Part shown: in pieces, positions 1 to 64,000 of the stretch
Layout: every line of letters starts with the position of its first letter
Position numbering within the stretch: the stretch's first letter is position 1
Assembly: GCF_003096195.1 (NCBI RefSeq)
Contig: NZ_CP023004.1
Coordinates: 2,274,501 to 2,338,500 of the forward strand
DNA from: Ereboglobus luteus
Lineage (GTDB): Bacteria > Verrucomicrobiota > Verrucomicrobiia > Opitutales > Opitutaceae
Direction: 5' to 3'
Length of the DNA: 64,000 nt
Program-made: the position numbers and the translations under genes
Notes under the pieces: model-generated
The model's input: only the letters and a program-made list of their open reading frames with translations
Told to the model about the DNA's origin: nothing
Databases searched by the model: none

Positions 1-2
1 CC

Positions 3-233
3 AGACCCCCTGTTTTTATTGATGCCAATAATCGCTTCATCGTTATCATCCCCTCTCCGGGAACGGGCCAAGTCACCTATAGCATTAACACCGATGAGGC
101 TTATGAGGGTGAGTATTATTTTTCCTATGGCGATACTGTAACAGTCACCGTCGAGCCTGCGAATGGCGACTATTTCTCCGCCAACACGGTCACCTCGTGG
201 ACGCACACTTTCGGAAGCGGCACATCCCCGTGA
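3..233 (+). CDS. C-terminal end of a cut-off protein, unknown function
   Basis: An open frame enters from the left edge and stops at TGA 231-233, giving the last 76 residues of a larger protein. The residues are rich in T, S, Y, V, D and N and alternate hydrophobic and polar positions, which suits a secreted all-beta domain. Examples are the segments VTYSINTDEAYEGEYYFSY and TVTVTVEPANGDYF. It has no membrane segment and no sorting tail such as PEP-CTERM or a terminal aromatic barrel strand. The family cannot be named from this fragment. What follows is decayed, so the gene may itself sit at the edge of a degraded region. Confidence 0.5.
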   Translation, partial: RPPVFIDANNRFIVIIPSPGTGQVTYSINTDEAYEGEYYFSYGDTVTVTVEPANGDYFSANTVTSWTHTFGSGTSP

Positions 234-1079
234 TACTACTCCGCCGAGCATTCCTACGGCGCATTCTATATTCAATAGGGGAAGCACTGTGTCAAGAACA
301 CTTCCCCGACAACATTAGCGGAAATTCTTTGCAAGGGCGTCGGACAGAAAAACAACACTCGTTAACGCTACAGAAGGTATATCAAGCCCCTTGCGGAGTC
401 TGACCGTGTTGTTGGCGCACTCGGATTGTCGGCAAGTGTGTGGGGCGGGATATTTTGTGTGGTCGCATGGATGTTGATAAAGTGGTCGTCACGCCAGCAC
501 GAGATGAGCCCGTCCGCTACACTATTTGGCTACGGCTGTCGGTGTGGTGTTATACCTGTCATACATCGCTGCGGTTGCGATCATGATCGGCTCCATATCC
601 ATCGATGTCGCACGGTTTATATCCAGCCAATCGGCATGCTGGTAGGCCAAGGCGGATATTGTCGTTGCGTGTCCAGCCTTCGCCACGGTCGGTTGGATCG
701 CTCTCGTTAGATAGATGCGCGTCAATGCAATCCCGTAGGGCAAAGCATTCCCCGCACAAGCCCTCTCGCTTGCACATCGCTTACCCTCCCACTATACCGA
801 TGTGCCTCATTCGCAAAAACACTCCCTCCTTTCTTCGCGGTTGCCTTACGCGTGACGGCGGTCATGCCCGCCGAGCTTTCGAAACCCTTGGATTGCATCC
901 TCAAGGTTGACACCAAGGCCATCGACAAGGAAACATGCACGATCAAGGTTTGTTTTCCCTAGTCTCTGTTGGGGGGGGGGGATGAAAAATTCTTTCACAC
1001 AATGACGGCACATGTGATCCATTCGTCCTCTACGTCAACGTCCTCTACAACCGCAGGATGAAGATTACATCATCGTAGC
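234..1079 (+). pseudogene. decayed coding region with several frame changes
   Basis: No intact gene spans this stretch, but protein-like segments appear in different plus-strand frames. One reads RYRRYIKPLAESDRVVGALG and continues into a hydrophobic stretch near 425-475. Another reads RMDVDKVVVTPARDEPVRY near 465-520. A third gives a membrane segment containing SYIAAVAIMIGSISIDVARF near 560-620. A fourth, near 855-943, ends VDTKAIDKETCTIKVCFP. The membrane segment followed by DVAR loosely recalls TadE/TadG-like pilus proteins, but this is a weak resemblance. The two short open frames here (197-403 and 426-710) cut across these segments and are not credible genes. I infer a multi-frameshift remnant of one or two membrane or secreted proteins. 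Confidence 0.3.
971..981. repeat. 11-base poly-G tract
   Basis: Eleven consecutive G bases, the longest homopolymer I noticed in the window. They lie just after the stop of one coding-like fragment and directly before ATGAAAAATTC (982). Tracts of this kind can slip during replication and can switch genes on and off, but no intact gene follows here. The short frame starting at 982 stops after seven codons. It could equally be a poorly resolved run in the assembly. Confidence 0.6.
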
Positions 1080-1170
1080 ACGCTCCCCATTGATTAGCAT
1101 TTTTGCTAGCGTTTGGAGAAATGAAAACACCTTAACTGATTGATGGTTAGGGTGTTTCGTTGAAAAGTGG

Positions 1171-1244
1171 CGCAGCCGTAGGGAGTCGAACCCCAAACCT
1201 TCTGATCCGTAGTCAGATGCTCTATCCAATTGAGCTACGGCTGC
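1171..1244 (-). tRNA. tRNA-Arg (anticodon ACG)
   Basis: Read on the minus strand this is a complete cloverleaf. The acceptor arm GCAGCCG pairs with CGGCTGC. The D arm contains AGCTCAATTGGATAGAGC. The anticodon stem-loop is CTGACTACGGATCAG with ACG at positions 34-36. The T arm is GGGGTTCGACTCCC. ACG (read as ICG after deamination) decodes CGN arginine codons, which are common in this GC-rich genome. The CCA tail is not encoded. It is transcribed away from the Minf_1886 gene at 1352. Confidence 0.95.
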
Positions 1245-1351
1245 ATTTGAGGGGAGAAAGAAAGCAGGGATTCTTCGCGGAGTGCAAGCGATATTTTTCA
1301 GGATTGTTAAGGTTGCGCCGCCGTGCATTAAGATTCCCCCTTTCTTTTCCA

Positions 1352-1792
1352 ATGCAGGACATCAAGTTTCACGAAGTCGTTGAGCAGATTTGCAAAGAGG
1401 ACCCGCGCTATGACCGGCGCGCCTACGGATTTGTGCGCATGGGGCTGGACTACACCGTGGGCGAAATCCGCAAAAAAAACGCGGAGAAGGCGGGCAAGGG
1501 CGCGCAGCGCACAAAGCATGTCAAGGGGCCGCAACTGCTTGAGGGACTGCGCGAATACACGCTGAACCAGTTCGGACCGCTTTCAAAAACCGTGCTCAAC
1601 GAATGGGGCGTCACACGCTGCGAGGACTTTGGAGAGATCGTGTTCAACCTGATCGAATACCAGGTTTTCAGCAAAACCCCCGACGACCGGCGCGAGGATT
1701 TCGCGTCAATCTACACCTTTGACGATGCCTTCGAGAAACCGTTCCGTCCCGAAAAAGCGGTGCGCTTCAGCATCATTGAGGATGAAAAGTGA
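1352..1792 (+). CDS. Minf_1886 family protein
   Basis: A 146-residue soluble protein beginning MQDIKFHEVVEQICKEDPRY. The RYDRRAYGFVRMGLDYT segment near residues 19-36 and the later LREYTLNQFGPLSKTVLNEW segment match my recollection of the Minf_1886 family, which is conserved in Planctomycetes and Verrucomicrobia and has no assigned function. There is no signal peptide or membrane segment, so it should be cytoplasmic. The open frame extends upstream to 1160, but that part overlaps the tRNA-Arg gene on the other strand. The ATG at 1352 is therefore the better start and gives a length usual for the family. It stands alone, separated by a repeat-like spacer from the protease that follows. Confidence 0.85.
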   Translation: MQDIKFHEVVEQICKEDPRYDRRAYGFVRMGLDYTVGEIRKKNAEKAGKGAQRTKHVKGPQLLEGLREYTLNQFGPLSKTVLNEWGVTRCEDFGEIVFNLIEYQVFSKTPDDRREDFASIYTFDDAFEKPFRPEKAVRFSIIEDEK

Positions 1793-1795
1793 TAA

Positions 1796-1960
1796 GATTT
1801 TCGATTTTGGATTCTGGATTTTCGATTGGCGCGCCGTCGCGCGGAACTGGGTTTGACGACAACAATCATGCCCGCGATTTTGCATAACCCAAAGATGACG
1901 CGGATGAACTCGGCTAAATCTCCGCATCTGTGAAAACCTGTTCCATCCGTGGATCGTTCT
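1796..1960. repeat. intergenic low-complexity and dispersed-repeat-like spacer
   Basis: GATTTTCGATT occurs twice, at 1796-1806 and 1817-1827, within a tract made of GATTTT and GGATTC units. The rest (about 1890-1960) carries phrases such as GCGGATGAACTCGG and CCGCATCTGTGAAAACC, which resemble short mosaic repeats common between genes in environmental Verrucomicrobia and Planctomycetes. That resemblance is from memory. No open frame of substance is present. Confidence 0.4.
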
Positions 1961-1980
1961 CTTATTCAAAAATTTCACCA

Positions 1981-4560
1981 ATGTCCAAAACCAGACGTCC
2001 CTCGAAAACAAAGTCCGACTTCGATCTTCTCAACACCTTTTGGCGCGAGCCGGTCGCGCGCACCGTTCTTCCCAACGGGCTGACCGTGCTCGTGAAGCCC
2101 GACCATTCCGCGCCGGTCGCGTCGGTGCAGGTATGGGTGCGCACGGGGTCGATTCACGAGGGCGAGAATCTTGGCGCGGGGCTGTCGCACTACCTGGAGC
2201 ACATGCTGTTCAAGGGCACGAAGCGGCGCGCGGCGCGGGAGATTTCCGCGACGGTGCAGGCGCACGGCGGGCTGATCAACGCCTACACGACCTTTGACCG
2301 CACGGTTTACCATATCGACCTGCCCTCGGAGCACACGGCGCTCGCCGTCGATGTGCTCGCCGACATGATGCTGCATTCGTCGATTGATGCGGACGAGACG
2401 GCGCGCGAGAAGGACGTCATCCTGCGCGAGATCGACATGTGCCGCGACGATCCCGACACGCGGCTCGGCGAGTCGCTTTTCGACACGGCGTTTCGCCGGC
2501 ATCCGTATCGGTATCCGGTTATCGGATACAGGGATGTTTTCTCGACGGTGACACGCGAGGAGCTGATGGCGTATTACCGCGCGCGCTACGTGGCGAACAA
2601 CATGGTCGTCGTCGTGGCGGGCGATGTGGATGGGGCGGGCGTGCTTGCGGAGATTGAAAAACATTTCGCGGACGCGCCGCGCGCGCGCCTGGCGCCCGTG
2701 CTTGTGGAGGACGAGCCCGCGCAGCTCGCGCCCCGCGAGGCGCATTTTTACGAGGATGTCGAGATCACGCGCGCGGGGCTGGCGTGGCAGGCGCCGGGCA
2801 TCGCGCATCCCGACGCGCCGCTGCTCGACTTGCTGGCGACGATTCTTGGCGCGGGCGACAGCTCGATACTCTGGCAGGCGATTCGCGAGAAGGCGCGCCT
2901 CGTGCACGCCATCGACGCGCAGAGCTGGACGCCGGGCGGGGCGGGGTTGTTTTCAATTTCATTTATTTGCGACCCGGAAAAACGCGATCCGGCGATTCGC
3001 GCGATAAACGAAGCGCTGGCGCGTTGCGCGTCGAAGGGGTTCACGGCGGCGCAAATCAAGAAGGCGATCCGGCAGCTTGTCGTTGGCGAAATCAACAGCC
3101 GCAAGACGATGTCGGGGCAGGCGGCGCGCCTTGGCGCGAGCGAGGTGATTGTCGGCGACCTTGGTTATGCGCGCGCGTATTTCGAGCGGTTGCGCAAGGT
3201 GACACCGTCGGATTTGAAGCGCGTGCTGAAGGCGTATCTCGTGCCGGAGCGGTTGACGACGGTGTCGCTGAGTCCGAAGGGCGAAGCGAAGAAGGCCGAA
3301 TTGGCAATCCGCGCCACATCGGCATTCGCGCCGGAGTTTGAGGAAATCAAAATGCCGAATGGCGCGCGCTTGTTGCTGCAACGCGACGCGCATTTGCCGA
3401 GCCTGCATGTGCGGCTGCTTTGCCAGGGCGGGCCTTTGTTTGAGACGCCGGGCAAGCGCGGCGCGACGGCGCTTTTGGGCACGATGCTCGCGCGCGACAC
3501 GCGCCGGCGCACGGCGGCGGAGGTCGCGCAGGCGATCGAGGAAATCGGCGGCGTGCTGTATCCGTTTTCGGGGAACAACAGCATCGGGCTCGGCGTGGAG
3601 GTGTTGTCGGACGGCGCGGATGTGGAGCGCGGGCTGGAGTTGCTGGCGGACGCGGTGTTCGCGCCGGCGTTCAAGCGCGGGACGTTCGAGACGGAGCGCG
3701 AGGCGTTGCTCGCGGCGCTCGCGCAGGACGAGGACGATGTCGTCGCGCACGGCAGGAAGCTGGTGCGCAAAAAGTTTTTCGGCGCATATCCGCTGGCCTG
3801 CGACGCGAGCGGCGACGCGGAGGGCGTGCGCGCGCTCGCGCCGTCGGATTTGGCGGCGTTGTGGAAGCGGTTGTTTGTGTCGCAAAACGTCGTGCTCGCG
3901 GTGGCGGGCGATTTTGAGAAAGGAAAACTGCTGCCGAAATTGAAGGCGTTTTTGAGACGCGTGCCGAATGGGGGATTGGCGGCGGAAGATCATGCGGGCG
4001 GAATGCCCGCGTCCCCGGGTGATTTCACCGACACGCAACCGCGCGAGCAGGCGGTGGTGTATCAGGCGTTTCCGGGGCCGGGCTTGCTGGCGGATGATTT
4101 TTACGCGGGCGAGGTGATGGACGAGTTTTTCAGCGGCATGTCGTCGCGTTTGTTCGAGCGCGTGCGCGAGGAGAAAGGGCTGGCGTATTTCGTGCGGTCG
4201 AGCCGCGTGACGGGTTTGCGCGCGGGCATGTTTTTGTTTTTCGCGGGGACGAGCCCGGCGCATTACGAGGAGGTGTTGCGCGAGATCGACGCCGAGATCG
4301 CCCGCGTGCAATCGGGCAGGATCGGCGAGGACGAGGTGGAGCGCTGCCGCGTGCGCCTGAAGGCGGGGCGGCGGATGAGCCTGCAGACAAACGCCTCGCG
4401 CGCGATGCAGGCCGGCCTGAACGCGCTCTACGGCCAGCCGGTGAACGACTGGCTCAACTACGACAAGCGCATCGACGCGGTGGGCGCGAAGGACCTGCGC
4501 GATTTTGCGCGCCGGCACTTCAAGCGCGCGCTGCGCACGCAGCTGGTGGTGAAGCCGTGA
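1981..4560 (+). CDS. M16 family zinc metallopeptidase, two-domain form
   Basis: An 859-residue protein with two tandem M16 units, about 25-440 and 450-859. The first carries the inverted zinc motif HYLEH at residues 70-74, where the two histidines bind zinc and the glutamate is catalytic. A downstream glutamate-rich helix (AREKDVILREIDM) supplies the third ligand. The second unit lacks HxxEH and should be the inactive partner half of the clamshell, as in pitrilysin-like and PqqL-like enzymes. It contains the usual arginine/tyrosine substrate-grip region near GLAYFVRSSRVTG. I chose ATG 1981 because the fold begins soon after it; the frame is open back to 1930 with unconvincing sequence. No signal peptide is evident, so it is probably cytoplasmic, though family members also act in the periplasm. 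The likely role is degradation of peptides. Confidence 0.9.
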   Translation: MSKTRRPSKTKSDFDLLNTFWREPVARTVLPNGLTVLVKPDHSAPVASVQVWVRTGSIHEGENLGAGLSHYLEHMLFKGTKRRAAREISATVQAHGGLINAYTTFDRTVYHIDLPSEHTALAVDVLADMMLHSSIDADETAREKDVILREIDMCRDDPDTRLGESLFDTAFRRHPYRYPVIGYRDVFSTVTREELMAYYRARYVANNMVVVVAGDVDGAGVLAEIEKHFADAPRARLAPVLVEDEPAQLAPREAHFYEDVEITRAGLAWQAPGIAHPDAPLLDLLATILGAGDSSILWQAIREKARLVHAIDAQSWTPGGAGLFSISFICDPEKRDPAIRAINEALARCASKGFTAAQIKKAIRQLVVGEINSRKTMSGQAARLGASEVIVGDLGYARAYFERLRKVTPSDLKRVLKAYLVPERLTTVSLSPKGEAKKAELAIRATSAFAPEFEEIKMPNGARLLLQRDAHLPSLHVRLLCQGGPLFETPGKRGATALLGTMLARDTRRRTAAEVAQAIEEIGGVLYPFSGNNSIGLGVEVLSDGADVERGLELLADAVFAPAFKRGTFETEREALLAALAQDEDDVVAHGRKLVRKKFFGAYPLACDASGDAEGVRALAPSDLAALWKRLFVSQNVVLAVAGDFEKGKLLPKLKAFLRRVPNGGLAAEDHAGGMPASPGDFTDTQPREQAVVYQAFPGPGLLADDFYAGEVMDEFFSGMSSRLFERVREEKGLAYFVRSSRVTGLRAGMFLFFAGTSPAHYEEVLREIDAEIARVQSGRIGEDEVERCRVRLKAGRRMSLQTNASRAMQAGLNALYGQPVNDWLNYDKRIDAVGAKDLRDFARRHFKRALRTQLVVKP

Positions 4561-4588
4561 ATCCGCGGCACGGGCCGAATCAACGACT

Positions 4589-5734
4589 TTACTGCGGGGG
4601 CAGCTTCCATTTTGCCTGCCGCAGCACGGCGCGCGGGGACTCCTTTAGTCGCTCATACCAGACGGTGAGGAGCGTGCCGTCGGCGAGCTCGGCGGTGCTG
4701 GGATAACCGAGGTCGGACGAGTCGCCGTCACTGGAAATGGTGATGGGGTCTCCCCAAGTTTTTCCGTTGTCCGTGCTGACGCGGGCTTGGTTGCCGAAGG
4801 GCGCGCGACGATAGCCATAGGTCATCACAAGGCGGTTGTCGCGCAGTCGCAACAGGTGCGACGGCAGCCCCCACACGCCTATGGGATGAGGCTCGGTCCA
4901 TGTCCTGCCGCCGTCCGCGGACTCGGACTGGAGGGTTTCGCGATTGTTGTTTTTGCCGTGGGTGCGTATCTGCGCGATGAGCGTGCCATCGCCTGCCTCG
5001 ACTGCGTGCAGCTCATGATAACTCGCGATGCTGTCTCCGGGGCGCGCGGGGATGCTTGCCAGCCATTGCCAGGTGAGGCCGTCGTCGCGGGACTCGGCGA
5101 CGCCGATTTTCTTTTCCTTGGTCCAGAGCTGTTTTCCGACGTAGAGCAGGCGGCCATCCTTGAGCTGGATGGGGCCGTGCGGGCTGTTGACGATGGTGGG
5201 GATAAGCGCCGACCAAGTTTTTCCACCATCGGTGCTGCGGATGCTCCATTCGCCCAGTTGCGATTTCCTTTCCTCGGCGTCCAGCCACGCATGGGCTGCC
5301 TGCCACGCCGGCAGGCGGCCTTCGCGCACATGCGAACTCTTTTTGCCCGCGAGGACGGCGTTGAGCTGACTCGCATAATGGGAGGAGGTGAAGGTGGTGA
5401 CGATTAAGGTGCCTTTCGCCGTTTCCATCACGCCGGCGTCACGATCATCCATCGCCGTGTCAAGCAGCACGCGGGGCCATGTCCAGGTGCGGCCATCATC
5501 CCGCGAGATCATGGCCACCACTTGGCCGAATGGGCAGATGTGGCCGTCCCGTCCCCCGGACCAGACGACCCAGAGTTCATTGTTGTCACGGCGAGCCACA
5601 GTGGGCCAGCCGTGATAATATTCCGGCTGCTGGCTGATGACATTGGTTTCAAGAATGACGGCGGGGTCGCCCAGTGCGAACAAGAAGGAGAGAAACACCA
5701 GGGGGAGAATTATTGGGGATTTTATGCGTTTCAT
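4589..5734 (-). CDS. secreted Asp-box (BNR) sialidase-like protein
   Basis: A 381-residue protein with an N-terminal signal peptide (MKRIKSPIILPLVFLSFLF and a small-residue cleavage region). At least five Asp-box motifs of the S-x-D-x-G-x-T-W type follow: SRDDGRTW, STDGGKTW, SRDDGLTW, SADGGRTW and STDNGKTW. These mark a six-bladed beta-propeller of the sialidase/neuraminidase fold (GH33-like). Clear catalytic landmarks such as a FRIP-type arginine motif are not obvious, so the substrate is uncertain. It could be an exo-sialidase or another propeller hydrolase. It is exported and lies alone, downstream of rlmN on the same strand with a 162-base gap. Confidence 0.8.
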   Translation of the reverse strand: MKRIKSPIILPLVFLSFLFALGDPAVILETNVISQQPEYYHGWPTVARRDNNELWVVWSGGRDGHICPFGQVVAMISRDDGRTWTWPRVLLDTAMDDRDAGVMETAKGTLIVTTFTSSHYASQLNAVLAGKKSSHVREGRLPAWQAAHAWLDAEERKSQLGEWSIRSTDGGKTWSALIPTIVNSPHGPIQLKDGRLLYVGKQLWTKEKKIGVAESRDDGLTWQWLASIPARPGDSIASYHELHAVEAGDGTLIAQIRTHGKNNNRETLQSESADGGRTWTEPHPIGVWGLPSHLLRLRDNRLVMTYGYRRAPFGNQARVSTDNGKTWGDPITISSDGDSSDLGYPSTAELADGTLLTVWYERLKESPRAVLRQAKWKLPPQ

Positions 5735-5896
5735 ATTTAAATATTAATAATCGATAAGGGGACCGGCGGGGTTGATTTGCAATGGTGCTTATACAAAGGC
5801 GGGGCGGAACTCGGGCGCCCGGATTTGGAAAACAAACGGCGGCATGCGTCGGATTTTGATGGTTTGTATTGTCCGAGCGTCCCCGGATATTCGTTT

Positions 5897-6961
5897 CTAC
5901 GACGTCGCAGCGAGCTGGCCGCAGCCGGCGGCGATGTCGATGCCGCGTCGCTGGCGGATCGTGCTCGGTAGATTGTAGGTGGCGAGCACGGCTTGGAATT
6001 TTTTCGCGGCATCGGTGTGTCCGGGCGCGCCGGCGTAGCCGGTGGTGGGGTTGAGCGGGATCAGGTTTACTTGCGCCTGGATTCCGGTGAGGAGGCGTCC
6101 GACGGCGTGGGCGTGGTCCTCGGTGTCGTTTTGGCCGTCGATGAGCGTCCACTCGAAAAAGATGCGGCGGTTGAGTTTTTCCGCATAGTAGCGGCAGGCG
6201 TCGATCAACTGGTCGAGCGGCCAGCGTTTGGCGGCGGGGACGAGTTTGCTGCGCTCGGCTTGAGTGGCGGCGTGCAACGAGACGGCGAGGTGGATCGGGC
6301 TGGCCTCGTTGGCCATGCGCATGATGCCGGGAACGACGCCGACGGTGCTGAGTGTGATGCGGCGCGCGCCGAGCGCGAGGCCGCTGCCGTCGCGCATGAT
6401 TTCTGCGGCGCGCATAACGGCGTCGTAATTGTGGAGCGGCTCGCCCATGCCCATGAGCACGACGTTGCGGAGGCGCTCGCCCTGCGCCTTGAGAATGCGC
6501 TGCACATGGAGCGCCTGCGCGACGATTTCGGATGCGGTGAGGTGCCGCGCGAAACCCATTTGCCCGGTGGCGCAAAACACGCAGCCCATCGCGCAACCGG
6601 CCTGCGAGCTGATGCAGGCGGTGACGCGCCCGGTGAAACGCATGAGGACGGTTTCAATTTTTTTGCCGTCGGCGAGCGCGAGGAGATATTTGCGCGTGAA
6701 GCCGTCGGTGCTGCGCGCCTCGTGCGAGACGGGGAGAATGTTGAACGCGGTTTCGGCCTGGAGGCGGTCCATGAGGCGCGCGGGAATGTCGGGCATGGCG
6801 GCGGAATCGAGCGCCCCGGCAGCCTCGTAGTAGAGATAGTTCCAAAGGCGCGCGGCATGCACCGGTGAAAAATCCCACGAGGTTATGAGCGCGCGCAATT
6901 CATCACGGGTGAGACCGTGGAGGTCGGTCGGGCTGGCGTGTGGTGATGCGGGCTGCTGCAT
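5897..6961 (-). CDS. rlmN: 23S rRNA (adenine2503-C2)-methyltransferase / tRNA A37 methyltransferase
   Basis: A 354-residue radical SAM enzyme. The CxxxCxxC iron-sulfur motif is at C123, C127 and C130. The two cysteines of the RlmN mechanism are also visible: C116 in TACISSQ and C347 in the C-terminal GIDIAAGCGQL. The LMGMGEPLHNYD segment is typical of the family. It methylates C2 of A2503 in 23S rRNA and A37 in some tRNAs, in the cytoplasm, and affects translational fidelity. The length is normal. The start at 6961 gives the expected helical N-terminal domain (DLHGLTRDELRALI). It is divergent from the beta-helix gene at 7108. Confidence 0.97.
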   Translation of the reverse strand: MQQPASPHASPTDLHGLTRDELRALITSWDFSPVHAARLWNYLYYEAAGALDSAAMPDIPARLMDRLQAETAFNILPVSHEARSTDGFTRKYLLALADGKKIETVLMRFTGRVTACISSQAGCAMGCVFCATGQMGFARHLTASEIVAQALHVQRILKAQGERLRNVVLMGMGEPLHNYDAVMRAAEIMRDGSGLALGARRITLSTVGVVPGIMRMANEASPIHLAVSLHAATQAERSKLVPAAKRWPLDQLIDACRYYAEKLNRRIFFEWTLIDGQNDTEDHAHAVGRLLTGIQAQVNLIPLNPTTGYAGAPGHTDAAKKFQAVLATYNLPSTIRQRRGIDIAAGCGQLAATS

Positions 6962-7107
6962 GGGCCGGCATTACGACAGATGAGCGCGCGCGCGGGAAGG
7001 CGAAAAAGGGCGGAAGCACGGGCTGGCTGTCCGCGTCACGTTACGCGGGTCTTGCCTCGTTTCGTTTTGAAGGTTTCCTACCTGTTCAAGTCTCATTCCC
7101 TCAAAAA

Positions 7108-8667
7108 ATGAAAACACCCGTCTCCCCTCGTTTCCGTCTTCTATTGCTCGCATTTTTTGTCTTCGGGGCGGGCATTCACGCCGCCGATTTGAACAAGGTT
7201 GTTTATTACAGCGAATATGGCGCCGCGGGCGACGGCGTGACCGATGATTTTGACGCAATCATCAGGGCCCATGCGGCAGCGAATGAAAAGGGACTGCGGG
7301 TGCGCGCCGACGCGGGGGCCGTCTACTACATCGGCGCGGCAAGCAAGACCGCCACAATACAGACCGACACCGATTGGGGCGACGCCAGGTTCATTATCGA
7401 CGATTCGAAAGTGACCGTCGAAAACCGTGGCAAAAATGTGTTCAACATATCCTCCAAACTTTCCCCGGTTAAAATAACATCCGTGAAAACGCTGCGGAAG
7501 AATCAGGCCAGTCTTGGCGTCACGCTTCCACATAACGCATTTGTGGTGGTGACCGACAACACGACCAGGCGTTATATTCGCATGGGTTTGAATAAAAACG
7601 ACGGCTCCGCCCAGACTGATGTGTTTGTCGTTGATAAAAACGGCAATATAGACGGAGGCACGCCCGTAATATGGGACTATGATAATATAACCTCCATGAC
7701 GGCATGGCCCATCGATCCCGGGATATTGACCGTTCGCGGAGGGCATTTCACGACCATCGCCAACCAGGCCGAGTCGCGTTATACATACTATGCCCGGGGA
7801 GTGGGAATCACGCGTTCCAATGTGGCAATCGACGGCGTGACTCATGCGATAAAAGGCGAGCGTGATCACGGCGCGCCATATAACGGATTCATCATGATCG
7901 CGGGCTGCAGCGGCGTGATGGTGAAAAACTGCAGGCTCTCGGGGCATAAAACCTACACCACAATCGGCCGCGCGAACGCGCCGGTTTCGATGGGATCATA
8001 CGATATTATTGTCAACAAGGCAGCCAATGTGACTTTCAAGGATTGCAGACAGTTGAACAATATACACGACGGGAAAATATGGGGAATATTCGGCTCGAAT
8101 TATTCGAAGAACCTCACGTTTGATAATGTTGTGTTTTCGCGTTTCGACGCGCACATGGGCGTGGCAAACGCGACCATAAAAAATTCCGCTCTCGGGCACC
8201 AGGGCATCAATCTCATAGGAAGCGGCGTGTTTCTTGTGGAGAACACCAGGGTGCATGGCGCGAGTTTTATAAATTTACGCCGTGATTACGGGAGCACCTG
8301 GGAGGGCGAAATAATAATACGCAATTGCGAATACATTCCGCGCAACGGCGTTCGGGCGGACGCCGTGCTTATAAACGGCGGCAATTCGGGGCGGCATAAT
8401 TTCGGATACGCGTGTCACATGCCGGAGAAGGTGACGATTGACGGTCTTGTGATAGACGATGGCAACCCGGTGGAGAATTACCAGGGCCCCAAAATTTTCG
8501 CCCCGTTTAACGCCGACTATAAAGACGCGGATTATGTTGAAAAGTATCCCTATGCGATAACCAGGGAGGTTAATATACGCGGGCTGAAAACAAAAAGCGG
8601 AAAACCGTATATAGTAAGCAAAAACCGCTTTCTATTCCGCAATGTCAGGGTGACGGAGCAAAAATAA
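7108..8667 (+). CDS. secreted right-handed beta-helix (pectate-lyase-like) protein
   Basis: A 519-residue protein starting at ATG 7108. It has a signal peptide (MKTPVSPRFRLLLLAFFVFG with an AGIHA cleavage region). The mature start YYSEYGAAGDGVTDDFDAII is the hallmark of pectate-lyase superfamily / GH28-related beta-helix proteins (the GDGVTDD motif). Many short turns rich in N, G, V and I follow, such as VMVKNCRLSG and KNLTFDNVVFSRFD. It probably binds or cleaves a polysaccharide outside the cytoplasm. No specific catalytic residues could be assigned, so lyase, hydrolase or binding protein all remain possible. ATA isoleucine and AGG arginine codons are more frequent here than in the flanking housekeeping genes. 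Confidence 0.8.
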   Translation: MKTPVSPRFRLLLLAFFVFGAGIHAADLNKVVYYSEYGAAGDGVTDDFDAIIRAHAAANEKGLRVRADAGAVYYIGAASKTATIQTDTDWGDARFIIDDSKVTVENRGKNVFNISSKLSPVKITSVKTLRKNQASLGVTLPHNAFVVVTDNTTRRYIRMGLNKNDGSAQTDVFVVDKNGNIDGGTPVIWDYDNITSMTAWPIDPGILTVRGGHFTTIANQAESRYTYYARGVGITRSNVAIDGVTHAIKGERDHGAPYNGFIMIAGCSGVMVKNCRLSGHKTYTTIGRANAPVSMGSYDIIVNKAANVTFKDCRQLNNIHDGKIWGIFGSNYSKNLTFDNVVFSRFDAHMGVANATIKNSALGHQGINLIGSGVFLVENTRVHGASFINLRRDYGSTWEGEIIIRNCEYIPRNGVRADAVLINGGNSGRHNFGYACHMPEKVTIDGLVIDDGNPVENYQGPKIFAPFNADYKDADYVEKYPYAITREVNIRGLKTKSGKPYIVSKNRFLFRNVRVTEQK

Positions 8668-8722
8668 GCGGTTGGATGCCAGGCGCGGTGGTATGTTTGC
8701 CGCGCCCGCGCATGGAGCGTTC

Positions 8723-9145
8723 TTACTTTTTGGCGGTGGCGAGGGCGTTGCTCAGCGCTTCGATGAACGCCCATTCGCCGTCGCTGCGCTTGCCGTCGGA
8801 GTCGGCGAGTTTGCGGCAGAGCCGAAGCAATGTGTCGCTGGATTTTTCCGAGCCCATGCGCCTCACGATGGAGAGAATGAACTCCATTCGGGCTTCCATG
8901 CTTTCCAGCGCCTGCCGCGCGGCGGCGATGGAGCGCGGTTCGTAGGTCGAGAAGGGGTGGTTGGGATCCCAGTCGAGGGTTTCGTTCCAGTCGGCGATGA
9001 CCTTGGTTTCCGCAAGCGCGATGCTTGAGTCGGCATACATGCAATAGTGCAGCGCATCGACAATGGCCTCGCGCTCGGGTTGTGTGAGACCGTCACTCGC
9101 GGTTTTGTCTTTTTGGAAGATGAGTTTTTGGAGGATGGAGGGCAT
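8723..9145 (-). CDS. TerB-like helical protein
   Basis: A 140-residue, probably all-helical cytoplasmic protein. The segment REAIVDALHYCMYADSSIAL followed by ETKVIADW matches the TerB-like pattern of an acidic, metal-binding helical bundle related to tellurite-resistance TerB. The C-terminal helix DGEWAFIEALSNALATA also fits that bundle. The role of stand-alone TerB-like proteins is poorly known; membrane-associated stress functions have been suggested for the family. It lies downstream of the sugar-phosphate isomerase-like gene on the same strand. The two are separated by a 98-base inverted-repeat element, so shared transcription is uncertain. Confidence 0.65.
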   Translation of the reverse strand: MPSILQKLIFQKDKTASDGLTQPEREAIVDALHYCMYADSSIALAETKVIADWNETLDWDPNHPFSTYEPRSIAAARQALESMEARMEFILSIVRRMGSEKSSDTLLRLCRKLADSDGKRSDGEWAFIEALSNALATAKK

Positions 9146-9166
9146 GATGTTTTTTGAGGTATAATC

Positions 9167-9264
9167 TTCACCACGGAGAGCGCGGAGGACTCGGAGTTAG
9201 GAGGAGTTTTTTTGAGGAAACTCTCCTGGTTTTTCTCCGTGTTTTTCCGGGCCTCCGTGGTGAA
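9167..9264. repeat. palindromic intergenic element with TTCACCACGGAG ends
   Basis: The left end TTCACCACGGAG (9167-9178) is the exact reverse complement of the right end CTCCGTGGTGAA (9253-9264). Inside the left arm GGAG recurs with a nine-base period (ACGGAGAGC, GCGGAGGAC, TCGGAG). The right half carries CTCCGTG twice. The whole could fold into a long imperfect hairpin. The element ends five bases from the stop codon of the isomerase-like gene. It looks like a miniature dispersed palindrome of the kind often seen in Verrucomicrobia and Planctomycetes genomes. No transposase is nearby. Confidence 0.8.
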
Positions 9265-9268
9265 CAGG

Positions 9269-10321
<1,053 letters not shown>

Positions 10322-10535
10322 GTTTTTCTAGGGTTCGGGTTGTTGTTTGGGTTTGTTGAGGGAAAGAGGGAGTTTTCCCGGGAGTGAACACGCGGTCGCG
10401 GTTTGCGGCAATTAAAAATACGTTCAATGGCGCCGGGACGTGTTGCCAAAATGGAAAGGAGGCGCATTATTCCATTTCATTTCCCGGGCATTGTGCTGTA
10501 AGTTACACGCAGTTTCAACTTTTCCAAACACCACC

Positions 10536-11129
10536 ATGAGCATCGCACTAATCGTATCGCTAATCGTCCTCGTCCTGATCGTCCTTTTTGTAATCGGCAT
10601 TTACAACAAGCTCGTCGGGCTTAGGAACCGCTTCAAAAACGCCTTCGCTCAAATCGACGTGCAACTGCAGCGCCGCTACGACCTGATTCCGAATCTCGTC
10701 GAGACGGCCAAGGCCTACATGAAACACGAGCGCGAGACGCTCGAGGCCGTGATCGCCGCGCGCAACACCGCCTACGCCGCGTCGAAGGCCGCTGCCGCGA
10801 ATCCCGCCGACAACGGCGCGATGAAATCGCTGCTCGGCGCCGAGTCCGGCCTCGGCAGCGCGCTCTCGCGCCTGATGGTTGTCGCCGAGCAGTATCCCGA
10901 CCTGAAGGCCAATCAAAACATGATGCAGCTTAGCGAGGAACTGACTTCGACCGAAAACAAGGTGTCGTTCGCGCGCCAGGCCTACAACGACTCGGTGATG
11001 ACCTACAACACCCAGCGCGAAGTTTTCCCGTCGGTTATTTTTGCGGGCATGTTCGGTTTCGGCCCCGCGGAATTGTTCCAGGTCGAAAGCGCGCAGGTGA
11101 AACAGGCGCCGAAGGTTTCGTTTAACTGA
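10536..11129 (+). CDS. lemA: LemA family protein
   Basis: A 197-residue protein with one N-terminal membrane helix (MSIALIVSLIVLVLIVLFVI). The long helical LemA domain follows, with the diagnostic YNKLVGLRNRFKNAFAQIDV, QLQRRYDLIPNLVETAKAY and ENKVSFARQAYND segments. LemA proteins are anchored by the N-terminal helix with the bundle facing outward. They are often partnered with TPM or M48 proteases, but no such partner lies here. The start at 10536 puts the membrane helix at the very N-terminus. The frame is open back to 10440, but that part is unlike the family. A strong terminator follows the gene. Confidence 0.95.
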   Translation: MSIALIVSLIVLVLIVLFVIGIYNKLVGLRNRFKNAFAQIDVQLQRRYDLIPNLVETAKAYMKHERETLEAVIAARNTAYAASKAAAANPADNGAMKSLLGAESGLGSALSRLMVVAEQYPDLKANQNMMQLSEELTSTENKVSFARQAYNDSVMTYNTQREVFPSVIFAGMFGFGPAELFQVESAQVKQAPKVSFN

Positions 11130-11153
11130 AGACCTCGATTGGTTGCTCAAATG

Positions 11154-11182
11154 GCACGGGCGATTTCGTCCGTGCTTTTTTT
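11154..11182 (+). terminator. Rho-independent terminator after lemA
   Basis: Stem GCACGG (11154-11159) pairs with CCGTGC (11170-11175) around a ten-base loop. Seven T bases (11176-11182) follow directly. It lies 25 bases after the lemA stop and separates it from folC. Confidence 0.85.
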
Positions 11183-11266
11183 GTGCGCATCAGCCGCGCC
11201 TAGTTGCCCGATTTCTCAATTTGCACGCGCGGACAATTTGTTCATGGTGCGTTTCTTTTCGACAAC

Positions 11267-12619
11267 ATGAGCACTGTTTCCACATCCGCCGGCAGCGACG
11301 TTTTCACGGATTACGCGTGCGTGCAGGATTATCTTTTCAGCCTGAAGGCGCGCGGCGTGAAATTTGGGATTGATCGCATGCAGTCGTGGATCAGCGCGCT
11401 GGGGCATCCCGAGCGGGCCGTGCCGGTCATCCACATCGCGGGCACAAACGGCAAGGGCTCGACGGCGGCGATGCTCGACGCGATTTTTCGCGAGGCGGGC
11501 TGGCGCACGGGGCTCTACACATCGCCGCATCTGGTGCTGCTCGGCGAGCGCGTGCAGGTAAATCGCGAGCGGCTCAACGAGCCGGAAATTCTCGACTACA
11601 CAAACGAGTTGCGCCCGATTGCCGCGGCGGTTTCGCGCGAGAATCCCGACGACCACCCAAGCTTTTTCGAGTTCATGACGGCGATGGCGTTCATACAGTT
11701 CGCGCGGAAAAAATGCGACGCGAGCATCGTCGAGGTCGGCATGGGCGGGCGGTTTGACGCGACCAATGTCGTCGTGCCCGAAGTGTCGGTGATCACGACA
11801 ATAAGCCTGGATCATTGCGAGTTTCTCGGTGATGAGGTCGAAAAAATCGCGTTTGAAAAAGCCGGTATCATCAAGCCCGGAAAACCTGTTGTGATCGGAC
11901 ATTTGCCCGGGGCTGCGGCAGCGGTCGTGCGTCGTGTCGCGGGCGAACTCGGCTCCCCCGTATATTCGATTGAGGAGGAGTTTGGCGCGGACATCGACAG
12001 CCCCGGTTATCCGCGCACGAACCTCGAAGGCGATTACCAGCGATGGAACGCCGCCACGGCGGCGCTCGTGGCCCGCGTGCTGATGAAAGCACCGGACTCG
12101 CGCTGGCGGTTGACCGGTGACGTGATCGCGCGCGGCTTGCAACGCGTCGACTGGCCGGGACGCTGGCAGCGCATCACGGTTGGCGGGCAGCCGTTGATTC
12201 TTGACGCATCGCACAATCCCGAGGGCGCGCAAACACTCGACGAAAACCTCGCGCGCCTGCGCGCCGAACTCGGCGGGGGAGAGGAGGGCAAGCCGGTCAT
12301 CGTGACGGGCGCGCTGGGCGCGTTGCGCGCGCGGGCGTTGCTGGAAGTCGAGGCGAGGCATGCGCGCGAGTTGCACCTGGTCGTGCCGCATCAAGCGCGC
12401 GCGTGTTCGTTCGAGGAGTTGGAGGCGCAGGTGCCGCGCGATTTCAAGGGGAGGATTTATCACGCGACAGTCGAGGAGTTGTTTCCCGAGCCGGATCGTT
12501 GCGCGATTTCGGATTCGCATGCCCCCGTGGTCGTGTCGGGTTCGATTTACCTGATTGGCGAAATCTTAGCCCGCCTGCAAAAAGGCGTGAAAGCCGAGGG
12601 CCGCTTGCAGGATTTTTGA
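11267..12619 (+). CDS. folC: bifunctional folylpolyglutamate synthase / dihydrofolate synthase
   Basis: A 450-residue Mur-ligase-family enzyme. The ATP-binding loop GTNGKGS is at residues 59-65. It is followed by LYTSPHLVLLGERVQVN and the Mur-type SIVEVGMGGRFDATN segment. ITTISLDHCEFLGD carries the family histidine, and LILDASHNPEGAQ opens the C-terminal glutamate-ligase domain. It joins glutamate to dihydropteroate and extends folate polyglutamates in the cytoplasm. ATG 11267 is preferred over the upstream 11204, which adds an unrelated lead. It is convergent with ribF. Confidence 0.95.
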   Translation: MSTVSTSAGSDVFTDYACVQDYLFSLKARGVKFGIDRMQSWISALGHPERAVPVIHIAGTNGKGSTAAMLDAIFREAGWRTGLYTSPHLVLLGERVQVNRERLNEPEILDYTNELRPIAAAVSRENPDDHPSFFEFMTAMAFIQFARKKCDASIVEVGMGGRFDATNVVVPEVSVITTISLDHCEFLGDEVEKIAFEKAGIIKPGKPVVIGHLPGAAAAVVRRVAGELGSPVYSIEEEFGADIDSPGYPRTNLEGDYQRWNAATAALVARVLMKAPDSRWRLTGDVIARGLQRVDWPGRWQRITVGGQPLILDASHNPEGAQTLDENLARLRAELGGGEEGKPVIVTGALGALRARALLEVEARHARELHLVVPHQARACSFEELEAQVPRDFKGRIYHATVEELFPEPDRCAISDSHAPVVVSGSIYLIGEILARLQKGVKAEGRLQDF

Positions 12620-12704
12620 GGACAAAAAAGTTTGGGGCGCAAATAAAGGCGAAACAGACGCATGCCGCGAATGCATGTCGATTCGCGTCCATTTTCGGTT
12701 CAGT

Positions 12705-13646
12705 TCATGCCAAATCAAAAAACGCCTCCGCCTTGGCGCGGTCTTTGGCGATTTGCGCGGTCAATTCATCCACACTTGCGAATTTCATTTCGGGGCGGAT
12801 AAATCGCAGCCAGTCGACGCGGATTTGGTCGCCGCCTGTGAACGGGCACGGGCCGAGCAGGTGCGCCTCAATGCGCGGCTGGGTGCTGTTTTCGACCGTG
12901 GGGCGCAGGCCGTAGTTGGCGACGGCGCGGTATTTCCCCGGTGCTTTTTCGCCGGAAACCTCCACGGCATACACGCCGAGGCGCGGGCGGAGTCCGGGTT
13001 CCCAGGGAATGTTGAGCGTCGGGTAACCGAGATCGCGCCCGAGGGCCTTGCCCGGCATGACGGTGCCCTCGGCAAAATAACTGTAGCCGAGCATGATGTT
13101 CGCCTCCTCGATTTCGCCGTCTTCGAGGCAGGCTCGTATGCGGGTGCTGCTGATCGGTTTTCCGTTTTCGCTGACATGCGACACGCCGACCACCGTGAGG
13201 CGGTGTTTTTTTGCCCCGGCAACAAGCATCGCCATGTCGCCTCGGCGGCCTCGCCCGAAGCGCCAGTTTTCGCCGACGTAGATCGTGTTGAGGCGCGGCA
13301 GGTGTTTCAGCAGGAGCGGGATGAAGTCCTCCGCCTCGACTTGCGCGAGTTCGGGCGTGAATTGTTGCGTGATGACAAAGTCGACGCCCGTTTCGACGAG
13401 CAGGCGCGCCTTGGTGCCGGGGTTGCAGATCAGGCGCGTGGGATTGTCGGGGCGCAGCAGCACGGTGGGGTGGGGGGCGAAAGTGAGCACGCCGGCCAGT
13501 CCGCCGCTGCGTCGCGCGGATTGGATCGCCATGTCGATCACCGCGCGGTGCCCGAGGTGCATGCCGTCGAACATGCCGATCGCGAGATGAAGCGGCTTCG
13601 CGGGCAGGCGGGTGTTCTCAATATTCTGGAATTGGACGGCGGGCAT
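12705..13646 (-). CDS. ribF: bifunctional riboflavin kinase / FAD synthetase
   Basis: A 313-residue protein. The N-terminal nucleotidyltransferase domain carries GMFDGMHLGH (residues 24-33) and ISSTRIR, which adenylylate FMN to FAD. The C-terminal flavokinase domain carries GKALGRDLGYPTLNI, a GVYAVEV strand and ANYGLRPTVE, which phosphorylate riboflavin to FMN. The frame is open to 13757, but the ATG at 13646 places the HLAIGMFDGMH strand at the usual distance from the start. No FMN riboswitch was recognised upstream. The 145-base gap to the divergent gene at 13792 should hold both promoters. Confidence 0.95.
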   Translation of the reverse strand: MPAVQFQNIENTRLPAKPLHLAIGMFDGMHLGHRAVIDMAIQSARRSGGLAGVLTFAPHPTVLLRPDNPTRLICNPGTKARLLVETGVDFVITQQFTPELAQVEAEDFIPLLLKHLPRLNTIYVGENWRFGRGRRGDMAMLVAGAKKHRLTVVGVSHVSENGKPISSTRIRACLEDGEIEEANIMLGYSYFAEGTVMPGKALGRDLGYPTLNIPWEPGLRPRLGVYAVEVSGEKAPGKYRAVANYGLRPTVENSTQPRIEAHLLGPCPFTGGDQIRVDWLRFIRPEMKFASVDELTAQIAKDRAKAEAFFDLA

Positions 13647-13791
13647 GTGTGTGGCGTTAGATAGAGGCGCGATTGGGGCGGGCATTCCAGTTTTAATTTT
13701 CTGGAAAAACGGCGGCGCAACACCCAGCGTCGCGACACAGGTTTTTTCGGCGGGCAACTTTTGCCTGTTTTTCGCGTCTTATTTTTTCATC

Positions 13792-14742
13792 GTGAACTCC
13801 AATATTAAAAACGCAGCGATTGTTATCCTTGCACTCACCACGATTGGCGCCGGCGTTTTTGCCTGGCGGCAATACCAGCGCGCCAACGCGCTCGACACCC
13901 AGGTCGCCGCGCTCAACAAGGCCGCCGAGGAGCGCGCCGGGCGCGGCCAGCGCCGGGCCTCCAGCGAGCGGCGCCAGCAGAATCCCGAGGATGGACAGGC
14001 TCCCGTCGCCGATGACGAACAGCGCGCCGCGCGCGAGGAGCGCAGGGAAAACATGCGCGCGGTGTGGGAGTCTCCCGAGGCCGTGAAGGTGCGGACGGCG
14101 GAGCAGCGGCGCAGGCTCGACGCGCGTTATGCCGGTCTCTTCAAAAAGCTCAACCTGTCGCCCGGCCAAATCGAGAAGGTGAAGGATCTCCTTGTTGAAA
14201 AACAAAACGCCGGGCGCGACGTGATGTCGGTGGCTCGCGAGCAGGGTCTTGACGCGCGCGCGAATCGCGGCGAGATCCGGCAGCTCATCCAGCAGACCGG
14301 CGCCGAGATTGACGCGAATATCGCCTCGGTGCTCGGCGCGGATAAATTCGCGCAATACCAAACCTACGAGCAGACGGGCAGCCAGCGCGCCGTGGTCGGC
14401 ACGATCGAGCAACAACTCAGCTACACCAGCGACGCGCTCACACAATCGCAGAGCGAACAGCTTGTCAGTTTGCTGGCGGCAAACACGCCCGCGTCCTCCG
14501 ACAGCGGCGGCCCCGGCGGACCTTCGTGGGGAGGCGGCCCCATGATGATGGGCGGCGGTTATGGCGGCGTGGAAATCACCGACCAGGTCGTTATCGAGGC
14601 GCAGAGTTTTTTAAGCGCGGCGCAAGTTGAGGCGTTACGCCAGTTGCAATCCGAGCAGAACGACCAGAAACAATTGCGCGAGCTCATGACGAGCGCCGGG
14701 GGTGGCGAGGGGCGCGTGATGCGCGGCCGCCGCGCGCGCTGA
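13792..14742 (+). CDS. membrane-anchored Spy/CpxP-like protein with Gly/Met-rich loop
   Basis: A 316-residue protein starting at GTG 13792. It has one N-terminal membrane helix (KNAAIVILALTTIGAGVFAW), a charged coiled-coil segment (residues about 30-110), and a segment RYAGLFKKLNLSPGQIEKV. That last piece resembles the LTxxQ motif of Spy/CpxP-type periplasmic proteins, and a second helical part (FLSAAQVEALRQLQ) echoes it. Between them is a flexible loop rich in Gly, Pro and Met with an MMMGGG run. I infer a periplasmic-facing chaperone or envelope-stress sensor. It lies just upstream of tolC-hlyD-permease genes on the same strand and may work with them. A longer frame from 13612 overlaps ribF and is not believed. 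Confidence 0.6.
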   Translation: MNSNIKNAAIVILALTTIGAGVFAWRQYQRANALDTQVAALNKAAEERAGRGQRRASSERRQQNPEDGQAPVADDEQRAAREERRENMRAVWESPEAVKVRTAEQRRRLDARYAGLFKKLNLSPGQIEKVKDLLVEKQNAGRDVMSVAREQGLDARANRGEIRQLIQQTGAEIDANIASVLGADKFAQYQTYEQTGSQRAVVGTIEQQLSYTSDALTQSQSEQLVSLLAANTPASSDSGGPGGPSWGGGPMMMGGGYGGVEITDQVVIEAQSFLSAAQVEALRQLQSEQNDQKQLRELMTSAGGGEGRVMRGRRAR

Positions 14743-14752
14743 TGCCGTTGGC

Positions 14753-14771
14753 TGGCAACTGCGGGTTGCCA
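14753..14771. other. short perfect hairpin between the Spy-like gene and tolC
   Basis: TGGCAAC (14753-14759) and GTTGCCA (14765-14771) are perfect reverse complements around a five-base loop. No T run follows, so it is not a typical terminator. It could slow or partly end transcription, or serve as a binding site. Confidence 0.45.
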
Positions 14772-14819
14772 TAATACGTTTGCTCAAAACCGCCCGCTTT
14801 TGCCAGTCTGTGCGCGACC

Positions 14820-16226
14820 ATGAAACTCGCACGCAGGCATTTTCAGTTTCGTTGTTTTTTTTGCGCGATGGCCATCGTTTGCATCGCGGCAAGCGCGGTT
14901 GCCCGGCCGGCGGCCGCGCCGCTCACTTTTGACGAGGCGCGCGCGCAGCTCATCACAAACGCTCCTTCGCTCAAGGCGGCGCAGGCTCGTTTCGCCGGCA
15001 AAAAGGACACCACTGATTCGCTCAAGGGGCTTAACTATCCCGAGCTCGGCCTTGAGCTGCGCTATTTCCGATACGAGCACACGATCAACAACAAACAGGC
15101 CGACATCGACTCGCTTTCGGTGAACGGAAACCCAGTCCCGCTCTCGGCGCTCGGGCTGGGTTCATACGAGGCGCGGCTTTCGCAGACCGCGCTTCAACCG
15201 CTTGCCACCGCGTCATGGGTGCTTTACTCAGGAGGCGAAATCACGGCGGCCAAACGCGCGGCGAGCGCGGCCGCCGAGCAAGCCGGCGCGCAACTTGAGG
15301 CGGTGCGCGAGGCGCTCGATCTCGAACTCGTGCGGGCTTACTTTGGCCAGCAACTCGCGTCGCGCGTGCTCGTGCTGCGCAAGGAGCTCCTTGACGGAAT
15401 GCGCGAGCACCTCGACAACGCCATCAAGCTCGAAAAGGGCGGGCTCGTCACCAAGGCGCAGCGCCTGCAGGCGCAGGTTGCATGCGATGCCGCGCAGCGC
15501 GGTTACGACGCCGCGGAGCACTCGGTCAAAAACGCGCGCATAGGATTGTCCGCAATCCTGCACACGAACGAGCCGGTCGAGCCGACCACGCGACTCTTTG
15601 TCATAAGACAGCCAATCGCATCGCTCGCCACGTTTGTTGTCGGCGCGCGCGAGCGCAATCCGCAGGTGCGCGCCATCGAATCGCTCAAACGCGCCGCCGA
15701 GCAGGGCGTGAAGGCCGAGCGCGCCCGCTGGATGCCCAAGGTGCTCGCGTTTGGCAGCTACAATTTTGACAAGGACAGCGAGACGCTCGTCGACACCGAC
15801 TGGATGGCGGGCATCGGCGTGCGCTGGTCGGTGTTTGACAAGATCGACCGGCGAAAAAGTTACAGCGCCGCGAAGCAGACCGTCGCCGAGGCCGCCGAAT
15901 CCGCCGAGCACGCGCGCATGCTGGCCGACGCCGGCGCGCGCCAGGCCTACGACGGACTCGCCAGCGCGCTGCGCCAGTTCGAGTTGCTCGAAAGCAACCT
16001 CGAGTCGGCCCGCGAAAACCTGCGCGTGCAGGAAGTTTCATTCAAGGAAGGGCAGGGGATTTCGACTGATGTCACCAACGCGCGCATCGCGCTCACCAAT
16101 GTGCTCGTCGAACGCGCCGTCGCCGCCTACCAGTTCGACCTCGAGCTCGCCAAGCTCCTCCACGCAAGCGGCCAGATGGATCAGTTCTCCGCCTACATGC
16201 GCCAGGCCGATGTGATTATTCCGTAA
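14820..16226 (+). CDS. TolC family outer membrane efflux protein
   Basis: A 468-residue protein with a signal peptide (through about residue 30, ending SAVARPAAA) and two outer-membrane efflux repeats. The early LTFDEARAQLITNAPSLKAA and the later long alternating helices (QAGAQLEAVREALDLELVRA, RMLADAGARQAYDGL, and FKEGQGISTDVTNARIALTN near the end) are typical of TolC-like trimers. These form an outer membrane barrel with a periplasmic tunnel. The gene precedes an HlyD-type adaptor by 24 bases and then a permease, so it should supply the exit duct of a tripartite exporter. Confidence 0.92.
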   Translation: MKLARRHFQFRCFFCAMAIVCIAASAVARPAAAPLTFDEARAQLITNAPSLKAAQARFAGKKDTTDSLKGLNYPELGLELRYFRYEHTINNKQADIDSLSVNGNPVPLSALGLGSYEARLSQTALQPLATASWVLYSGGEITAAKRAASAAAEQAGAQLEAVREALDLELVRAYFGQQLASRVLVLRKELLDGMREHLDNAIKLEKGGLVTKAQRLQAQVACDAAQRGYDAAEHSVKNARIGLSAILHTNEPVEPTTRLFVIRQPIASLATFVVGARERNPQVRAIESLKRAAEQGVKAERARWMPKVLAFGSYNFDKDSETLVDTDWMAGIGVRWSVFDKIDRRKSYSAAKQTVAEAAESAEHARMLADAGARQAYDGLASALRQFELLESNLESARENLRVQEVSFKEGQGISTDVTNARIALTNVLVERAVAAYQFDLELAKLLHASGQMDQFSAYMRQADVIIP

Positions 16227-16250
16227 CGTCCAAAGATAAAATATTTTGCC

Positions 16251-17276
16251 ATGACTCAAAAAGCCTCAGCAAAACCCGTTCGCTACAAAGTGCTCGCCGT
16301 GATCTTGCTTCTCGGCATCGCGGCCATACTTGCCGTCGGCATCCGGCTTTCGTCGAAGCCGATCCCCTCGCAGATACAGGGCATGATTGACACCGACGAA
16401 ATCCGCGTCGCGGCCAAGGCACCCGGGCGACTCGAAACCGTGCTCGCCGCCGAGGGCGACAGCGTTCGCGCGGGGCAAATCCTGTTCACGCTTTCCAATG
16501 CCGAGCTCGACGCAAAACTCCGCGAGGTAAGCGCGCTCGAAACTTCGGTGAAGGCGCTTCAGGCGAAGGCGGAAAAGGGCGCGCAGGACGAGGACATTGC
16601 CTCGGCCAGGGCCGTCTGGCAGGCGCACCAGGCCGCCGCGGATGTGGCGGCCAAAACCGCGGAACGGTTGAAAAGATTGTTTTCCGAGGGCGTGATCTCG
16701 GAGCAGAAACGCGACGAGGCCGTGGCAAACGCGGCCGCGACCGCCGAGTCGGCGGAGGCCGCGCGCAAGCAATACGAAAAGGCGCTCGCGGGCACGCGCG
16801 TTGAGGACAAGGCGGCGGTCGATGCGCAAGTCGCGCAGGCCGGCGCTGCGGTTGCCGCGGTGAAATCGCTGGAGGAGGAATTGAAAACGCCTGCGCCGAT
16901 CGACGGGCAGATCACGAAGCGTTACGCGAATGTCGGCGAAATCGTGCCGCCGGGATTTCCCGTGTTTTCGATGATAAACCCCGACGACTTGTGGGTGTCG
17001 TTTAATGTGCGCGAGAATCAATTCTCTGGAATGGAGATCGGCAAAATCGTGGAGGGCTCCGTGCCCGCGCTCGACGGAAAGCGCATGCAATTCAAGGTGT
17101 ATTTCATCAGCCCGCAGGGCGCGTTTGCGACGTGGCGCGCCGTGCGCCAGTCGGAGGGATATGATGTGAAGACTTTTGAGATTCGCGCGCGGCCGGTGAG
17201 CGTCGCGGATTCCGAAAAGGGAAAACTGAGGCCGGGCATGAGCGTGCTGTTCGACTGGCCGCAAGGCGGGCGCTGA
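16251..17276 (+). CDS. HlyD/EmrA-type periplasmic adaptor (membrane fusion protein)
   Basis: A 341-residue protein with one N-terminal membrane helix (KVLAVILLLGIAAILAVGIR). The first half of a biotinyl-lipoyl-like domain follows (IRVAAKAPGRLETVLAAEGD SVRAGQILF). A long alpha-hairpin (about residues 80-200), the second lipoyl half (PIDGQITKRYANVGEIVPPG) and a beta-barrel region with DDLWVSFNVRENQF complete it. It resembles the E. coli YhiI/YbhG adaptors that pair with ABC-2 permeases. It would bridge the inner membrane permease encoded next and the TolC protein encoded before. A repeat element separates it from the permease gene. Confidence 0.92.
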   Translation: MTQKASAKPVRYKVLAVILLLGIAAILAVGIRLSSKPIPSQIQGMIDTDEIRVAAKAPGRLETVLAAEGDSVRAGQILFTLSNAELDAKLREVSALETSVKALQAKAEKGAQDEDIASARAVWQAHQAAADVAAKTAERLKRLFSEGVISEQKRDEAVANAAATAESAEAARKQYEKALAGTRVEDKAAVDAQVAQAGAAVAAVKSLEEELKTPAPIDGQITKRYANVGEIVPPGFPVFSMINPDDLWVSFNVRENQFSGMEIGKIVEGSVPALDGKRMQFKVYFISPQGAFATWRAVRQSEGYDVKTFEIRARPVSVADSEKGKLRPGMSVLFDWPQGGR

Positions 17277-17336
17277 CGCGATGAAAATCACGAATTATTA
17301 ATTGCGAATGATGTTCGATGAACACGGCGGTTTTTC

Positions 17337-17449
17337 TTTGGAGTGCGGCGGCAGAGGTCGACGCCCGGCGCCGCCGGTTTCGCATGCCAGCAAAATTCGC
17401 AAACCATTCAAAGCGGTGTCGCCGCTCCGCTTTGCCACCGCACTCCAAA
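17337..17449. repeat. palindromic intergenic element with TTTGGAGTGCGG ends
   Basis: The left end TTTGGAGTGCGG (17337-17348) is the reverse complement of the right end CCGCACTCCAAA (17438-17449). The interior is GC-rich and partly self-complementary (GGCGCCGCCGG and GGTGTCGCCGCTCCGC). It is about 113 bases long, and its last base is one base before the ATG of the permease gene, where a ribosome-binding site would be. No transposase or target duplication is evident. It differs in sequence from the elements at 9167 and 55296. Confidence 0.8.
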
Positions 17450-17450
17450 A

Positions 17451-19828
17451 ATGATCTCCGCATTCCTCAATTCCATCGCCCGCGAGTTGCGTTTTCTTAG
17501 GGGGACAAGTGGAATCTTTCACTGGTCACCTGGGTGCCGGTGGTGGCGATTGTCTGGTTCGGGCTTGTGTTTTCGGAAAGCTCGCCGCGCCAGCTGCCGG
17601 TGCTCGTCGCGGACGCGGACCAGTCGGCGATGAGCCGGCAGCTCGTGCGTTTGTTGCAGGCTTCGCCGGTTGCGGGCGTGGTGCGTGTCAGCGATAATTT
17701 CGAGGACATTCGCGAGGCGGTGCGCAAGCGCGAGGCTTACGCGGCGGTGTTTATTCCCGCGGGGGCGGAGCGGGATGTCGCGCGCGGCGAGCAGGCTCAC
17801 ATCTACTCGTATTACAACACGCTTTATTACTCGTCGGCGAATCTCATCCAGCGTGACCTGGCGTCGGCGGTTTCCCAGTTGAACACGAACTTGTCGGCGG
17901 CGCGCGCGGGCGGGGTGACGAATCGCGCGGTCGATGGCGCGCAGGCGTTTGGCGCGCCGCTTTCCGTGCAGGTCGCGTTTTTATACAACGCGGCGAACAG
18001 CTATGAATGGGCGCTGGGCGGAAGCCTGATCCCCGTGATTTTGCTCGTGATCATGGGCAACGCGCTGATGGTTTCGCTGGTCGGGGACTTGGGGCCGGAG
18101 CGGCGCGCGGCGTGGGTGGCGGACGCGGGCGGAAGCATGGTTTTCGCGATTGTCTGCAAGGTGATTTTTTACGCGCTGGTGTTTACTGTGATCGGGACGC
18201 TGGGCGTGTTGTGGATGCGCTGGCGCGGCTGGCCGGTGAACGGAAGCATGGGCGTGATTGTCGCGGCACAGATGCTGTTGTTTCTTGGGAACGGCGCGGT
18301 GTGCGTTCTGATTGCCGGGGTCGCGCGCAAGAACCTGCTCTTTGCGTTGAGCGCGATCAACTTTTACACGGGCGGCGGCATTTCGTTTGGCGACATCCTT
18401 TTCCCGGTCAACACATCGCCGTGGTATACCAGGTTGATCAGCGAGATCATGCCCTACACGACCTACATGCAGGTGCAGACGCAGCAGATGCAAATGGGCT
18501 CGCCGCCGGGTGATTCGCTTTGGTTTTTGTGCAAGCTCGGGCTGTTCGCGATGATCGTGTTACTGGCGGGGTTGCTGGCGTTGCGCGTGTCGCTTGCATT
18601 TGGCGACCGGAAGCGCGCGCGCGACGACGCGGATTTGCCTTCGGCGGACAATAAAAACAATATTGTGCGCGGCGGTTTTTTTCGGGGCGCGCGGATTGTC
18701 GCGCAGGCGATCAAGGCCGAGTTCAGCGTCGCCGTGCTGCTGTTTGTCGCGACGGTTTTGTATACATTCTATTATCCCGCCGCCTACGTGGAGCAGGTTT
18801 CGTCGCGCTTGCCGGTGGCCGTGGTTGATTTGGACAACAGCGCGCAGAGCCGGAAACTGCTGCGAAAAGTCATGGCGCTGAAAGCCGCTGAGGTGGCGGC
18901 GCGGCCGGCGTCCTTTGAGGACGCGCGAAGGCTGGTCGAGCGTCGCGAGGTGGACGGCATTTTGTTGATCGACGAAAACTTCGGGCGTGACGCGCTTTCG
19001 GGGCGGACGGGGCGGCTGTCGATTTACGGCAACAATGCGTTCATCGTTCGTTGCTCGGTGCTGCTCAACGCGCTTGGCGAGGCCGCGCAGGACGCGGCGC
19101 TGGATATCGCGGAGCCGCAACTGTTGCAGGCGGGCATCGGGGCGGACGCCGCGGCGGCGCGCATGCTGCCCGCGCGCATCGTGCCGAGGCCGCTTTTCAA
19201 CACGCGCGAGGGTTATGGCAGTTTTGCCGTGCCCGCCGTCGCGCAACTGGTCGTGCACCAGGCGACGATTTTTGGCATTCTCATGATCTTTGGCTGGCGC
19301 AGGCAGCGCTCGGAGGAGGCGGGCCTTCGCGTGCCGGCGATGCACTGGCGCGAGTTTTTTGGAATGTTTGGCGCCTTGTTTCTCATCGCCCTGATGAACG
19401 CGATGTGGGTGAACGGCCACTGCCTGTGGCTGCATGATTATCCGCGCGCCGCCAATGTCGGCGGGATGTTAGTTTACATGGTGGCGTATGCGTCCGCCAT
19501 CGTCGCGGTGGCGTTTTTTGCGGGGGGATTTGTGGATCGCACCGAGCGGGCATTGCAGTTTTTCACGTTCACCTCGATGCCGATATTTTTTGCGCTGGGA
19601 GTGTCGTGGCCGCCCGAGGCGATGCCGGCGTCGGTGCGCGCGGTGTGCCAGCTTGTTCCGGCGATGCCGGGGGTCGCGGCATTCACCAAGCTTGGGCAAA
19701 TGGGCGCGACATTGCCCGAGGCGCGCGGCGAAATCCTGCACCTGATGATAATCGCCGTGGTGTGCACCGCGCTCGCATGGATGCGCCTGGGGCGCGAAGG
19801 GTCGGGGGCGAAAAGCAGGGAGGGATAG
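17451..19828 (+). CDS. double ABC-2 permease (two fused units), frameshifted near its start
   Basis: ATG 17451 opens MISAFLNSIARELRFLR, a normal ABC-2 permease N-terminus. The frame then breaks at the G run 17500-17504, and the rest (DKWNLSLVTWVPVVAIVWF onward) reads on in another frame to 19828. One added G would join them. The body holds two complete permease units in one chain of nearly 800 residues, about 1-385 and 405-790. Each has an early membrane helix, an extracytoplasmic domain with a V-x-D-x-D-x-S segment (VLVADADQSAMS and VAVVDLDNSAQS) and five or so later helices. With the HlyD and TolC genes upstream it should form an exporter like E. coli YhiI-RbbA-YhhJ, but no ATPase gene is adjacent. 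If the break is real, the product lacks its first helix or needs recoding. Confidence 0.8.
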
Positions 19829-19956
19829 CGGCCGGAGAGCCCGCTTTTCTCAAAAAACAAAGCGTGCCGGCGCCCAATAAGCGTTCTTGATGTTCGCCGT
19901 GCGAAGTGTAAATTAACGAGTTTTCATTTTTCACAAACTCCGTTCACGACACACTC

Positions 19957-20427
19957 ATGCGACACACGATCTCAGTCCTCGTTGAAAACAAGTTCGGCGT
20001 TCTCGCGCGCGTAGCCGGAATGTTCAGCGGCCGCGGTTTCAACATCGACACGCTCAACGTCGCGCCCACGCACGACCCCGCGCTTTCGCGCATCACCGCC
20101 GTCCTCATGGGCGACGAATCCTCGCTCGACATGGTGATCAAGCAACTGCGCAAACTCGTGAACGTCGTCGAGGTGATCGACTTCGAGGAAGGTCAGTCCG
20201 TGAATCGCGAGCTGCTCATCGCCAAGGTGAAGGCCGACCGCAAGACACGCGCCGAGATCATTCAGATTTGCGGCATCTTTCGCGCGAAGATCGTCAACGT
20301 CGGGCGAAGCGATGTGATCATCGAGATCACCGGCGACGAGACCAAGCTGGCCGCGTTTCTCGGCCTCATCCAGGATTTCGGCATCATCGAACTTGCCCGC
20401 ACCGGCATGCTCGCATTGAAACGCTGA
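19957..20427 (+). CDS. ilvN: acetolactate synthase small (regulatory) subunit
   Basis: A 156-residue protein with an N-terminal ACT domain (HTISVLVENKFGVLARVAGM, FSGRGFNIDTLNVAPTHD) and a C-terminal ALS-associated domain. Small subunits bind the end products (valine in studied cases) and activate and control the large catalytic subunit of acetolactate synthase. That is the first common step of branched-chain amino acid synthesis, in the cytoplasm. The large-subunit gene is not in this window. It sits 47 bases before ilvC on the same strand, so the two are probably cotranscribed. No leader-peptide attenuator was recognised upstream. Some genomes call this gene ilvH. Confidence 0.95.
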   Translation: MRHTISVLVENKFGVLARVAGMFSGRGFNIDTLNVAPTHDPALSRITAVLMGDESSLDMVIKQLRKLVNVVEVIDFEEGQSVNRELLIAKVKADRKTRAEIIQICGIFRAKIVNVGRSDVIIEITGDETKLAAFLGLIQDFGIIELARTGMLALKR

Positions 20428-20474
20428 GCCTGTTCTTATCACTTCTTAATTCATAAACCTTAATTTTTATCATC

Positions 20475-21500
20475 ATGCCTGCAAAAGTATACACCGACAA
20501 AGACGCCGATCTCGGCGTGTTCAAAAACAAAACCCTCGCCGTTCTCGGCTACGGTTCCCAAGGCCACGCGCACGCGCTTAACCTCAAGGACTCCGGTTGC
20601 AAAGTCGTCATCGGCCTTTATCCCGGCAGCAAGTCGCGCGCCGTCGCCGCGCAGCAAGGTTTCAAGGTGCTCGACACCGGTGAGGCCGTTCGCACCGCCG
20701 ACGTCATCATGGTCGCGCTTCCCGACATGAAGCAGGCCGCCGTTTACGAAAAGGACATCCTCCCGAATCTCTCGAAGGGCAAGACGCTCATCTTCACGCA
20801 CGGCCTCGCCGTCCACTTCAAGCTCATCAAGCTGCATCCCGAGATCGACTGCGTGATGGTCGCGCCGAAAGGCCCCGGCCACATGGTGCGCCGCCTTTAC
20901 ACCGAAGGAAAGGGCATGCCCGCGCTCATTGCCGTTGCGCAGGACAAGTCCAGAAAAGCCAAGAAAACCGCGCTCGCCTGGGCCAAGGGAATCGGCTCCA
21001 CGCGCGCCGGCGTTCTCCAGACCACCTTCAAGGAAGAGTGCGAAACCGACCTCTTCGGCGAGCAAGCCGTTCTCTGCGGCGGCGCCAGCGCGCTCGTCCA
21101 GGCCGGATTCGAAGTGCTCGTCGAGGCCGGCTACCAGCCCGAGATGGCCTACTTCGAGTGCTTGCACGAACTGAAACTCATCTGCGACCTCATGTATGAG
21201 TCCGGCATCGCCGGCATGCGCTTCTCGATTTCCGAGACCGCGAAATACGGCGACATCACCCGCGGCCCCCGCGTCGTGAACGCGAAGACGAAGGCCGAGA
21301 TGAAGAAGATTTTGAAGGAAATCCAGAACGGCACGTTCGTGAAACAGTGGGTCGCCGAATACAAGGGCGGCCTCAAGAAATACAACGCGCTGCTCAAGAA
21401 GGGTGAGAAGCACCTCATCGAGAAGACCGGCTCCCGCCTTCGCAGCATGATGCCCTGGATGTCCAAGAAAAACCTCAAGGGCGTTCAGGCCTCCTACTAA
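20475..21500 (+). CDS. ilvC: ketol-acid reductoisomerase (class I)
   Basis: A 341-residue enzyme of the short class I type. The Rossmann motif is [18 protein letters not shown] near residue 22. [14 protein letters not shown] follows, and the knotted helical domain holds the acidic metal ligands ([16 protein letters not shown] and [19 protein letters not shown]). It isomerises and reduces acetolactate or acetohydroxybutyrate to the dihydroxy acid, with Mg2+ and NAD(P)H. It follows ilvN, and a strong terminator lies 32 bases after its stop. Confidence 0.97.
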
Positions 21501-21532
21501 TACGGGAGGCGAGCGCATCGCATCGTTTCAAC

Positions 21533-21571
21533 AAAAACGCCGGACGCATCAAGCGCGTCCGGCGTTTTTTT
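21533..21571 (+). terminator. strong terminator after ilvC, probably bidirectional
   Basis: Stem CGCCGGACGC (21538-21547) pairs perfectly with GCGTCCGGCG (21555-21564) around a seven-base loop. Seven T bases (21565-21571) follow. Five A bases precede the stem, so the opposite strand also ends in a T run and could terminate the convergent pyrG transcript. Confidence 0.93.
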
Positions 21572-21646
21572 GTGTGTGCAAGCGGCGTCTTTTCCGCGGC
21601 CGAAACACATGGGCCCATGCCATGTGCCGGCCTGCCTCAATACCGC

Positions 21647-23284
<1,638 letters not shown>

Positions 23285-23456
23285 CGGGAAAGGTAATGGA
23301 TATGCGGTGAGGCGGACACGTTACAAGAAAAAGTAAGTTTGCGGGGGCGGAAATTTTCCGACGGAGGGGGCGTTTGGGTGTGTGGAGAAAAAATGGGGCA
23401 AAAAAGTCCTTGCATTTGACGGCGAAACTTTGATCCTCGCCCCTCACTTTGGTTAC

Positions 23457-23532
23457 GGGCTCGTAGCTCAGTTGGCAGAGCGCCTCAATGGCATTGAGGA
23501 GGTCGTCAGTTCGATTCTGATCGGGTCCACCA
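23457..23532 (+). tRNA. tRNA-Ala (anticodon GGC), CCA encoded
   Basis: A complete cloverleaf. The acceptor GGGCTCG pairs with CGGGTCC through two G-U pairs. The D arm contains AGCTCAGTTGGCAGAGC. The anticodon arm is CCTCAATGGCATTGAGG with GGC at 34-36. The T arm carries GTTCGATTC. The discriminator A and CCA follow at 23529-23532. It decodes GCC and GCU alanine codons. Confidence 0.95.
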
Positions 23533-23571
23533 AGTGAGCGGGAATGGCGAGCGTCATAGGGATGCGATAAG

Positions 23572-23588
23572 GTTTGACTAAGTCAAAC
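23572..23588. other. 17-base palindrome downstream of tRNA-Ala
   Basis: GTTTGACT and AGTCAAAC flank a single A, making a near-perfect dyad between the tRNA-Ala gene and the convergent small gene ending at 23594. It could be a weak hairpin or a protein-binding site. No T run follows on either side. Confidence 0.4.
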
Positions 23589-23593
23589 TACGT

Positions 23594-23938
23594 TCAAAAC
23601 GGGTAAAATGCAAACCACGGAACGCCAAAAACGCCCTCGTCTTGTCGCGCGTATTCATAAGAGCCGCAGAACGGACGGGTGCACGCGCCGGAGTCGATGT
23701 TGAGGATGAATGTTTCGTTTCCGTCGATGTCGACGCTCACCCTGTCGACTCCGGTTACGAGAAGTGCCCCGTGGCCGTTGGTGCGGGTGCCCATGTTCAT
23801 CGGTGTCAACACGGTGATCGCGTGCTTGGGCGTTGGTGGTTTTATGTTGTTGCCGAGCTTCCTGAAGACTTCCTCGGATGGGGTTGTATAGTTGCATGCG
23901 CAACGCGAGGTGTTGCGCATGCAAACGGAATCACTCAT
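23594..23938 (-). CDS. small conserved-looking protein of unknown function
   Basis: A 114-residue frame starting [20 protein letters not shown], with a cysteine-rich first 15 residues and another pair of cysteines in [17 protein letters not shown]. Its ATG shares four bases with a stop codon (ATGA, 23938-23935) that is the natural end of the flavin oxidoreductase once that gene's frameshift is corrected. This supports both the start choice and translational coupling. The base composition is lower in GC than its neighbours. I do not recognise the family. The spaced cysteines could bind a metal or form disulfides. It is the last gene of the SDR-GH88-oxidoreductase operon. Confidence 0.55.
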
Positions 23939-25427
23939 CCGGTTTTTTTCGCGTCGCGCTTGAGTTGCTTGAGGATGGCGTTCGCAGGGCAGTCGCGGTA
24001 GTTCGGGTCTAGCGGGTAGCAGCCGGAGACCAGGCCGTTTCTCGGGCTGTCGTGCAATCGGATAGCGTGCGGCAAATTGCGCGGGTTTGCAGTTTGCCGG
24101 TTTCAAGCGAGTCGGCAATCATCCCCGGGTAGGACAGGACCATGCGGCCCATGCCGACCATGTCCGTCCATTTGTTTTCAACGAGCGCTTGCGCGACTTG
24201 GGGCAGGTAGTCTTGCAGATAACTCAACCCGGTCGAAACAATTGGCATTTCGGGCACGGCTTGCTTGAGCGTTTGCGTGGCGTGAATGATGCGCGCCACT
24301 TCGTTCAACGGGTCGCGTATGAGTTGGTAGCCGTCGGAGGGCGGGATGAACGCGGGGCGCTGAATGTGGGGATTGTAGTAGGGCGAGCCGCAGGTGATGT
24401 TCACCATTGCCACGCCCCAGCTTTGCAGGAGTTTTATGTATTCAATTGGCTCCGTCAGGTCGAATTCCGTCGGGTTGTTCGGATTGACGCCGAAGCCGTG
24501 CCGGTAGGGCAGGCAGGCGGAGCAATCTTCGGGGATGCCGGAGCCCGGCGCGCCGGGGCGCGACTTGGCCGGATCGGGGCGATGGGGCACGAGATCGAAC
24601 GCGGAGAGGCGCACGCCGATGATGAGGCGCGGGGCGGCTTGTTGGATGCCTTGAATAATCTCCCGCGCGAGTCGCGTGCGATTTTCGAGCGATTCGCCGC
24701 CGTAGGGTCCGGGGCGCGTGCGGGCGGAGAGAAACTCGTGGAGCAGATAACCGTGGCATTGCTTCACATCGACAAACGGGATGCCTTCGCGTTCGCACAT
24801 CACGGCGACGCTCACGAATTTTTCGACGAGTCGCTTGAGTTCGTCGTCGGTGAAAACGGCGGCGTCGGAAGTGACTTGGAACTTGCGGTCGAGAATGGGG
24901 TGCCGATAAGCGACGCGGGGTTCGAGTCGCGTCTTTTCGTTGGGACGGCAGAAGCGTCCGGAGTGCGTGAGTTGCACGCCCCAGAGGAGGTCCGATGTCG
25001 TGCCGAAGCGTTCTTTGTGCGCGTCGAGCATTTGTCCGGCGGTGGCGACGATTTCGCCGATGGTGTCTTCGCGAAGGATGAGTTGATTGGGGTTGGCTCG
25101 GCCTTCGGGAACAACGGCCATGGCTTCCAAGCCCCAAAGCAATTTGGCACCGGACTGGCCGAAGCGCCGCCAGCGGCGGGCAACGAGTTCGTTGGGATGT
25201 CCGTCGGTGGTGGCGTCCCAGCCTTCCATCGGATGAATGGCCCAGCGATTGCCGACCGTGACGGAGCCGATGCGCATCGGCGCGGCCAGCGGTGAGGTCG
25301 CGGATGTTTTGATCGCGTCGTCCACCGGAATGTCGATTCCAAGGGCGGCCATTCGTTGGCGAAGCGAGGCGGTGTCGCGCAGTGTGGCGATTTTGACGAT
25401 GTCTTGTTCGGGCGGGAGTGTTGGCAT
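23935..25427 (-). CDS. NADH:flavin oxidoreductase (Old Yellow Enzyme family), frameshifted near the C-terminus
   Basis: A flavin TIM barrel of the OYE / 2,4-dienoyl-CoA reductase type. Landmarks are [19 protein letters not shown], a [14 protein letters not shown] strand, [21 protein letters not shown] with the family H-x-x-x-x-F-L pattern, and [13 protein letters not shown] near the end. The written frame runs from ATG 25427 to a stop at 24009 and ends in an unnatural [10 protein letters not shown]. Adding one C at the CCC read on the minus strand (24046-24044) continues it as [20 protein letters not shown] and stops at 23935, with 497 residues in all. The reaction probably reduces an activated double bond or ketone in the uronide route of this operon; the substrate is unknown. 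The two neighbours upstream are GH88-like and SDR genes. Confidence 0.8.
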
Positions 25428-25462
25428 AAATGTGGAATGCGGAGTTCGGATTGCGGAATGAA

Positions 25463-26851
25463 TTAGAAACTGAAGAACGTGTAATATTTGCCTTCGGCCA
25501 TGCGCTGGATGAGGAGGGCGAGTTCCATGGCGTGGTAATCGCCCCACATGCAAGATTCGCCGCAGGGAATTTTGCTTCCGGCGGGTGTGTGATCCCAGCC
25601 GTTGGGACGGTGGTAGATGCTGTGGAGGAGAAGGCCCTCGTGCTTGGTCGCGGTGGAGAGATACGGTTCGCTGAAAAGTGTCCGGGCGGTTGTCAGGCCG
25701 GCGGCGAGATAGCGGGCGGCGAGCTTGGGTTTCTTTTTTGCGAGATAGTTTGCGAGGCGGATGAGGCCTTGCGCGGAGATGGCGGCGGCGGAGCTGTCAA
25801 CGGGTTCGTGGTCGTTGAAGGGATCGGCGGGGCGGTTGAGGTAATCGCCCATGTGCGCGAGGCCGGGCGCGCCAGTGTCCCAATACGGAATGCCGTCGGT
25901 CGGAGTTTGCCCGATGTGGAAATCGGCCGTGGCGCAGGCGGTTTCGAGGAACGATGCGAGGACGCGCGCCTTGCCGCCGTGGGGTTTGAACTCGGCGTCG
26001 GAAAGCGTGGAGAGAAACTCAAGTTGCTCGGCGTAACCGCAGAGAATCCACGAGAGGCCGCGCGTCCACGTGGTGAAGGGAGAGTAGCCTTGTTGCGTGC
26101 TGGGGCAGCGGTAGGAGCCGTCGTTGGTGTTGAAAATGGATTCGTGCACGACGCGTCCGCGGATGTCGTAGGCGTCGCGATTTTTGCCGTAATAGACGTT
26201 GTAACGCGCGGTGGTGCCGGCGTGTTTGATGAGGCGTTCGAGCAACGAAATGCGCCGGTCGCGCTCGCCCATGAGAACGTGGCCGAGGCGGTGCGAGAGT
26301 GCGAGCGCGCGGAGCGAGCGCACGGTGTCGGAGAAGAGCGAGTGCGGGCCGTTGAAGGAATAAATGTAACCGGTGCCGTCGGGCAGGTCGGTCCAGCGCG
26401 CGGCTTGCACAGCGCCGCTTATTTTGATGGCGAGCTCATAAAAATCGATGTCGCCGGCGGTCGCGGGCGCGAGTCCGGCGCGGGCGAGGTGGAGCAGGTT
26501 GCCGTAGGTGGAAACGTTGTTAAAACCGTGGTCGTGCACGCCGATGTGGCTGACGTGACCGGCCATGTGGCGGCGCGTGTTTTCGCGGCCGAGCGCGAGG
26601 AATTTTTTCTCACCGGTGGCCGCGTATTGCAGGATGGGCATGCCGAACTGAAAGCCCTGCGTCCACTCGGTCCAGCCGCGCGAGGTGTAGCGTCCCTCGA
26701 CGGTGAAAACGGGCGTGCCCTTGTCGGGATTCCACGCGCGGTTGAGGAGCGTGATTTTTTTTGCGGCGGTGGAGAAAAGGCGCGCGGTGTCGGCGGCGAG
26801 TGCGCGCGGGGTGAGGGTTGTGTCGAGTTTGATTATGATAAAAAGAATCAG
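25463..26851 (-). CDS. GH88-like unsaturated glucuronyl hydrolase, non-standard start
   Basis: About 462 residues with the (alpha/alpha)6 features of GH88/GH105 unsaturated uronyl hydrolases. These are GFQFGMPILQYAATGE, GVHDHGFNNVSTYGNL with the expected acidic/His region, and YSPFTTWTRGLSWILCGYAE. A later DGIPYWDTGAPG and a final CGESCMWGDYHAMELA also fit. Such enzymes hydrate the double bond of lyase-released unsaturated oligosaccharides, and the protein appears cytoplasmic (no signal peptide). No ATG, GTG or TTG precedes the conserved region. The best candidate is CTG at 26851, whose CTGA overlaps the SDR stop by four bases; an ATA further in is another option. The frame stays open far into the SDR gene, but that part is not protein-like. 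Confidence 0.8.
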   Translation of the reverse strand: MILFIIIKLDTTLTPRALAADTARLFSTAAKKITLLNRAWNPDKGTPVFTVEGRYTSRGWTEWTQGFQFGMPILQYAATGEKKFLALGRENTRRHMAGHVSHIGVHDHGFNNVSTYGNLLHLARAGLAPATAGDIDFYELAIKISGAVQAARWTDLPDGTGYIYSFNGPHSLFSDTVRSLRALALSHRLGHVLMGERDRRISLLERLIKHAGTTARYNVYYGKNRDAYDIRGRVVHESIFNTNDGSYRCPSTQQGYSPFTTWTRGLSWILCGYAEQLEFLSTLSDAEFKPHGGKARVLASFLETACATADFHIGQTPTDGIPYWDTGAPGLAHMGDYLNRPADPFNDHEPVDSSAAAISAQGLIRLANYLAKKKPKLAARYLAAGLTTARTLFSEPYLSTATKHEGLLLHSIYHRPNGWDHTPAGSKIPCGESCMWGDYHAMELALLIQRMAEGKYYTFFSF

Positions 26852-27651
26852 AGTTTTCGGAGGGTGAAGCCGCCGTCGATGGGGATGACCGCGCCGGTGG
26901 AAAACGGGAGCCGGCCTTCGATCACGGCGCGCACGGCGAGGCCGACATCCTCGGGCGTGCCCCAGCGGTTTTGCGGGACGTTGCCGTCGGCGAGGAACTG
27001 GTCGTATTTGGTTTTCACCGTGCTGGTCATGTCGGTCGCCATGATGCCGGGGCGCAGCTCGACGACCTGGATGTTTTCCGGCGCGAGGCGGATCGCCCAG
27101 AGTTGCGCGGCCATCGCGAGGCCCGCCTTTGAAATGCAATAATCGCCGCGCGAAATCGACGCGGTGTTGGCCGATGTCGATGTGACGTAGATAATTTTAA
27201 AACCACTTGGGAGCGCGCATTCGGGGCGCGGCTCGGTGAGCCAGTGACTGGCGATCGCTTGCGTGAGAAAATACGGGCCTTGCAGGTTTGTGCGGATGAG
27301 GTGCTCGAAGGATTCCTCGGTGGCTTCCGTGATGTCGGCGCGGATTTTTGGCGCGATGCCGGCGTTGTTCACGAGGGCGTCGACGCGGCCGAGTTGCGCG
27401 AGTGTTTCGGAGACGAGGCGACGGCGGTCGTCGGCGCTGGAGATGTCGGCCTGGACGGGGATAAAACGTTGCGCGGCTGGGTTTGGCGCGGCGGCGCGGC
27501 AGAGCGCGGCGGTTTCGTTGGCGGCGTCGAGGTTGCCCGCGTAGTTGATGGCGACGGAGCAGCCGGCGGTCGCAAGCTGGACGGCGATGCCGCGGCCCAG
27601 GCCGCGACTGGCTCCGGTGACGAGGATGACGGGAACGGGGGGATTGGGCAT
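26848..27651 (-). CDS. short-chain dehydrogenase/reductase
   Basis: A 267-residue classical SDR. The cofactor motif TGASRGLG is at residues 12-19, NNAG at 95-98, and the catalytic serine (158 or 160) leads to Y171 and K175 in DYCISKAG. The C-terminal PEDVGLAVRAVIEGRLPFST and IDGGFTLRKL are typical. The start at 27651 removes a six-residue lead that is unlike the family. It should oxidise or reduce a sugar acid or keto intermediate with NAD(P). As first gene of an operon with a GH88-like hydrolase, a KduD-like role in uronate breakdown is possible but inferred only from context. Confidence 0.88.
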   Translation of the reverse strand: MPNPPVPVILVTGASRGLGRGIAVQLATAGCSVAINYAGNLDAANETAALCRAAAPNPAAQRFIPVQADISSADDRRRLVSETLAQLGRVDALVNNAGIAPKIRADITEATEESFEHLIRTNLQGPYFLTQAIASHWLTEPRPECALPSGFKIIYVTSTSANTASISRGDYCISKAGLAMAAQLWAIRLAPENIQVVELRPGIMATDMTSTVKTKYDQFLADGNVPQNRWGTPEDVGLAVRAVIEGRLPFSTGAVIPIDGGFTLRKL

Positions 27652-27688
27652 GGGCGCGAGGATACACAAATATTGGCGGGTGCGTGAG

Positions 27689-27732
27689 GATTTTGTCGTT
27701 TCAAATTAGGACAAAATCGACTTTGATTTTGT
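27689..27732. promoter_or_regulatory. inverted repeat between SDR and AraC genes, candidate operator
   Basis: GATTTTGTC (27689-27697) and GACAAAATC (27710-27718) form a perfect nine-base inverted repeat with a 12-base spacer. A third copy, GATTTTGT, lies at 27725-27732, just before the AraC ATG. The site sits in the 86-base divergent region, the usual place for an AraC-family regulator to control itself and the operon. The binding itself is inferred. Confidence 0.5.
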
Positions 27733-27737
27733 GCAAT

Positions 27738-28562
27738 ATGACGATGACGCGTTTTCGCTCACTCCTTATCGACAAGGCCGGCGTGCGGATGCCGGGGTTG
27801 CATGTGATGCGGTTTGCGCTGCACAGGCACATGCCGGAGCACGCGTCGGTCGAGCTGCACAAACACGCGTGGAGCCAGGTGCTGTTTTACATGGACGGGC
27901 GGGGCGTGCAGATGTTGCGCAACGCGGAGGCGCGGATCGAGCCGGGCTCGCTCGTGGTGCTGCCGCCCGGCGCGCCGCATGCGTTTCGGAGGGAGAAGGC
28001 GCGCGCGCCGCTGTGCCTGATGATCGATTTTCAGATGAAGGGCGCGCGCGCTCATCGGGCGGACGTGTGCGGCCTGGGTCGCTCGGAACTTGCGGAGGTG
28101 CAGCGGCACCTGGCGCATTTGCTCAGGCTATACGACGGCGCGGGGAAGGCGTTTCGATGGGAATGTGTGCCGGTGATGCTACAATTGCTGGTGATGTTTT
28201 TGCGCGCGGCGGGCTGGATTGCGCGCCTGCGGCCCGCGCAGGCGGACGAGCTCGGGAGCGGCGCGGCGGTCAGGCAATTGCTCGCGAAGATGGACAAGAA
28301 TGCGGCCCTCGCGCAGGTCGTGAAACAGAGCGGTTATCAGCGCGATTATTTGAACCGGCTCGTGAAGCGTGAGACGGGGCTGACGCTGGGGCGATACCGC
28401 GCGCAGCAACGGCTGGCGCGCGCAAAGGAGTTGCTGGCGCAGGGCGTGCGCGTGAGCGAGGTGGCCGCCGAGACGGGTTTGCCCGACCAGAGTTATTTTG
28501 CGCGCTGGTTCAAGAAACAGACGGGGCGGATGCCCTCGGCTTGGGCTCGGAGGAAGGAATGA
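27738..28562 (+). CDS. AraC family transcriptional regulator with cupin sensor
   Basis: A 274-residue protein. The N-terminal cupin domain is visible in HASVELHKHAWSQVLFYMDG and PGSLVVLPPGAPHAFRREK, which should bind a sugar-derived ligand. The C-terminal AraC DNA-binding domain has two helix-turn-helix units: LAQVVKQSGYQRDYLNRLVK and VSEVAAETGLPDQSYFARWF, followed by KKQTGRMPSAW. It is divergent from the SDR-GH88-oxidoreductase operon and probably activates it. ATG 27738 is chosen; a second ATG at 27744 is equally placed. It ends four bases from the convergent alpha-galactosidase gene. Confidence 0.92.
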   Translation: MTMTRFRSLLIDKAGVRMPGLHVMRFALHRHMPEHASVELHKHAWSQVLFYMDGRGVQMLRNAEARIEPGSLVVLPPGAPHAFRREKARAPLCLMIDFQMKGARAHRADVCGLGRSELAEVQRHLAHLLRLYDGAGKAFRWECVPVMLQLLVMFLRAAGWIARLRPAQADELGSGAAVRQLLAKMDKNAALAQVVKQSGYQRDYLNRLVKRETGLTLGRYRAQQRLARAKELLAQGVRVSEVAAETGLPDQSYFARWFKKQTGRMPSAWARRKE

Positions 28563-28565
28563 AAC

Positions 28566-30775
28566 CTACACGCGCTTGAGGTGCCAGAGCGTGCTGGTGA
28601 AATCGTGCCGGTGCGTCAGTGGCAGGCCGACGCGCATCAGGAAGTCGCCGCGCCACTGTTCGGCGGAATTGATTTCGTTGCGATAAGTGGCGTCGGGATC
28701 GAGCGCGCGCAGCCGCAACCGCGGCGCATGCCAGTTGGCGTGAATCAATGTGGTGACGTGCGTGACGATGGCCTCGCTCGCGTCCGGAAGCGCGATCATC
28801 CACGCGGCATCCTCGGTGGCAAATGGATCGGCGAGGCGGTAATGGTCGCCGTGGCGAATGAGGTGGCGGAGTTTTTTTGCGAGACGGGTGAGCGTTGCGG
28901 CTTCATCGCGGTCGGCTTGATTGAGCGCGCCCAGATCGAGTTCGAATCCAAATATGCCGGCGAGCGCGACATGGCCGCGCGTGCGCATGCTTGTGGCGCG
29001 GTGAACCTGGTGGTTGGGGACGGCGGAGATGTGCGCGCCCATTGTGCAGAGAGGATAAACCAGACTGGTGCCGTGCTGGATGCGGAGGCGGGCGATGGCG
29101 TCGGAGTTGTCGCTCGTCCAGATTTGCGGCGTGTAATGCAGCATGCCCGGATCAAAGCGTCCGCCGCCGCCGGAGCAGCCCTCGATGAGGATTTCGGGGA
29201 AGCGGGCGAGTATGCGCTCGAGGAGCGAATACACACCGAGGATGTGACGGTGCGCGGTTTCACCTTGCCGCCCGGGCGGAAGCGCGGCGGAGCCGATTTC
29301 GGTGAGGTGCCGGTTCATGTCCCATTTGATATAGCGGATCGGCGCGGAGGCTATGACCGCCTCCATTTGCGCAAAAATCGCATCAACGACTTCGGCGCGG
29401 GAGAAATCGAGGACGAGCTGGAAGCGGCTTTGTGTGCGGGGGCGATTTGGAAGGTGCAGGCACCAGTCGGGGTGTTGCTCGTGGAGGCGACTTTTTTCGG
29501 AAACCATTTCCGGCTCGAACCAGAGGCCGAATGCGAGGCCTTGGTCGTTGATGCGCTTGACGAGTGCGGAAAGTCCGTCGGGGAGTTTGTCCTTGTTGAC
29601 AAACCAGTCGCCAAGGGCGCTGTCGGGGGCGCCGCGTCGGCCGAACCATCCGTCGTCGAGGACGAAGAGCTCGCAACCGATTTCGGCGGCGATGGAGGCG
29701 ATGCCGGCGAGTTTGTCCTCCGTGAAATCAAAATAGGTGGCCTCCCAGTTGTTGATGAGGACGGGGCGCTCGCGATCACGCCACGGCCCGCGCACGAGTC
29801 GTTCGCGATAGAGCCTGTGGTAGGTGCGGGAAAGCGCTCCGAGTCCTTGCGAGGAATGAGCGAGAACAACTTCGGGCGTGTGAAAAGTTTCGCCGGTTTC
29901 GAGCCGCCACGCAAAGCCATCGGGATGAATGCCGGCGAGCGCCCGCGGACGCCGGTATTGATCAACGTCAACGCCGCCAATGTGATTTCCGCTGTAAACG
30001 AAACTGAAGCCGAAAACCTCGCCTTGCTCTTCCGTGGTTTCGGGCGAGGCGAGTGCGAAAAAGGGATTGTGCTGGTGGCTGCTCGCGCCGCGCCGGCTGG
30101 CGATCCATTGTTCGCCGGAGTGAAGAGGCTGGCGCTCCACCCAGCGTTCACGCGCCCACGCGCCGGGAAGATGGATCATGTCGAGCGGGCGCTCCGGGAA
30201 ATCGATCGCGGCGCTGAGAGCCCGGCGAAGCGTGACGGGTTGCGCGCCTTCATTTTTCACTTCAGCGGAGCGCGCGATGGCGTCCCTGTTTGCGAAAACC
30301 GCATAGCGCAGCGTGACGAGAATGTTGGATGGCGCGTCGCGCAGGAGGATTTCGAGCGTGGCGGCCTCGTCGTCGGTTTCGGCGTAGGTGGAGGGCAGGC
30401 CGGGGATGGGCGGCTTTCCCGGAATGATGCGGTGGCTTTCGTAGGCGAGGCGCAATCCGCGCGAGCCGTCGGCATGCTCGACGTCAATGGCGGGCGGGGC
30501 GAAGTCGCCGGTGTTGGCGGTTGGATATTCGGAGGGGAGAATGTCGAGCGGTGTGCGCGCGCCGTCGCTGTTGCGGATGTCAGTGCTGAACGGACGCACG
30601 GGAATATCGAGCAGCTTGGCGAAGTCGGCGCACGCATCGGCTGAAACTTTCGGCCCCCAGTAAAGGTGGCAGAGCGTGCCTTGCGGATGCACGCCGATCA
30701 CGTAGCTCGAAGCGGCGCATTGGAGGAAGAAGAGCGGCTGCGAGCCGGTGACTTGAATGAGGGGGCGGTTGGCAT
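28566..30775 (-). CDS. GH36 alpha-galactosidase, frameshift at the N-terminus
   Basis: A GH36 enzyme with the catalytic nucleophile in IRYIKWDMNRHLTE, the CSGGGGRFDPGML loop, and the acid/base aspartate in IWTSDNSDAIARL. The barrel also shows FVLDDGWFGRR and FGLWFEPEMVSE. The in-frame start is only GTG 30701, which would drop the first beta-strands. The preceding sequence clearly continues the protein (PLIQVTGSQPLFFLQCAASS). A true ATG exists at 30775, but one C is missing from the run of five at 30765-30761. Restoring it gives MPTAPLIQVTGSQ and about 736 residues. No signal peptide is present, so it should hydrolyse terminal alpha-galactose residues in the cytoplasm. Confidence 0.88.
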
Positions 30776-30820
30776 GGGAAGGATTATTTTTGGTGAGGGA
30801 GTTTAATTCATAAAAAGCGT

Positions 30821-32539
30821 TCAGTTTGCCGGCGGTTTGACGCGGGCGGCGGCTTCCCGGATGCTTTTGTTATCGGGGAACTGAACAAGTGCGTTTTTTA
30901 GAAAAGCGGCGGTTTGTGAATCGGGGGGCGTTTCGACGCTGAGGGTGATGTCGGCAACAAGTGCGCACAGGTCTTCTTGGACGGGGCGTTGACGGGCGGC
31001 CCTTGCGCATATTTCGAGAAGTTTCCGGGCTTCGGCATCGGGCATTTTTTGACCGGGCGAAAGTTTTTCCTGTTTTTCGCCGAGGAGCATGCGCGCGTAA
31101 GCGACGAGCGCGCGGGCGGGGGCATCCGTTTTTTCCGTCACGCGCTTGAGGATTTTATGCGCGCGGACGGAATCGCCGAATTGCGATTCCAAGTCCCCAA
31201 GCGCGGCGAGTAGTTTTGTGTCCCGCTCCCCGCGCCAGTAGGCGACGCGCAGCTCGTCGAGCGCCTGCGTGTTTTTGCCCTCGGATTGGAGGATGCCCGA
31301 CTTGATTCGCGCGATGTCCGACTGTGTTGATTGCGAGATTATCGTTTCGGGCATCGGCGGGATTTTGCCGCGCATGCCGGTTGAGCGCAGGATGCTTGTT
31401 GACGATGTGAAGGAAACCAGCAGCCGGTCCATTTTTGCATACGACATGCCGAATATGGCGGTGAAGGTGGATTCGTCGACGGGACCCTGGCTCGTCTGGC
31501 TGGCAAACTGGATGAATTGTGGCGAGTAGCGGGAGCCCTCCCCGTAAAGGCCGAACTGGACAAAGGCGCTGGCGGCATGAACGTGGCCGGGATTGCGCGG
31601 GTTGAAATCTTCAATAATTGATTTCAGCGGGGCGAGCTGATGGTCGCCACCCCGGGCGATTCTGATGGGTTTGTTTCCGAGGGCGATTTCACTTTGCGAG
31701 ACGGTCATCGATTCGATGAGCCAGCCCAAGCCTTGCTGAAGCCACGGCGGGGCGGGGGGGCGCAGCCGGGATATTCTGAGGCGGGCAAATTTTGAGTTCG
31801 TCATGCCCGCAAGGCGTTCTTCCGAAATTTTGGAATTGTTGAGGGTGCCGCCGGCGCGGACTTTTATATAAATACCGGCGCCGAGTGTGTGAATGTTGAC
31901 CACGCCATCAACGAGCGGCAGGTCGTCGGGTGTGGATATTCGGGATTCGTCAGGTTGCCCGGGCGGGAGCATGGCTTCGATTGCGGGATCTTGAAATATG
32001 TCATTGGCATTGTTGTCCGTCATGTCCGTGTGGATTGGCATCGCCGCACTTTGGGATGGCGGAGTGATTCGGGCGGAGGCGGCGATGTTCTCCCATTCGA
32101 TGGGCATGGGGTTCTCGCTGGAGAGCCATGGGTTGTCCTCGGAATCGATGAGTATGAGCGGGTTGTCTCCCGGGATTTTGGTTCCGAGCGCCGGCCAGAA
32201 CAACGCGGAGGCCAGCTGGCGCAGTTGGAGTTCCTTTACGAACACATTCGTATTCTTGGCGGACAGTCTGCTCAGAACCTCGAATCCCTGCATCATGATG
32301 ACGCGTTTTCCGATGGTAACCTCCATGTCGGGGATGACGACATGGAGCCATGATTCGGGATCGGGCAGCACGCGTTCGCCCTTCACTATGTAGGCGGGCA
32401 GCTCGACAAAATCCTCCCGCGCCGCATCCGCCGGTAGTTTTGTTTGCGCGCGCGCCGTGGAGGAATTCCCGATCAAGGACAGAAGGAGCAGTCCCAAAAT
32501 AATTGCGTATGGCATGGGGATGGTGTGGTGATGCGGCAT
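30821..32539 (-). CDS. secreted repeat protein of unknown function, possibly Opitutaceae-type
   Basis: A 572-residue protein with a signal peptide (IILGLLLLSLIGNSSTARAQ). It contains VLPDPESWLHVVIPDMEV and MMQGFEVLSRLSAKNTNVFV. From memory, proteins with this pattern of an ESW segment, a GFEVLSR segment and then a helical-repeat C-terminus recur in Opitutaceae without assigned function. The last 200 residues look like TPR helices (SDIARIKSGILQSEGKNTQA, LLAALGDLESQFGDSVRAHK). No catalytic motif was found. The start MPHHHTIP at 32539 is chosen, with 32515 as an alternative giving the same signal peptide. It is divergent from the giant autotransporter gene. Confidence 0.6.
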   Translation of the reverse strand: MPHHHTIPMPYAIILGLLLLSLIGNSSTARAQTKLPADAAREDFVELPAYIVKGERVLPDPESWLHVVIPDMEVTIGKRVIMMQGFEVLSRLSAKNTNVFVKELQLRQLASALFWPALGTKIPGDNPLILIDSEDNPWLSSENPMPIEWENIAASARITPPSQSAAMPIHTDMTDNNANDIFQDPAIEAMLPPGQPDESRISTPDDLPLVDGVVNIHTLGAGIYIKVRAGGTLNNSKISEERLAGMTNSKFARLRISRLRPPAPPWLQQGLGWLIESMTVSQSEIALGNKPIRIARGGDHQLAPLKSIIEDFNPRNPGHVHAASAFVQFGLYGEGSRYSPQFIQFASQTSQGPVDESTFTAIFGMSYAKMDRLLVSFTSSTSILRSTGMRGKIPPMPETIISQSTQSDIARIKSGILQSEGKNTQALDELRVAYWRGERDTKLLAALGDLESQFGDSVRAHKILKRVTEKTDAPARALVAYARMLLGEKQEKLSPGQKMPDAEARKLLEICARAARQRPVQEDLCALVADITLSVETPPDSQTAAFLKNALVQFPDNKSIREAAARVKPPAN

Positions 32540-32869
32540 TCTTTTTTGTTCGGGGCAAAAGGCTCGGTCATTGCAGGAAGGCGACGGGTGAAATGGCAAG
32601 GAGCGTATATCCGTATATTATGTGTTTTCCATGGGGCCGCGCATGCGCCGGAGCACAGGTGTGTTCAAAGTGTGTGGCTTTCCGGTGGCGGTGGAATTGT
32701 GTTCCGTCGGTGCATCGTTACGTTTTAATTTTTCCCCAAATGCCCGCCCCTGCCTCCTCACCTAAACAGCGTTTGTCATTCACTCATTCCGTGGACGGGA
32801 TGACCGCGCTGTAGACATCCTCTCCCAAACGACAAACCCTTGATCCGACTCCGCCCTAGAACGTTTTTT
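32540..32869. promoter_or_regulatory. 330-base divergent intergenic region
   Basis: No credible gene lies here. It separates the secreted repeat protein (minus) from the giant autotransporter (plus) and must hold both promoters. I see no confident -35/-10 pair, hairpin-plus-T-run or strong operator dyad. The ACAGCG/CGCTGT pair near 32770-32815 is too far apart to rate. Confidence 0.3.
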
Positions 32870-35800
32870 ATGAAAGCAAAACTTCTGCCCGCATTCGCAT
32901 TCATCCTTGGCATGGCCGGCCCGCTGTCCGGGCAAACAAAGTCGCCCACGCAGGTGATCGGCACCAATGTCGTGAATTCGGCGACCATCTCCGAATCGGT
33001 GTCCACTTCGGGCACCCGCCTGAGCCTGGGCGCCGGATCGAAATACCTGCGCGAAATTGAGGCCGGCGCGACTTTTACCTTTGAGAACTCGTTTTCCTCG
33101 GACGCCGATGGCAACAGTTATCGCGGCGGCGCGGTGCGCATGAAGAACAGCGGCGCCAATGTCGTCACGTTTTCGTTTACCGGCGACGGCACGGTGGTGT
33201 TTCGCAACAACGCCACCATGAGCACCGGCAACACCGGTGGCGCGATTTGCAATTACGCCGACGCCATCATCAGTTTTAACAATGTGGCGTTTGATAATAA
33301 CAAAACCATACAGGGAAACAACGGCCAGGGAGGCGCCATCTTCATGCGCGGCGGCAGTCTTTCCGTGTTAAATAGCGGCACGTTCAGCGGCAACTACGCG
33401 CAGTCACAGGGCGGCGCGATCTGGATCGAGGTGAAAGCCCAGGCCAATATTAATAACACACTATTTATAAGCAATTCCGCCGGGGTTTCCGGCGGCGCCC
33501 TTTGGGTGGGAAACAATAACAGTGCCGCCGTGCTGGACCTGACCGATGTCACGTTTACCAACAATTACGCGGGCACGCTGGGCGGAGCCATGCATCTGAG
33601 GGAATCCGGCACCGTGCGCCTGCTCGCCACTCGTGATATTGTGCACTCCGGCAACGCCGCTGGCAGCGGCACCGGAGGGTTTGCGCACATGCTTGCGAAT
33701 GGCGCTTATTTGAGCCTGAGCGCCAACGCGGGCGCGACGATGGTTGTCGGCAGCGCCTCCGATGTCACGAAGGACAATATTTCCAGTTCCGCTTCCGCCG
33801 TGCGTCTTGAAATCAATACGGGCGGCGCGCAAGGGGCGGTCATCCTCAATGCCGACAACTCCACCTACACCGGCACCGTGAATGTGCTCGGCGGCAAGCT
33901 GCTGCTCGGCAACAGTGACGCCAGGCTTGGCGGGTTAATCAACGTGGGCACAGGCGCCACGTTTGGCGGACAGGGTGCCGTGGCTGCCAAAAGCGGCGCG
34001 AATAAAAATGTGATTTTCGATCAACTCAGCAATTTGCAGGTCGGCCTTGATGGTGCCAGCGGGCAGACGCAGACGCTTGCATTTACAGGTGCGCTTCATC
34101 TTGTGGACACCAGCACAATCACGGGCGATGGCATTCTCGATGTGACTGGAGGCTCCGCGACGATTGATGGCATGGTTTTCGCGGGTATTGCCGACACGAA
34201 GGCCGTGACGATTTCCGGCAACATTGGCGGACTTGGCGGACTTCATAAACAAGGCGCTGGCACGCTGGAGCTTGCCAGTGACAATACTTTTTCGGGAGGC
34301 GTGCACCTTTACGAGGGCACGCTCGCAATTGGGGCAAACGCGGCCCTTGGCAGTGGCACGCTCAATATTGGGTCAACCGGCTCGTCGAACGTTACTTTTT
34401 CCGCTGACGCGCTGACTGTCGCCAATGACATTTTCATACCCAATACTGGAAATTATACAACTTTCGACACTGCAAATTACAATGCCACGCTTTCCGGCGC
34501 GATTTCCGGCAATGGTGGTTTTGGAAAAGAAGGCGCGGGCACACTCACGCTTTCCGGCGCAGTCTCCCATACAGGCACCACGGCGATTCTTGGCGGCACG
34601 CTTGCGGGCGACATCAGTTCAAGCGGGGCCGTGGTCATCGCCAACCAGTCTGTTCTCACCGGCAACCTGACGCGCGCGGCCAACCAGTCCCTGGCCGTCT
34701 CTTCGGGCACTATCAACGGCAACTTGGACGTCAGCGGCGGCACGCTGCTGTTCGACTTGCGGGGCAGCAATGGCACGGCGGGAACCTACGACGCTTTTTC
34801 CGTGACGGGCGCATTTGGCGCGAGCGCCGCCAGTATTATCGATTTGTCCAATTTTGGAACGGCGCTGCAATATACAATCGTCACTGCGGGCGATCTTACG
34901 AGCGCCAACCTGGGCAATTTCACATTCAAGCTGGGCGGCCGCGATCTCACCAACCGCGCCACGCCCACGCTCGCCATAATCGGCAACGACGTGGTGCTCA
35001 CACCGGCTGTCCGCAGTCTCATGATGAAGTGGACCGGCGGCGACTCGACCTCGCCGATTCTCTGGGACATGCAAAGCGCCAACTGGTCCGAGGCGGCCAG
35101 TGCGCTTCCCAAGGAGATCATTTTCCGCGCCGGGGATTATGCGGTGTTTGAGTCCGCTGCCACAAACACAGTCACTGTGGCCGCAGCCGGAGTCATTGCC
35201 AGCGATGTTGTCGTGAATGTAACCAGTGATTCCGCGACCCAGATATTCACCGGCGGCACGATCACGACAAAAGCAAGCGCATCCGACATCGCGGGCGACG
35301 TTGGGTATGTTTATGTCGATGGTTCAATTGACGCCAGCGGCTCGATCGCGTCATCAGGCAAACTTGTGAAAAACGGCGCGGGCACGCTTACATTTGAGAA
35401 TGCGGCCAATGATTTTCTCGGAGGACTCGATATCAATGCGGGCGTTGTTTCCTTCAACAAGGCCGCGCAGCTTGGCGTCACGGGCACGCACATTCGTTTC
35501 GCGGGAAGCGGCACGCTTCGCGCCGATGCCGATATCCTCGGCGCATCCGGCACCCTCGCGAGCAACATCCATGTCGAAAGCGCGATCACCGGCGTCTTCG
35601 ACACGCAATCGCACACCGTCGAATACACCGGCACGCTGAGCGGCGGGGACACCGCCTCGACCTTCGCCAAGGCCGGCGACGGAACCCTTCTCATTCGCGC
35701 GGGAGACAGCTCGAATTTTAACGGCATTGTCGCCGTAAACTCCGGCCAACTTTTGCTCGCGGATTCCGCCAGGCTCGGCGGGACGATTTCCATTGCCCAA

Positions 35801-38800
35801 GGCGCGCTGGCGGGCGGCAAGGGAGCCTTTGCAAACAATGTCGTTGTTAATGACGGCGGCATTTTGCGCGTCGGCACCGGGGACGCCGCCGACACCGGCG
35901 GCCCGGGCGTCCTCGACATCGGAGGCTCGCTCACGCTCACCGGCACCGCACGCGTGAACTTCCGCATATTTGGCGCGGGTTCCAACGACATGCTCAACGT
36001 CTCGGGCACCATCGACGCGGATGATAATAACAACATCATCAGCCTGCACTACGGTTCCCTCGCTTCCGGCACTTATTTTCTCGGCAACGCCGCGGGGCTC
36101 GCCGGCGTGCGGACCATCATGATCAACGACGCCCTTGTGAACACGGCCCTGCGTGCGCGATATGATCTTGGCGTCACCAGTGGCACGCTCTTCTTTTTCT
36201 ACGGCATGGACGATTCCCGTTACATGGAGTGGACGGGGGCGTCCGGAACGCACAACTGGAATCCCGGCCTTTCCAACTGGACGGGATACAACGGAGACAC
36301 CAGCACCGAGAAGAATTATCAGGATGGCGACACCGTTCGTTTTGCAACCACCGGCGACACCACGATCACGATTGATTCCACGGCCTACATTTCCGACATG
36401 GAGGTCGCCAACACCAGCGGCACGCTGACCTTTGCGGGCGAGGGCATAACCACGGATACCAGCATCATCACCGGCAATCTCGTCACCGATGCCAAATCCA
36501 AGCTCGTCAAGAGCGGCGCCGGAACTCTCGTTTTCGAAAATGGCGCGAATTATTTTTCGGGCGGCATCGATATTTCGGGCGGCGTGCTTGCCATCAGCGA
36601 CACCGCGCAAATCAACACCGCCGGCAAGGCGATCAATTTTTCGGATTCCGGAACCTTGCGCGCCAACGCAAGCATGACGATCAGCCACACCCTTGCGCTC
36701 GCGTCCGGCGCCAATGCCGCGCTCGACACGGGCGCCAACAATGTCGTTTTTGACGGCGCGCTCACGGGTTCCGGCACAATCGCCAAGCAGGGCGCGGGCG
36801 GGTTGACCTATTCCGGCGCGGTCGCCGGCGCCGGCTTGCTCGATGCCAATGCGACCACGCGCATCGATGCCGGTTATGTCGAGCTGCGTGATTTCGCGGC
36901 CGCCGACATCGCCTCGGTCGCGCATAACTTTATCATCAATGGCGGCTGGCTCGACCTTTCCGATGCCACCGGCTTTGACCGCGACAATCCCGACGCCAGC
37001 ATCGGCACAAACGACTGGCTCGGGTTGAACATCTCCGGGACGCTCGGCGGTGTCATTGGCGCCAACGACAAAATCACGCTGCGCGACGGCAGTGTCGTTT
37101 CCGGCATTGGCGCGGCATCAGACGGAGCCATTGCCAAGCAGGGCGTGTATGTTGTCGTCGATGCGGGCGCAAACGGCGTGGTGACGATGACCGGTTCAAA
37201 CAGCCACGCCGGCTCCACCGTGCTCAAGAGCGGCGTCCTTCGCGTTACCGCCGACAACCAGCTCGGCCTGGCGGAGCTTAACCGCGAAATACGTTTTGAG
37301 GGCGCGGGGGCGACGCTCGAAATCGCGGCCAACGGCTACGCCAGCACCCGCGCGATCAATCTTCGCGAAGACGGCGGCATCAGCGTGGTTTTCAGTGCGA
37401 CGGCCTCATGGGACGGTGTGATCAGCGGCTCCTCGCGCACCCTGTCCAAAACCGGCGGCGGCACGCTTGTCCTAACCGGCAGCAACGATGCCGCGCTCAA
37501 GTTTAACGTCGGGGAAGGCACGCTCCAGGGCAGCACGCGAAGCCTTCGAAATGACATAACGGTGGAAACCGCGGGCAACGTTGCCTTTGTCCAGGAAACC
37601 GACGGCCAATACAATGGAATCATCTCCGGCGCGGGCACGTTTGAGAAACGCGGCGCGGCGACTCTCACAATGACCATGCCCAGCGCGCTGACAGGCGCGA
37701 CGCGCATACTTTCCGGCACGCTCAGGGTGGGGGCTGACAATTTGCTCGGCGCGGCGTCGGCGCATGCCATTTCCAACGGCGCCACGCTTGACATGCGGGG
37801 CACGCGCCAGGCGGTTGAGTCGCTTGACAATGAAGGCGGCATTCTCCTCACGGCCGATGTGAATTCCCGCCTGGGCTTGGTGAGCCGCGCCGACCAGCTT
37901 GCCGTCGCCGGCGCCATTTTGGGAAGCGGCACCATCAACCTCAGCCTCATCGACGTCGCCCCGACGGTGACAACCGGCACGGATCGGACGGTGCTGATCA
38001 GCGGCGCCAGCAACACGTCGGATTACTCCATTGTCATCAATGGCGGGCATATCACGGATGTTTACGGATGGGCCGTTGAAAAGATCGACACCGATTACGT
38101 CCTGACGCGCGGCCCGCTCTCTCCGCTCATCCCCGGGGTTGTGGGAATTGACGCGGCCGTGTTTATCAGCACGCAGGCCGCGTTCGATGCGCTGGGCCAG
38201 CGGCTGGGCGCCATGCGCCTCGCAAACAATGGCGTGACGCGCCAGGGTTTTGACGTCTGGGTCAACGGCATTTACCGGCACGACGAAATTAGCGAAACCC
38301 TTTACGATGGCACAAAAACCGACACGCAGGGCGTGCAAGTCGGGCTGGATTATACCGGAAAGATCAAGCGGTATGCCGTCGGTGTTTTTGCCGATTATAT
38401 AAACACCGACATGGACATGCCGGGCGGCGAGACCAAGACCGACGTCACGGGCTACGGCGCATATCTCACCATGCGGCCCGCCAGCGCCTGGTATGTGGAT
38501 GTGCTCCTGCGCGCGCACACCAGCACACACACGGTATCGCTGCCCGGCGTGCGCGATTTTGACATGGACGCCGACGGCTTCGGCGCGTCCGTCATGTATG
38601 GCTACGAGTTCAAGACGCGCTCGGGATGGAATGTCGAGCCGCAGGTGCAACTGACATGGAGCCGCACCAACGTGGACGAAACATTCGATCCCGGCTACCG
38701 CCTCTTCAAGGTGAACACAATCGCGTCGTTCCGCGCTCGGGTCGGAGCCCAAATTTCAAAGACAATTGTCTTTAACAACGGCAACCGTCTCAATCCATAC

Positions 38801-39055
38801 GTGCGGGCCGGATTCGTGCAGGAGCTTGAGGGCAAAAACGATGTGACCGTGCTGCAATACACCGACGCCACAAGGAAGTATTTGCGCAACCGTTATGATT
38901 TTTCGGACAACTTCGGAGGAAGCTCGGGAATCATAGCCATCGGTTCGACACTGCGCATCCGCGACCGTTTCGATGCCTGGGCGGATGCCGGATGCGCCAT
39001 GGGCGGCAAGATGGAAAGCTACGGCGTCAACCTCGGCGTCGCCCTCCACTGGTAA
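32870..39055 (+). CDS. giant autotransporter with Pmp-like and PATR repeats
   Basis: A 2061-residue protein with a signal peptide (MKAKLLPAFAFILGMAGPLS, then GQT). Residues about 85-245 carry chlamydial Pmp-type repeats: GGAV/I/L/M at 86, 123, 154, 181, 208 and 238, alternating with FRNN, FDNN, FSGN, FISN and FTNN about 30 residues apart. A long beta-helix follows with eight or so autotransporter-associated repeats of the form K-x-GAGTL-x-(L/F) (HKQGAGTLELA, GKEGAGTLTLSG, VKNGAGTLTFE, VKSGAGTLVFE). Two WTG...NW modules are near residues 720 and 1120. The last 260 residues are an outer-membrane barrel ending in a terminal tryptophan. It should be a surface-exposed adhesin or glycan-contact protein. 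ATG 32870 is chosen for the signal peptide. Confidence 0.93.
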   Translation: MKAKLLPAFAFILGMAGPLSGQTKSPTQVIGTNVVNSATISESVSTSGTRLSLGAGSKYLREIEAGATFTFENSFSSDADGNSYRGGAVRMKNSGANVVTFSFTGDGTVVFRNNATMSTGNTGGAICNYADAIISFNNVAFDNNKTIQGNNGQGGAIFMRGGSLSVLNSGTFSGNYAQSQGGAIWIEVKAQANINNTLFISNSAGVSGGALWVGNNNSAAVLDLTDVTFTNNYAGTLGGAMHLRESGTVRLLATRDIVHSGNAAGSGTGGFAHMLANGAYLSLSANAGATMVVGSASDVTKDNISSSASAVRLEINTGGAQGAVILNADNSTYTGTVNVLGGKLLLGNSDARLGGLINVGTGATFGGQGAVAAKSGANKNVIFDQLSNLQVGLDGASGQTQTLAFTGALHLVDTSTITGDGILDVTGGSATIDGMVFAGIADTKAVTISGNIGGLGGLHKQGAGTLELASDNTFSGGVHLYEGTLAIGANAALGSGTLNIGSTGSSNVTFSADALTVANDIFIPNTGNYTTFDTANYNATLSGAISGNGGFGKEGAGTLTLSGAVSHTGTTAILGGTLAGDISSSGAVVIANQSVLTGNLTRAANQSLAVSSGTINGNLDVSGGTLLFDLRGSNGTAGTYDAFSVTGAFGASAASIIDLSNFGTALQYTIVTAGDLTSANLGNFTFKLGGRDLTNRATPTLAIIGNDVVLTPAVRSLMMKWTGGDSTSPILWDMQSANWSEAASALPKEIIFRAGDYAVFESAATNTVTVAAAGVIASDVVVNVTSDSATQIFTGGTITTKASASDIAGDVGYVYVDGSIDASGSIASSGKLVKNGAGTLTFENAANDFLGGLDINAGVVSFNKAAQLGVTGTHIRFAGSGTLRADADILGASGTLASNIHVESAITGVFDTQSHTVEYTGTLSGGDTASTFAKAGDGTLLIRAGDSSNFNGIVAVNSGQLLLADSARLGGTISIAQGALAGGKGAFANNVVVNDGGILRVGTGDAADTGGPGVLDIGGSLTLTGTARVNFRIFGAGSNDMLNVSGTIDADDNNNIISLHYGSLASGTYFLGNAAGLAGVRTIMINDALVNTALRARYDLGVTSGTLFFFYGMDDSRYMEWTGASGTHNWNPGLSNWTGYNGDTSTEKNYQDGDTVRFATTGDTTITIDSTAYISDMEVANTSGTLTFAGEGITTDTSIITGNLVTDAKSKLVKSGAGTLVFENGANYFSGGIDISGGVLAISDTAQINTAGKAINFSDSGTLRANASMTISHTLALASGANAALDTGANNVVFDGALTGSGTIAKQGAGGLTYSGAVAGAGLLDANATTRIDAGYVELRDFAAADIASVAHNFIINGGWLDLSDATGFDRDNPDASIGTNDWLGLNISGTLGGVIGANDKITLRDGSVVSGIGAASDGAIAKQGVYVVVDAGANGVVTMTGSNSHAGSTVLKSGVLRVTADNQLGLAELNREIRFEGAGATLEIAANGYASTRAINLREDGGISVVFSATASWDGVISGSSRTLSKTGGGTLVLTGSNDAALKFNVGEGTLQGSTRSLRNDITVETAGNVAFVQETDGQYNGIISGAGTFEKRGAATLTMTMPSALTGATRILSGTLRVGADNLLGAASAHAISNGATLDMRGTRQAVESLDNEGGILLTADVNSRLGLVSRADQLAVAGAILGSGTINLSLIDVAPTVTTGTDRTVLISGASNTSDYSIVINGGHITDVYGWAVEKIDTDYVLTRGPLSPLIPGVVGIDAAVFISTQAAFDALGQRLGAMRLANNGVTRQGFDVWVNGIYRHDEISETLYDGTKTDTQGVQVGLDYTGKIKRYAVGVFADYINTDMDMPGGETKTDVTGYGAYLTMRPASAWYVDVLLRAHTSTHTVSLPGVRDFDMDADGFGASVMYGYEFKTRSGWNVEPQVQLTWSRTNVDETFDPGYRLFKVNTIASFRARVGAQISKTIVFNNGNRLNPYVRAGFVQELEGKNDVTVLQYTDATRKYLRNRYDFSDNFGGSSGIIAIGSTLRIRDRFDAWADAGCAMGGKMESYGVNLGVALHW

Positions 39056-39180
39056 TTATACTCAAGATGGCCGCCCGTGCTACTAATTACACTCATCTGT
39101 GTTTAAAGTGTTTAACTTTAGCCAAGCCAATTCCCTCAACCCTTGTAAACCCGTTCCATTCATCCCTGACCCTTTGAGGC

Positions 39181-39212
39181 ATGCGCCAAGGCCAAGCCAG
39201 GCTTGGGCGCAT
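39181..39212. other. hairpin between autotransporter and TonB receptor genes
   Basis: ATGCGCC (39181-39187) pairs with GGGCGCAT (39205-39212) with an inner AAGCC/GGCTT stem, giving a bulged hairpin. An AT-rich stretch with the small palindrome GATTTAATAATC follows. It may end the upstream transcript, though no clean T run follows. Confidence 0.4.
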
Positions 39213-39249
39213 GATTTAATAATCAAATCTTTTAATATATATTACCCTT

Positions 39250-42200
39250 ATGCACAAAGAACCCAATAATATAATAAAGGCATTCGCCGTGAACCAGCGT
39301 TTGATGCGTGTATTCCAATTTCATGTGTTTGGGGTGCTGGCCGCAATCATGGCGCTGTCCTTGCCGGTTGCCGGGCAGGATGAAAAATTGCAGGATCCCG
39401 GGGCCATTGCCGGACAGGTCACCAACAAGGCCACGAAAAAATACCTGATCAACGTGGCCATTTCAGTGGCGGACACGCCCATCCGCGCGAGCACGGACCA
39501 GGACGGCAACTATACGATACAAAATTTGAAGCCGGGTTCGTATTCATTGATTTTTGAATACACAGGGTTGGACACCGAGCGCACGGTGGTGCAAGTGGCT
39601 CCGGGAAAAACGACCAGCCTTGATGTCGAAATGACGGCGGATGTGTATCACTTGGAGACGTTTGTCGTTTCCTCCGATCGAGAAGGCCAGGCGCAGGCGA
39701 TTCAGGAGCAGAAAATGGCGGTGGACAGCCGTTATGTTTTGGCCGCGGACAGCTTCGGCAATATTCAGGACGGCAATGTCGGCGAGCTGCTCAAGCAGTT
39801 GCCCGGCGTCATGGTGTTCGACTCCAGCGCGGCGGTCGAGGGCGAGGGCGCGCCCGGCGAACTGACCGGAATCCAAATCCGTGGCGCGATGGGCGACCAG
39901 TCCGCGCTGGTGACTCTGAACGGCAACGAAGCCAGCAGCGCCTCGGCCATTGGCTCGGCCTCGCGCTCGTTTTCGCTGAAAGGTTTTAACGTGGACAACA
40001 TCGAGAGCCTGGAAATTTTCAAGGCCTCCACGCCCGCGCATCCCGGCAACACGCTGGGCGGACTGGTCAACTTCACCACCAGAAGCGCGTTTCAGCAAAA
40101 GGGCAGGCGGCTCACGCTGGACACGCAGATAAACTTTATAGAAAGCGAATGGGGTCTGGGCAGCCGTTTGCACAGCAACACCGAACCAGCCCGCAAGTTT
40201 TATCCCGGCATGACGCTTAATTACTCCGAGGCATTTTTTCAAAACACGGCGCATCCCATTGGGATTTCGCTCACGCTTGGCGCCAACCGGAGCGCCCGGT
40301 ATGGCGTCCGCCTGAAGGCGGGATATGCCGGGGTGAACGGCGAGTTGCCCTGGGGGCAGCCGGAGCTATCCGATGTGCCCGTGGCCGCCACAAGCTATCA
40401 ATGGCAGGACGAGGATTCCATATACGACTCGCTGCGGGCGGGGCTCACGGTGGATTTTAAAGTGTCTCCCCACACCAGCGCCTATGCCGTGTTTGGCTGG
40501 GACAAGCAAAAGCAGTCTGACGGCGGTTATCGCCGGTTGATCGCAACCGCGGGCACTGTGCTCCCCGGTTCCACCATCGACAGAATAGAGGCCTCGGAGG
40601 CGCAGGGCGTTAATATTAACGCGAGCGTCGGCTTGTTTCGGTTTGAAAATAAGAACTTCAGGATTAACCCCGGCATGAAACACAAGTGGGGCGACTTCTC
40701 GCTCAACTACGATGTTTTTTATAGTAAATCCACCAGCGACCGCGATGAGAAGAGAGTGGATTATTATCTGGCCGACAATTCGGAGAACGCCGCGTCGCGC
40801 GTGAAGTTTGTGGTCGATAACATCATTGCGAGCGAGGGCGACGGCGCGAATTTGCGGATGGTTTCCGGGGCCGATCCGGCGGATCTCGACAGTTGGAATT
40901 CCCTCACCCTGGGTTACAAGCCGCAGTCCGTGAGCGACGAGCGTTATGGCGGAAAAATAGACGCCAAGAAGAGCCTTCTTTTTCGCTTTCCTCTCCAGCT
41001 ACAATCGGGCGCCGCATATAATGTGCGCGATAGCGCATACGAGCGACCGGAATACAGGTATGATCTGACTGGCGCCGACAAGTTGCTGGGCACGCCGGAC
41101 GATCCAAGGCTGGGAAGCTTTTTGGACAAGAACCGGACCTCGTCCGATTTTTACTACGGAGATCGCATGCCGGAGATCGCGTGGGTGAGCCCGGATGCGA
41201 TTTGGGATCATTTTCTCTCCCATCCGGATCAGTTTTGGGGGCAGCACGCCAACAACGCTCAGGCCGTGAGGCAAAACAGCAAATCCTTCAAGGAGAAGGT
41301 CACCGCCGTGTATTTCATGGGCACCTGGAAACTCGCCGACCTCACCATCCTGGCCGGAGCGCGCTGGGAGCTGACGGACAATTCCAGCCACGGTTACGTA
41401 AGGCTGTCCGAGGAGGGCTCCAGCAGCGATCCCTCCTACGAGCCCGATGCCGCCGAGCGCGCCTTTGGGCGCTGGCAACCCCGGTCCGCGTCAAAATCCT
41501 ACGACAACTGGCTGCCCAGTTTGCATTTGAAATATGAGCCGGTGAAAAACTTTATCCTTCGCGGCAGCATCACCAACGACATCGGGCGTCCCTCGGTGGG
41601 CAACATGATCGCCAATGCCTCGTTTGACCACCAGGGGCGGAGCATCAGGATGTCCAACCCCGACCTCGTTCCGCAGGCGGGGCGCAATTACGACGTGAGC
41701 ATTGAGTATTATATTAAAAACGGCGTGGTCTCGCTGGCGGGATTCTACAAGGACCAGAAAAACCGGATTGAGGAAGTCCGATACACAGTCGGGGCCGGCA
41801 TGGACAACGGATTCGACGGCATGTATGAGAACTACACCGTTTATCAGAATATAAACGCGACCAATGTGAAGATTCAGGGCGTTGAGTTTTCATTTTCACA
41901 GCGTTTGTATTATTTGCCCTGGCTGCTCAAAAATCTGCGCCTGAACTGCAATTATACTTACAACGAAAGCAAGCGCACGCAGTTGGGCTCCCCGGGCACA
42001 TGGCTGAAAACAAAGGACTATGGCTCGCCCCGCGACACGGCCAATGTCGCGATCTCCTACTCGGGACGCCGTCTCTCGTGGCGGGTGAAGTGCAACTGGC
42101 GGGGATCCTACGTGAACGAGATGTATTATTGGGGGCAGAATACCAACAAGCCGACCACGACACCCTATTCCGTTTACAGATGGGATGAGACACTCCAGTT

Positions 42201-42366
42201 CGACCTGGGCGCCAGTTATTCGTTTTCACGGACATGGACCCTTTATTTTGACTGGAGAAACATCACGGGCGAGGCCGCCGTGAGACGCTGGAATTATTCC
42301 AACGTAATGCGTGAATATCACAGGGGGCTTTCCAATGTGTCGATCGGACTGAAGGCCGGGTTCTAA
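39250..42366 (+). CDS. TonB-dependent receptor with N-terminal carboxypeptidase-like domain
   Basis: A 1038-residue outer membrane receptor. The signal peptide ends near PVAGQ (residue 43). Residues about 50-130 form a carboxypeptidase-regulatory-like domain (GAIAGQVTNKATKKYLINVA, GNYTIQNLKPGSYSL). The plug follows, with VGELLKQLPGVMVFDSS, GIQIRGAMGDQSALVTLNG and NVDNIESLEIFKASTPAHPG. The rest is a 22-strand barrel ending in NVSIGLKAGF, with a terminal phenylalanine for outer-membrane assembly. Such receptors import oligosaccharides, sideris or vitamins with TonB energy. No SusD gene is beside it; two autotransporter genes follow instead. The glycosidase neighbours suggest an oligosaccharide ligand, which is inference. 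Confidence 0.94.
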   Translation: MHKEPNNIIKAFAVNQRLMRVFQFHVFGVLAAIMALSLPVAGQDEKLQDPGAIAGQVTNKATKKYLINVAISVADTPIRASTDQDGNYTIQNLKPGSYSLIFEYTGLDTERTVVQVAPGKTTSLDVEMTADVYHLETFVVSSDREGQAQAIQEQKMAVDSRYVLAADSFGNIQDGNVGELLKQLPGVMVFDSSAAVEGEGAPGELTGIQIRGAMGDQSALVTLNGNEASSASAIGSASRSFSLKGFNVDNIESLEIFKASTPAHPGNTLGGLVNFTTRSAFQQKGRRLTLDTQINFIESEWGLGSRLHSNTEPARKFYPGMTLNYSEAFFQNTAHPIGISLTLGANRSARYGVRLKAGYAGVNGELPWGQPELSDVPVAATSYQWQDEDSIYDSLRAGLTVDFKVSPHTSAYAVFGWDKQKQSDGGYRRLIATAGTVLPGSTIDRIEASEAQGVNINASVGLFRFENKNFRINPGMKHKWGDFSLNYDVFYSKSTSDRDEKRVDYYLADNSENAASRVKFVVDNIIASEGDGANLRMVSGADPADLDSWNSLTLGYKPQSVSDERYGGKIDAKKSLLFRFPLQLQSGAAYNVRDSAYERPEYRYDLTGADKLLGTPDDPRLGSFLDKNRTSSDFYYGDRMPEIAWVSPDAIWDHFLSHPDQFWGQHANNAQAVRQNSKSFKEKVTAVYFMGTWKLADLTILAGARWELTDNSSHGYVRLSEEGSSSDPSYEPDAAERAFGRWQPRSASKSYDNWLPSLHLKYEPVKNFILRGSITNDIGRPSVGNMIANASFDHQGRSIRMSNPDLVPQAGRNYDVSIEYYIKNGVVSLAGFYKDQKNRIEEVRYTVGAGMDNGFDGMYENYTVYQNINATNVKIQGVEFSFSQRLYYLPWLLKNLRLNCNYTYNESKRTQLGSPGTWLKTKDYGSPRDTANVAISYSGRRLSWRVKCNWRGSYVNEMYYWGQNTNKPTTTPYSVYRWDETLQFDLGASYSFSRTWTLYFDWRNITGEAAVRRWNYSNVMREYHRGLSNVSIGLKAGF

Positions 42367-42392
42367 CCGCAAAAATGGAGTTTATTTATTTT

Positions 42393-45101
42393 ATGAAAAC
42401 ACATGATAATAATATGCCCGTGGGCGCGGACCTTCGGGGATTCAGGATTTTCCGCGCAGCCGCCGCCTTCGCGGGCGGCATGGCCCTCATGGCGGCGCTG
42501 CACGCTCAGATTCCCCCGCCAAATCAATACGGCGGCAATCTCCGCGATCCCAACAAGCCGTATTACAGCGATGGCACGACGCGGCTATTTATAGAGGCGC
42601 GCTGGACCGGCGCCACCACGAACCTTCTTGATCCCGCCGCATGGAGCACGGGCACGGTGCCCAATGATCCGGAGGGCGCGCGGACTTACGGCACCGGTTA
42701 TTCGGGCACGGGGTATTATGTCTCGGGCACGTTGATGGGGCCGCCGCCTCCGGACTCGCCTGATTTCATACCGGGCACGGTGTTGGTGCTGCCTTATAAG
42801 ACGACCAGCGGCGGTTATGCGATCCCCGACACGGTGGATCCCACCAAGGTTGAGTGGTATGGGGGAAACAAATACGAGCCCGTGCATCTCCAGTTGGCCT
42901 GGACCGGTTCCGGCGATTTTTATCAAAACATAGACCACATCCAATATGTTGACGGCTACGCGCTGGATTTGAGCGGCAACGACAGCGGCCGCTATACGCT
43001 TGATATAAATGGAATGGGGATCGTGCGCTGGAACACCGACAACGACGGCACCTCGTCCACGGCGCCGGAGTTCACCGGCTCGTCAAACCCACGCGGGCCG
43101 ACCAACATGCCGCCGTTGATTATAAACATCGGGAAAAACGCGACATTAAAATACAGTTCTCCCACCCCCGGCGCCGGCAGCACGGTGGGCAGGGATCGAA
43201 TAGACCAGTGGGAGCAATCATACCGGGCGAACTGGGGCAATGTGAACTCTCAGATCAATCTGGCCGATTCCTCCGCCGTGTTCGACATGAGCGAGCTGGT
43301 GGACACGACGCATTGTTATTTTTATAAAGTGGACGGTGTGAAAGGCTCCCAAATCCTGCTGCCCTCGGGCTCCCCCTCAATATATTTTGGCGCGGCCTCG
43401 AATGGCACGGGACGGCGTTATGACATGCGTATAGACTCCGACATTATCGCCGGCGCCATAGGTTCTCAGGCATTGCAAAAATATGGGGTGGGCACCCTTT
43501 ATTTGGGCGGCGAAAACACCTACACCGGCAACACCACTGTCCAGGAAGGGGCGCTCTTTATATATGGAAAAGTCGCGGGTTCGGTTGTCCTGGCCACAAA
43601 CCGGGTTACATCGTTTGGCGGCGACTCCAAGGGCAAGCCGCAGGATTATTGGACCATTGCCGGGAACCTGAGCAACACCCGGGGATATGTTTCCGCGGGC
43701 GCCACGGGCGGCGCGATTGGCGAGCTGCGAGTCAAGGGCAACATTATAATGGGATCGTCTGAGGCTTGGACCCTCGTGGATATTGAAAACCTGGGCAACT
43801 ATGATGTCATAAAGGCGGGCGGCACGATCGCGCTTGACGGGCACCTGCAACTGTCGCCCGTGCCAAACTCGACACTGCATGCCGGAACCTATCGCATCAT
43901 TGAGGCAGAGGGCGGCATCACGGGAAGTTTCTTTGATGTGTCAAAGCCCGGCCTGCTGACGCTCGATTGCGAAGTTCAGGTTTTCAGCCAGCATGTTGAC
44001 GTGGTCATGACCCAGCTTCCTTTCACCGGAGTGCGGGGGCTTTCCGATGTCTCCGGCAAGGTTGCGCCTTTGCTGGATTCGCTGATTGGCAATGCCGGGG
44101 CGGATGGTATCATCGGCACACTCAATGCCGCCACCGGGATTGGGCAATTGGACCGCGCAATCGCCCAGTTGACGCCGCTCGCGGATCGCTACTGGTTCAC
44201 CAACGCGGTGATCGGCACGGGCGATCTGACCCAGCGACTGGACGAGCGGGTTGTCCAGCCACTGGATGACGCACGGCATCGTTTTGGCATCTTTGCGGGA
44301 TGCTCCGCGCTCGACATGGACATTCCCGCCACCGACGGCGCGGAAAGCTGGGAGGGAACCATGATTCGTTTCCTCGGCGGTGTGGACTTCCACGTCGCGA
44401 ACAACCTTTCGGCCACTGTTTTTTATGCCAGGGACGAAACAAAATCCGACCTCGATCCCCTCGGCAGCGAGGGCAAGATCAAGAGCAATACCTATGGGCT
44501 CCATGTGAACTGGCGCGCGGGCAAGTGGGACCTCAAGGCGATGGCGTTTTACGGCACCGATGACTATGAATCGACGCGCAGCGTCGCGCTTGCCGGGGCG
44601 GGGGACTGGGTGCGCGCATCGAGCTCGGGCAAGCGGCTTGGCGGCGCGCTGAATGTCAGCTATGTTTTCGAGGATGTCATCGGCGGCGCCCTGAGTCCTT
44701 ATGCCGGTTTGCAATATGTAAAATGGGATGCCGACGGTTACGCCGAGACCGGCGCCACGCTGCCGATGAGCGTGGACGATCAAAGCGCGACCTCCCTGGT
44801 CGGGAAGGCGGGCATCCGGTTTGTGTATCCTTTCAAGTTGCTGAAATTGTCGTGCCGCACGGTGCTCAATGCCGGCTGGCAATTCGAGATGGGGGACAAG
44901 GACCGCACCGTTCGCGCCAGCCTGAATGACAACAATTATGAGCTGGACCTGACCAACGACGGCAACGGTTACGTGCTGCGGGCCGCCTTCGAGATCGATT
45001 TCTCCAAGCGTCTGACGCTCCATTTGAGCGCGGGCAAGGAGGACGGGCTGCACGACGTGGACAATGTCAGCGGTTACGCGGGAATAGCCTTCCGCTTCTG
45101 A
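42393..45101 (+). CDS. autotransporter barrel protein, first of a related pair
   Basis: About 902 residues with a membrane-crossing signal region (FRAAAAFAGGMALMAALHAQ). The passenger (about 40-530) has an early WTG module (ARWTGATTNLLDPAAW) and one autotransporter repeat (QKYGVGTLYLGGENTYTGNT). A junction QLPFTGVRGLSDVSGKVAP near residue 535 leads to a helical linker and an autotransporter barrel ending GYAGIAFRF. ATG 42393 is preferred over 42375 because the sequence around it, ATTTTATGAAAACACA, matches that around the start of the next gene. It follows the TonB receptor by 26 bases and should be cotranscribed. A surface glycan-handling role beside the receptor is my inference. Confidence 0.88.
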   Translation: MKTHDNNMPVGADLRGFRIFRAAAAFAGGMALMAALHAQIPPPNQYGGNLRDPNKPYYSDGTTRLFIEARWTGATTNLLDPAAWSTGTVPNDPEGARTYGTGYSGTGYYVSGTLMGPPPPDSPDFIPGTVLVLPYKTTSGGYAIPDTVDPTKVEWYGGNKYEPVHLQLAWTGSGDFYQNIDHIQYVDGYALDLSGNDSGRYTLDINGMGIVRWNTDNDGTSSTAPEFTGSSNPRGPTNMPPLIINIGKNATLKYSSPTPGAGSTVGRDRIDQWEQSYRANWGNVNSQINLADSSAVFDMSELVDTTHCYFYKVDGVKGSQILLPSGSPSIYFGAASNGTGRRYDMRIDSDIIAGAIGSQALQKYGVGTLYLGGENTYTGNTTVQEGALFIYGKVAGSVVLATNRVTSFGGDSKGKPQDYWTIAGNLSNTRGYVSAGATGGAIGELRVKGNIIMGSSEAWTLVDIENLGNYDVIKAGGTIALDGHLQLSPVPNSTLHAGTYRIIEAEGGITGSFFDVSKPGLLTLDCEVQVFSQHVDVVMTQLPFTGVRGLSDVSGKVAPLLDSLIGNAGADGIIGTLNAATGIGQLDRAIAQLTPLADRYWFTNAVIGTGDLTQRLDERVVQPLDDARHRFGIFAGCSALDMDIPATDGAESWEGTMIRFLGGVDFHVANNLSATVFYARDETKSDLDPLGSEGKIKSNTYGLHVNWRAGKWDLKAMAFYGTDDYESTRSVALAGAGDWVRASSSGKRLGGALNVSYVFEDVIGGALSPYAGLQYVKWDADGYAETGATLPMSVDDQSATSLVGKAGIRFVYPFKLLKLSCRTVLNAGWQFEMGDKDRTVRASLNDNNYELDLTNDGNGYVLRAAFEIDFSKRLTLHLSAGKEDGLHDVDNVSGYAGIAFRF

Positions 45102-45199
45102 TGTTTAATAAAACCCAATTAATAAAATAATCACGGAATCGCCGAACCATTAAAGAAACCGTTTCACCGCATTTTTCCGAGATTTAATAAAAACATTTT

Positions 45200-47755
45200 A
45201 TGAAAACACACATTTCCCTGATCCTTGCCTTCCTTTGCCTGGCGGTTGTCCCGGCCCTGCGGGCGCAATTGATAGAAACCATCTGGACCGGGTCCGGTGG
45301 GGACACGCGCTGGGATAATCCCGCCAACTGGCGAACCGGCGCGGTGCCCGACGCGAACACTTATATAAATATCAAGCCGGCGCTGCACCCGGTGGTGCTT
45401 GATCTCACGGGCGTGAGCGGGACATTTCAGCTGAACGGCTTCGATTTAAATGACAGGGCCAACGGCACCGTCATGAACATCCGGGGCACCGACGCCGAAA
45501 CGGTCACCATGGATATCACCGGCCTTCCCGTCATGTGGTATTTGCATAGCGGCGGCGTGCCGAGTTCCGGAATCAATATAGACGACCTGCCGCAGGTCAT
45601 CTTTAATATCGGCAAAAATGGCGTGTTGAAATTCAGCCTGGTCAGCAGCGGCACGGGAGGCGGGACGGATTTCACCCGCTATAATGGCGATGTCGCCCAC
45701 GTGCGCCTGACTGACAATGCCGTTTTCGATGTGTCGGAGCGCGTGTGGATGGATCCCGATGGTTCGGGCACGATGCCGCCCCGACGGGCGCTGGCTGCCG
45801 TGAGCATGTTGCAGGCCGAGGCCGGCACCACCATCAAGATGGGGCGCAATTCGTTGCGAATCGGCGATAATTACAGCGCGCGTGCGGTCAGCAGCGTCGA
45901 GATTGCCGGCAATATGGAGGCTTCCGAGGGGGGGATATTGATCAAGTCCGATCCGGGGACGGTTATTATATCCGGGCAAAATTATTTTGGTTATGGTGAA
46001 TACGAAACAGAGTTGCGGACGGGAAACCTTTTGGATGACAACGGATTTCTTTTCACTGGCACGGTCTCAGACGCAAGAACCTCCTCCCGCAACCTCGTCA
46101 TGTCCCAAGTGAACAACGGCGTCATGGTTGTGAACAGCAATATCGGGGACACGCGCGTCACCTCCGCCGGCGCCACCCTTGCCGGGCACGGACGAACGGG
46201 GTCGGTGATCGTGGAGCAGGGCACCGTGACCGGCGGGGCCGGCAGAAACAGCCCCGATGTCGGCACGCTGTTTGTGGACGGCAATTTCGAGATGCGCGCC
46301 ACCGGCTCCAGCACCCTGTGGATAGACATCGGCAAAAACGGCACATACGACCGCATTCATGTGAGCGGCTCGGCGGTTGTTTCCGGAAGCACGCCGCTTC
46401 TGCGCCTTTGGGTGGCGGCCGGCTCCATCGTCGCCGGCGAGTATAAATTTCTAACCTCGGATTCGCTTATCGAGGGCACGTTCGCAAAGAATAAGGTGAT
46501 GATTCCCGAATCTCTTACCCTGGTTCCCGCCGATCCTGAAAATCCCGTCAGCGTTTCCGCCGACAAAAAAACCATGAGCGTTAAAATGCTGCAGCTTCCG
46601 TTCTCCGACGTGCGGGGGCTTTCGGACGGACAGTTGAAAGTGGCCGGTTACCTTGATTATTTGATCACCCAGGCCGATCCCAATTCGCCCGAGTCATACA
46701 ATCCGCTGGTTGGCGTGATGAATGGCAAGGCAAGCCGCGGTTTTTATGAAACGGCCATCGACCGGGACGCGTCGTTGAAATTATTGGCCGACGCCATGAA
46801 CCAGCTAACACCCATGGCGTATGTGTCCTTGTATGAAACAGCCATTGCCGGCATGAGCACACTGGCCGAGGGGGTGGAAAACCGGGTCAACCTGGCCTTC
46901 AAGCAGCCGTTCAGGGACAAGTTTAGCCTTTATACGAATTTTGAATACAGCACCTCGAAGACGGAGGCGACGCTGGATACCGAAAGCGCCAAGCTGGACA
47001 ATTATTATTATACAATCGGCGGATCCAAATCGGTGGGCGAAAACCTGATGCTTGGCGCGGAGCTGGTCATTGGTGACGGTTCCTACATACCCGACAAGGA
47101 CGGGTCCAAAATCAAGGGCAATAGTTACACCGTCAGTGTGTTTGGCGCATGGAAACGCGACAAGCTGACCGTGGGCGGGCTGGCGCTGTTTGGCTCCGAT
47201 GATTATTCATCGAATCGTTCCGTTAAAAAAACCGGGCAGGCGGATTATGTTTCCGCCGATATCGATGGTTCGCGCAGCGGATTGGGCGCCTGGGTTTCAT
47301 ACAAGCATGACATCGGCTCATTTTCCATAAGCCCGTATGGAGCCATGCACTGGATGAATTGGACCATGAATCGTTTCGAGGAAGACGGCCCCTCCTCCGT
47401 GGCGCTCACCGTTGAGAAACAAAAGGAGGATTTGATACAATCCCGGTTGGGCGTTCGCGCCGAAAAAGCCCTGTTTGCGCAGAATCATCCGAATTCGCTG
47501 TTTCATCTGTTTTTGGATGTGTCGTGGGTTTATCTATGGAAGGGCACCGATGCGCGAACCGTGAGAACGTCACTGGAGGGTTATTCCGTGGATGCCGTGG
47601 TGCCGGAACTATCCGACAGCGGTGTGCGCGCGACGCTCGGCATGTCGGCCGCGCTTGACAGCCGCTGGACATTTCAAGTGGGCGCGACCGCCCAGCGCGA
47701 CGGCGGTTTCGACACGCAATATAATTACCACGCCACCTTCGGTTATAAATTTTAA
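45200..47755 (+). CDS. autotransporter barrel protein, second of a related pair
   Basis: An 851-residue protein with a clear signal peptide (ISLILAFLCLAVVPALRAQ). The N-terminal WTG module (IWTGSGGDTRWDNPANW) is followed by a beta-helix passenger to about residue 465. The junction QLPFSDVRGLSDGQLKVAG is nearly the same as in the gene before. The barrel (about 570-851) includes IKGNSYTVSVFGAWKRDKL and ALFGSDDYSSNRSV, which parallel KSNTYGLHVNWRAGKWDLK and AFYGTDDYESTRSV in the neighbour. It ends in NYHATFGYKF. The two genes are therefore diverged duplicates. A terminator follows at 47778. Confidence 0.9.
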   Translation: MKTHISLILAFLCLAVVPALRAQLIETIWTGSGGDTRWDNPANWRTGAVPDANTYINIKPALHPVVLDLTGVSGTFQLNGFDLNDRANGTVMNIRGTDAETVTMDITGLPVMWYLHSGGVPSSGINIDDLPQVIFNIGKNGVLKFSLVSSGTGGGTDFTRYNGDVAHVRLTDNAVFDVSERVWMDPDGSGTMPPRRALAAVSMLQAEAGTTIKMGRNSLRIGDNYSARAVSSVEIAGNMEASEGGILIKSDPGTVIISGQNYFGYGEYETELRTGNLLDDNGFLFTGTVSDARTSSRNLVMSQVNNGVMVVNSNIGDTRVTSAGATLAGHGRTGSVIVEQGTVTGGAGRNSPDVGTLFVDGNFEMRATGSSTLWIDIGKNGTYDRIHVSGSAVVSGSTPLLRLWVAAGSIVAGEYKFLTSDSLIEGTFAKNKVMIPESLTLVPADPENPVSVSADKKTMSVKMLQLPFSDVRGLSDGQLKVAGYLDYLITQADPNSPESYNPLVGVMNGKASRGFYETAIDRDASLKLLADAMNQLTPMAYVSLYETAIAGMSTLAEGVENRVNLAFKQPFRDKFSLYTNFEYSTSKTEATLDTESAKLDNYYYTIGGSKSVGENLMLGAELVIGDGSYIPDKDGSKIKGNSYTVSVFGAWKRDKLTVGGLALFGSDDYSSNRSVKKTGQADYVSADIDGSRSGLGAWVSYKHDIGSFSISPYGAMHWMNWTMNRFEEDGPSSVALTVEKQKEDLIQSRLGVRAEKALFAQNHPNSLFHLFLDVSWVYLWKGTDARTVRTSLEGYSVDAVVPELSDSGVRATLGMSAALDSRWTFQVGATAQRDGGFDTQYNYHATFGYKF

Positions 47756-47777
47756 TATTCAATAACTCACACAACTT

Positions 47778-47807
47778 GCGGGAACTCGTCATGGGTTCCC
47801 GCTTTTT
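47778..47807 (+). terminator. Rho-independent terminator after the autotransporter pair
   Basis: GCGGGAAC (47778-47785) pairs perfectly with GTTCCCGC (47795-47802) around a nine-base loop. Five T bases (47803-47807) follow. It ends the TonB receptor-autotransporter transcript just before the GH29 gene. Confidence 0.9.
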
Positions 47808-47818
47808 AATACCTTGTC

Positions 47819-49072
47819 ATGAATCAACAAAACTCAACATCGGCGGATTTTTCGTGGTTTGATCATTCCCGTTACGGAATGTTTGTGCATTGGGGGGCGT
47901 ATTCGGTCGCCGCGCGCGGCGAGTGGGTGCGAAACCGCGAGCGCATTCCGCAGGACGAATACGCGCGTTTATACGCGGACAATTTTCGCGCCGAGAAATA
48001 TGATCCCGCCGCCTGGGCCGCGCTCGCGAAGGAGGCGGGCATGGGGTATGTCGTCATCACGACACGGCACCATGACGGGTTTGCGTTGTGGCCCACGGCA
48101 ACCAGCGATTTTCACGCGGGGCGCGTCGGCCCCAAGCGCGATTTGTTGAAGCCGTTTGTCGAGGCCGTGCGGGCCGCGGGATTAAGGGTAGGATTTTATT
48201 TTTCCCCCGCCGACTGGCGGCATTCCGATTATCCGGGGTCTTATTATCGCGACTGGCCGGGGACGGGCGACTGGTGTTCGCCGGATGCCAGGGCGCGCAT
48301 GCTGTCCTGTTATCGCGAGCAGTTGGTCGAGCTGATGACGGGTTACGGGAAAATCGATTATCTTTGGTATGACGGTTGCATCCCGGCGGATCTCGCAACG
48401 CCCGAAATCAATGAGGAGGTGATTCGCTTGCAGCCGCACATTCTCATAAACGAGCGCAATGGCGCGCCGTGGCATGTGCATATTTCCGAGCAGGCGATCA
48501 ACCCTCCCAAGCGGCGCGATATGCGCTGGGAGGCGTGCATGACCCTCAACGACAACTGGGGATGGCACGCGGGCGACACAAATTGGAAGTCGGCCCGCGA
48601 GGTCGTCAAGATGCTCTGCGAAACCGCCGCCGGCGGCGGAAATCTGCTGCTCAACATCGGGCCGCGCCCGGATGGCTCGGTTCCCGGGGAGACCGTTCGC
48701 ATTTTGCGCGAGTCGGGCGCGTGGCTGGCGCGCAATGGCGACGCGATCCGCGGTTGCGAGCGCTCGCCGTTCACTTGGAACAACTGGGGCCGCGTCACCG
48801 TGCGGGGGAATCGCGTTTACCTGCACATCCGAAACGGCACGGGACGCGAGCTGTGCTGGGCGGAGTTGAAAAACAAAGTGCTCGCGGCGCGCTGGCTCGA
48901 CGGCGGAGCTCCGGTCAAATTTGACCAACAAGGTGAACGCCTTTTCCTGCGCGACCTTCCCGTGGAACTGCCCGATCCGCTGACGAGCACAATTGAATTG
49001 ACTGTGGAGGGCGCGCCGGAACCTTTGACTCAACAAACAACATTCTGGATTCCCGGCGAGCCGGCGGCGTGA
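47819..49072 (+). CDS. GH29 alpha-L-fucosidase
   Basis: A 417-residue enzyme with the GH29 landmarks. These are the GMFVHWGAYSV strand (residues 20-30), TTRHHDGFALW (81-91), the predicted nucleophile D185 in YLWYDGC, and GGGNLLLNIGPRPDG near residue 280, which closes the barrel. A small C-terminal beta domain follows. It removes terminal alpha-L-fucose. No signal peptide is present, so it acts in the cytoplasm on imported oligosaccharides. It starts 12 bases after a terminator, so its promoter may lie in or before the terminator region. A ThuA-like gene and an oxidoreductase gene follow on the same strand. Confidence 0.93.
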   Translation: MNQQNSTSADFSWFDHSRYGMFVHWGAYSVAARGEWVRNRERIPQDEYARLYADNFRAEKYDPAAWAALAKEAGMGYVVITTRHHDGFALWPTATSDFHAGRVGPKRDLLKPFVEAVRAAGLRVGFYFSPADWRHSDYPGSYYRDWPGTGDWCSPDARARMLSCYREQLVELMTGYGKIDYLWYDGCIPADLATPEINEEVIRLQPHILINERNGAPWHVHISEQAINPPKRRDMRWEACMTLNDNWGWHAGDTNWKSAREVVKMLCETAAGGGNLLLNIGPRPDGSVPGETVRILRESGAWLARNGDAIRGCERSPFTWNNWGRVTVRGNRVYLHIRNGTGRELCWAELKNKVLAARWLDGGAPVKFDQQGERLFLRDLPVELPDPLTSTIELTVEGAPEPLTQQTTFWIPGEPAA

Positions 49073-49114
49073 ACCGCGGTCGATTATATTATCCAAAAAC
49101 AATTATTTATAAGC

Positions 49115-49894
49115 ATGAGCAATATTGACGAGCCAGTCCGCGTGGTGGTTTGGAACGAAAACCGGCACGAAAAGAATAATCCGAAAGTTGCCGCGATTTA
49201 TCCACAGGGCATTCACGAGGCGATTGCCGCGCCGCTGCGCGCCACCGGCGGCATTGATGCGAAAACGGCCACATTGGACGAGCCGGAGCACGGGCTCGCG
49301 CAGGACGTGCTTGATGCGACCGATGTCCTCATCTGGTGGGGGCACATGGCCCACGGCGATGTGCGGGACGAGATTGTCGCCCGCGTGAAAAAACGCGTGC
49401 TCGAGGGCATGGGGCTCATCGTGCTGCACTCGGGCCATTATTCAAAAATCTTCAAGGCGCTCATGGGCACGACATGTTCGCTCAAGTGGCGCGAATCGAC
49501 GGACAAGGAGCGTATCTGGAACGTGAGTCCCGCGCATCCCATCGCGGCCGGCCTGCCGGAGCATTTTGAACTGCCCGCCGAGGAAATGTATGGCGAGCCG
49601 TTTGGCATTCCGGAGCCCGACGAACTGGTGTTCATCTCGTGGTTCACGGGCGGCGAGGTGTTTCGCAGCGGCGCAACGTGGCGGCGCGGTCACGGACGGG
49701 TGTTTTATTTCCAGCCGGGGCACGAAACCTACCCGACGTATCACGACAAAAATATCCAGCGCGTGATTGCCAACGCCGTGCGCTGGGCGCGCCCGACCGT
49801 GCGGATTGCCGATGTTTGCCCGAATGTCAAAGCGCTCGAGCCGCTGCCCGTTGATTCCGAGGCGGAGACGCGTTCCAAAGTTGGCTACAAGTAA
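49115..49894 (+). CDS. ThuA-like protein (trehalose-utilisation family)
   Basis: A 259-residue protein of the ThuA glutamine-amidotransferase-like fold. Landmarks are [20 protein letters not shown] at the start, [20 protein letters not shown], and [21 protein letters not shown] late [18 protein letters not shown] also matches. ThuA members accompany sugar dehydrogenases in uptake and breakdown of disaccharides and other sugars, but their exact reaction is not settled. There is no signal peptide. It ends three bases before the Gfo/Idh/MocA gene, so the two are clearly cotranscribed and likely work on the same sugar. Confidence 0.9.
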
Positions 49895-49897
49895 GCC

Positions 49898-50992
49898 ATG
49901 CGAAAAACGTCTTCCCGAAAAAAGCCCGTTCGCATCGCGATCATCGGCGCGGGCGGCATGGGAAACACGCATGCGGACTGCTTTCGGAAAATTCCCGGTT
50001 GCGAGCTCGTGGCGGCCGTGGATGTGGACGCCGGGCGCGCCGCCGAGTTTTGCGCGGCGCACGGAATACCGCATTCGTTCGGGCGCGTTGATGAGATGCT
50101 CGCCGGGGTTGATGTCGATGCGGTGAGCATAGTCACGCCGGACGTGTTTCATGCGGCGCAGTCGATCCAGTGCCTCGCGGCGGGCAAGCATGTGCTTTGC
50201 GAAAAACCGCTCGCGACCGACTATCGCGAGGCATCCGCGATGGTCTCGGCGGCGCGCAAGGCCGGCACCGTCAACATGGTCAATTTTTCCTATCGCAACT
50301 GGTCGTGCATCCAGGCCGTGGCCGCGCTGGTGCGGAAGGGCGGGGTGGGGGAGATTCGCCATGTGGAGGCGAGCTATTTGCAGGCGTGGCTCGTGAGCAA
50401 GGCGTGGGGTGACTGGCGCACGTCGCCGAAATGGCTTTGGCGTCTTTCGGGCAGGCACGGCAGCAAGGGTGCGCTCGGCGATATCGGCGTGCATATCGTG
50501 GACTTCGCGACGTATCCCGCCGGGCCGATCAAACGCGTGCATTGCAAGCTCGGAACGTTCGGCAAGGCGCCAAAAAATCGCGTCGGCGAATACAAACTCG
50601 ATGCGAACGATTCTGCCGTCATGACGGTCGAGTTTGCCAGCGGCGCCCTTGGCACGATTCACACCACCCGCTGGATGGGCGGCCACGCCAACCGTCTGTT
50701 CCTGAAAATCGCGGGCACGCGCGGGACGGTGGAAATTGACTCGGAGAAAACGACGGAAGGCTATCGCATTTGCGCGGGCGGGGATCTCGACACGGCGACG
50801 TGGCGCGATGTCGCGGTGAAACCGACACCCACCAACTACGAGCGCTTCATCACAAGCATCCGCACGGGACGGCGCGAGCAGCCGGATTTCGCCCGCGGCG
50901 CCGAAATCCAACGCGTGCTCGACGCCTGTTTCGAGTCGGACGCAAGGGGAATGCCCGTGGCTGTTTGCTCAAAAAGGGCGGCGAGGCGATAA
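49898..50992 (+). CDS. Gfo/Idh/MocA family oxidoreductase
   Basis: A 364-residue enzyme. The N-terminal Rossmann motif is RIAIIGAGGMGNTHADCF (residues about 11-28), with DVDAGRAAEF after the second strand and the family lysine in LCEKPLATDYREA. The C-terminal alpha/beta domain includes GALGDIGVHIVDFATYPAG, where D and H help bind sugar. It oxidises or reduces a sugar or sugar-like hydroxyl with NAD(P). No export signal is present. It is coupled to the ThuA-like gene. The stop codon lies inside a hairpin shared with the convergent GH130-type gene. Confidence 0.92.
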   Translation: MRKTSSRKKPVRIAIIGAGGMGNTHADCFRKIPGCELVAAVDVDAGRAAEFCAAHGIPHSFGRVDEMLAGVDVDAVSIVTPDVFHAAQSIQCLAAGKHVLCEKPLATDYREASAMVSAARKAGTVNMVNFSYRNWSCIQAVAALVRKGGVGEIRHVEASYLQAWLVSKAWGDWRTSPKWLWRLSGRHGSKGALGDIGVHIVDFATYPAGPIKRVHCKLGTFGKAPKNRVGEYKLDANDSAVMTVEFASGALGTIHTTRWMGGHANRLFLKIAGTRGTVEIDSEKTTEGYRICAGGDLDTATWRDVAVKPTPTNYERFITSIRTGRREQPDFARGAEIQRVLDACFESDARGMPVAVCSKRAARR

Positions 50993-50999
50993 GCCTCGC
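50981..50999. terminator. hairpin over the stop codon between convergent genes
   Basis: GCGAGGC (50981-50987) and GCCTCGC (50993-50999) are perfect complements around GATAA, which includes the TAA stop of the oxidoreductase. No T run follows, so intrinsic termination is uncertain. Its place between convergent genes suggests an RNA 3' end structure. Confidence 0.5.
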
Positions 51000-51015
51000 G
51001 CCCGCCCCTCATCGC

Positions 51016-52068
51016 TCACTCGCCCGAATCCAGCGCATTGAGCGATTCGAGCATTTGCGCAATCGACAGCCTGGCTCCGCAAATCACCGAGTCGGCGGCG
51101 CCGTAATACATCGTCACCGTGTCGCCATCGACGACATGGCCGTTTGTGAACACCACGTTTTGCATAAACCCGGCGGTTTCGTAATCCTCCGCCGGGCGCA
51201 TGATCGGGCTCGTCGAGCGGGCCAGCACTTTTGTCGGATCGTTCAAATCCAGAAGCAGCAGTCCCAGTGAGTATTCGCCCTTTGCGTCCACGGCGTGATA
51301 AATTTCAAGCCACCCCCTGGGCGTGCGAATGGGCTCGGCGCCGGCGCCAATCTTCATCGCCTCCCAGCCGGGGCGCGGGCGGGCGATCCATTGGTGCGCG
51401 CCCCAGTGCAGCAAATCCGGCGAGCGTGAAATCCATATCCACGGTCCGCCGATGTCGTTGTGCGTCGGGCGGTGCAGCGCGTAATAATGTCCGTTTATTT
51501 TTTCGGGAAACAGCGCGCAGTCTTTGTTTGGCGGCGGGAAGATCATCCCTTCCCGATCAAAAGTTTTCCAATCTTTCGTGCGTATCAGGCCGACGCCGTA
51601 ACCCGCGTCGGAAACCGCCGTGTAGGTGATGTTATAAACACCGTCGATGCAGCACACGCGGGCGTCCTCAATGCCGAAGCTTTCGAGTTTTCCATTACCA
51701 ATCAGCACGGGTTCCGGTTCGACCTCGAAGCGCACACCGTCATCGCTCCACGCGAGGCGCAGGTGCGAAAGCGTGGTCAGGTAACATTGCCCCTCGTGGA
51801 CAAACAGGCGGGCGTCCGAAGCCTGTCCGCGTTCGGCCGTGCTGGATTTCACGATGCGCATTCCATCCGGAGCCTCCGGATCAAGCACCGGTGTGGATAT
51901 AAAACCGTCTTCCTGCACGGGACGCTCCGCCACGCGCAGCAAAAGGCCGATGCGCCCGTTGTGGACAAACGCGCCCGGATTCAACAGGCATGCGACCTCC
52001 ATGTCCGGGCGGCTCGGCTTGACGTCCGCCGGGCGAAGAATGGGGTTTTCTGGAAAACGAAATATCAT
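51016..52068 (-). CDS. GH130-type glycoside phosphorylase/hydrolase
   Basis: A 350-residue five-bladed beta-propeller protein. RFPENPILRPADVKP at the start, VACLLNPGAFVHNGRIGLLL and LESFGIEDARVCCIDGVYNI match GH130. The aspartate of the EDAR segment is the usual catalytic acid, and the LHRPTHNDIGGPWIWISRSP strand lines the pocket. Family members phosphorolyse or hydrolyse beta-mannosides. The exact linkage cannot be read here. The frame is open to 52215, but ATG 52068 gives the usual MIFRFPENPIL start. No signal peptide, so cytoplasmic. It lies downstream of the rhamnosidase... relative order on the minus strand is large secreted proteins, rhamnosidase, then this gene. Confidence 0.85.
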   Translation of the reverse strand: MIFRFPENPILRPADVKPSRPDMEVACLLNPGAFVHNGRIGLLLRVAERPVQEDGFISTPVLDPEAPDGMRIVKSSTAERGQASDARLFVHEGQCYLTTLSHLRLAWSDDGVRFEVEPEPVLIGNGKLESFGIEDARVCCIDGVYNITYTAVSDAGYGVGLIRTKDWKTFDREGMIFPPPNKDCALFPEKINGHYYALHRPTHNDIGGPWIWISRSPDLLHWGAHQWIARPRPGWEAMKIGAGAEPIRTPRGWLEIYHAVDAKGEYSLGLLLLDLNDPTKVLARSTSPIMRPAEDYETAGFMQNVVFTNGHVVDGDTVTMYYGAADSVICGARLSIAQMLESLNALDSGE

Positions 52069-52221
52069 GCGCAAAATATCCGGCGCGCGCAAATCACCAT
52101 CAAGTAAATAGACCCATTGCGGCGCATATACAGAAAAGGAACAATTAGCCGGAATGTTTGCGGGATGTCCGTGAGAATCGAAAAGATTCATCCACGCGCA
52201 ACCGTTCGGAGGCATGAGGTC

Positions 52222-55200
52222 TCAGCTGACGAGAATGATGTGAAGTGATTCTCCTGTCGCGCAAACGCGCCGCGCGGCGCCGGCGGATGCGTTTCGTATT
52301 TTTCCCGCGAAAATTTTCACGCGGGCCTTGGGATCTACTTCGGCGGGAATTTCAATCTCGGCGGGCGTGCCCGGCGGCAGCGTGGCGCGCAGCTCAAATG
52401 CGGGCGCGGCGTTTGCGGCGCGTTTTTTGTCGCGGTTTATTTTCCAGAAAACTTCGACAACTCCGCGCGGAGTCGGAACACGTCCGCGCGCCCAATCAAG
52501 CCCGCCCGGTTGCGGGGCGATGCGCACGGTGGCGTAGCCGGGTCTGGCGGGCTGCACGCCGAGAACGTGGGCGCTGAGAAAATACGTCGGCGCGGCCGAC
52601 CAGCCGTGGCAATGGCTGCGGGTCATGCGCGGTTTGTCCGCGTGATACATTTCCCAGAACGTCGTGGCGCCGGCCTTGATTTGTTTGCCCCAATAGTCGC
52701 GAATGAGGCGCGTCATGTCGGCTCCGCGTTTTTCACGGGCGAGACCCTCTAGGACGAAAAACATGAAGAACGGGCTGCCCGCTTTTACGAACCCTTCTGG
52801 GGCTTCGCTCATGATTTTGCGCGCGCGCGCGGCGCGCTCCGGCGTCGGAACGCCCGCGATGGTTGCGGCGGTGTGGGTTTGCTGGCTGAACACGACGGAG
52901 CGCGTGCCGTCGGCGCGAATGCAGTCGATGTAGGCGCGGCGTTTCGCGTCCCAGAGATGCGTGTTGATCGCGGCGGCGATTTTGTCGGCGAGGCGCGTCC
53001 AGCGTCGCGCTTGACTGGCGGCATCCCTGCCGAGGGCGCGGGCGAGCGCGGCGCACTGGCGAAGCCCGAGGACGGCGAGGCAGTTGAGGTGCGTGACTTC
53101 GCCGCCTGAGGGCGTGTCGAGCGCGGCCCAGTCAAACATGTTCCATGCGTGGATTTTTATGAGGCCGCGCGGGCTGATGAAGCTTTCGATGCCGTCAACA
53201 TTGAGGTCGATGGCCCGGATCATTTCGCGAGCGAAGGCATGGTCGCCAGTGTGCCGGTAATGCTCCTCCGCCCAGCGCATCCACAAAAAGCTCCACGCGG
53301 GAAGAATGTTCTGCCACGCGCTGGGAACCTGGCTTTCGACGAGTGGCGAACGCGCGAGGCTTTGGGCGGCGACGCGCCAGGAATGCGCGCTGAGGCGCGG
53401 GTCGCCGTTTGCCACGAGGTCAACAAGCGCCTCGTTGCGGCCGTCGCCAACCCAGAATGTCTGCTCGTAGCTGGGGCAGTCGGTGTAGGTGTCCTCGGAG
53501 CAGCAGCAGACGGAGTGCGCGCCGGCCTCCCAGATTCGCTCGAGCAGCGTGTCGGAACAGGTGAACGCGCCCTGGCGTTGCTGCGGATAGGTGCTGAGGA
53601 GCGCACGAATGTGACGAATACGAACGGGCCGGTCGAAGTTGCGCAGGCTGAACCAGGAATACTGAAAACCGCGGCGGACGAGCGTGCGGTAACGTTGCGG
53701 ACCTTCCCGGCAGATATAGCGGAAGGAGTTCTTCATGTTTTCCGCGAGATTGAAACGGCCGTCGGGCTGGATGAACTCGAAGTTGTGGTTGTCAACAATC
53801 GTGCCGCAGGGCGCGTCGATTTCGATTTCGTGATAACCGATCACCTCCCGGCCAAAGTCGAGCAACAGGCGGACGCCGCCGCTTGCGGGCGTTGGATGGA
53901 TGGTTGTCCATTCCGCCGTGCCGTGTTGAAGCGCGGCCGGGTTTTCGACGCGCGGACGAATGTCGGGGATGACGCGCTCCGAGGCGCATTGCGCGTAGAT
54001 GTCGGCGCCAGCGACCATGTCGCGCGTGAGCGGGCGAACATATTCGGCCGCGAGTTCGCCGTCGTCGAGGCATCCGCGCGCACGGATGCGCTTGAATTGT
54101 TTAGCGGTGGCGCCGGAGGGGATTGCGGCGGCGCAAACAGGATGTTGTTCGCCGGTGATCGGAGGCGGGGCGGGGAGTTCGAACGGGCCGACCGCAAGCC
54201 AGGGCGCCGGCGCGTCGTCCGCGTGCCGCGGATAGGCCGCCCATGTGACGGGGCGTGCGACCCAGACGTTGAGAACGATCCACCAGTAGCGGTCGCGCGG
54301 CGGCATCTCGCACATGAGGGTGTTCCACCCGGCCTTGAGGCGGGCGTGCGCGACTCCGGTGTCGGTGCGCTGGAGCGTGTTGTCGTCGAAGGCGAGTGGT
54401 TTTCCATTGAGCGTCCACGGGACAAACGGGCGGAGGTGCGGTTGGTGGAGCTGGATCGCCTGCGCTCGCTCGCTGTAAATATGCGTGAGCAACAGCATGT
54501 CGCAGCACGGCGCGTTGGCCGTGAAATCGTCCGGATTGAGATATGCGCGCGGGTTGAGATTCCACGAATAGTCGGCCGTGCGAACGGCTTCGACCTCGCG
54601 GACGCGAACCGGATCGACGGGGTTGCGGGTGAGTTGCGGGATGTCGCGCAGCACGAATTTGTCGTGCGCGCCTCCGCCCGCGTTGGCGACGGCAATGGCG
54701 GCCGGCCATGCGGCGAGTTGCGCGGCGGTTTCGGCCGGGGGCGTGTGCGAGGACCAGTCGTGCGGAAAGGCGCGCGCGTCGAATTGCTCCTCCCATGCCT
54801 GCATGCAACTGATGCGCGGGACTGGCCAGAGGTGCCCGGCGTGGGGTGCCGCGCGCCATTCGCCGGAATCGTCGGTGACGAGCGTGCGCGCGCCGGAAGC
54901 GTCGCGCCATGCGAGCTGCGCGATCATGCCGGGCGCGGCGTGCAGATATTGGAATGTGCCGATGCCGAAGTGCTGCGCGAGGACTGCGATGACATTGCGC
55001 CCGGGGCGAAGCACGGCGCGCAAGTCGTAGGGATCAACGGGCCAGGGCGATTGCCACGAGCGCGCGGGGCCGTGGCCGAGCCAAACGCCGTTGACGTAAA
55101 CCTCATAACGCGAGTCGGCCGTGATGAGCAGGGTGGGCGTGTCAGCGTCCGCTTGGATACCGCCGTGGATTTCGAACTCGCGACGGAAACAAACGACATT

Positions 55201-55281
55201 GTGTGCGGGGCGTGTTGCTTGCGCCGACCAAATCCAGCGCGCGCTGGGGGCGAAGAAAACGGAGGGCGCTGACGAACTCAT
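52222..55281 (-). CDS. GH78-type alpha-L-rhamnosidase
   Basis: A 1019-residue multi-domain enzyme. An N-terminal beta-sandwich resembles the rhamnosidase N-domain (RWIWSAQ, SRYEVYVNGVWLGHGPARSW). A second sandwich precedes the (alpha/alpha)6 catalytic domain. The catalytic region is recognised by EDTYTDCPSYEQTFWVGDGR near residue 600, which carries the acidic residue pair, and by GATTFWEMYHADKPRMTRSHCHGWSAAPTYFLSAHVLGV near the end. A short C-terminal sandwich closes it. It removes terminal alpha-L-rhamnose. ATG 55281 is chosen, because the longer lead to 55386 runs into an inverted repeat. No signal peptide is visible, so a cytoplasmic place is likely. Confidence 0.88.
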   Translation of the reverse strand: MSSSAPSVFFAPSARWIWSAQATRPAHNVVCFRREFEIHGGIQADADTPTLLITADSRYEVYVNGVWLGHGPARSWQSPWPVDPYDLRAVLRPGRNVIAVLAQHFGIGTFQYLHAAPGMIAQLAWRDASGARTLVTDDSGEWRAAPHAGHLWPVPRISCMQAWEEQFDARAFPHDWSSHTPPAETAAQLAAWPAAIAVANAGGGAHDKFVLRDIPQLTRNPVDPVRVREVEAVRTADYSWNLNPRAYLNPDDFTANAPCCDMLLLTHIYSERAQAIQLHQPHLRPFVPWTLNGKPLAFDDNTLQRTDTGVAHARLKAGWNTLMCEMPPRDRYWWIVLNVWVARPVTWAAYPRHADDAPAPWLAVGPFELPAPPPITGEQHPVCAAAIPSGATAKQFKRIRARGCLDDGELAAEYVRPLTRDMVAGADIYAQCASERVIPDIRPRVENPAALQHGTAEWTTIHPTPASGGVRLLLDFGREVIGYHEIEIDAPCGTIVDNHNFEFIQPDGRFNLAENMKNSFRYICREGPQRYRTLVRRGFQYSWFSLRNFDRPVRIRHIRALLSTYPQQRQGAFTCSDTLLERIWEAGAHSVCCCSEDTYTDCPSYEQTFWVGDGRNEALVDLVANGDPRLSAHSWRVAAQSLARSPLVESQVPSAWQNILPAWSFLWMRWAEEHYRHTGDHAFAREMIRAIDLNVDGIESFISPRGLIKIHAWNMFDWAALDTPSGGEVTHLNCLAVLGLRQCAALARALGRDAASQARRWTRLADKIAAAINTHLWDAKRRAYIDCIRADGTRSVVFSQQTHTAATIAGVPTPERAARARKIMSEAPEGFVKAGSPFFMFFVLEGLAREKRGADMTRLIRDYWGKQIKAGATTFWEMYHADKPRMTRSHCHGWSAAPTYFLSAHVLGVQPARPGYATVRIAPQPGGLDWARGRVPTPRGVVEVFWKINRDKKRAANAAPAFELRATLPPGTPAEIEIPAEVDPKARVKIFAGKIRNASAGAARRVCATGESLHIILVS

Positions 55282-55295
55282 GTTTCGACTTGGGT

Positions 55296-55402
55296 TTTGT
55301 GGGGGCGCACCTTGCGTGCGCTCTGATGCTAGCCCGCTTTGTGAATGCGCATGCAAACAGCTATTCGCATACGAGGGCGCACGCAAGGTGCGCCCCTACA
55401 AA
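55296..55402. repeat. long inverted repeat upstream of the rhamnosidase gene
   Basis: The left arm 55296-55321 (TTTGTGGGGGCGCACCTTGC and six more bases) and the right arm 55377-55402 are near-perfect reverse complements of 26 bases. They enclose a 55-base spacer that includes ATGCGCATGC. This is a third palindromic family, unlike those at 9167 and 17337. It lies between the start of the rhamnosidase gene and the stop of the large CBM9-like protein, so it could end transcription or be a mobile miniature element. Confidence 0.8.
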
Positions 55403-55475
55403 GCGACGTCAGTTTTCTCATTTTGCTGGTTTGTTAACCGGGGAGTTTTTGAAAAGGGAAGGCATCCCCTTCCAT

Positions 55476-58400
55476 TTACTTGATTTCGATTTCGCCGAAG
55501 CGGGCCGGGTTTACGTCGGATTCCGTGGGCACGTCGTTGACCATGTCGGTCGCCTTGTCGTGCCAGTAGAGGCGCGCGGCGCGGTTTGTGCCGGATGCGT
55601 CGGAATAGATGACGCCGGCGACACCCCGCAATTTCTCGGGGAGCTTCTTTCCATCGAGGCCGATGTCGGCAAGCGGGATGCGCACGAGCGCGGTGTAGCC
55701 CTTGCCGTCGGGCGCGATTTTCACATCGATTTTTGCGCCGGGCAGAATCTTCACGATGTCGAAGTTGCGCGCGTTGGAGAGGTTGTTGCCGACGACGTAG
55801 GTTTGCGGATTTTCCTTTTTGGAGGCGCTTTTCTGCCAATAAATCACGCGCGGTTCGCCGTTGACTTTTGCTGTGAGGAGCCGGACGGGGCCGCGTCCGG
55901 GGATGTCGAGCTTGAGATCAAGCGCATCGCCGCCGATGAAGGCGTGCGTGATGTTGTCGGCGCCGTTTTTCCACGGCGAGGGATCGGCGACCTGCCAGGC
56001 GAGCGCAAGTTCGCGCTTGTCGGCGAGGAGAGAGACTTTGAACCAGCGCGAATCGTTGCCGCTTTCCCGCACCAGTGTGAAGGGCGTGTCTTTTGCAAGT
56101 GCGTCGCCGCGGGCGAGGGTTGTCGCGGGCGCGGCGGAGGGAAGTGTTTTGCGCTTGGTGATGACGAGGGGGGCCTCGGCGTCGTCGGATTTTTTGCGCG
56201 AGGCCGCGATGGCCCGGCCGCGCGCGATGTCGTCCGCTGTGACTTTGAGGGCGACGGTCTGGCGGCGCATGGTGTCGAGGTTCTTGACTTCGAAGATGCC
56301 GAAATATGCCTGGCCGGATTGCACCAGGACTTTGCCCTTCATGGGGCCGTCGGTGACGCGCCAGACGTGGCCGCCAAAACTTTCGCCGCCTATGTGCGTG
56401 GCGTCCATGGTGACGATGCCCTTGATGTCCTGGAAGAGCGAGGTGAGGTAGAGGCCGTCGAAACTCATCATGAACCACTGGCCGCGGTCGCCTTGGAGCA
56501 TGGTGGCGCTGCCGACACCGGGGATGTTTTCAATGACGCCGTTGGTGCGGAAGGGGGCGATGAGAAGGCCGGCGCGCGCGGCGGGCGCGTCCCAGCGGCC
56601 GTAGGGATTCGGATAGGCGCCGCGACGTCCGTCGGCGGTGTGGTAGCTGATGCCGTCGGTGATGTTGCCCGCGTCGTCAACGAGCGGCGTGCCGCAGGAG
56701 CTGGGCCGCTCAATGACGGTTATGGTGTTTTTCGGGCGGCGCGGATTTTTGAAATCGTAAACGGGGACGCCGTTGGCGTCGATTTTTTGGAGCGGGTAAA
56801 TGTTTTGCGCGGGATCGAAGATGGTCATGTCCGGGCGCACCCAGCCGGGCGACCAGTAGTGGGCCTTGAAGGCGATGCCGGCGGTGATGAGCTCGTTGCG
56901 CTCGACGCAGCCGTTTCCGTTTTTGTCAATCCAGGCGCAAGGCTGCTTGGAGTCGGGAAGGAATTCGCTGAGCGGCGTGCGGTCGCGGCGCGTGCGGTTG
57001 TCGATCGGCGGGAAGAGCGCGGTGGCGGGAACGAACTCGCCGTTCGCGGCGCGTCGGCAGATGATGAGCGCGCGCTGGTCGGTGGGGCCCGTGGCAAAGG
57101 CGAATTCGTGGACGCGCCCGCCGGCGTCGGTGACGCGTCGGACCTGGCCCTGCGTGCGCACGAGGGCGGGGTGGTAATAGAGCGGGATTTCGGCGGACTT
57201 GCGGCGCGCGGAGTCGATGCCGGCGTCAACTTTGAACTCAAGCCCCATGGCGATGAAGCGCGTGGGGTCGTGCGGAATCGCGTAACCGTGCGTGGCCCCG
57301 TAGGGTGACGCGCCCCAGTATTCGTCGTCGAAGGAACCGTTGGGTTTCCAAACGGAAACGCGGTGGACGTTGGAGGTGCCCTCGGCGATCCAGATGCGTC
57401 CGCGCGCGTCGAAGTCGGCCGAGACGGGCAGCATGACATCGTCGCGATCAAAGGGTCCGGCGGCGCGGTCGGTCGCGCCGGGTTTGGGTTTGCCGATGAT
57501 GGCGGAGGGCGCGGCGTCGCCGTTGAGGTCGTAAACGAACACCTGGTTTGTGCCGGCGTCGCAGACGGCGACGCGGCGTTCGTCTTGCGAGACGCCGATT
57601 CGCACGGGCTTGCTGACCGCGGAGAGATTCAGGAGCTGGCGCTGGCGCTCGAGCGTGGAGGCGTTGAGTTGCCAGAGTGTTTTGTCGGCGAGGACGGCGT
57701 AGATATTTCCATTGCGCGAGCGGATGGCGCGGAGGCCGGGGGCGGGACGGTTTTCTAGAATTTGGCCGGAGTCGATGTCGATTTTATAAAGTTTGTTTTC
57801 GGGCAGGAGAAGCCAGAGCGCGCGCTCGCCGAGCGCGATGGTGATGCTTTGCGCGAACGCCACGCGCGCGAGGCCCTCGGTGATGGCGGTGGCGGAGGCG
57901 ACATCGACCTTGGGGAGCGGCAGGTCGAGCTCGCGCGAAACGAGTTGCCGGCCGTCTGGAAGCACAAAGGGCGCGGTGCGGCCGGTTTTGGCGTCGATGC
58001 GTGTGACGAGGTATTTTTTCTGCCAGATGTCGAACTCGAAGGCGTAAATGTAATCATCGGTCGCGATGATGTCGGAGGCGGAGGTGCGCACGCTCCAGTC
58101 GGCGCCGGAGTCGATGTCGAGGCTGCTCATACCGCGCCCGGCCTCGGGCATGGAGAAGCCCGCGACAACGCGTTTGCCGTGCGTGGCGATGGATGTGGCG
58201 GAGCCGTGGTCGCTGCCCCAGGTCACGTTTCTTTCGAGGGTGAGCCAGGGCGGCGTGCCGGCGTTGTAAACGGTGGTGAGGAGTTCGAGTTTTACGGGCG
58301 CGTGGTCGGCGATGACGGCGGTGTAGGAACCGGGTGCGACGGGTTTGCCGGCGTCGTCGAGACCGTCCCAGTAGTCGGTGATTTTTTCGCCGGTGCGCGG

Positions 58401-59423
58401 ATACTGCGCGATGAGATTGCGGACGCGCTCGCCCCTGGCGTTGTCGATGGCGATGGTGACCTCGCGCGCGGGCGCGTCGGCGGCGATGGCGGGAATCGTG
58501 TAATTGATCGCGATGGAGCCGGCGGTGTCGAGGTTGAGGAGCGCGGCGAGGCGTTGTTGCTGGAGCGCGCGTTGCCCGGCGGTGATGTTGAGATTGCCGG
58601 TGTTCGAGATCGTCGCGGAGCCCCAGTGGTCGCGGGCGCGGAACATGAAAATGCGGTTGGCCTTGGGCGTGTTCACGCCGTCGGCGAGGCGGTGCCTGGT
58701 GCTGGACTCGGGGACGTCGCCTGGGCCCATGTTGGCGGCCCACATGGTTTCCCAGCCGATGACAAACTGGCCGCCGGGCGCGATCGGCTTGCCGCCGAGG
58801 CGCAGGTAGCTCCAAGGCATGAAGGCCTCCATGTTGTAGCCCTTGCCGTTGTCCCACGCGCGCATGGCGACCTTGCCGCCGAAGGCCTCCATGGAGTTGC
58901 CGAAGCGCTTCGTGAGGTCGGGGCGCGCGGGGCCGGTGTTGTCGTAGGGCGGCTTGTCTCGCCAGCCGCCGTGTTGCGCGAGCATGTAGGGTTTTTGCTC
59001 GGCGGTGGAGTAGTAGAGCGTGATGTGGATTTGATGCTCGTCGGGGGATTTGTTGTCGAAGATCGTGCGCAGCTGCACGGCGTCGCCACGCCAGGCGCGG
59101 TCGAAGTCGACACCCTTGGAGGCGTTTTTGAGCGGGTCGATGTCGTGGATGCGCGCGAGGTAGTAGATGCCTTTTTCATCCCACATCATGTGTGTCCAGA
59201 TGGAATACGTGTCCACGAGCTCGGGGCTGTTGTAGCTCCACATGCCTGCGGAGAGATCCCAGTCGTTGTCGCGGCCGTCGATGGTGACGGCACCGGGCGC
59301 GGGCACGACCGTGACGTTGGTGACGTAGGACATGGTGGCGCCGGAATCATCATCGGCGGCGCGAATGGGGGCGGTGGCGAGAAGCGCGCCGAGTGCGAGG
59401 AGGAGGATTGGTTTTCGTATCAT
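55476..59423 (-). CDS. giant secreted CBM9-like / propeller protein, shorter paralogue
   Basis: A 1315-residue protein with a signal peptide (MIRKPILLLALGALLATAPI, RAADD). An N-terminal CBM9/DOMON-like sandwich (about 35-270) shows GAVTIDGRDNDWD and FVIGWETMWAANM. A FlgD-like Ig unit (about 310-375) has YWDGLDDAGKPVAPGSY. A long NHL/propeller-like middle follows, with an EF-hand-like calcium loop DKNGNGCVERNE near residue 833. A second CBM9-like domain closes the protein (LLADKRELALAWQVADPSPW, ending in ARLYWHDKATDMVNDVP). No catalytic motif was recognised. It is likely a secreted glycan-binding protein or an undescribed enzyme. It is paired with a longer relative 45 bases upstream. Confidence 0.75.
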   Translation of the reverse strand: MIRKPILLLALGALLATAPIRAADDDSGATMSYVTNVTVVPAPGAVTIDGRDNDWDLSAGMWSYNSPELVDTYSIWTHMMWDEKGIYYLARIHDIDPLKNASKGVDFDRAWRGDAVQLRTIFDNKSPDEHQIHITLYYSTAEQKPYMLAQHGGWRDKPPYDNTGPARPDLTKRFGNSMEAFGGKVAMRAWDNGKGYNMEAFMPWSYLRLGGKPIAPGGQFVIGWETMWAANMGPGDVPESSTRHRLADGVNTPKANRIFMFRARDHWGSATISNTGNLNITAGQRALQQQRLAALLNLDTAGSIAINYTIPAIAADAPAREVTIAIDNARGERVRNLIAQYPRTGEKITDYWDGLDDAGKPVAPGSYTAVIADHAPVKLELLTTVYNAGTPPWLTLERNVTWGSDHGSATSIATHGKRVVAGFSMPEAGRGMSSLDIDSGADWSVRTSASDIIATDDYIYAFEFDIWQKKYLVTRIDAKTGRTAPFVLPDGRQLVSRELDLPLPKVDVASATAITEGLARVAFAQSITIALGERALWLLLPENKLYKIDIDSGQILENRPAPGLRAIRSRNGNIYAVLADKTLWQLNASTLERQRQLLNLSAVSKPVRIGVSQDERRVAVCDAGTNQVFVYDLNGDAAPSAIIGKPKPGATDRAAGPFDRDDVMLPVSADFDARGRIWIAEGTSNVHRVSVWKPNGSFDDEYWGASPYGATHGYAIPHDPTRFIAMGLEFKVDAGIDSARRKSAEIPLYYHPALVRTQGQVRRVTDAGGRVHEFAFATGPTDQRALIICRRAANGEFVPATALFPPIDNRTRRDRTPLSEFLPDSKQPCAWIDKNGNGCVERNELITAGIAFKAHYWSPGWVRPDMTIFDPAQNIYPLQKIDANGVPVYDFKNPRRPKNTITVIERPSSCGTPLVDDAGNITDGISYHTADGRRGAYPNPYGRWDAPAARAGLLIAPFRTNGVIENIPGVGSATMLQGDRGQWFMMSFDGLYLTSLFQDIKGIVTMDATHIGGESFGGHVWRVTDGPMKGKVLVQSGQAYFGIFEVKNLDTMRRQTVALKVTADDIARGRAIAASRKKSDDAEAPLVITKRKTLPSAAPATTLARGDALAKDTPFTLVRESGNDSRWFKVSLLADKRELALAWQVADPSPWKNGADNITHAFIGGDALDLKLDIPGRGPVRLLTAKVNGEPRVIYWQKSASKKENPQTYVVGNNLSNARNFDIVKILPGAKIDVKIAPDGKGYTALVRIPLADIGLDGKKLPEKLRGVAGVIYSDASGTNRAARLYWHDKATDMVNDVPTESDVNPARFGEIEIK

Positions 59424-59468
59424 AAAATTGAATACAGGCGGGGCGATGCGGTCAGGCGCGGCGTTTTG

Positions 59469-62400
59469 TTAGCGAAACTCGAACGCGCCCCACAATGCGG
59501 GCCGCAGCATTGCCTCGTCGGGAACGTCGCTCACGATGCCGGTCGCCTTGTTGTGCCAGTAGAGGCGCGCGGTGGTCTGGTTGCCGTCGCCGCGGAGGAT
59601 GCCGATGTCGCCCTTGAGTTTCGCGCCGGGTTTGAGCCGGTCGGGCGCGAGGCCGAGGGTTTTTAGCGGGACGGCGATTTCATAGACGCCGTCCTTGCCG
59701 GCGGTGAATTGGATTTGCGCGCTCACGTCGTCCACGCGGTCGAAATGAATCGTGCGCCAGGGCGAGGAGAAGGGGACGCGGTCCCTTGCCTTTGTGCCTG
59801 GCACGACGGCGCGATAGAGCAGGGCGAGCGGCTTGCCTTTCACGACGGTTATGAGGAGGCGCTGGTCGCCGGCCACCGGGGTTTTGCGCGCGGGATCGGC
59901 GCCGGCGTCGGCGCCGATCATGATGTCGAGCGCGCCGCCGGTTTTGAACGGGGCGACGGGCTGCTCGCCGGTGTTGGCGAGGAGTTTCGGATCGCCGGTG
60001 CGCCATTGCGCATGGAGCCTGTCGCCGGAAACGGCAAGGGCGGCGGTGACATCGTAGGGTTTGCTCCGCGAGCTGAAGTAGGCGGCGACGCCCGCCTTGT
60101 CGATGTCGACAAAACGCGCGGCGCCCCAGTCGGGCGCGCCGGATTTTTGCATTTGAATTTCAACCGTTCCGCTGCCCAGCGAACGCTGGCGGGCGGCCTC
60201 GGCCTCGACGCGCCAGGCGGCGGCTTTTTCGAGATCGGAGGCGGTGATGTTGATGGGGAAATCGGCCAGGCGGCGAATGCTGTCGATTCCGTCGAGCCGG
60301 ATGAGGGCGCTGCGCGCGCCATCGACGATGTAAACGTTGCCGTCGGAGGTGCTGGTGATTGTGGGCCAGAAGTTTTCCTCGCCGAGCGTGACGCCGTCGA
60401 GCGGCATGTTGCGCGTGGCGGAGGGCATGCGCCAGATTTTGCCCTTGCGCATGTCCTCGAAGAGCGTGGCGGCGAGCAGTCCGTCGCGCGTGAAAATGTG
60501 GACGCGCCCGTGGTTGGTGTTGGTGGCCCAGAGCGGGCCGGCGTCGGAGGTTTTGCCGGGGCTGAAGAAACCGCCGAGAAGTCGCGTCGGCGCGATGAGT
60601 TGCCCGGCGCGGTCGGGGGCGGGCGCGCGGTGCGAGGCGTGCAGCCCGGGCCACGGATTCGGGTAGCTCCATTTGGGCGCGGCGTTTTGCGCGCCACTGA
60701 TCGAGAGGCGGTCGTAGGGTGCGATGCCGAGCGTGACGGCGGTCCATCCGTCGTTGAGCGGGGAGACGAGGACTTGCGCGCCGCCCGACGAGGCGGGTCG
60801 CATGACGCCTTCGGCGAGGACGACGGGCTTGGAAATGTCGTAGCGCGGTGCGCCGTTGTTCGTGAACCCGACGGGCGCAAAGCGGACGGACTGGCCCTTG
60901 GTTTCGTTGCCGAGTCGGGCGACGCAGAACGACAGGTCGGGCATGATCGTGACTCCATCAACAATGCCTTTGATATAGGAAACTTCATTGGGCTGGGCTT
61001 GTGCGTCGCCGTTCAAGTCGTGCCAAATGAAGAAGACATTGGCGCGGGCATTTTTGGCATTGAGGTCCGTGCCCTCGGGCCAGCGTTTTTTGAAGGAATC
61101 TGTTTTGAGGACTGCCCAATCGGCGGCGCGGCCCATGGCGGCGCACGGGCGCGCGAGTCCGTCGCGCTCGATAAACAAAAACGCCGTGCCATGTCCGTTG
61201 GTGGGATTGCTGTTGTAGCAGTTGGTGAAGTAACGCCTGCCTTTGAAATAAAGCGGCGTCTCGGGGCCGGCGCTGCGGAATGCGAGCGGCATGTCGGTCG
61301 CGCTGGCGCGGTGATAAACGCGGGCGAGCTCATAGCCGCCCTTGTCCCAATCGAGGCGAAACTCCATCGCGCCGTGTTTTTCGTCGGCGTAATAAAAGCG
61401 CGTGCGATCCACGGGATCGAGCGTGCCGCCTCCGCCGTATTTTCCGGGACCGTAGATCGCCTTGGCGAGCTTGCCGTCGGGGGTCCAGATGCTGACGCGT
61501 TTCGGCAGAAAATCATTTTCGGCAACCCAGAGGCGTCCGCGCGAATCAACGGCGAGGCCGAATGGATTGTTCATGTGAAGCGGATCGTAGGCGCCGGCGG
61601 CGGGTGCGCCGGGGTTCCCGATTGTGCGGAGCGGTTTTCCGTCGGGGGAAAACACTTTCACCTGATGGCTGTTTCCGTGGTCGCTGATGTAGAGGGTGCC
61701 GCGCGCGTCACCGGTGTTTTGCGGGCCATCAAAATTGATCGTGATGCCCGCGGGCGCCTCAAGGCCGGTGGAGATGAGTGCGGCGGGGGCGGGAAGGGCG
61801 GAGAGATCGGCGAGCGAGTCGTAGCGGACGAGGCGTTTTCCGGAAATGGCGAGGAGGCGGCCCTGTGCGTCGAAGGCGAGGCCGCGCGGTTTGTCGAGCG
61901 GGATGGTGGTGAGGTGCCCGCCCGAGCGCGCGTCCACAAACATGAGCTGGTTTTTTGCGGTGAGACTGACTGCGATGAGGCCGTTATAAACGGCGATGCC
62001 GCCGATCTCCTTGCTGACGATTGTTTCCATTTCGTTGGCGCCGCCCTGCATGGGGCCGGAGCCGGGGATTTTTCCGAGAACGTATTTGATGACTTCGCGA
62101 TCCCTGCCGGCGAAGGCATCGTGCGCGTTGGCGAGCGTGATGTTCTTGTTGGCGACGACGGCGGTGATGCGCAGCTCGGGTGTGCGGGTATTTTTCCCGG
62201 ATTCCCAAGCGGACGCGACATAGGCGACATCGCCGGGGACTTTTTTCGCGGGATCGTCGCCCGTATCGCGCGCCATGTAGGGCGCGGCCGTCCAATGGCC
62301 GCCGACCCAGCGCTTGCCGCCGAGTTTGCGGCCGTCGAGCGTGACCCAGGCGAGTCCGGCGGGACCCTCGGTGATGAAGCAGCCGAGCAGCACCAGCGGC

Positions 62401-63956
62401 TCGTTTGCGACGGGCGATTGGTCCGCGGGTATAAAAAGCGCGGACTGCGGCGGCGTGTGGTTGGCGAGCCAGGCGCCGGAGGCGTCCGCGGTGTTCCACG
62501 GAGGATTGCCCGAGGCGTAAACCGAAAATTCGTAGTGCGGCTTGATCTCGTCGCGCACAAGTCCGCGCACGCGGTATTTGCCCGGGGCGACGGGGCGCGC
62601 GGGAATGTTGAAGACGCCGTGCATGGCCGCGTCGGGATCGCGCCCGAGGTCGTCGCATCCGTCCCACCACGCGGTGTTTTCACCGGCGGGGAAGGGCGTG
62701 TCGGAAAAGAGATTGCGGACGCGCGTGCCGTCGGGGTTTTCGATGACGAGCGTGACGCGGCCGGCGCGCGGAAGCGTGAAGCGAATCGGAATCGGCGGGT
62801 GCGCGGGCGGGGACGCGTCGAGCGCGGCGGCGAGGCTGGTCGCGAAAGTTTCGGGCGCGGTTGCGCCGAGGGAGGAGAGCGCGAGAAGCTCGCCGAGCCA
62901 GACGCGTTTGCCGGATTTCGCGGGTTTCACGCCGTCGCCGAGCGGCGCGGTGATTTTGACGCGGATGGCGCGCGTGGTTATTTCTCGCTCAAAGGGGAGA
63001 TGGAGCGTGGAGTGGCGCTGGGGCTGTTTGTTTGCGTCGCCCGCGTTCGTATTCAAAATTCCGATACGCTCCCAGTGGGCGTCGCCCGCGTCGCGGGGAT
63101 TTTGCTCCTCCGGCCCCGCGTAGGCTTGCGCCTCGGCGGAGGCGAAGCCGGGGCAGACGGCGACAAGGCCGCCGAGCGCGACGGGCGCCGGCCATGTGAG
63201 AACCGTCCATTCGGGGCGCCCCGGGGAAACGGACGGGGCGGATGCGCCGGGCGTTTCTTTGGCGTTGATGTTTGCCCAGGCGCCGTTCGCACCCTCGGCG
63301 GTTTCGTTGGAAATGCGCCCGGCATATTGGCTGTCGGCGCTGGCCGAGGCGACGGCGAGCGGCGCGATGTTTGCGAAACGCCCGGAGAGGAGCGTCACCG
63401 CGCCGAGCGTGCCCGCGTAGTGCAGATCGGTTTGCGCGGCGGTGTGGGTGAAGCGCAGCGCGCTTGTGACGGTGCCGGGAGGTAGCACCCAAAGCGTGAG
63501 CTGCGTGGTCTTTTGGTTGTCGGCGGCGCTGAGCCAGTGGATGTTTCCCGCGGCTCCGGTTCCCGGAACCTTGTCCGTCATGCGGCCGGCGGAGAAACGT
63601 TGCGCGGGTATCCATTGCGATTCGTCCGCCATGTCGCCGGGGACGGGCGCGCCGGGCTTGAGAACGCTTAACCGCCCGCCGCCAAGGACGAGGATGGAGC
63701 CGATTTCTTGCGGCGTGTGAAACGCGATGCGCAGATGGCGCGGCCCGTGCCTCTTGGAGTTGCCGAAGGTGATTGTGTTTCCGCGCGCTGTGATTGGTTT
63801 TTCGGCTCCGTTTTCCCACTCGGCAAGGGCGTCGTCGTTGACAACGCCGCCCGGCGCGAGGCTGAAGGGGAACACGGGCGTGATTGCCGCGGGGGCGGCG
63901 GCCAGTGTCGGGGCGAGGGCAAGAAAAACGGCAATGGCGGCGGAATGGATTTTCAT
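59469..63956 (-). CDS. giant secreted CBM9-like / propeller protein, longer paralogue
   Basis: A 1495-residue protein with a signal peptide (MKIHSAAIAVFLALAPTLAA). The N-terminal half has discoidin-like sandwich features (HLRIAFHTPQEIGSILVLGG, AIRVKITAPLGDG). A FlgD-like unit follows (NTAWWDGCDDLGRDP, RPVAPGKYRVRGLV). The propeller has NHL-like strands such as KPRGLAFDAQGRLLAISGKR and NPFGLAVDSRGRLWVAENDF. A calcium-type loop DLNGDAQAQPNE is near residue 980. The C-terminal CBM9-like domain ends in ARLYWHNKATGIVSDVP, the same ending as the next gene. The two are clearly homologous over their last two thirds, while the N-terminal domains differ. Function is unknown; glycan binding or cleavage outside the cytoplasm is inferred. 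It begins 44 bases from the window edge. Confidence 0.75.
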   Translation of the reverse strand: MKIHSAAIAVFLALAPTLAAAPAAITPVFPFSLAPGGVVNDDALAEWENGAEKPITARGNTITFGNSKRHGPRHLRIAFHTPQEIGSILVLGGGRLSVLKPGAPVPGDMADESQWIPAQRFSAGRMTDKVPGTGAAGNIHWLSAADNQKTTQLTLWVLPPGTVTSALRFTHTAAQTDLHYAGTLGAVTLLSGRFANIAPLAVASASADSQYAGRISNETAEGANGAWANINAKETPGASAPSVSPGRPEWTVLTWPAPVALGGLVAVCPGFASAEAQAYAGPEEQNPRDAGDAHWERIGILNTNAGDANKQPQRHSTLHLPFEREITTRAIRVKITAPLGDGVKPAKSGKRVWLGELLALSSLGATAPETFATSLAAALDASPPAHPPIPIRFTLPRAGRVTLVIENPDGTRVRNLFSDTPFPAGENTAWWDGCDDLGRDPDAAMHGVFNIPARPVAPGKYRVRGLVRDEIKPHYEFSVYASGNPPWNTADASGAWLANHTPPQSALFIPADQSPVANEPLVLLGCFITEGPAGLAWVTLDGRKLGGKRWVGGHWTAAPYMARDTGDDPAKKVPGDVAYVASAWESGKNTRTPELRITAVVANKNITLANAHDAFAGRDREVIKYVLGKIPGSGPMQGGANEMETIVSKEIGGIAVYNGLIAVSLTAKNQLMFVDARSGGHLTTIPLDKPRGLAFDAQGRLLAISGKRLVRYDSLADLSALPAPAALISTGLEAPAGITINFDGPQNTGDARGTLYISDHGNSHQVKVFSPDGKPLRTIGNPGAPAAGAYDPLHMNNPFGLAVDSRGRLWVAENDFLPKRVSIWTPDGKLAKAIYGPGKYGGGGTLDPVDRTRFYYADEKHGAMEFRLDWDKGGYELARVYHRASATDMPLAFRSAGPETPLYFKGRRYFTNCYNSNPTNGHGTAFLFIERDGLARPCAAMGRAADWAVLKTDSFKKRWPEGTDLNAKNARANVFFIWHDLNGDAQAQPNEVSYIKGIVDGVTIMPDLSFCVARLGNETKGQSVRFAPVGFTNNGAPRYDISKPVVLAEGVMRPASSGGAQVLVSPLNDGWTAVTLGIAPYDRLSISGAQNAAPKWSYPNPWPGLHASHRAPAPDRAGQLIAPTRLLGGFFSPGKTSDAGPLWATNTNHGRVHIFTRDGLLAATLFEDMRKGKIWRMPSATRNMPLDGVTLGEENFWPTITSTSDGNVYIVDGARSALIRLDGIDSIRRLADFPINITASDLEKAAAWRVEAEAARQRSLGSGTVEIQMQKSGAPDWGAARFVDIDKAGVAAYFSSRSKPYDVTAALAVSGDRLHAQWRTGDPKLLANTGEQPVAPFKTGGALDIMIGADAGADPARKTPVAGDQRLLITVVKGKPLALLYRAVVPGTKARDRVPFSSPWRTIHFDRVDDVSAQIQFTAGKDGVYEIAVPLKTLGLAPDRLKPGAKLKGDIGILRGDGNQTTARLYWHNKATGIVSDVPDEAMLRPALWGAFEFR

Positions 63957-64000
63957 GGTTTTGTATTTGATAAATGGATACGTCAGCGCCCGGCGGAGCA

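Follow-up and report, generated by a model that had tools for sequence, protein, structure and literature searches.

Two very large neighbouring genes of Ereboglobus luteus, both encoding secreted proteins and located beside glycosidase genes, raise the question of what the two proteins do with sugar polymers, if anything. They lie on the minus strand, near the end of the 64,000-nucleotide stretch of contig NZ_CP023004.1 analyzed here (hereafter the window), as do all the features of the two proteins given below. Protein A (1315 aa) is encoded at 55476..59423 and protein B (1495 aa) at 59469..63956, with a gap of 45 nt between the two genes. Both open reading frames are open over their full length and both translations start with a signal-peptide-like N-terminus; from these data and from Pfam, A is described as the divergent member of the pair and B as the one which kept the canonical motifs. 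No lipobox cysteine was seen by eye near either N-terminus and no SusD, SusE or SusF domain was matched by Pfam in A or B. The original prediction, made from the sequence, considered the two proteins as a possible new type of glycan-binding or glycan-cleaving pair sharing a common domain order.

This common order, composed of a FlgD-like unit, an NHL-like core, an EF-hand-like loop and a CBM9-like C-terminus, was borne out. In A, the FlgD Ig-like unit (residues 315-371, 58311..58481) matches PF13860 with 29.6 bits for a cut-off of 27; the corresponding unit of B (residues 380-475, 62532..62819) is under this cut-off (16.2 vs 27 bits) and was recognized by its homology to that of A. The NHL-like repeat core, a presumed propeller, extends over residues 386-1060 of A (56244..58268), where it is defined by homology to the core of B and by the match of the family profile to NHL propellers of the PDB, and over residues 480-1240 of B (60237..62519), where PF01436 reaches 31.2 bits (cut-off 20) at residues 796-814 and where PDB NHL propellers are also matched. 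The NHL match of A falls narrowly under the cut-off (19.4 vs 20 bits), and at E 0.01 NHL is found in 16/16 B-like and 7/16 A-like members of the family. Comparison of the core profile with itself returned short repeats only. The C-terminal domain of A (residues 1121-1315, 55479..56063) is CBM9-like, PF06452 (CBM9_1) being matched over residues 1214-1313 with 24.5 bits for a cut-off of 23.4; that of B (residues 1290-1495, 59472..60089) has no direct Pfam match to CBM9_1 and is assigned by its homology to the domain of A in hhalign.

The N-terminal regions were predicted to differ between the two proteins, and they do: profile comparison of the A domain with either half of the B region revealed no relation (prob 0.1 and 0.6). 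The description of the A domain as different from that of B was thus right, and overlooked that it is a second CBM9-like domain (residues 33-285, 58569..59327), homologous to the C-terminal domain of the same protein (hhalign prob 97.4, E 1.5e-11), so that A is flanked by two CBM9-like domains. The N-terminal region of B (residues 30-372, 62841..63869) is weakly F5/8 type C (discoidin)-like, with PF00754 in 4/11 of its relatives (best E 0.0015) and PDB 4cua at E 0.06. From the FlgD-like unit through the C-terminus, A and B are distant paralogues according to the profile comparisons: the cores align over 657 columns with 22% identity (prob 100, E 5.5e-87 with hhalign), the FlgD units with prob 99.8 and E 5.2e-29, and the C-terminal domains with prob 100 and E 3.8e-45. 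AlphaFold2 models built from four-row alignments (A, B and their counterparts in L034, described below) had mean pLDDT values of 29.0 and 34.2, too low for the models to be used.

The earlier statement that no known catalytic motif is present holds insofar as none matches, but it left aside a set of conserved polar residues, several of them invariant. Conservation was counted over the 58 family members longer than 900 aa, and the positions are given as A/B. E427/E530, Y708/Y840, W831/W978 and E844/E991 are invariant (58/58), followed by E1014/E1194 (57/57), D833/D980 (56/58), R688/R820 (55/58), E681/E813 (54/58) and H406/H500, present in 53/58 members and missing in five. H406, E427 and E1014 are located toward the two ends of the core, regions that a closed propeller would bring next to each other. 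E681/E813 and R688/R820 occupy what we take to be typical NHL consensus positions and may be purely structural; E681 and R688 were for this reason set aside as catalytic candidates. Invariance need not mean catalysis, as N1153 and R1181 of the CBM9-like domain are invariant as well (57/57). Five recurring motifs, worded by eye, characterize the members: W-x-x-[DN]-H; E-[GA]-G near E427; W-x-D-x-[DN]-x-[DN]-x6-E; W-x-Y-P-N-x-x-x-G-x-H-x-S-H; and E-x-F near E1014.

The third of these motifs corresponds to the EF-hand-like loop, DKNGNGCVERNE in A (residues 833-844, 56892..56927) and DLNGDAQAQPNE in B (residues 980-991, 60984..61019). It was found in 56/58 members compared with 1/1160 shuffled sequences, and it has the EF-hand spacing D-x-[DN]-x-[DN]-x6-E, from which we infer that it may bind calcium. 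Dx[DN]xDG-type calcium loops occur at propeller blade tips in integrin, a fungal lectin, PilY1 and YesW, the calcium blades having an extra ligand two residues past the motif (PMC3123361). The loop of A and B resembles them and differs by its last Glu, at position 12 in the EF-hand spacing.

The fourth motif separates the two proteins. H-x-S-H (residues 1106-1109 of B, 60630..60641) is conserved in the B clade, with H1106, S1108 and H1109 kept in 14/14 members, and disrupted in the A clade, where the segment is shortened (6/6), H1106 is absent, S1108 is replaced by Arg and a His aligned to H1109 persists in 4/6. Several distant relatives are also devoid of H-x-S-H, so that its loss is not peculiar to the A clade. 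Its absence was considered and rejected as a hallmark of every A-type partner, since the A-group members of G341, G209 and G329 keep the motif or a variant of it.

Taken from their sequences, A and B could tentatively be regarded as a secreted glycan-degrading pair, B being the likelier catalyst and A a divergent partner, a reading to which we give slightly less than an even chance. Ranking close behind it is the explanation that both proteins are non-catalytic glycan binders, in which the propeller would be a scaffold displaying the CBM9-like and F5/8-like domains and handing the polymer to the GH78 and GH130 enzymes and the esterase encoded nearby; it is a plausible competitor, although we give it somewhat less than an even chance too. 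The domains recognized by Pfam are all of binding type, and the role of NHL propellers is often one of binding and not of catalysis. Moreover, the CBM9-like ends of A are better conserved than its core in comparison with G254 (55% identity for the N-terminal and 56% for the C-terminal domain vs 40% for the core), and the N-terminal region of B is the fastest-changing part of this protein (dN/dS 0.53 against the L034 copy, the FlgD unit being the slowest with 0.063), as would fit a part setting specificity. These observations have to be weighed against the family-wide invariance of Glu, Tyr and Trp residues in the core and against the 51-57% identity that the core of B retains over 700 residues with three genomes from other bacterial families. 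Both genes are under purifying selection (dN/dS against the L034 copies of 0.228 for A and 0.277 for B).

Comparison with databases did not attach the pair to a characterized enzyme family, the outcome that was to contradict the original prediction: none of the matches in Pfam, NCBIfam or the PDB is to a named enzyme. In NCBIfam, all matches of A and B, to FlgD and Scy-type propellers, stayed below threshold; the PDB sequence search found nothing with A and NHL propellers with B, and the family profiles matched NHL propellers in the PDB, that of A also matching FlgD. No PL11 model or structure was matched at E 1 and none of PL24, PL25, PL42 or GH145 at E ≤1, in Pfam and among the best 60 of 61 and the best 60 of 88 profile matches. 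The family counts as unnamed because its core is without a match to a curated family or a solved enzyme in the libraries searched, and our literature search found no description of it among the papers listed. The domains that compose it are known, as are enzymes built on a propeller; what is unnamed is the family itself. Its core is alike, by sequence or profile, to that of NHL propellers (PF01436; PknD, TRIM-NHL and the designed Pizza proteins), and differs by a far greater length, by the inserted calcium-type loop, by the FlgD unit before it and by the CBM9-like domain after it. NHL-repeat propellers are not known from glycan loci. CBM9_1 is itself a known family (PF06452), over the cut-off in the C-terminal domain of A and, through homology to this domain, extended to the N-terminus of A and the C-terminus of B.

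Among glycan-active propellers, the PL11 rhamnogalacturonan lyase YesW is an eight-bladed, calcium-binding propeller (PMC3123361, PMC8787155). Its likeness to A and B is that of a glycan-active protein whose propeller carries Dx[DN]xDG-type calcium loops (PMC3123361, PMC8787155), and the difference is that A and B have one loop each, in which the Glu takes position 12, the EF-hand arrangement (loops of the calcium blades in PMC3123361). PL24, PL25, PL42 and GH145 are propeller lyases or hydrolases acting on rhamnose-uronate glycans with an active site that includes His and Arg (PMC8377490); the conserved set of A and B is in contrast mostly composed of Glu, Tyr and Trp.

A core of non-glycosidic type, i.e. 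an oxidoreductase-like or other propeller of PQQ, lactonase or amidating-lyase type that is secreted together with sugar-binding domains, appears improbable. It could account for weak matches to PQQ_2 in 4/16 A-like members (best E 9.3e-8) and to SGL in 10/16 B-like members (best E 8.9e-6), but both profiles match many propellers, their scores in the proteins themselves are well under the cut-offs (PQQ_2 in A, 12.7 vs 27.6 bits; SGL in B, 17 vs 26.3 bits) and no CxxCH haem motif was seen by eye in A or B.

The distribution of the family bears on the same question. In a phylum sample of 387 genomes, A had matches in 49 and B in 58, some of the weaker ones covering the NHL stretch only. A search with A through the single 4.17-Mb contig of the own genome returned A and B only, and a genome of the same genus (G080) has neither gene, indicating a patchy presence. 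The nearest outside copy was found in L034, an Opitutaceae MAG and the sole locus obtained from a contig scan queried with a single protein, where both genes are adjacent in unchanged order (80% identity for the best segment of A). At least two family genes separated by three genes at most were present in 15/41 loci examined, a count that is neither independent nor complete since loci of sister species are included and several contigs are short, and for which the gene calls in the fetched loci are codon-usage picks rather than annotations. In 14 of these 15 paired loci the two genes fall in opposite halves of the midpoint-rooted tree; owing to this rooting and to deep branches that are partly of low support, the A-group and B-group labels of distant members are tentative. 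No relative was found in viral contigs and no relative of the B core in a plasmid collection.

The glycosidase surroundings claimed for the pair were confirmed. A GH78-type alpha-L-rhamnosidase (52222..55386, minus strand; PF17389, E 3.3e-39) is encoded directly downstream of A, followed after 6 nt by a GH130-type phosphorylase/hydrolase (51016..52215, minus strand; PF04041, E 1.1e-51). The first 31-38 residues of the GH78 reading frame, which has a TTG start, match several other places of the genome with 51-68% identity, suggesting that the true start is internal to this frame and that a repeated element precedes it. GH78 was rejected as a conserved partner because the L034 genome has no close counterpart (best matches 26-38% identity); as this is the nearest genome with the pair, the rhamnose or fucose substrate that had been proposed is weakly founded. 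The opposite strand encodes GH29, ThuA and a Gfo/Idh/MocA oxidoreductase, and farther off a TonB receptor and two autotransporters. Positions 32840-47755 of the window (plus strand) carry, in a run beside glycosidase genes, a 2071-aa PATR-repeat protein together with this TonB receptor and the two autotransporters.

The recurring neighbour of the family is an esterase, not GH78. A GDSL esterase is encoded upstream of B, just past the end of the window, in the own genome and in L034. The copy of the own genome (L004:1986-3229, minus strand) is split by a frame change, which may reflect gene decay or faulty assembly; that of L034 is intact (434 aa). The esterase profile matched 11/139 genes located at most two places from a family gene vs 3/168 farther away (Fisher p 0.013), an enrichment weaker than it appears as sister loci were counted; per whole genome, 16 to 41 matches were found in the nine genomes searched. 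Pfam, independently of this profile, identified PF13472 in 8/69 scanned neighbours. These 69 proteins were hand-picked, mostly among the longer of the 133 proteins within two places, the remainder comprising two proteins of more than 2000 aa, several others of more than 350 aa and most of the shorter ones. Most of the scanned neighbours are not recognized glycosidases, with two GH35, two GH36 and one GH29 among the 25 of 87 families listed. Small proteins are encoded beside or between the family genes in L067, L069, L077 and L078, two of which were scanned and are DUF1559/pseudopilin-like, and in L077 a GntR regulator accompanies them.

A second neighbour is the lyase-like gene at L004:7055-11407 (plus strand; 1450 aa), located beside the pair and divergent from the esterase gene. 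It has no Pfam match and is 73% identical to the gene beside the pair in L034. A five-sequence profile of it matches an alginate lyase (E 5e-4), with a heparinase II/III-like protein as a weaker match (E 0.093), a distant likeness to the toroid alginate/heparin lyases. Matches were retrieved in 10/288 genomes, the strong ones being confined to the own genome and to the unrelated genomes G229, G238 and G244, each of which has B-clade genes. With the own genome excluded, the hypergeometric probability of this co-occurrence is 8.8e-6 when genomes are counted and 1.1e-3 when genera are; the background was taken as the 386 genomes of the B search, although 288 were searched for the lyase-like gene, and the B clade was defined post hoc. 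A gene whose product resembles unsaturated glucuronyl hydrolase (25463-27139, minus strand; PDB 1vd5, E 2.2e-11; Pfam GH88 below the cut-off) is located 28 kb from the pair. Together with the lyase-like neighbour it hints at a uronate-containing polymer. Least probable of the explanations is a structural or envelope role of the pair, with its location near glycosidases on the chromosome being incidental, since the few glycosidases and many unrelated families among the neighbours, which would agree with it, are set against the GDSL esterase enrichment, the co-occurrence with the lyase-like gene and a patchy presence in the phylum ill-suited to envelope housekeeping.

Returning to the favoured glycan-degrading pair, the family members, which recur in pairs in distant relatives, probably contribute to the degradation of a sugar polymer. 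Both exported, A and B would act on one glycan outside the cell or in the periplasm, for which an acylated heteropolysaccharide with uronic acids is the most likely candidate. The polymer would be held by the CBM9-like and F5/8-like ends, and the NHL-type core, a propeller with a single stiffening calcium loop, would present a conserved pocket, which in B could cleave the glycan. A, having lost the H-x-S-H segment and kept the other invariant residues, could be a partner of altered specificity or a binding-only paralogue. The products would then be taken over by the rhamnosidase and the phosphorylase encoded next to the pair. A more specific version, in which the pair founds a family of calcium-dependent propeller lyases or hydrolases of an acylated uronate polysaccharide, with an active B and a motif-depleted A, mobile between distant bacteria together with the esterase and a toroid-type lyase, is in our opinion unlikely as a whole. 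Of the new glycan pair originally proposed, the relation to glycans is retained, through the CBM9-like ends, the GH78 and GH130 genes and the recurrent esterases, as is the novelty of an unnamed family; its rhamnose- and fucose-based part is weakly founded.

If B cleaves a glycan, it would represent a new propeller family for carbohydrate enzymology, and could serve as a marker for polymer-degrading loci missed by present annotation. If A and B only bind, they would be unusual exported glycan-binding proteins. The family provides concrete residues to mutate, and its A-like members are present in 49/387 genomes of the phylum.
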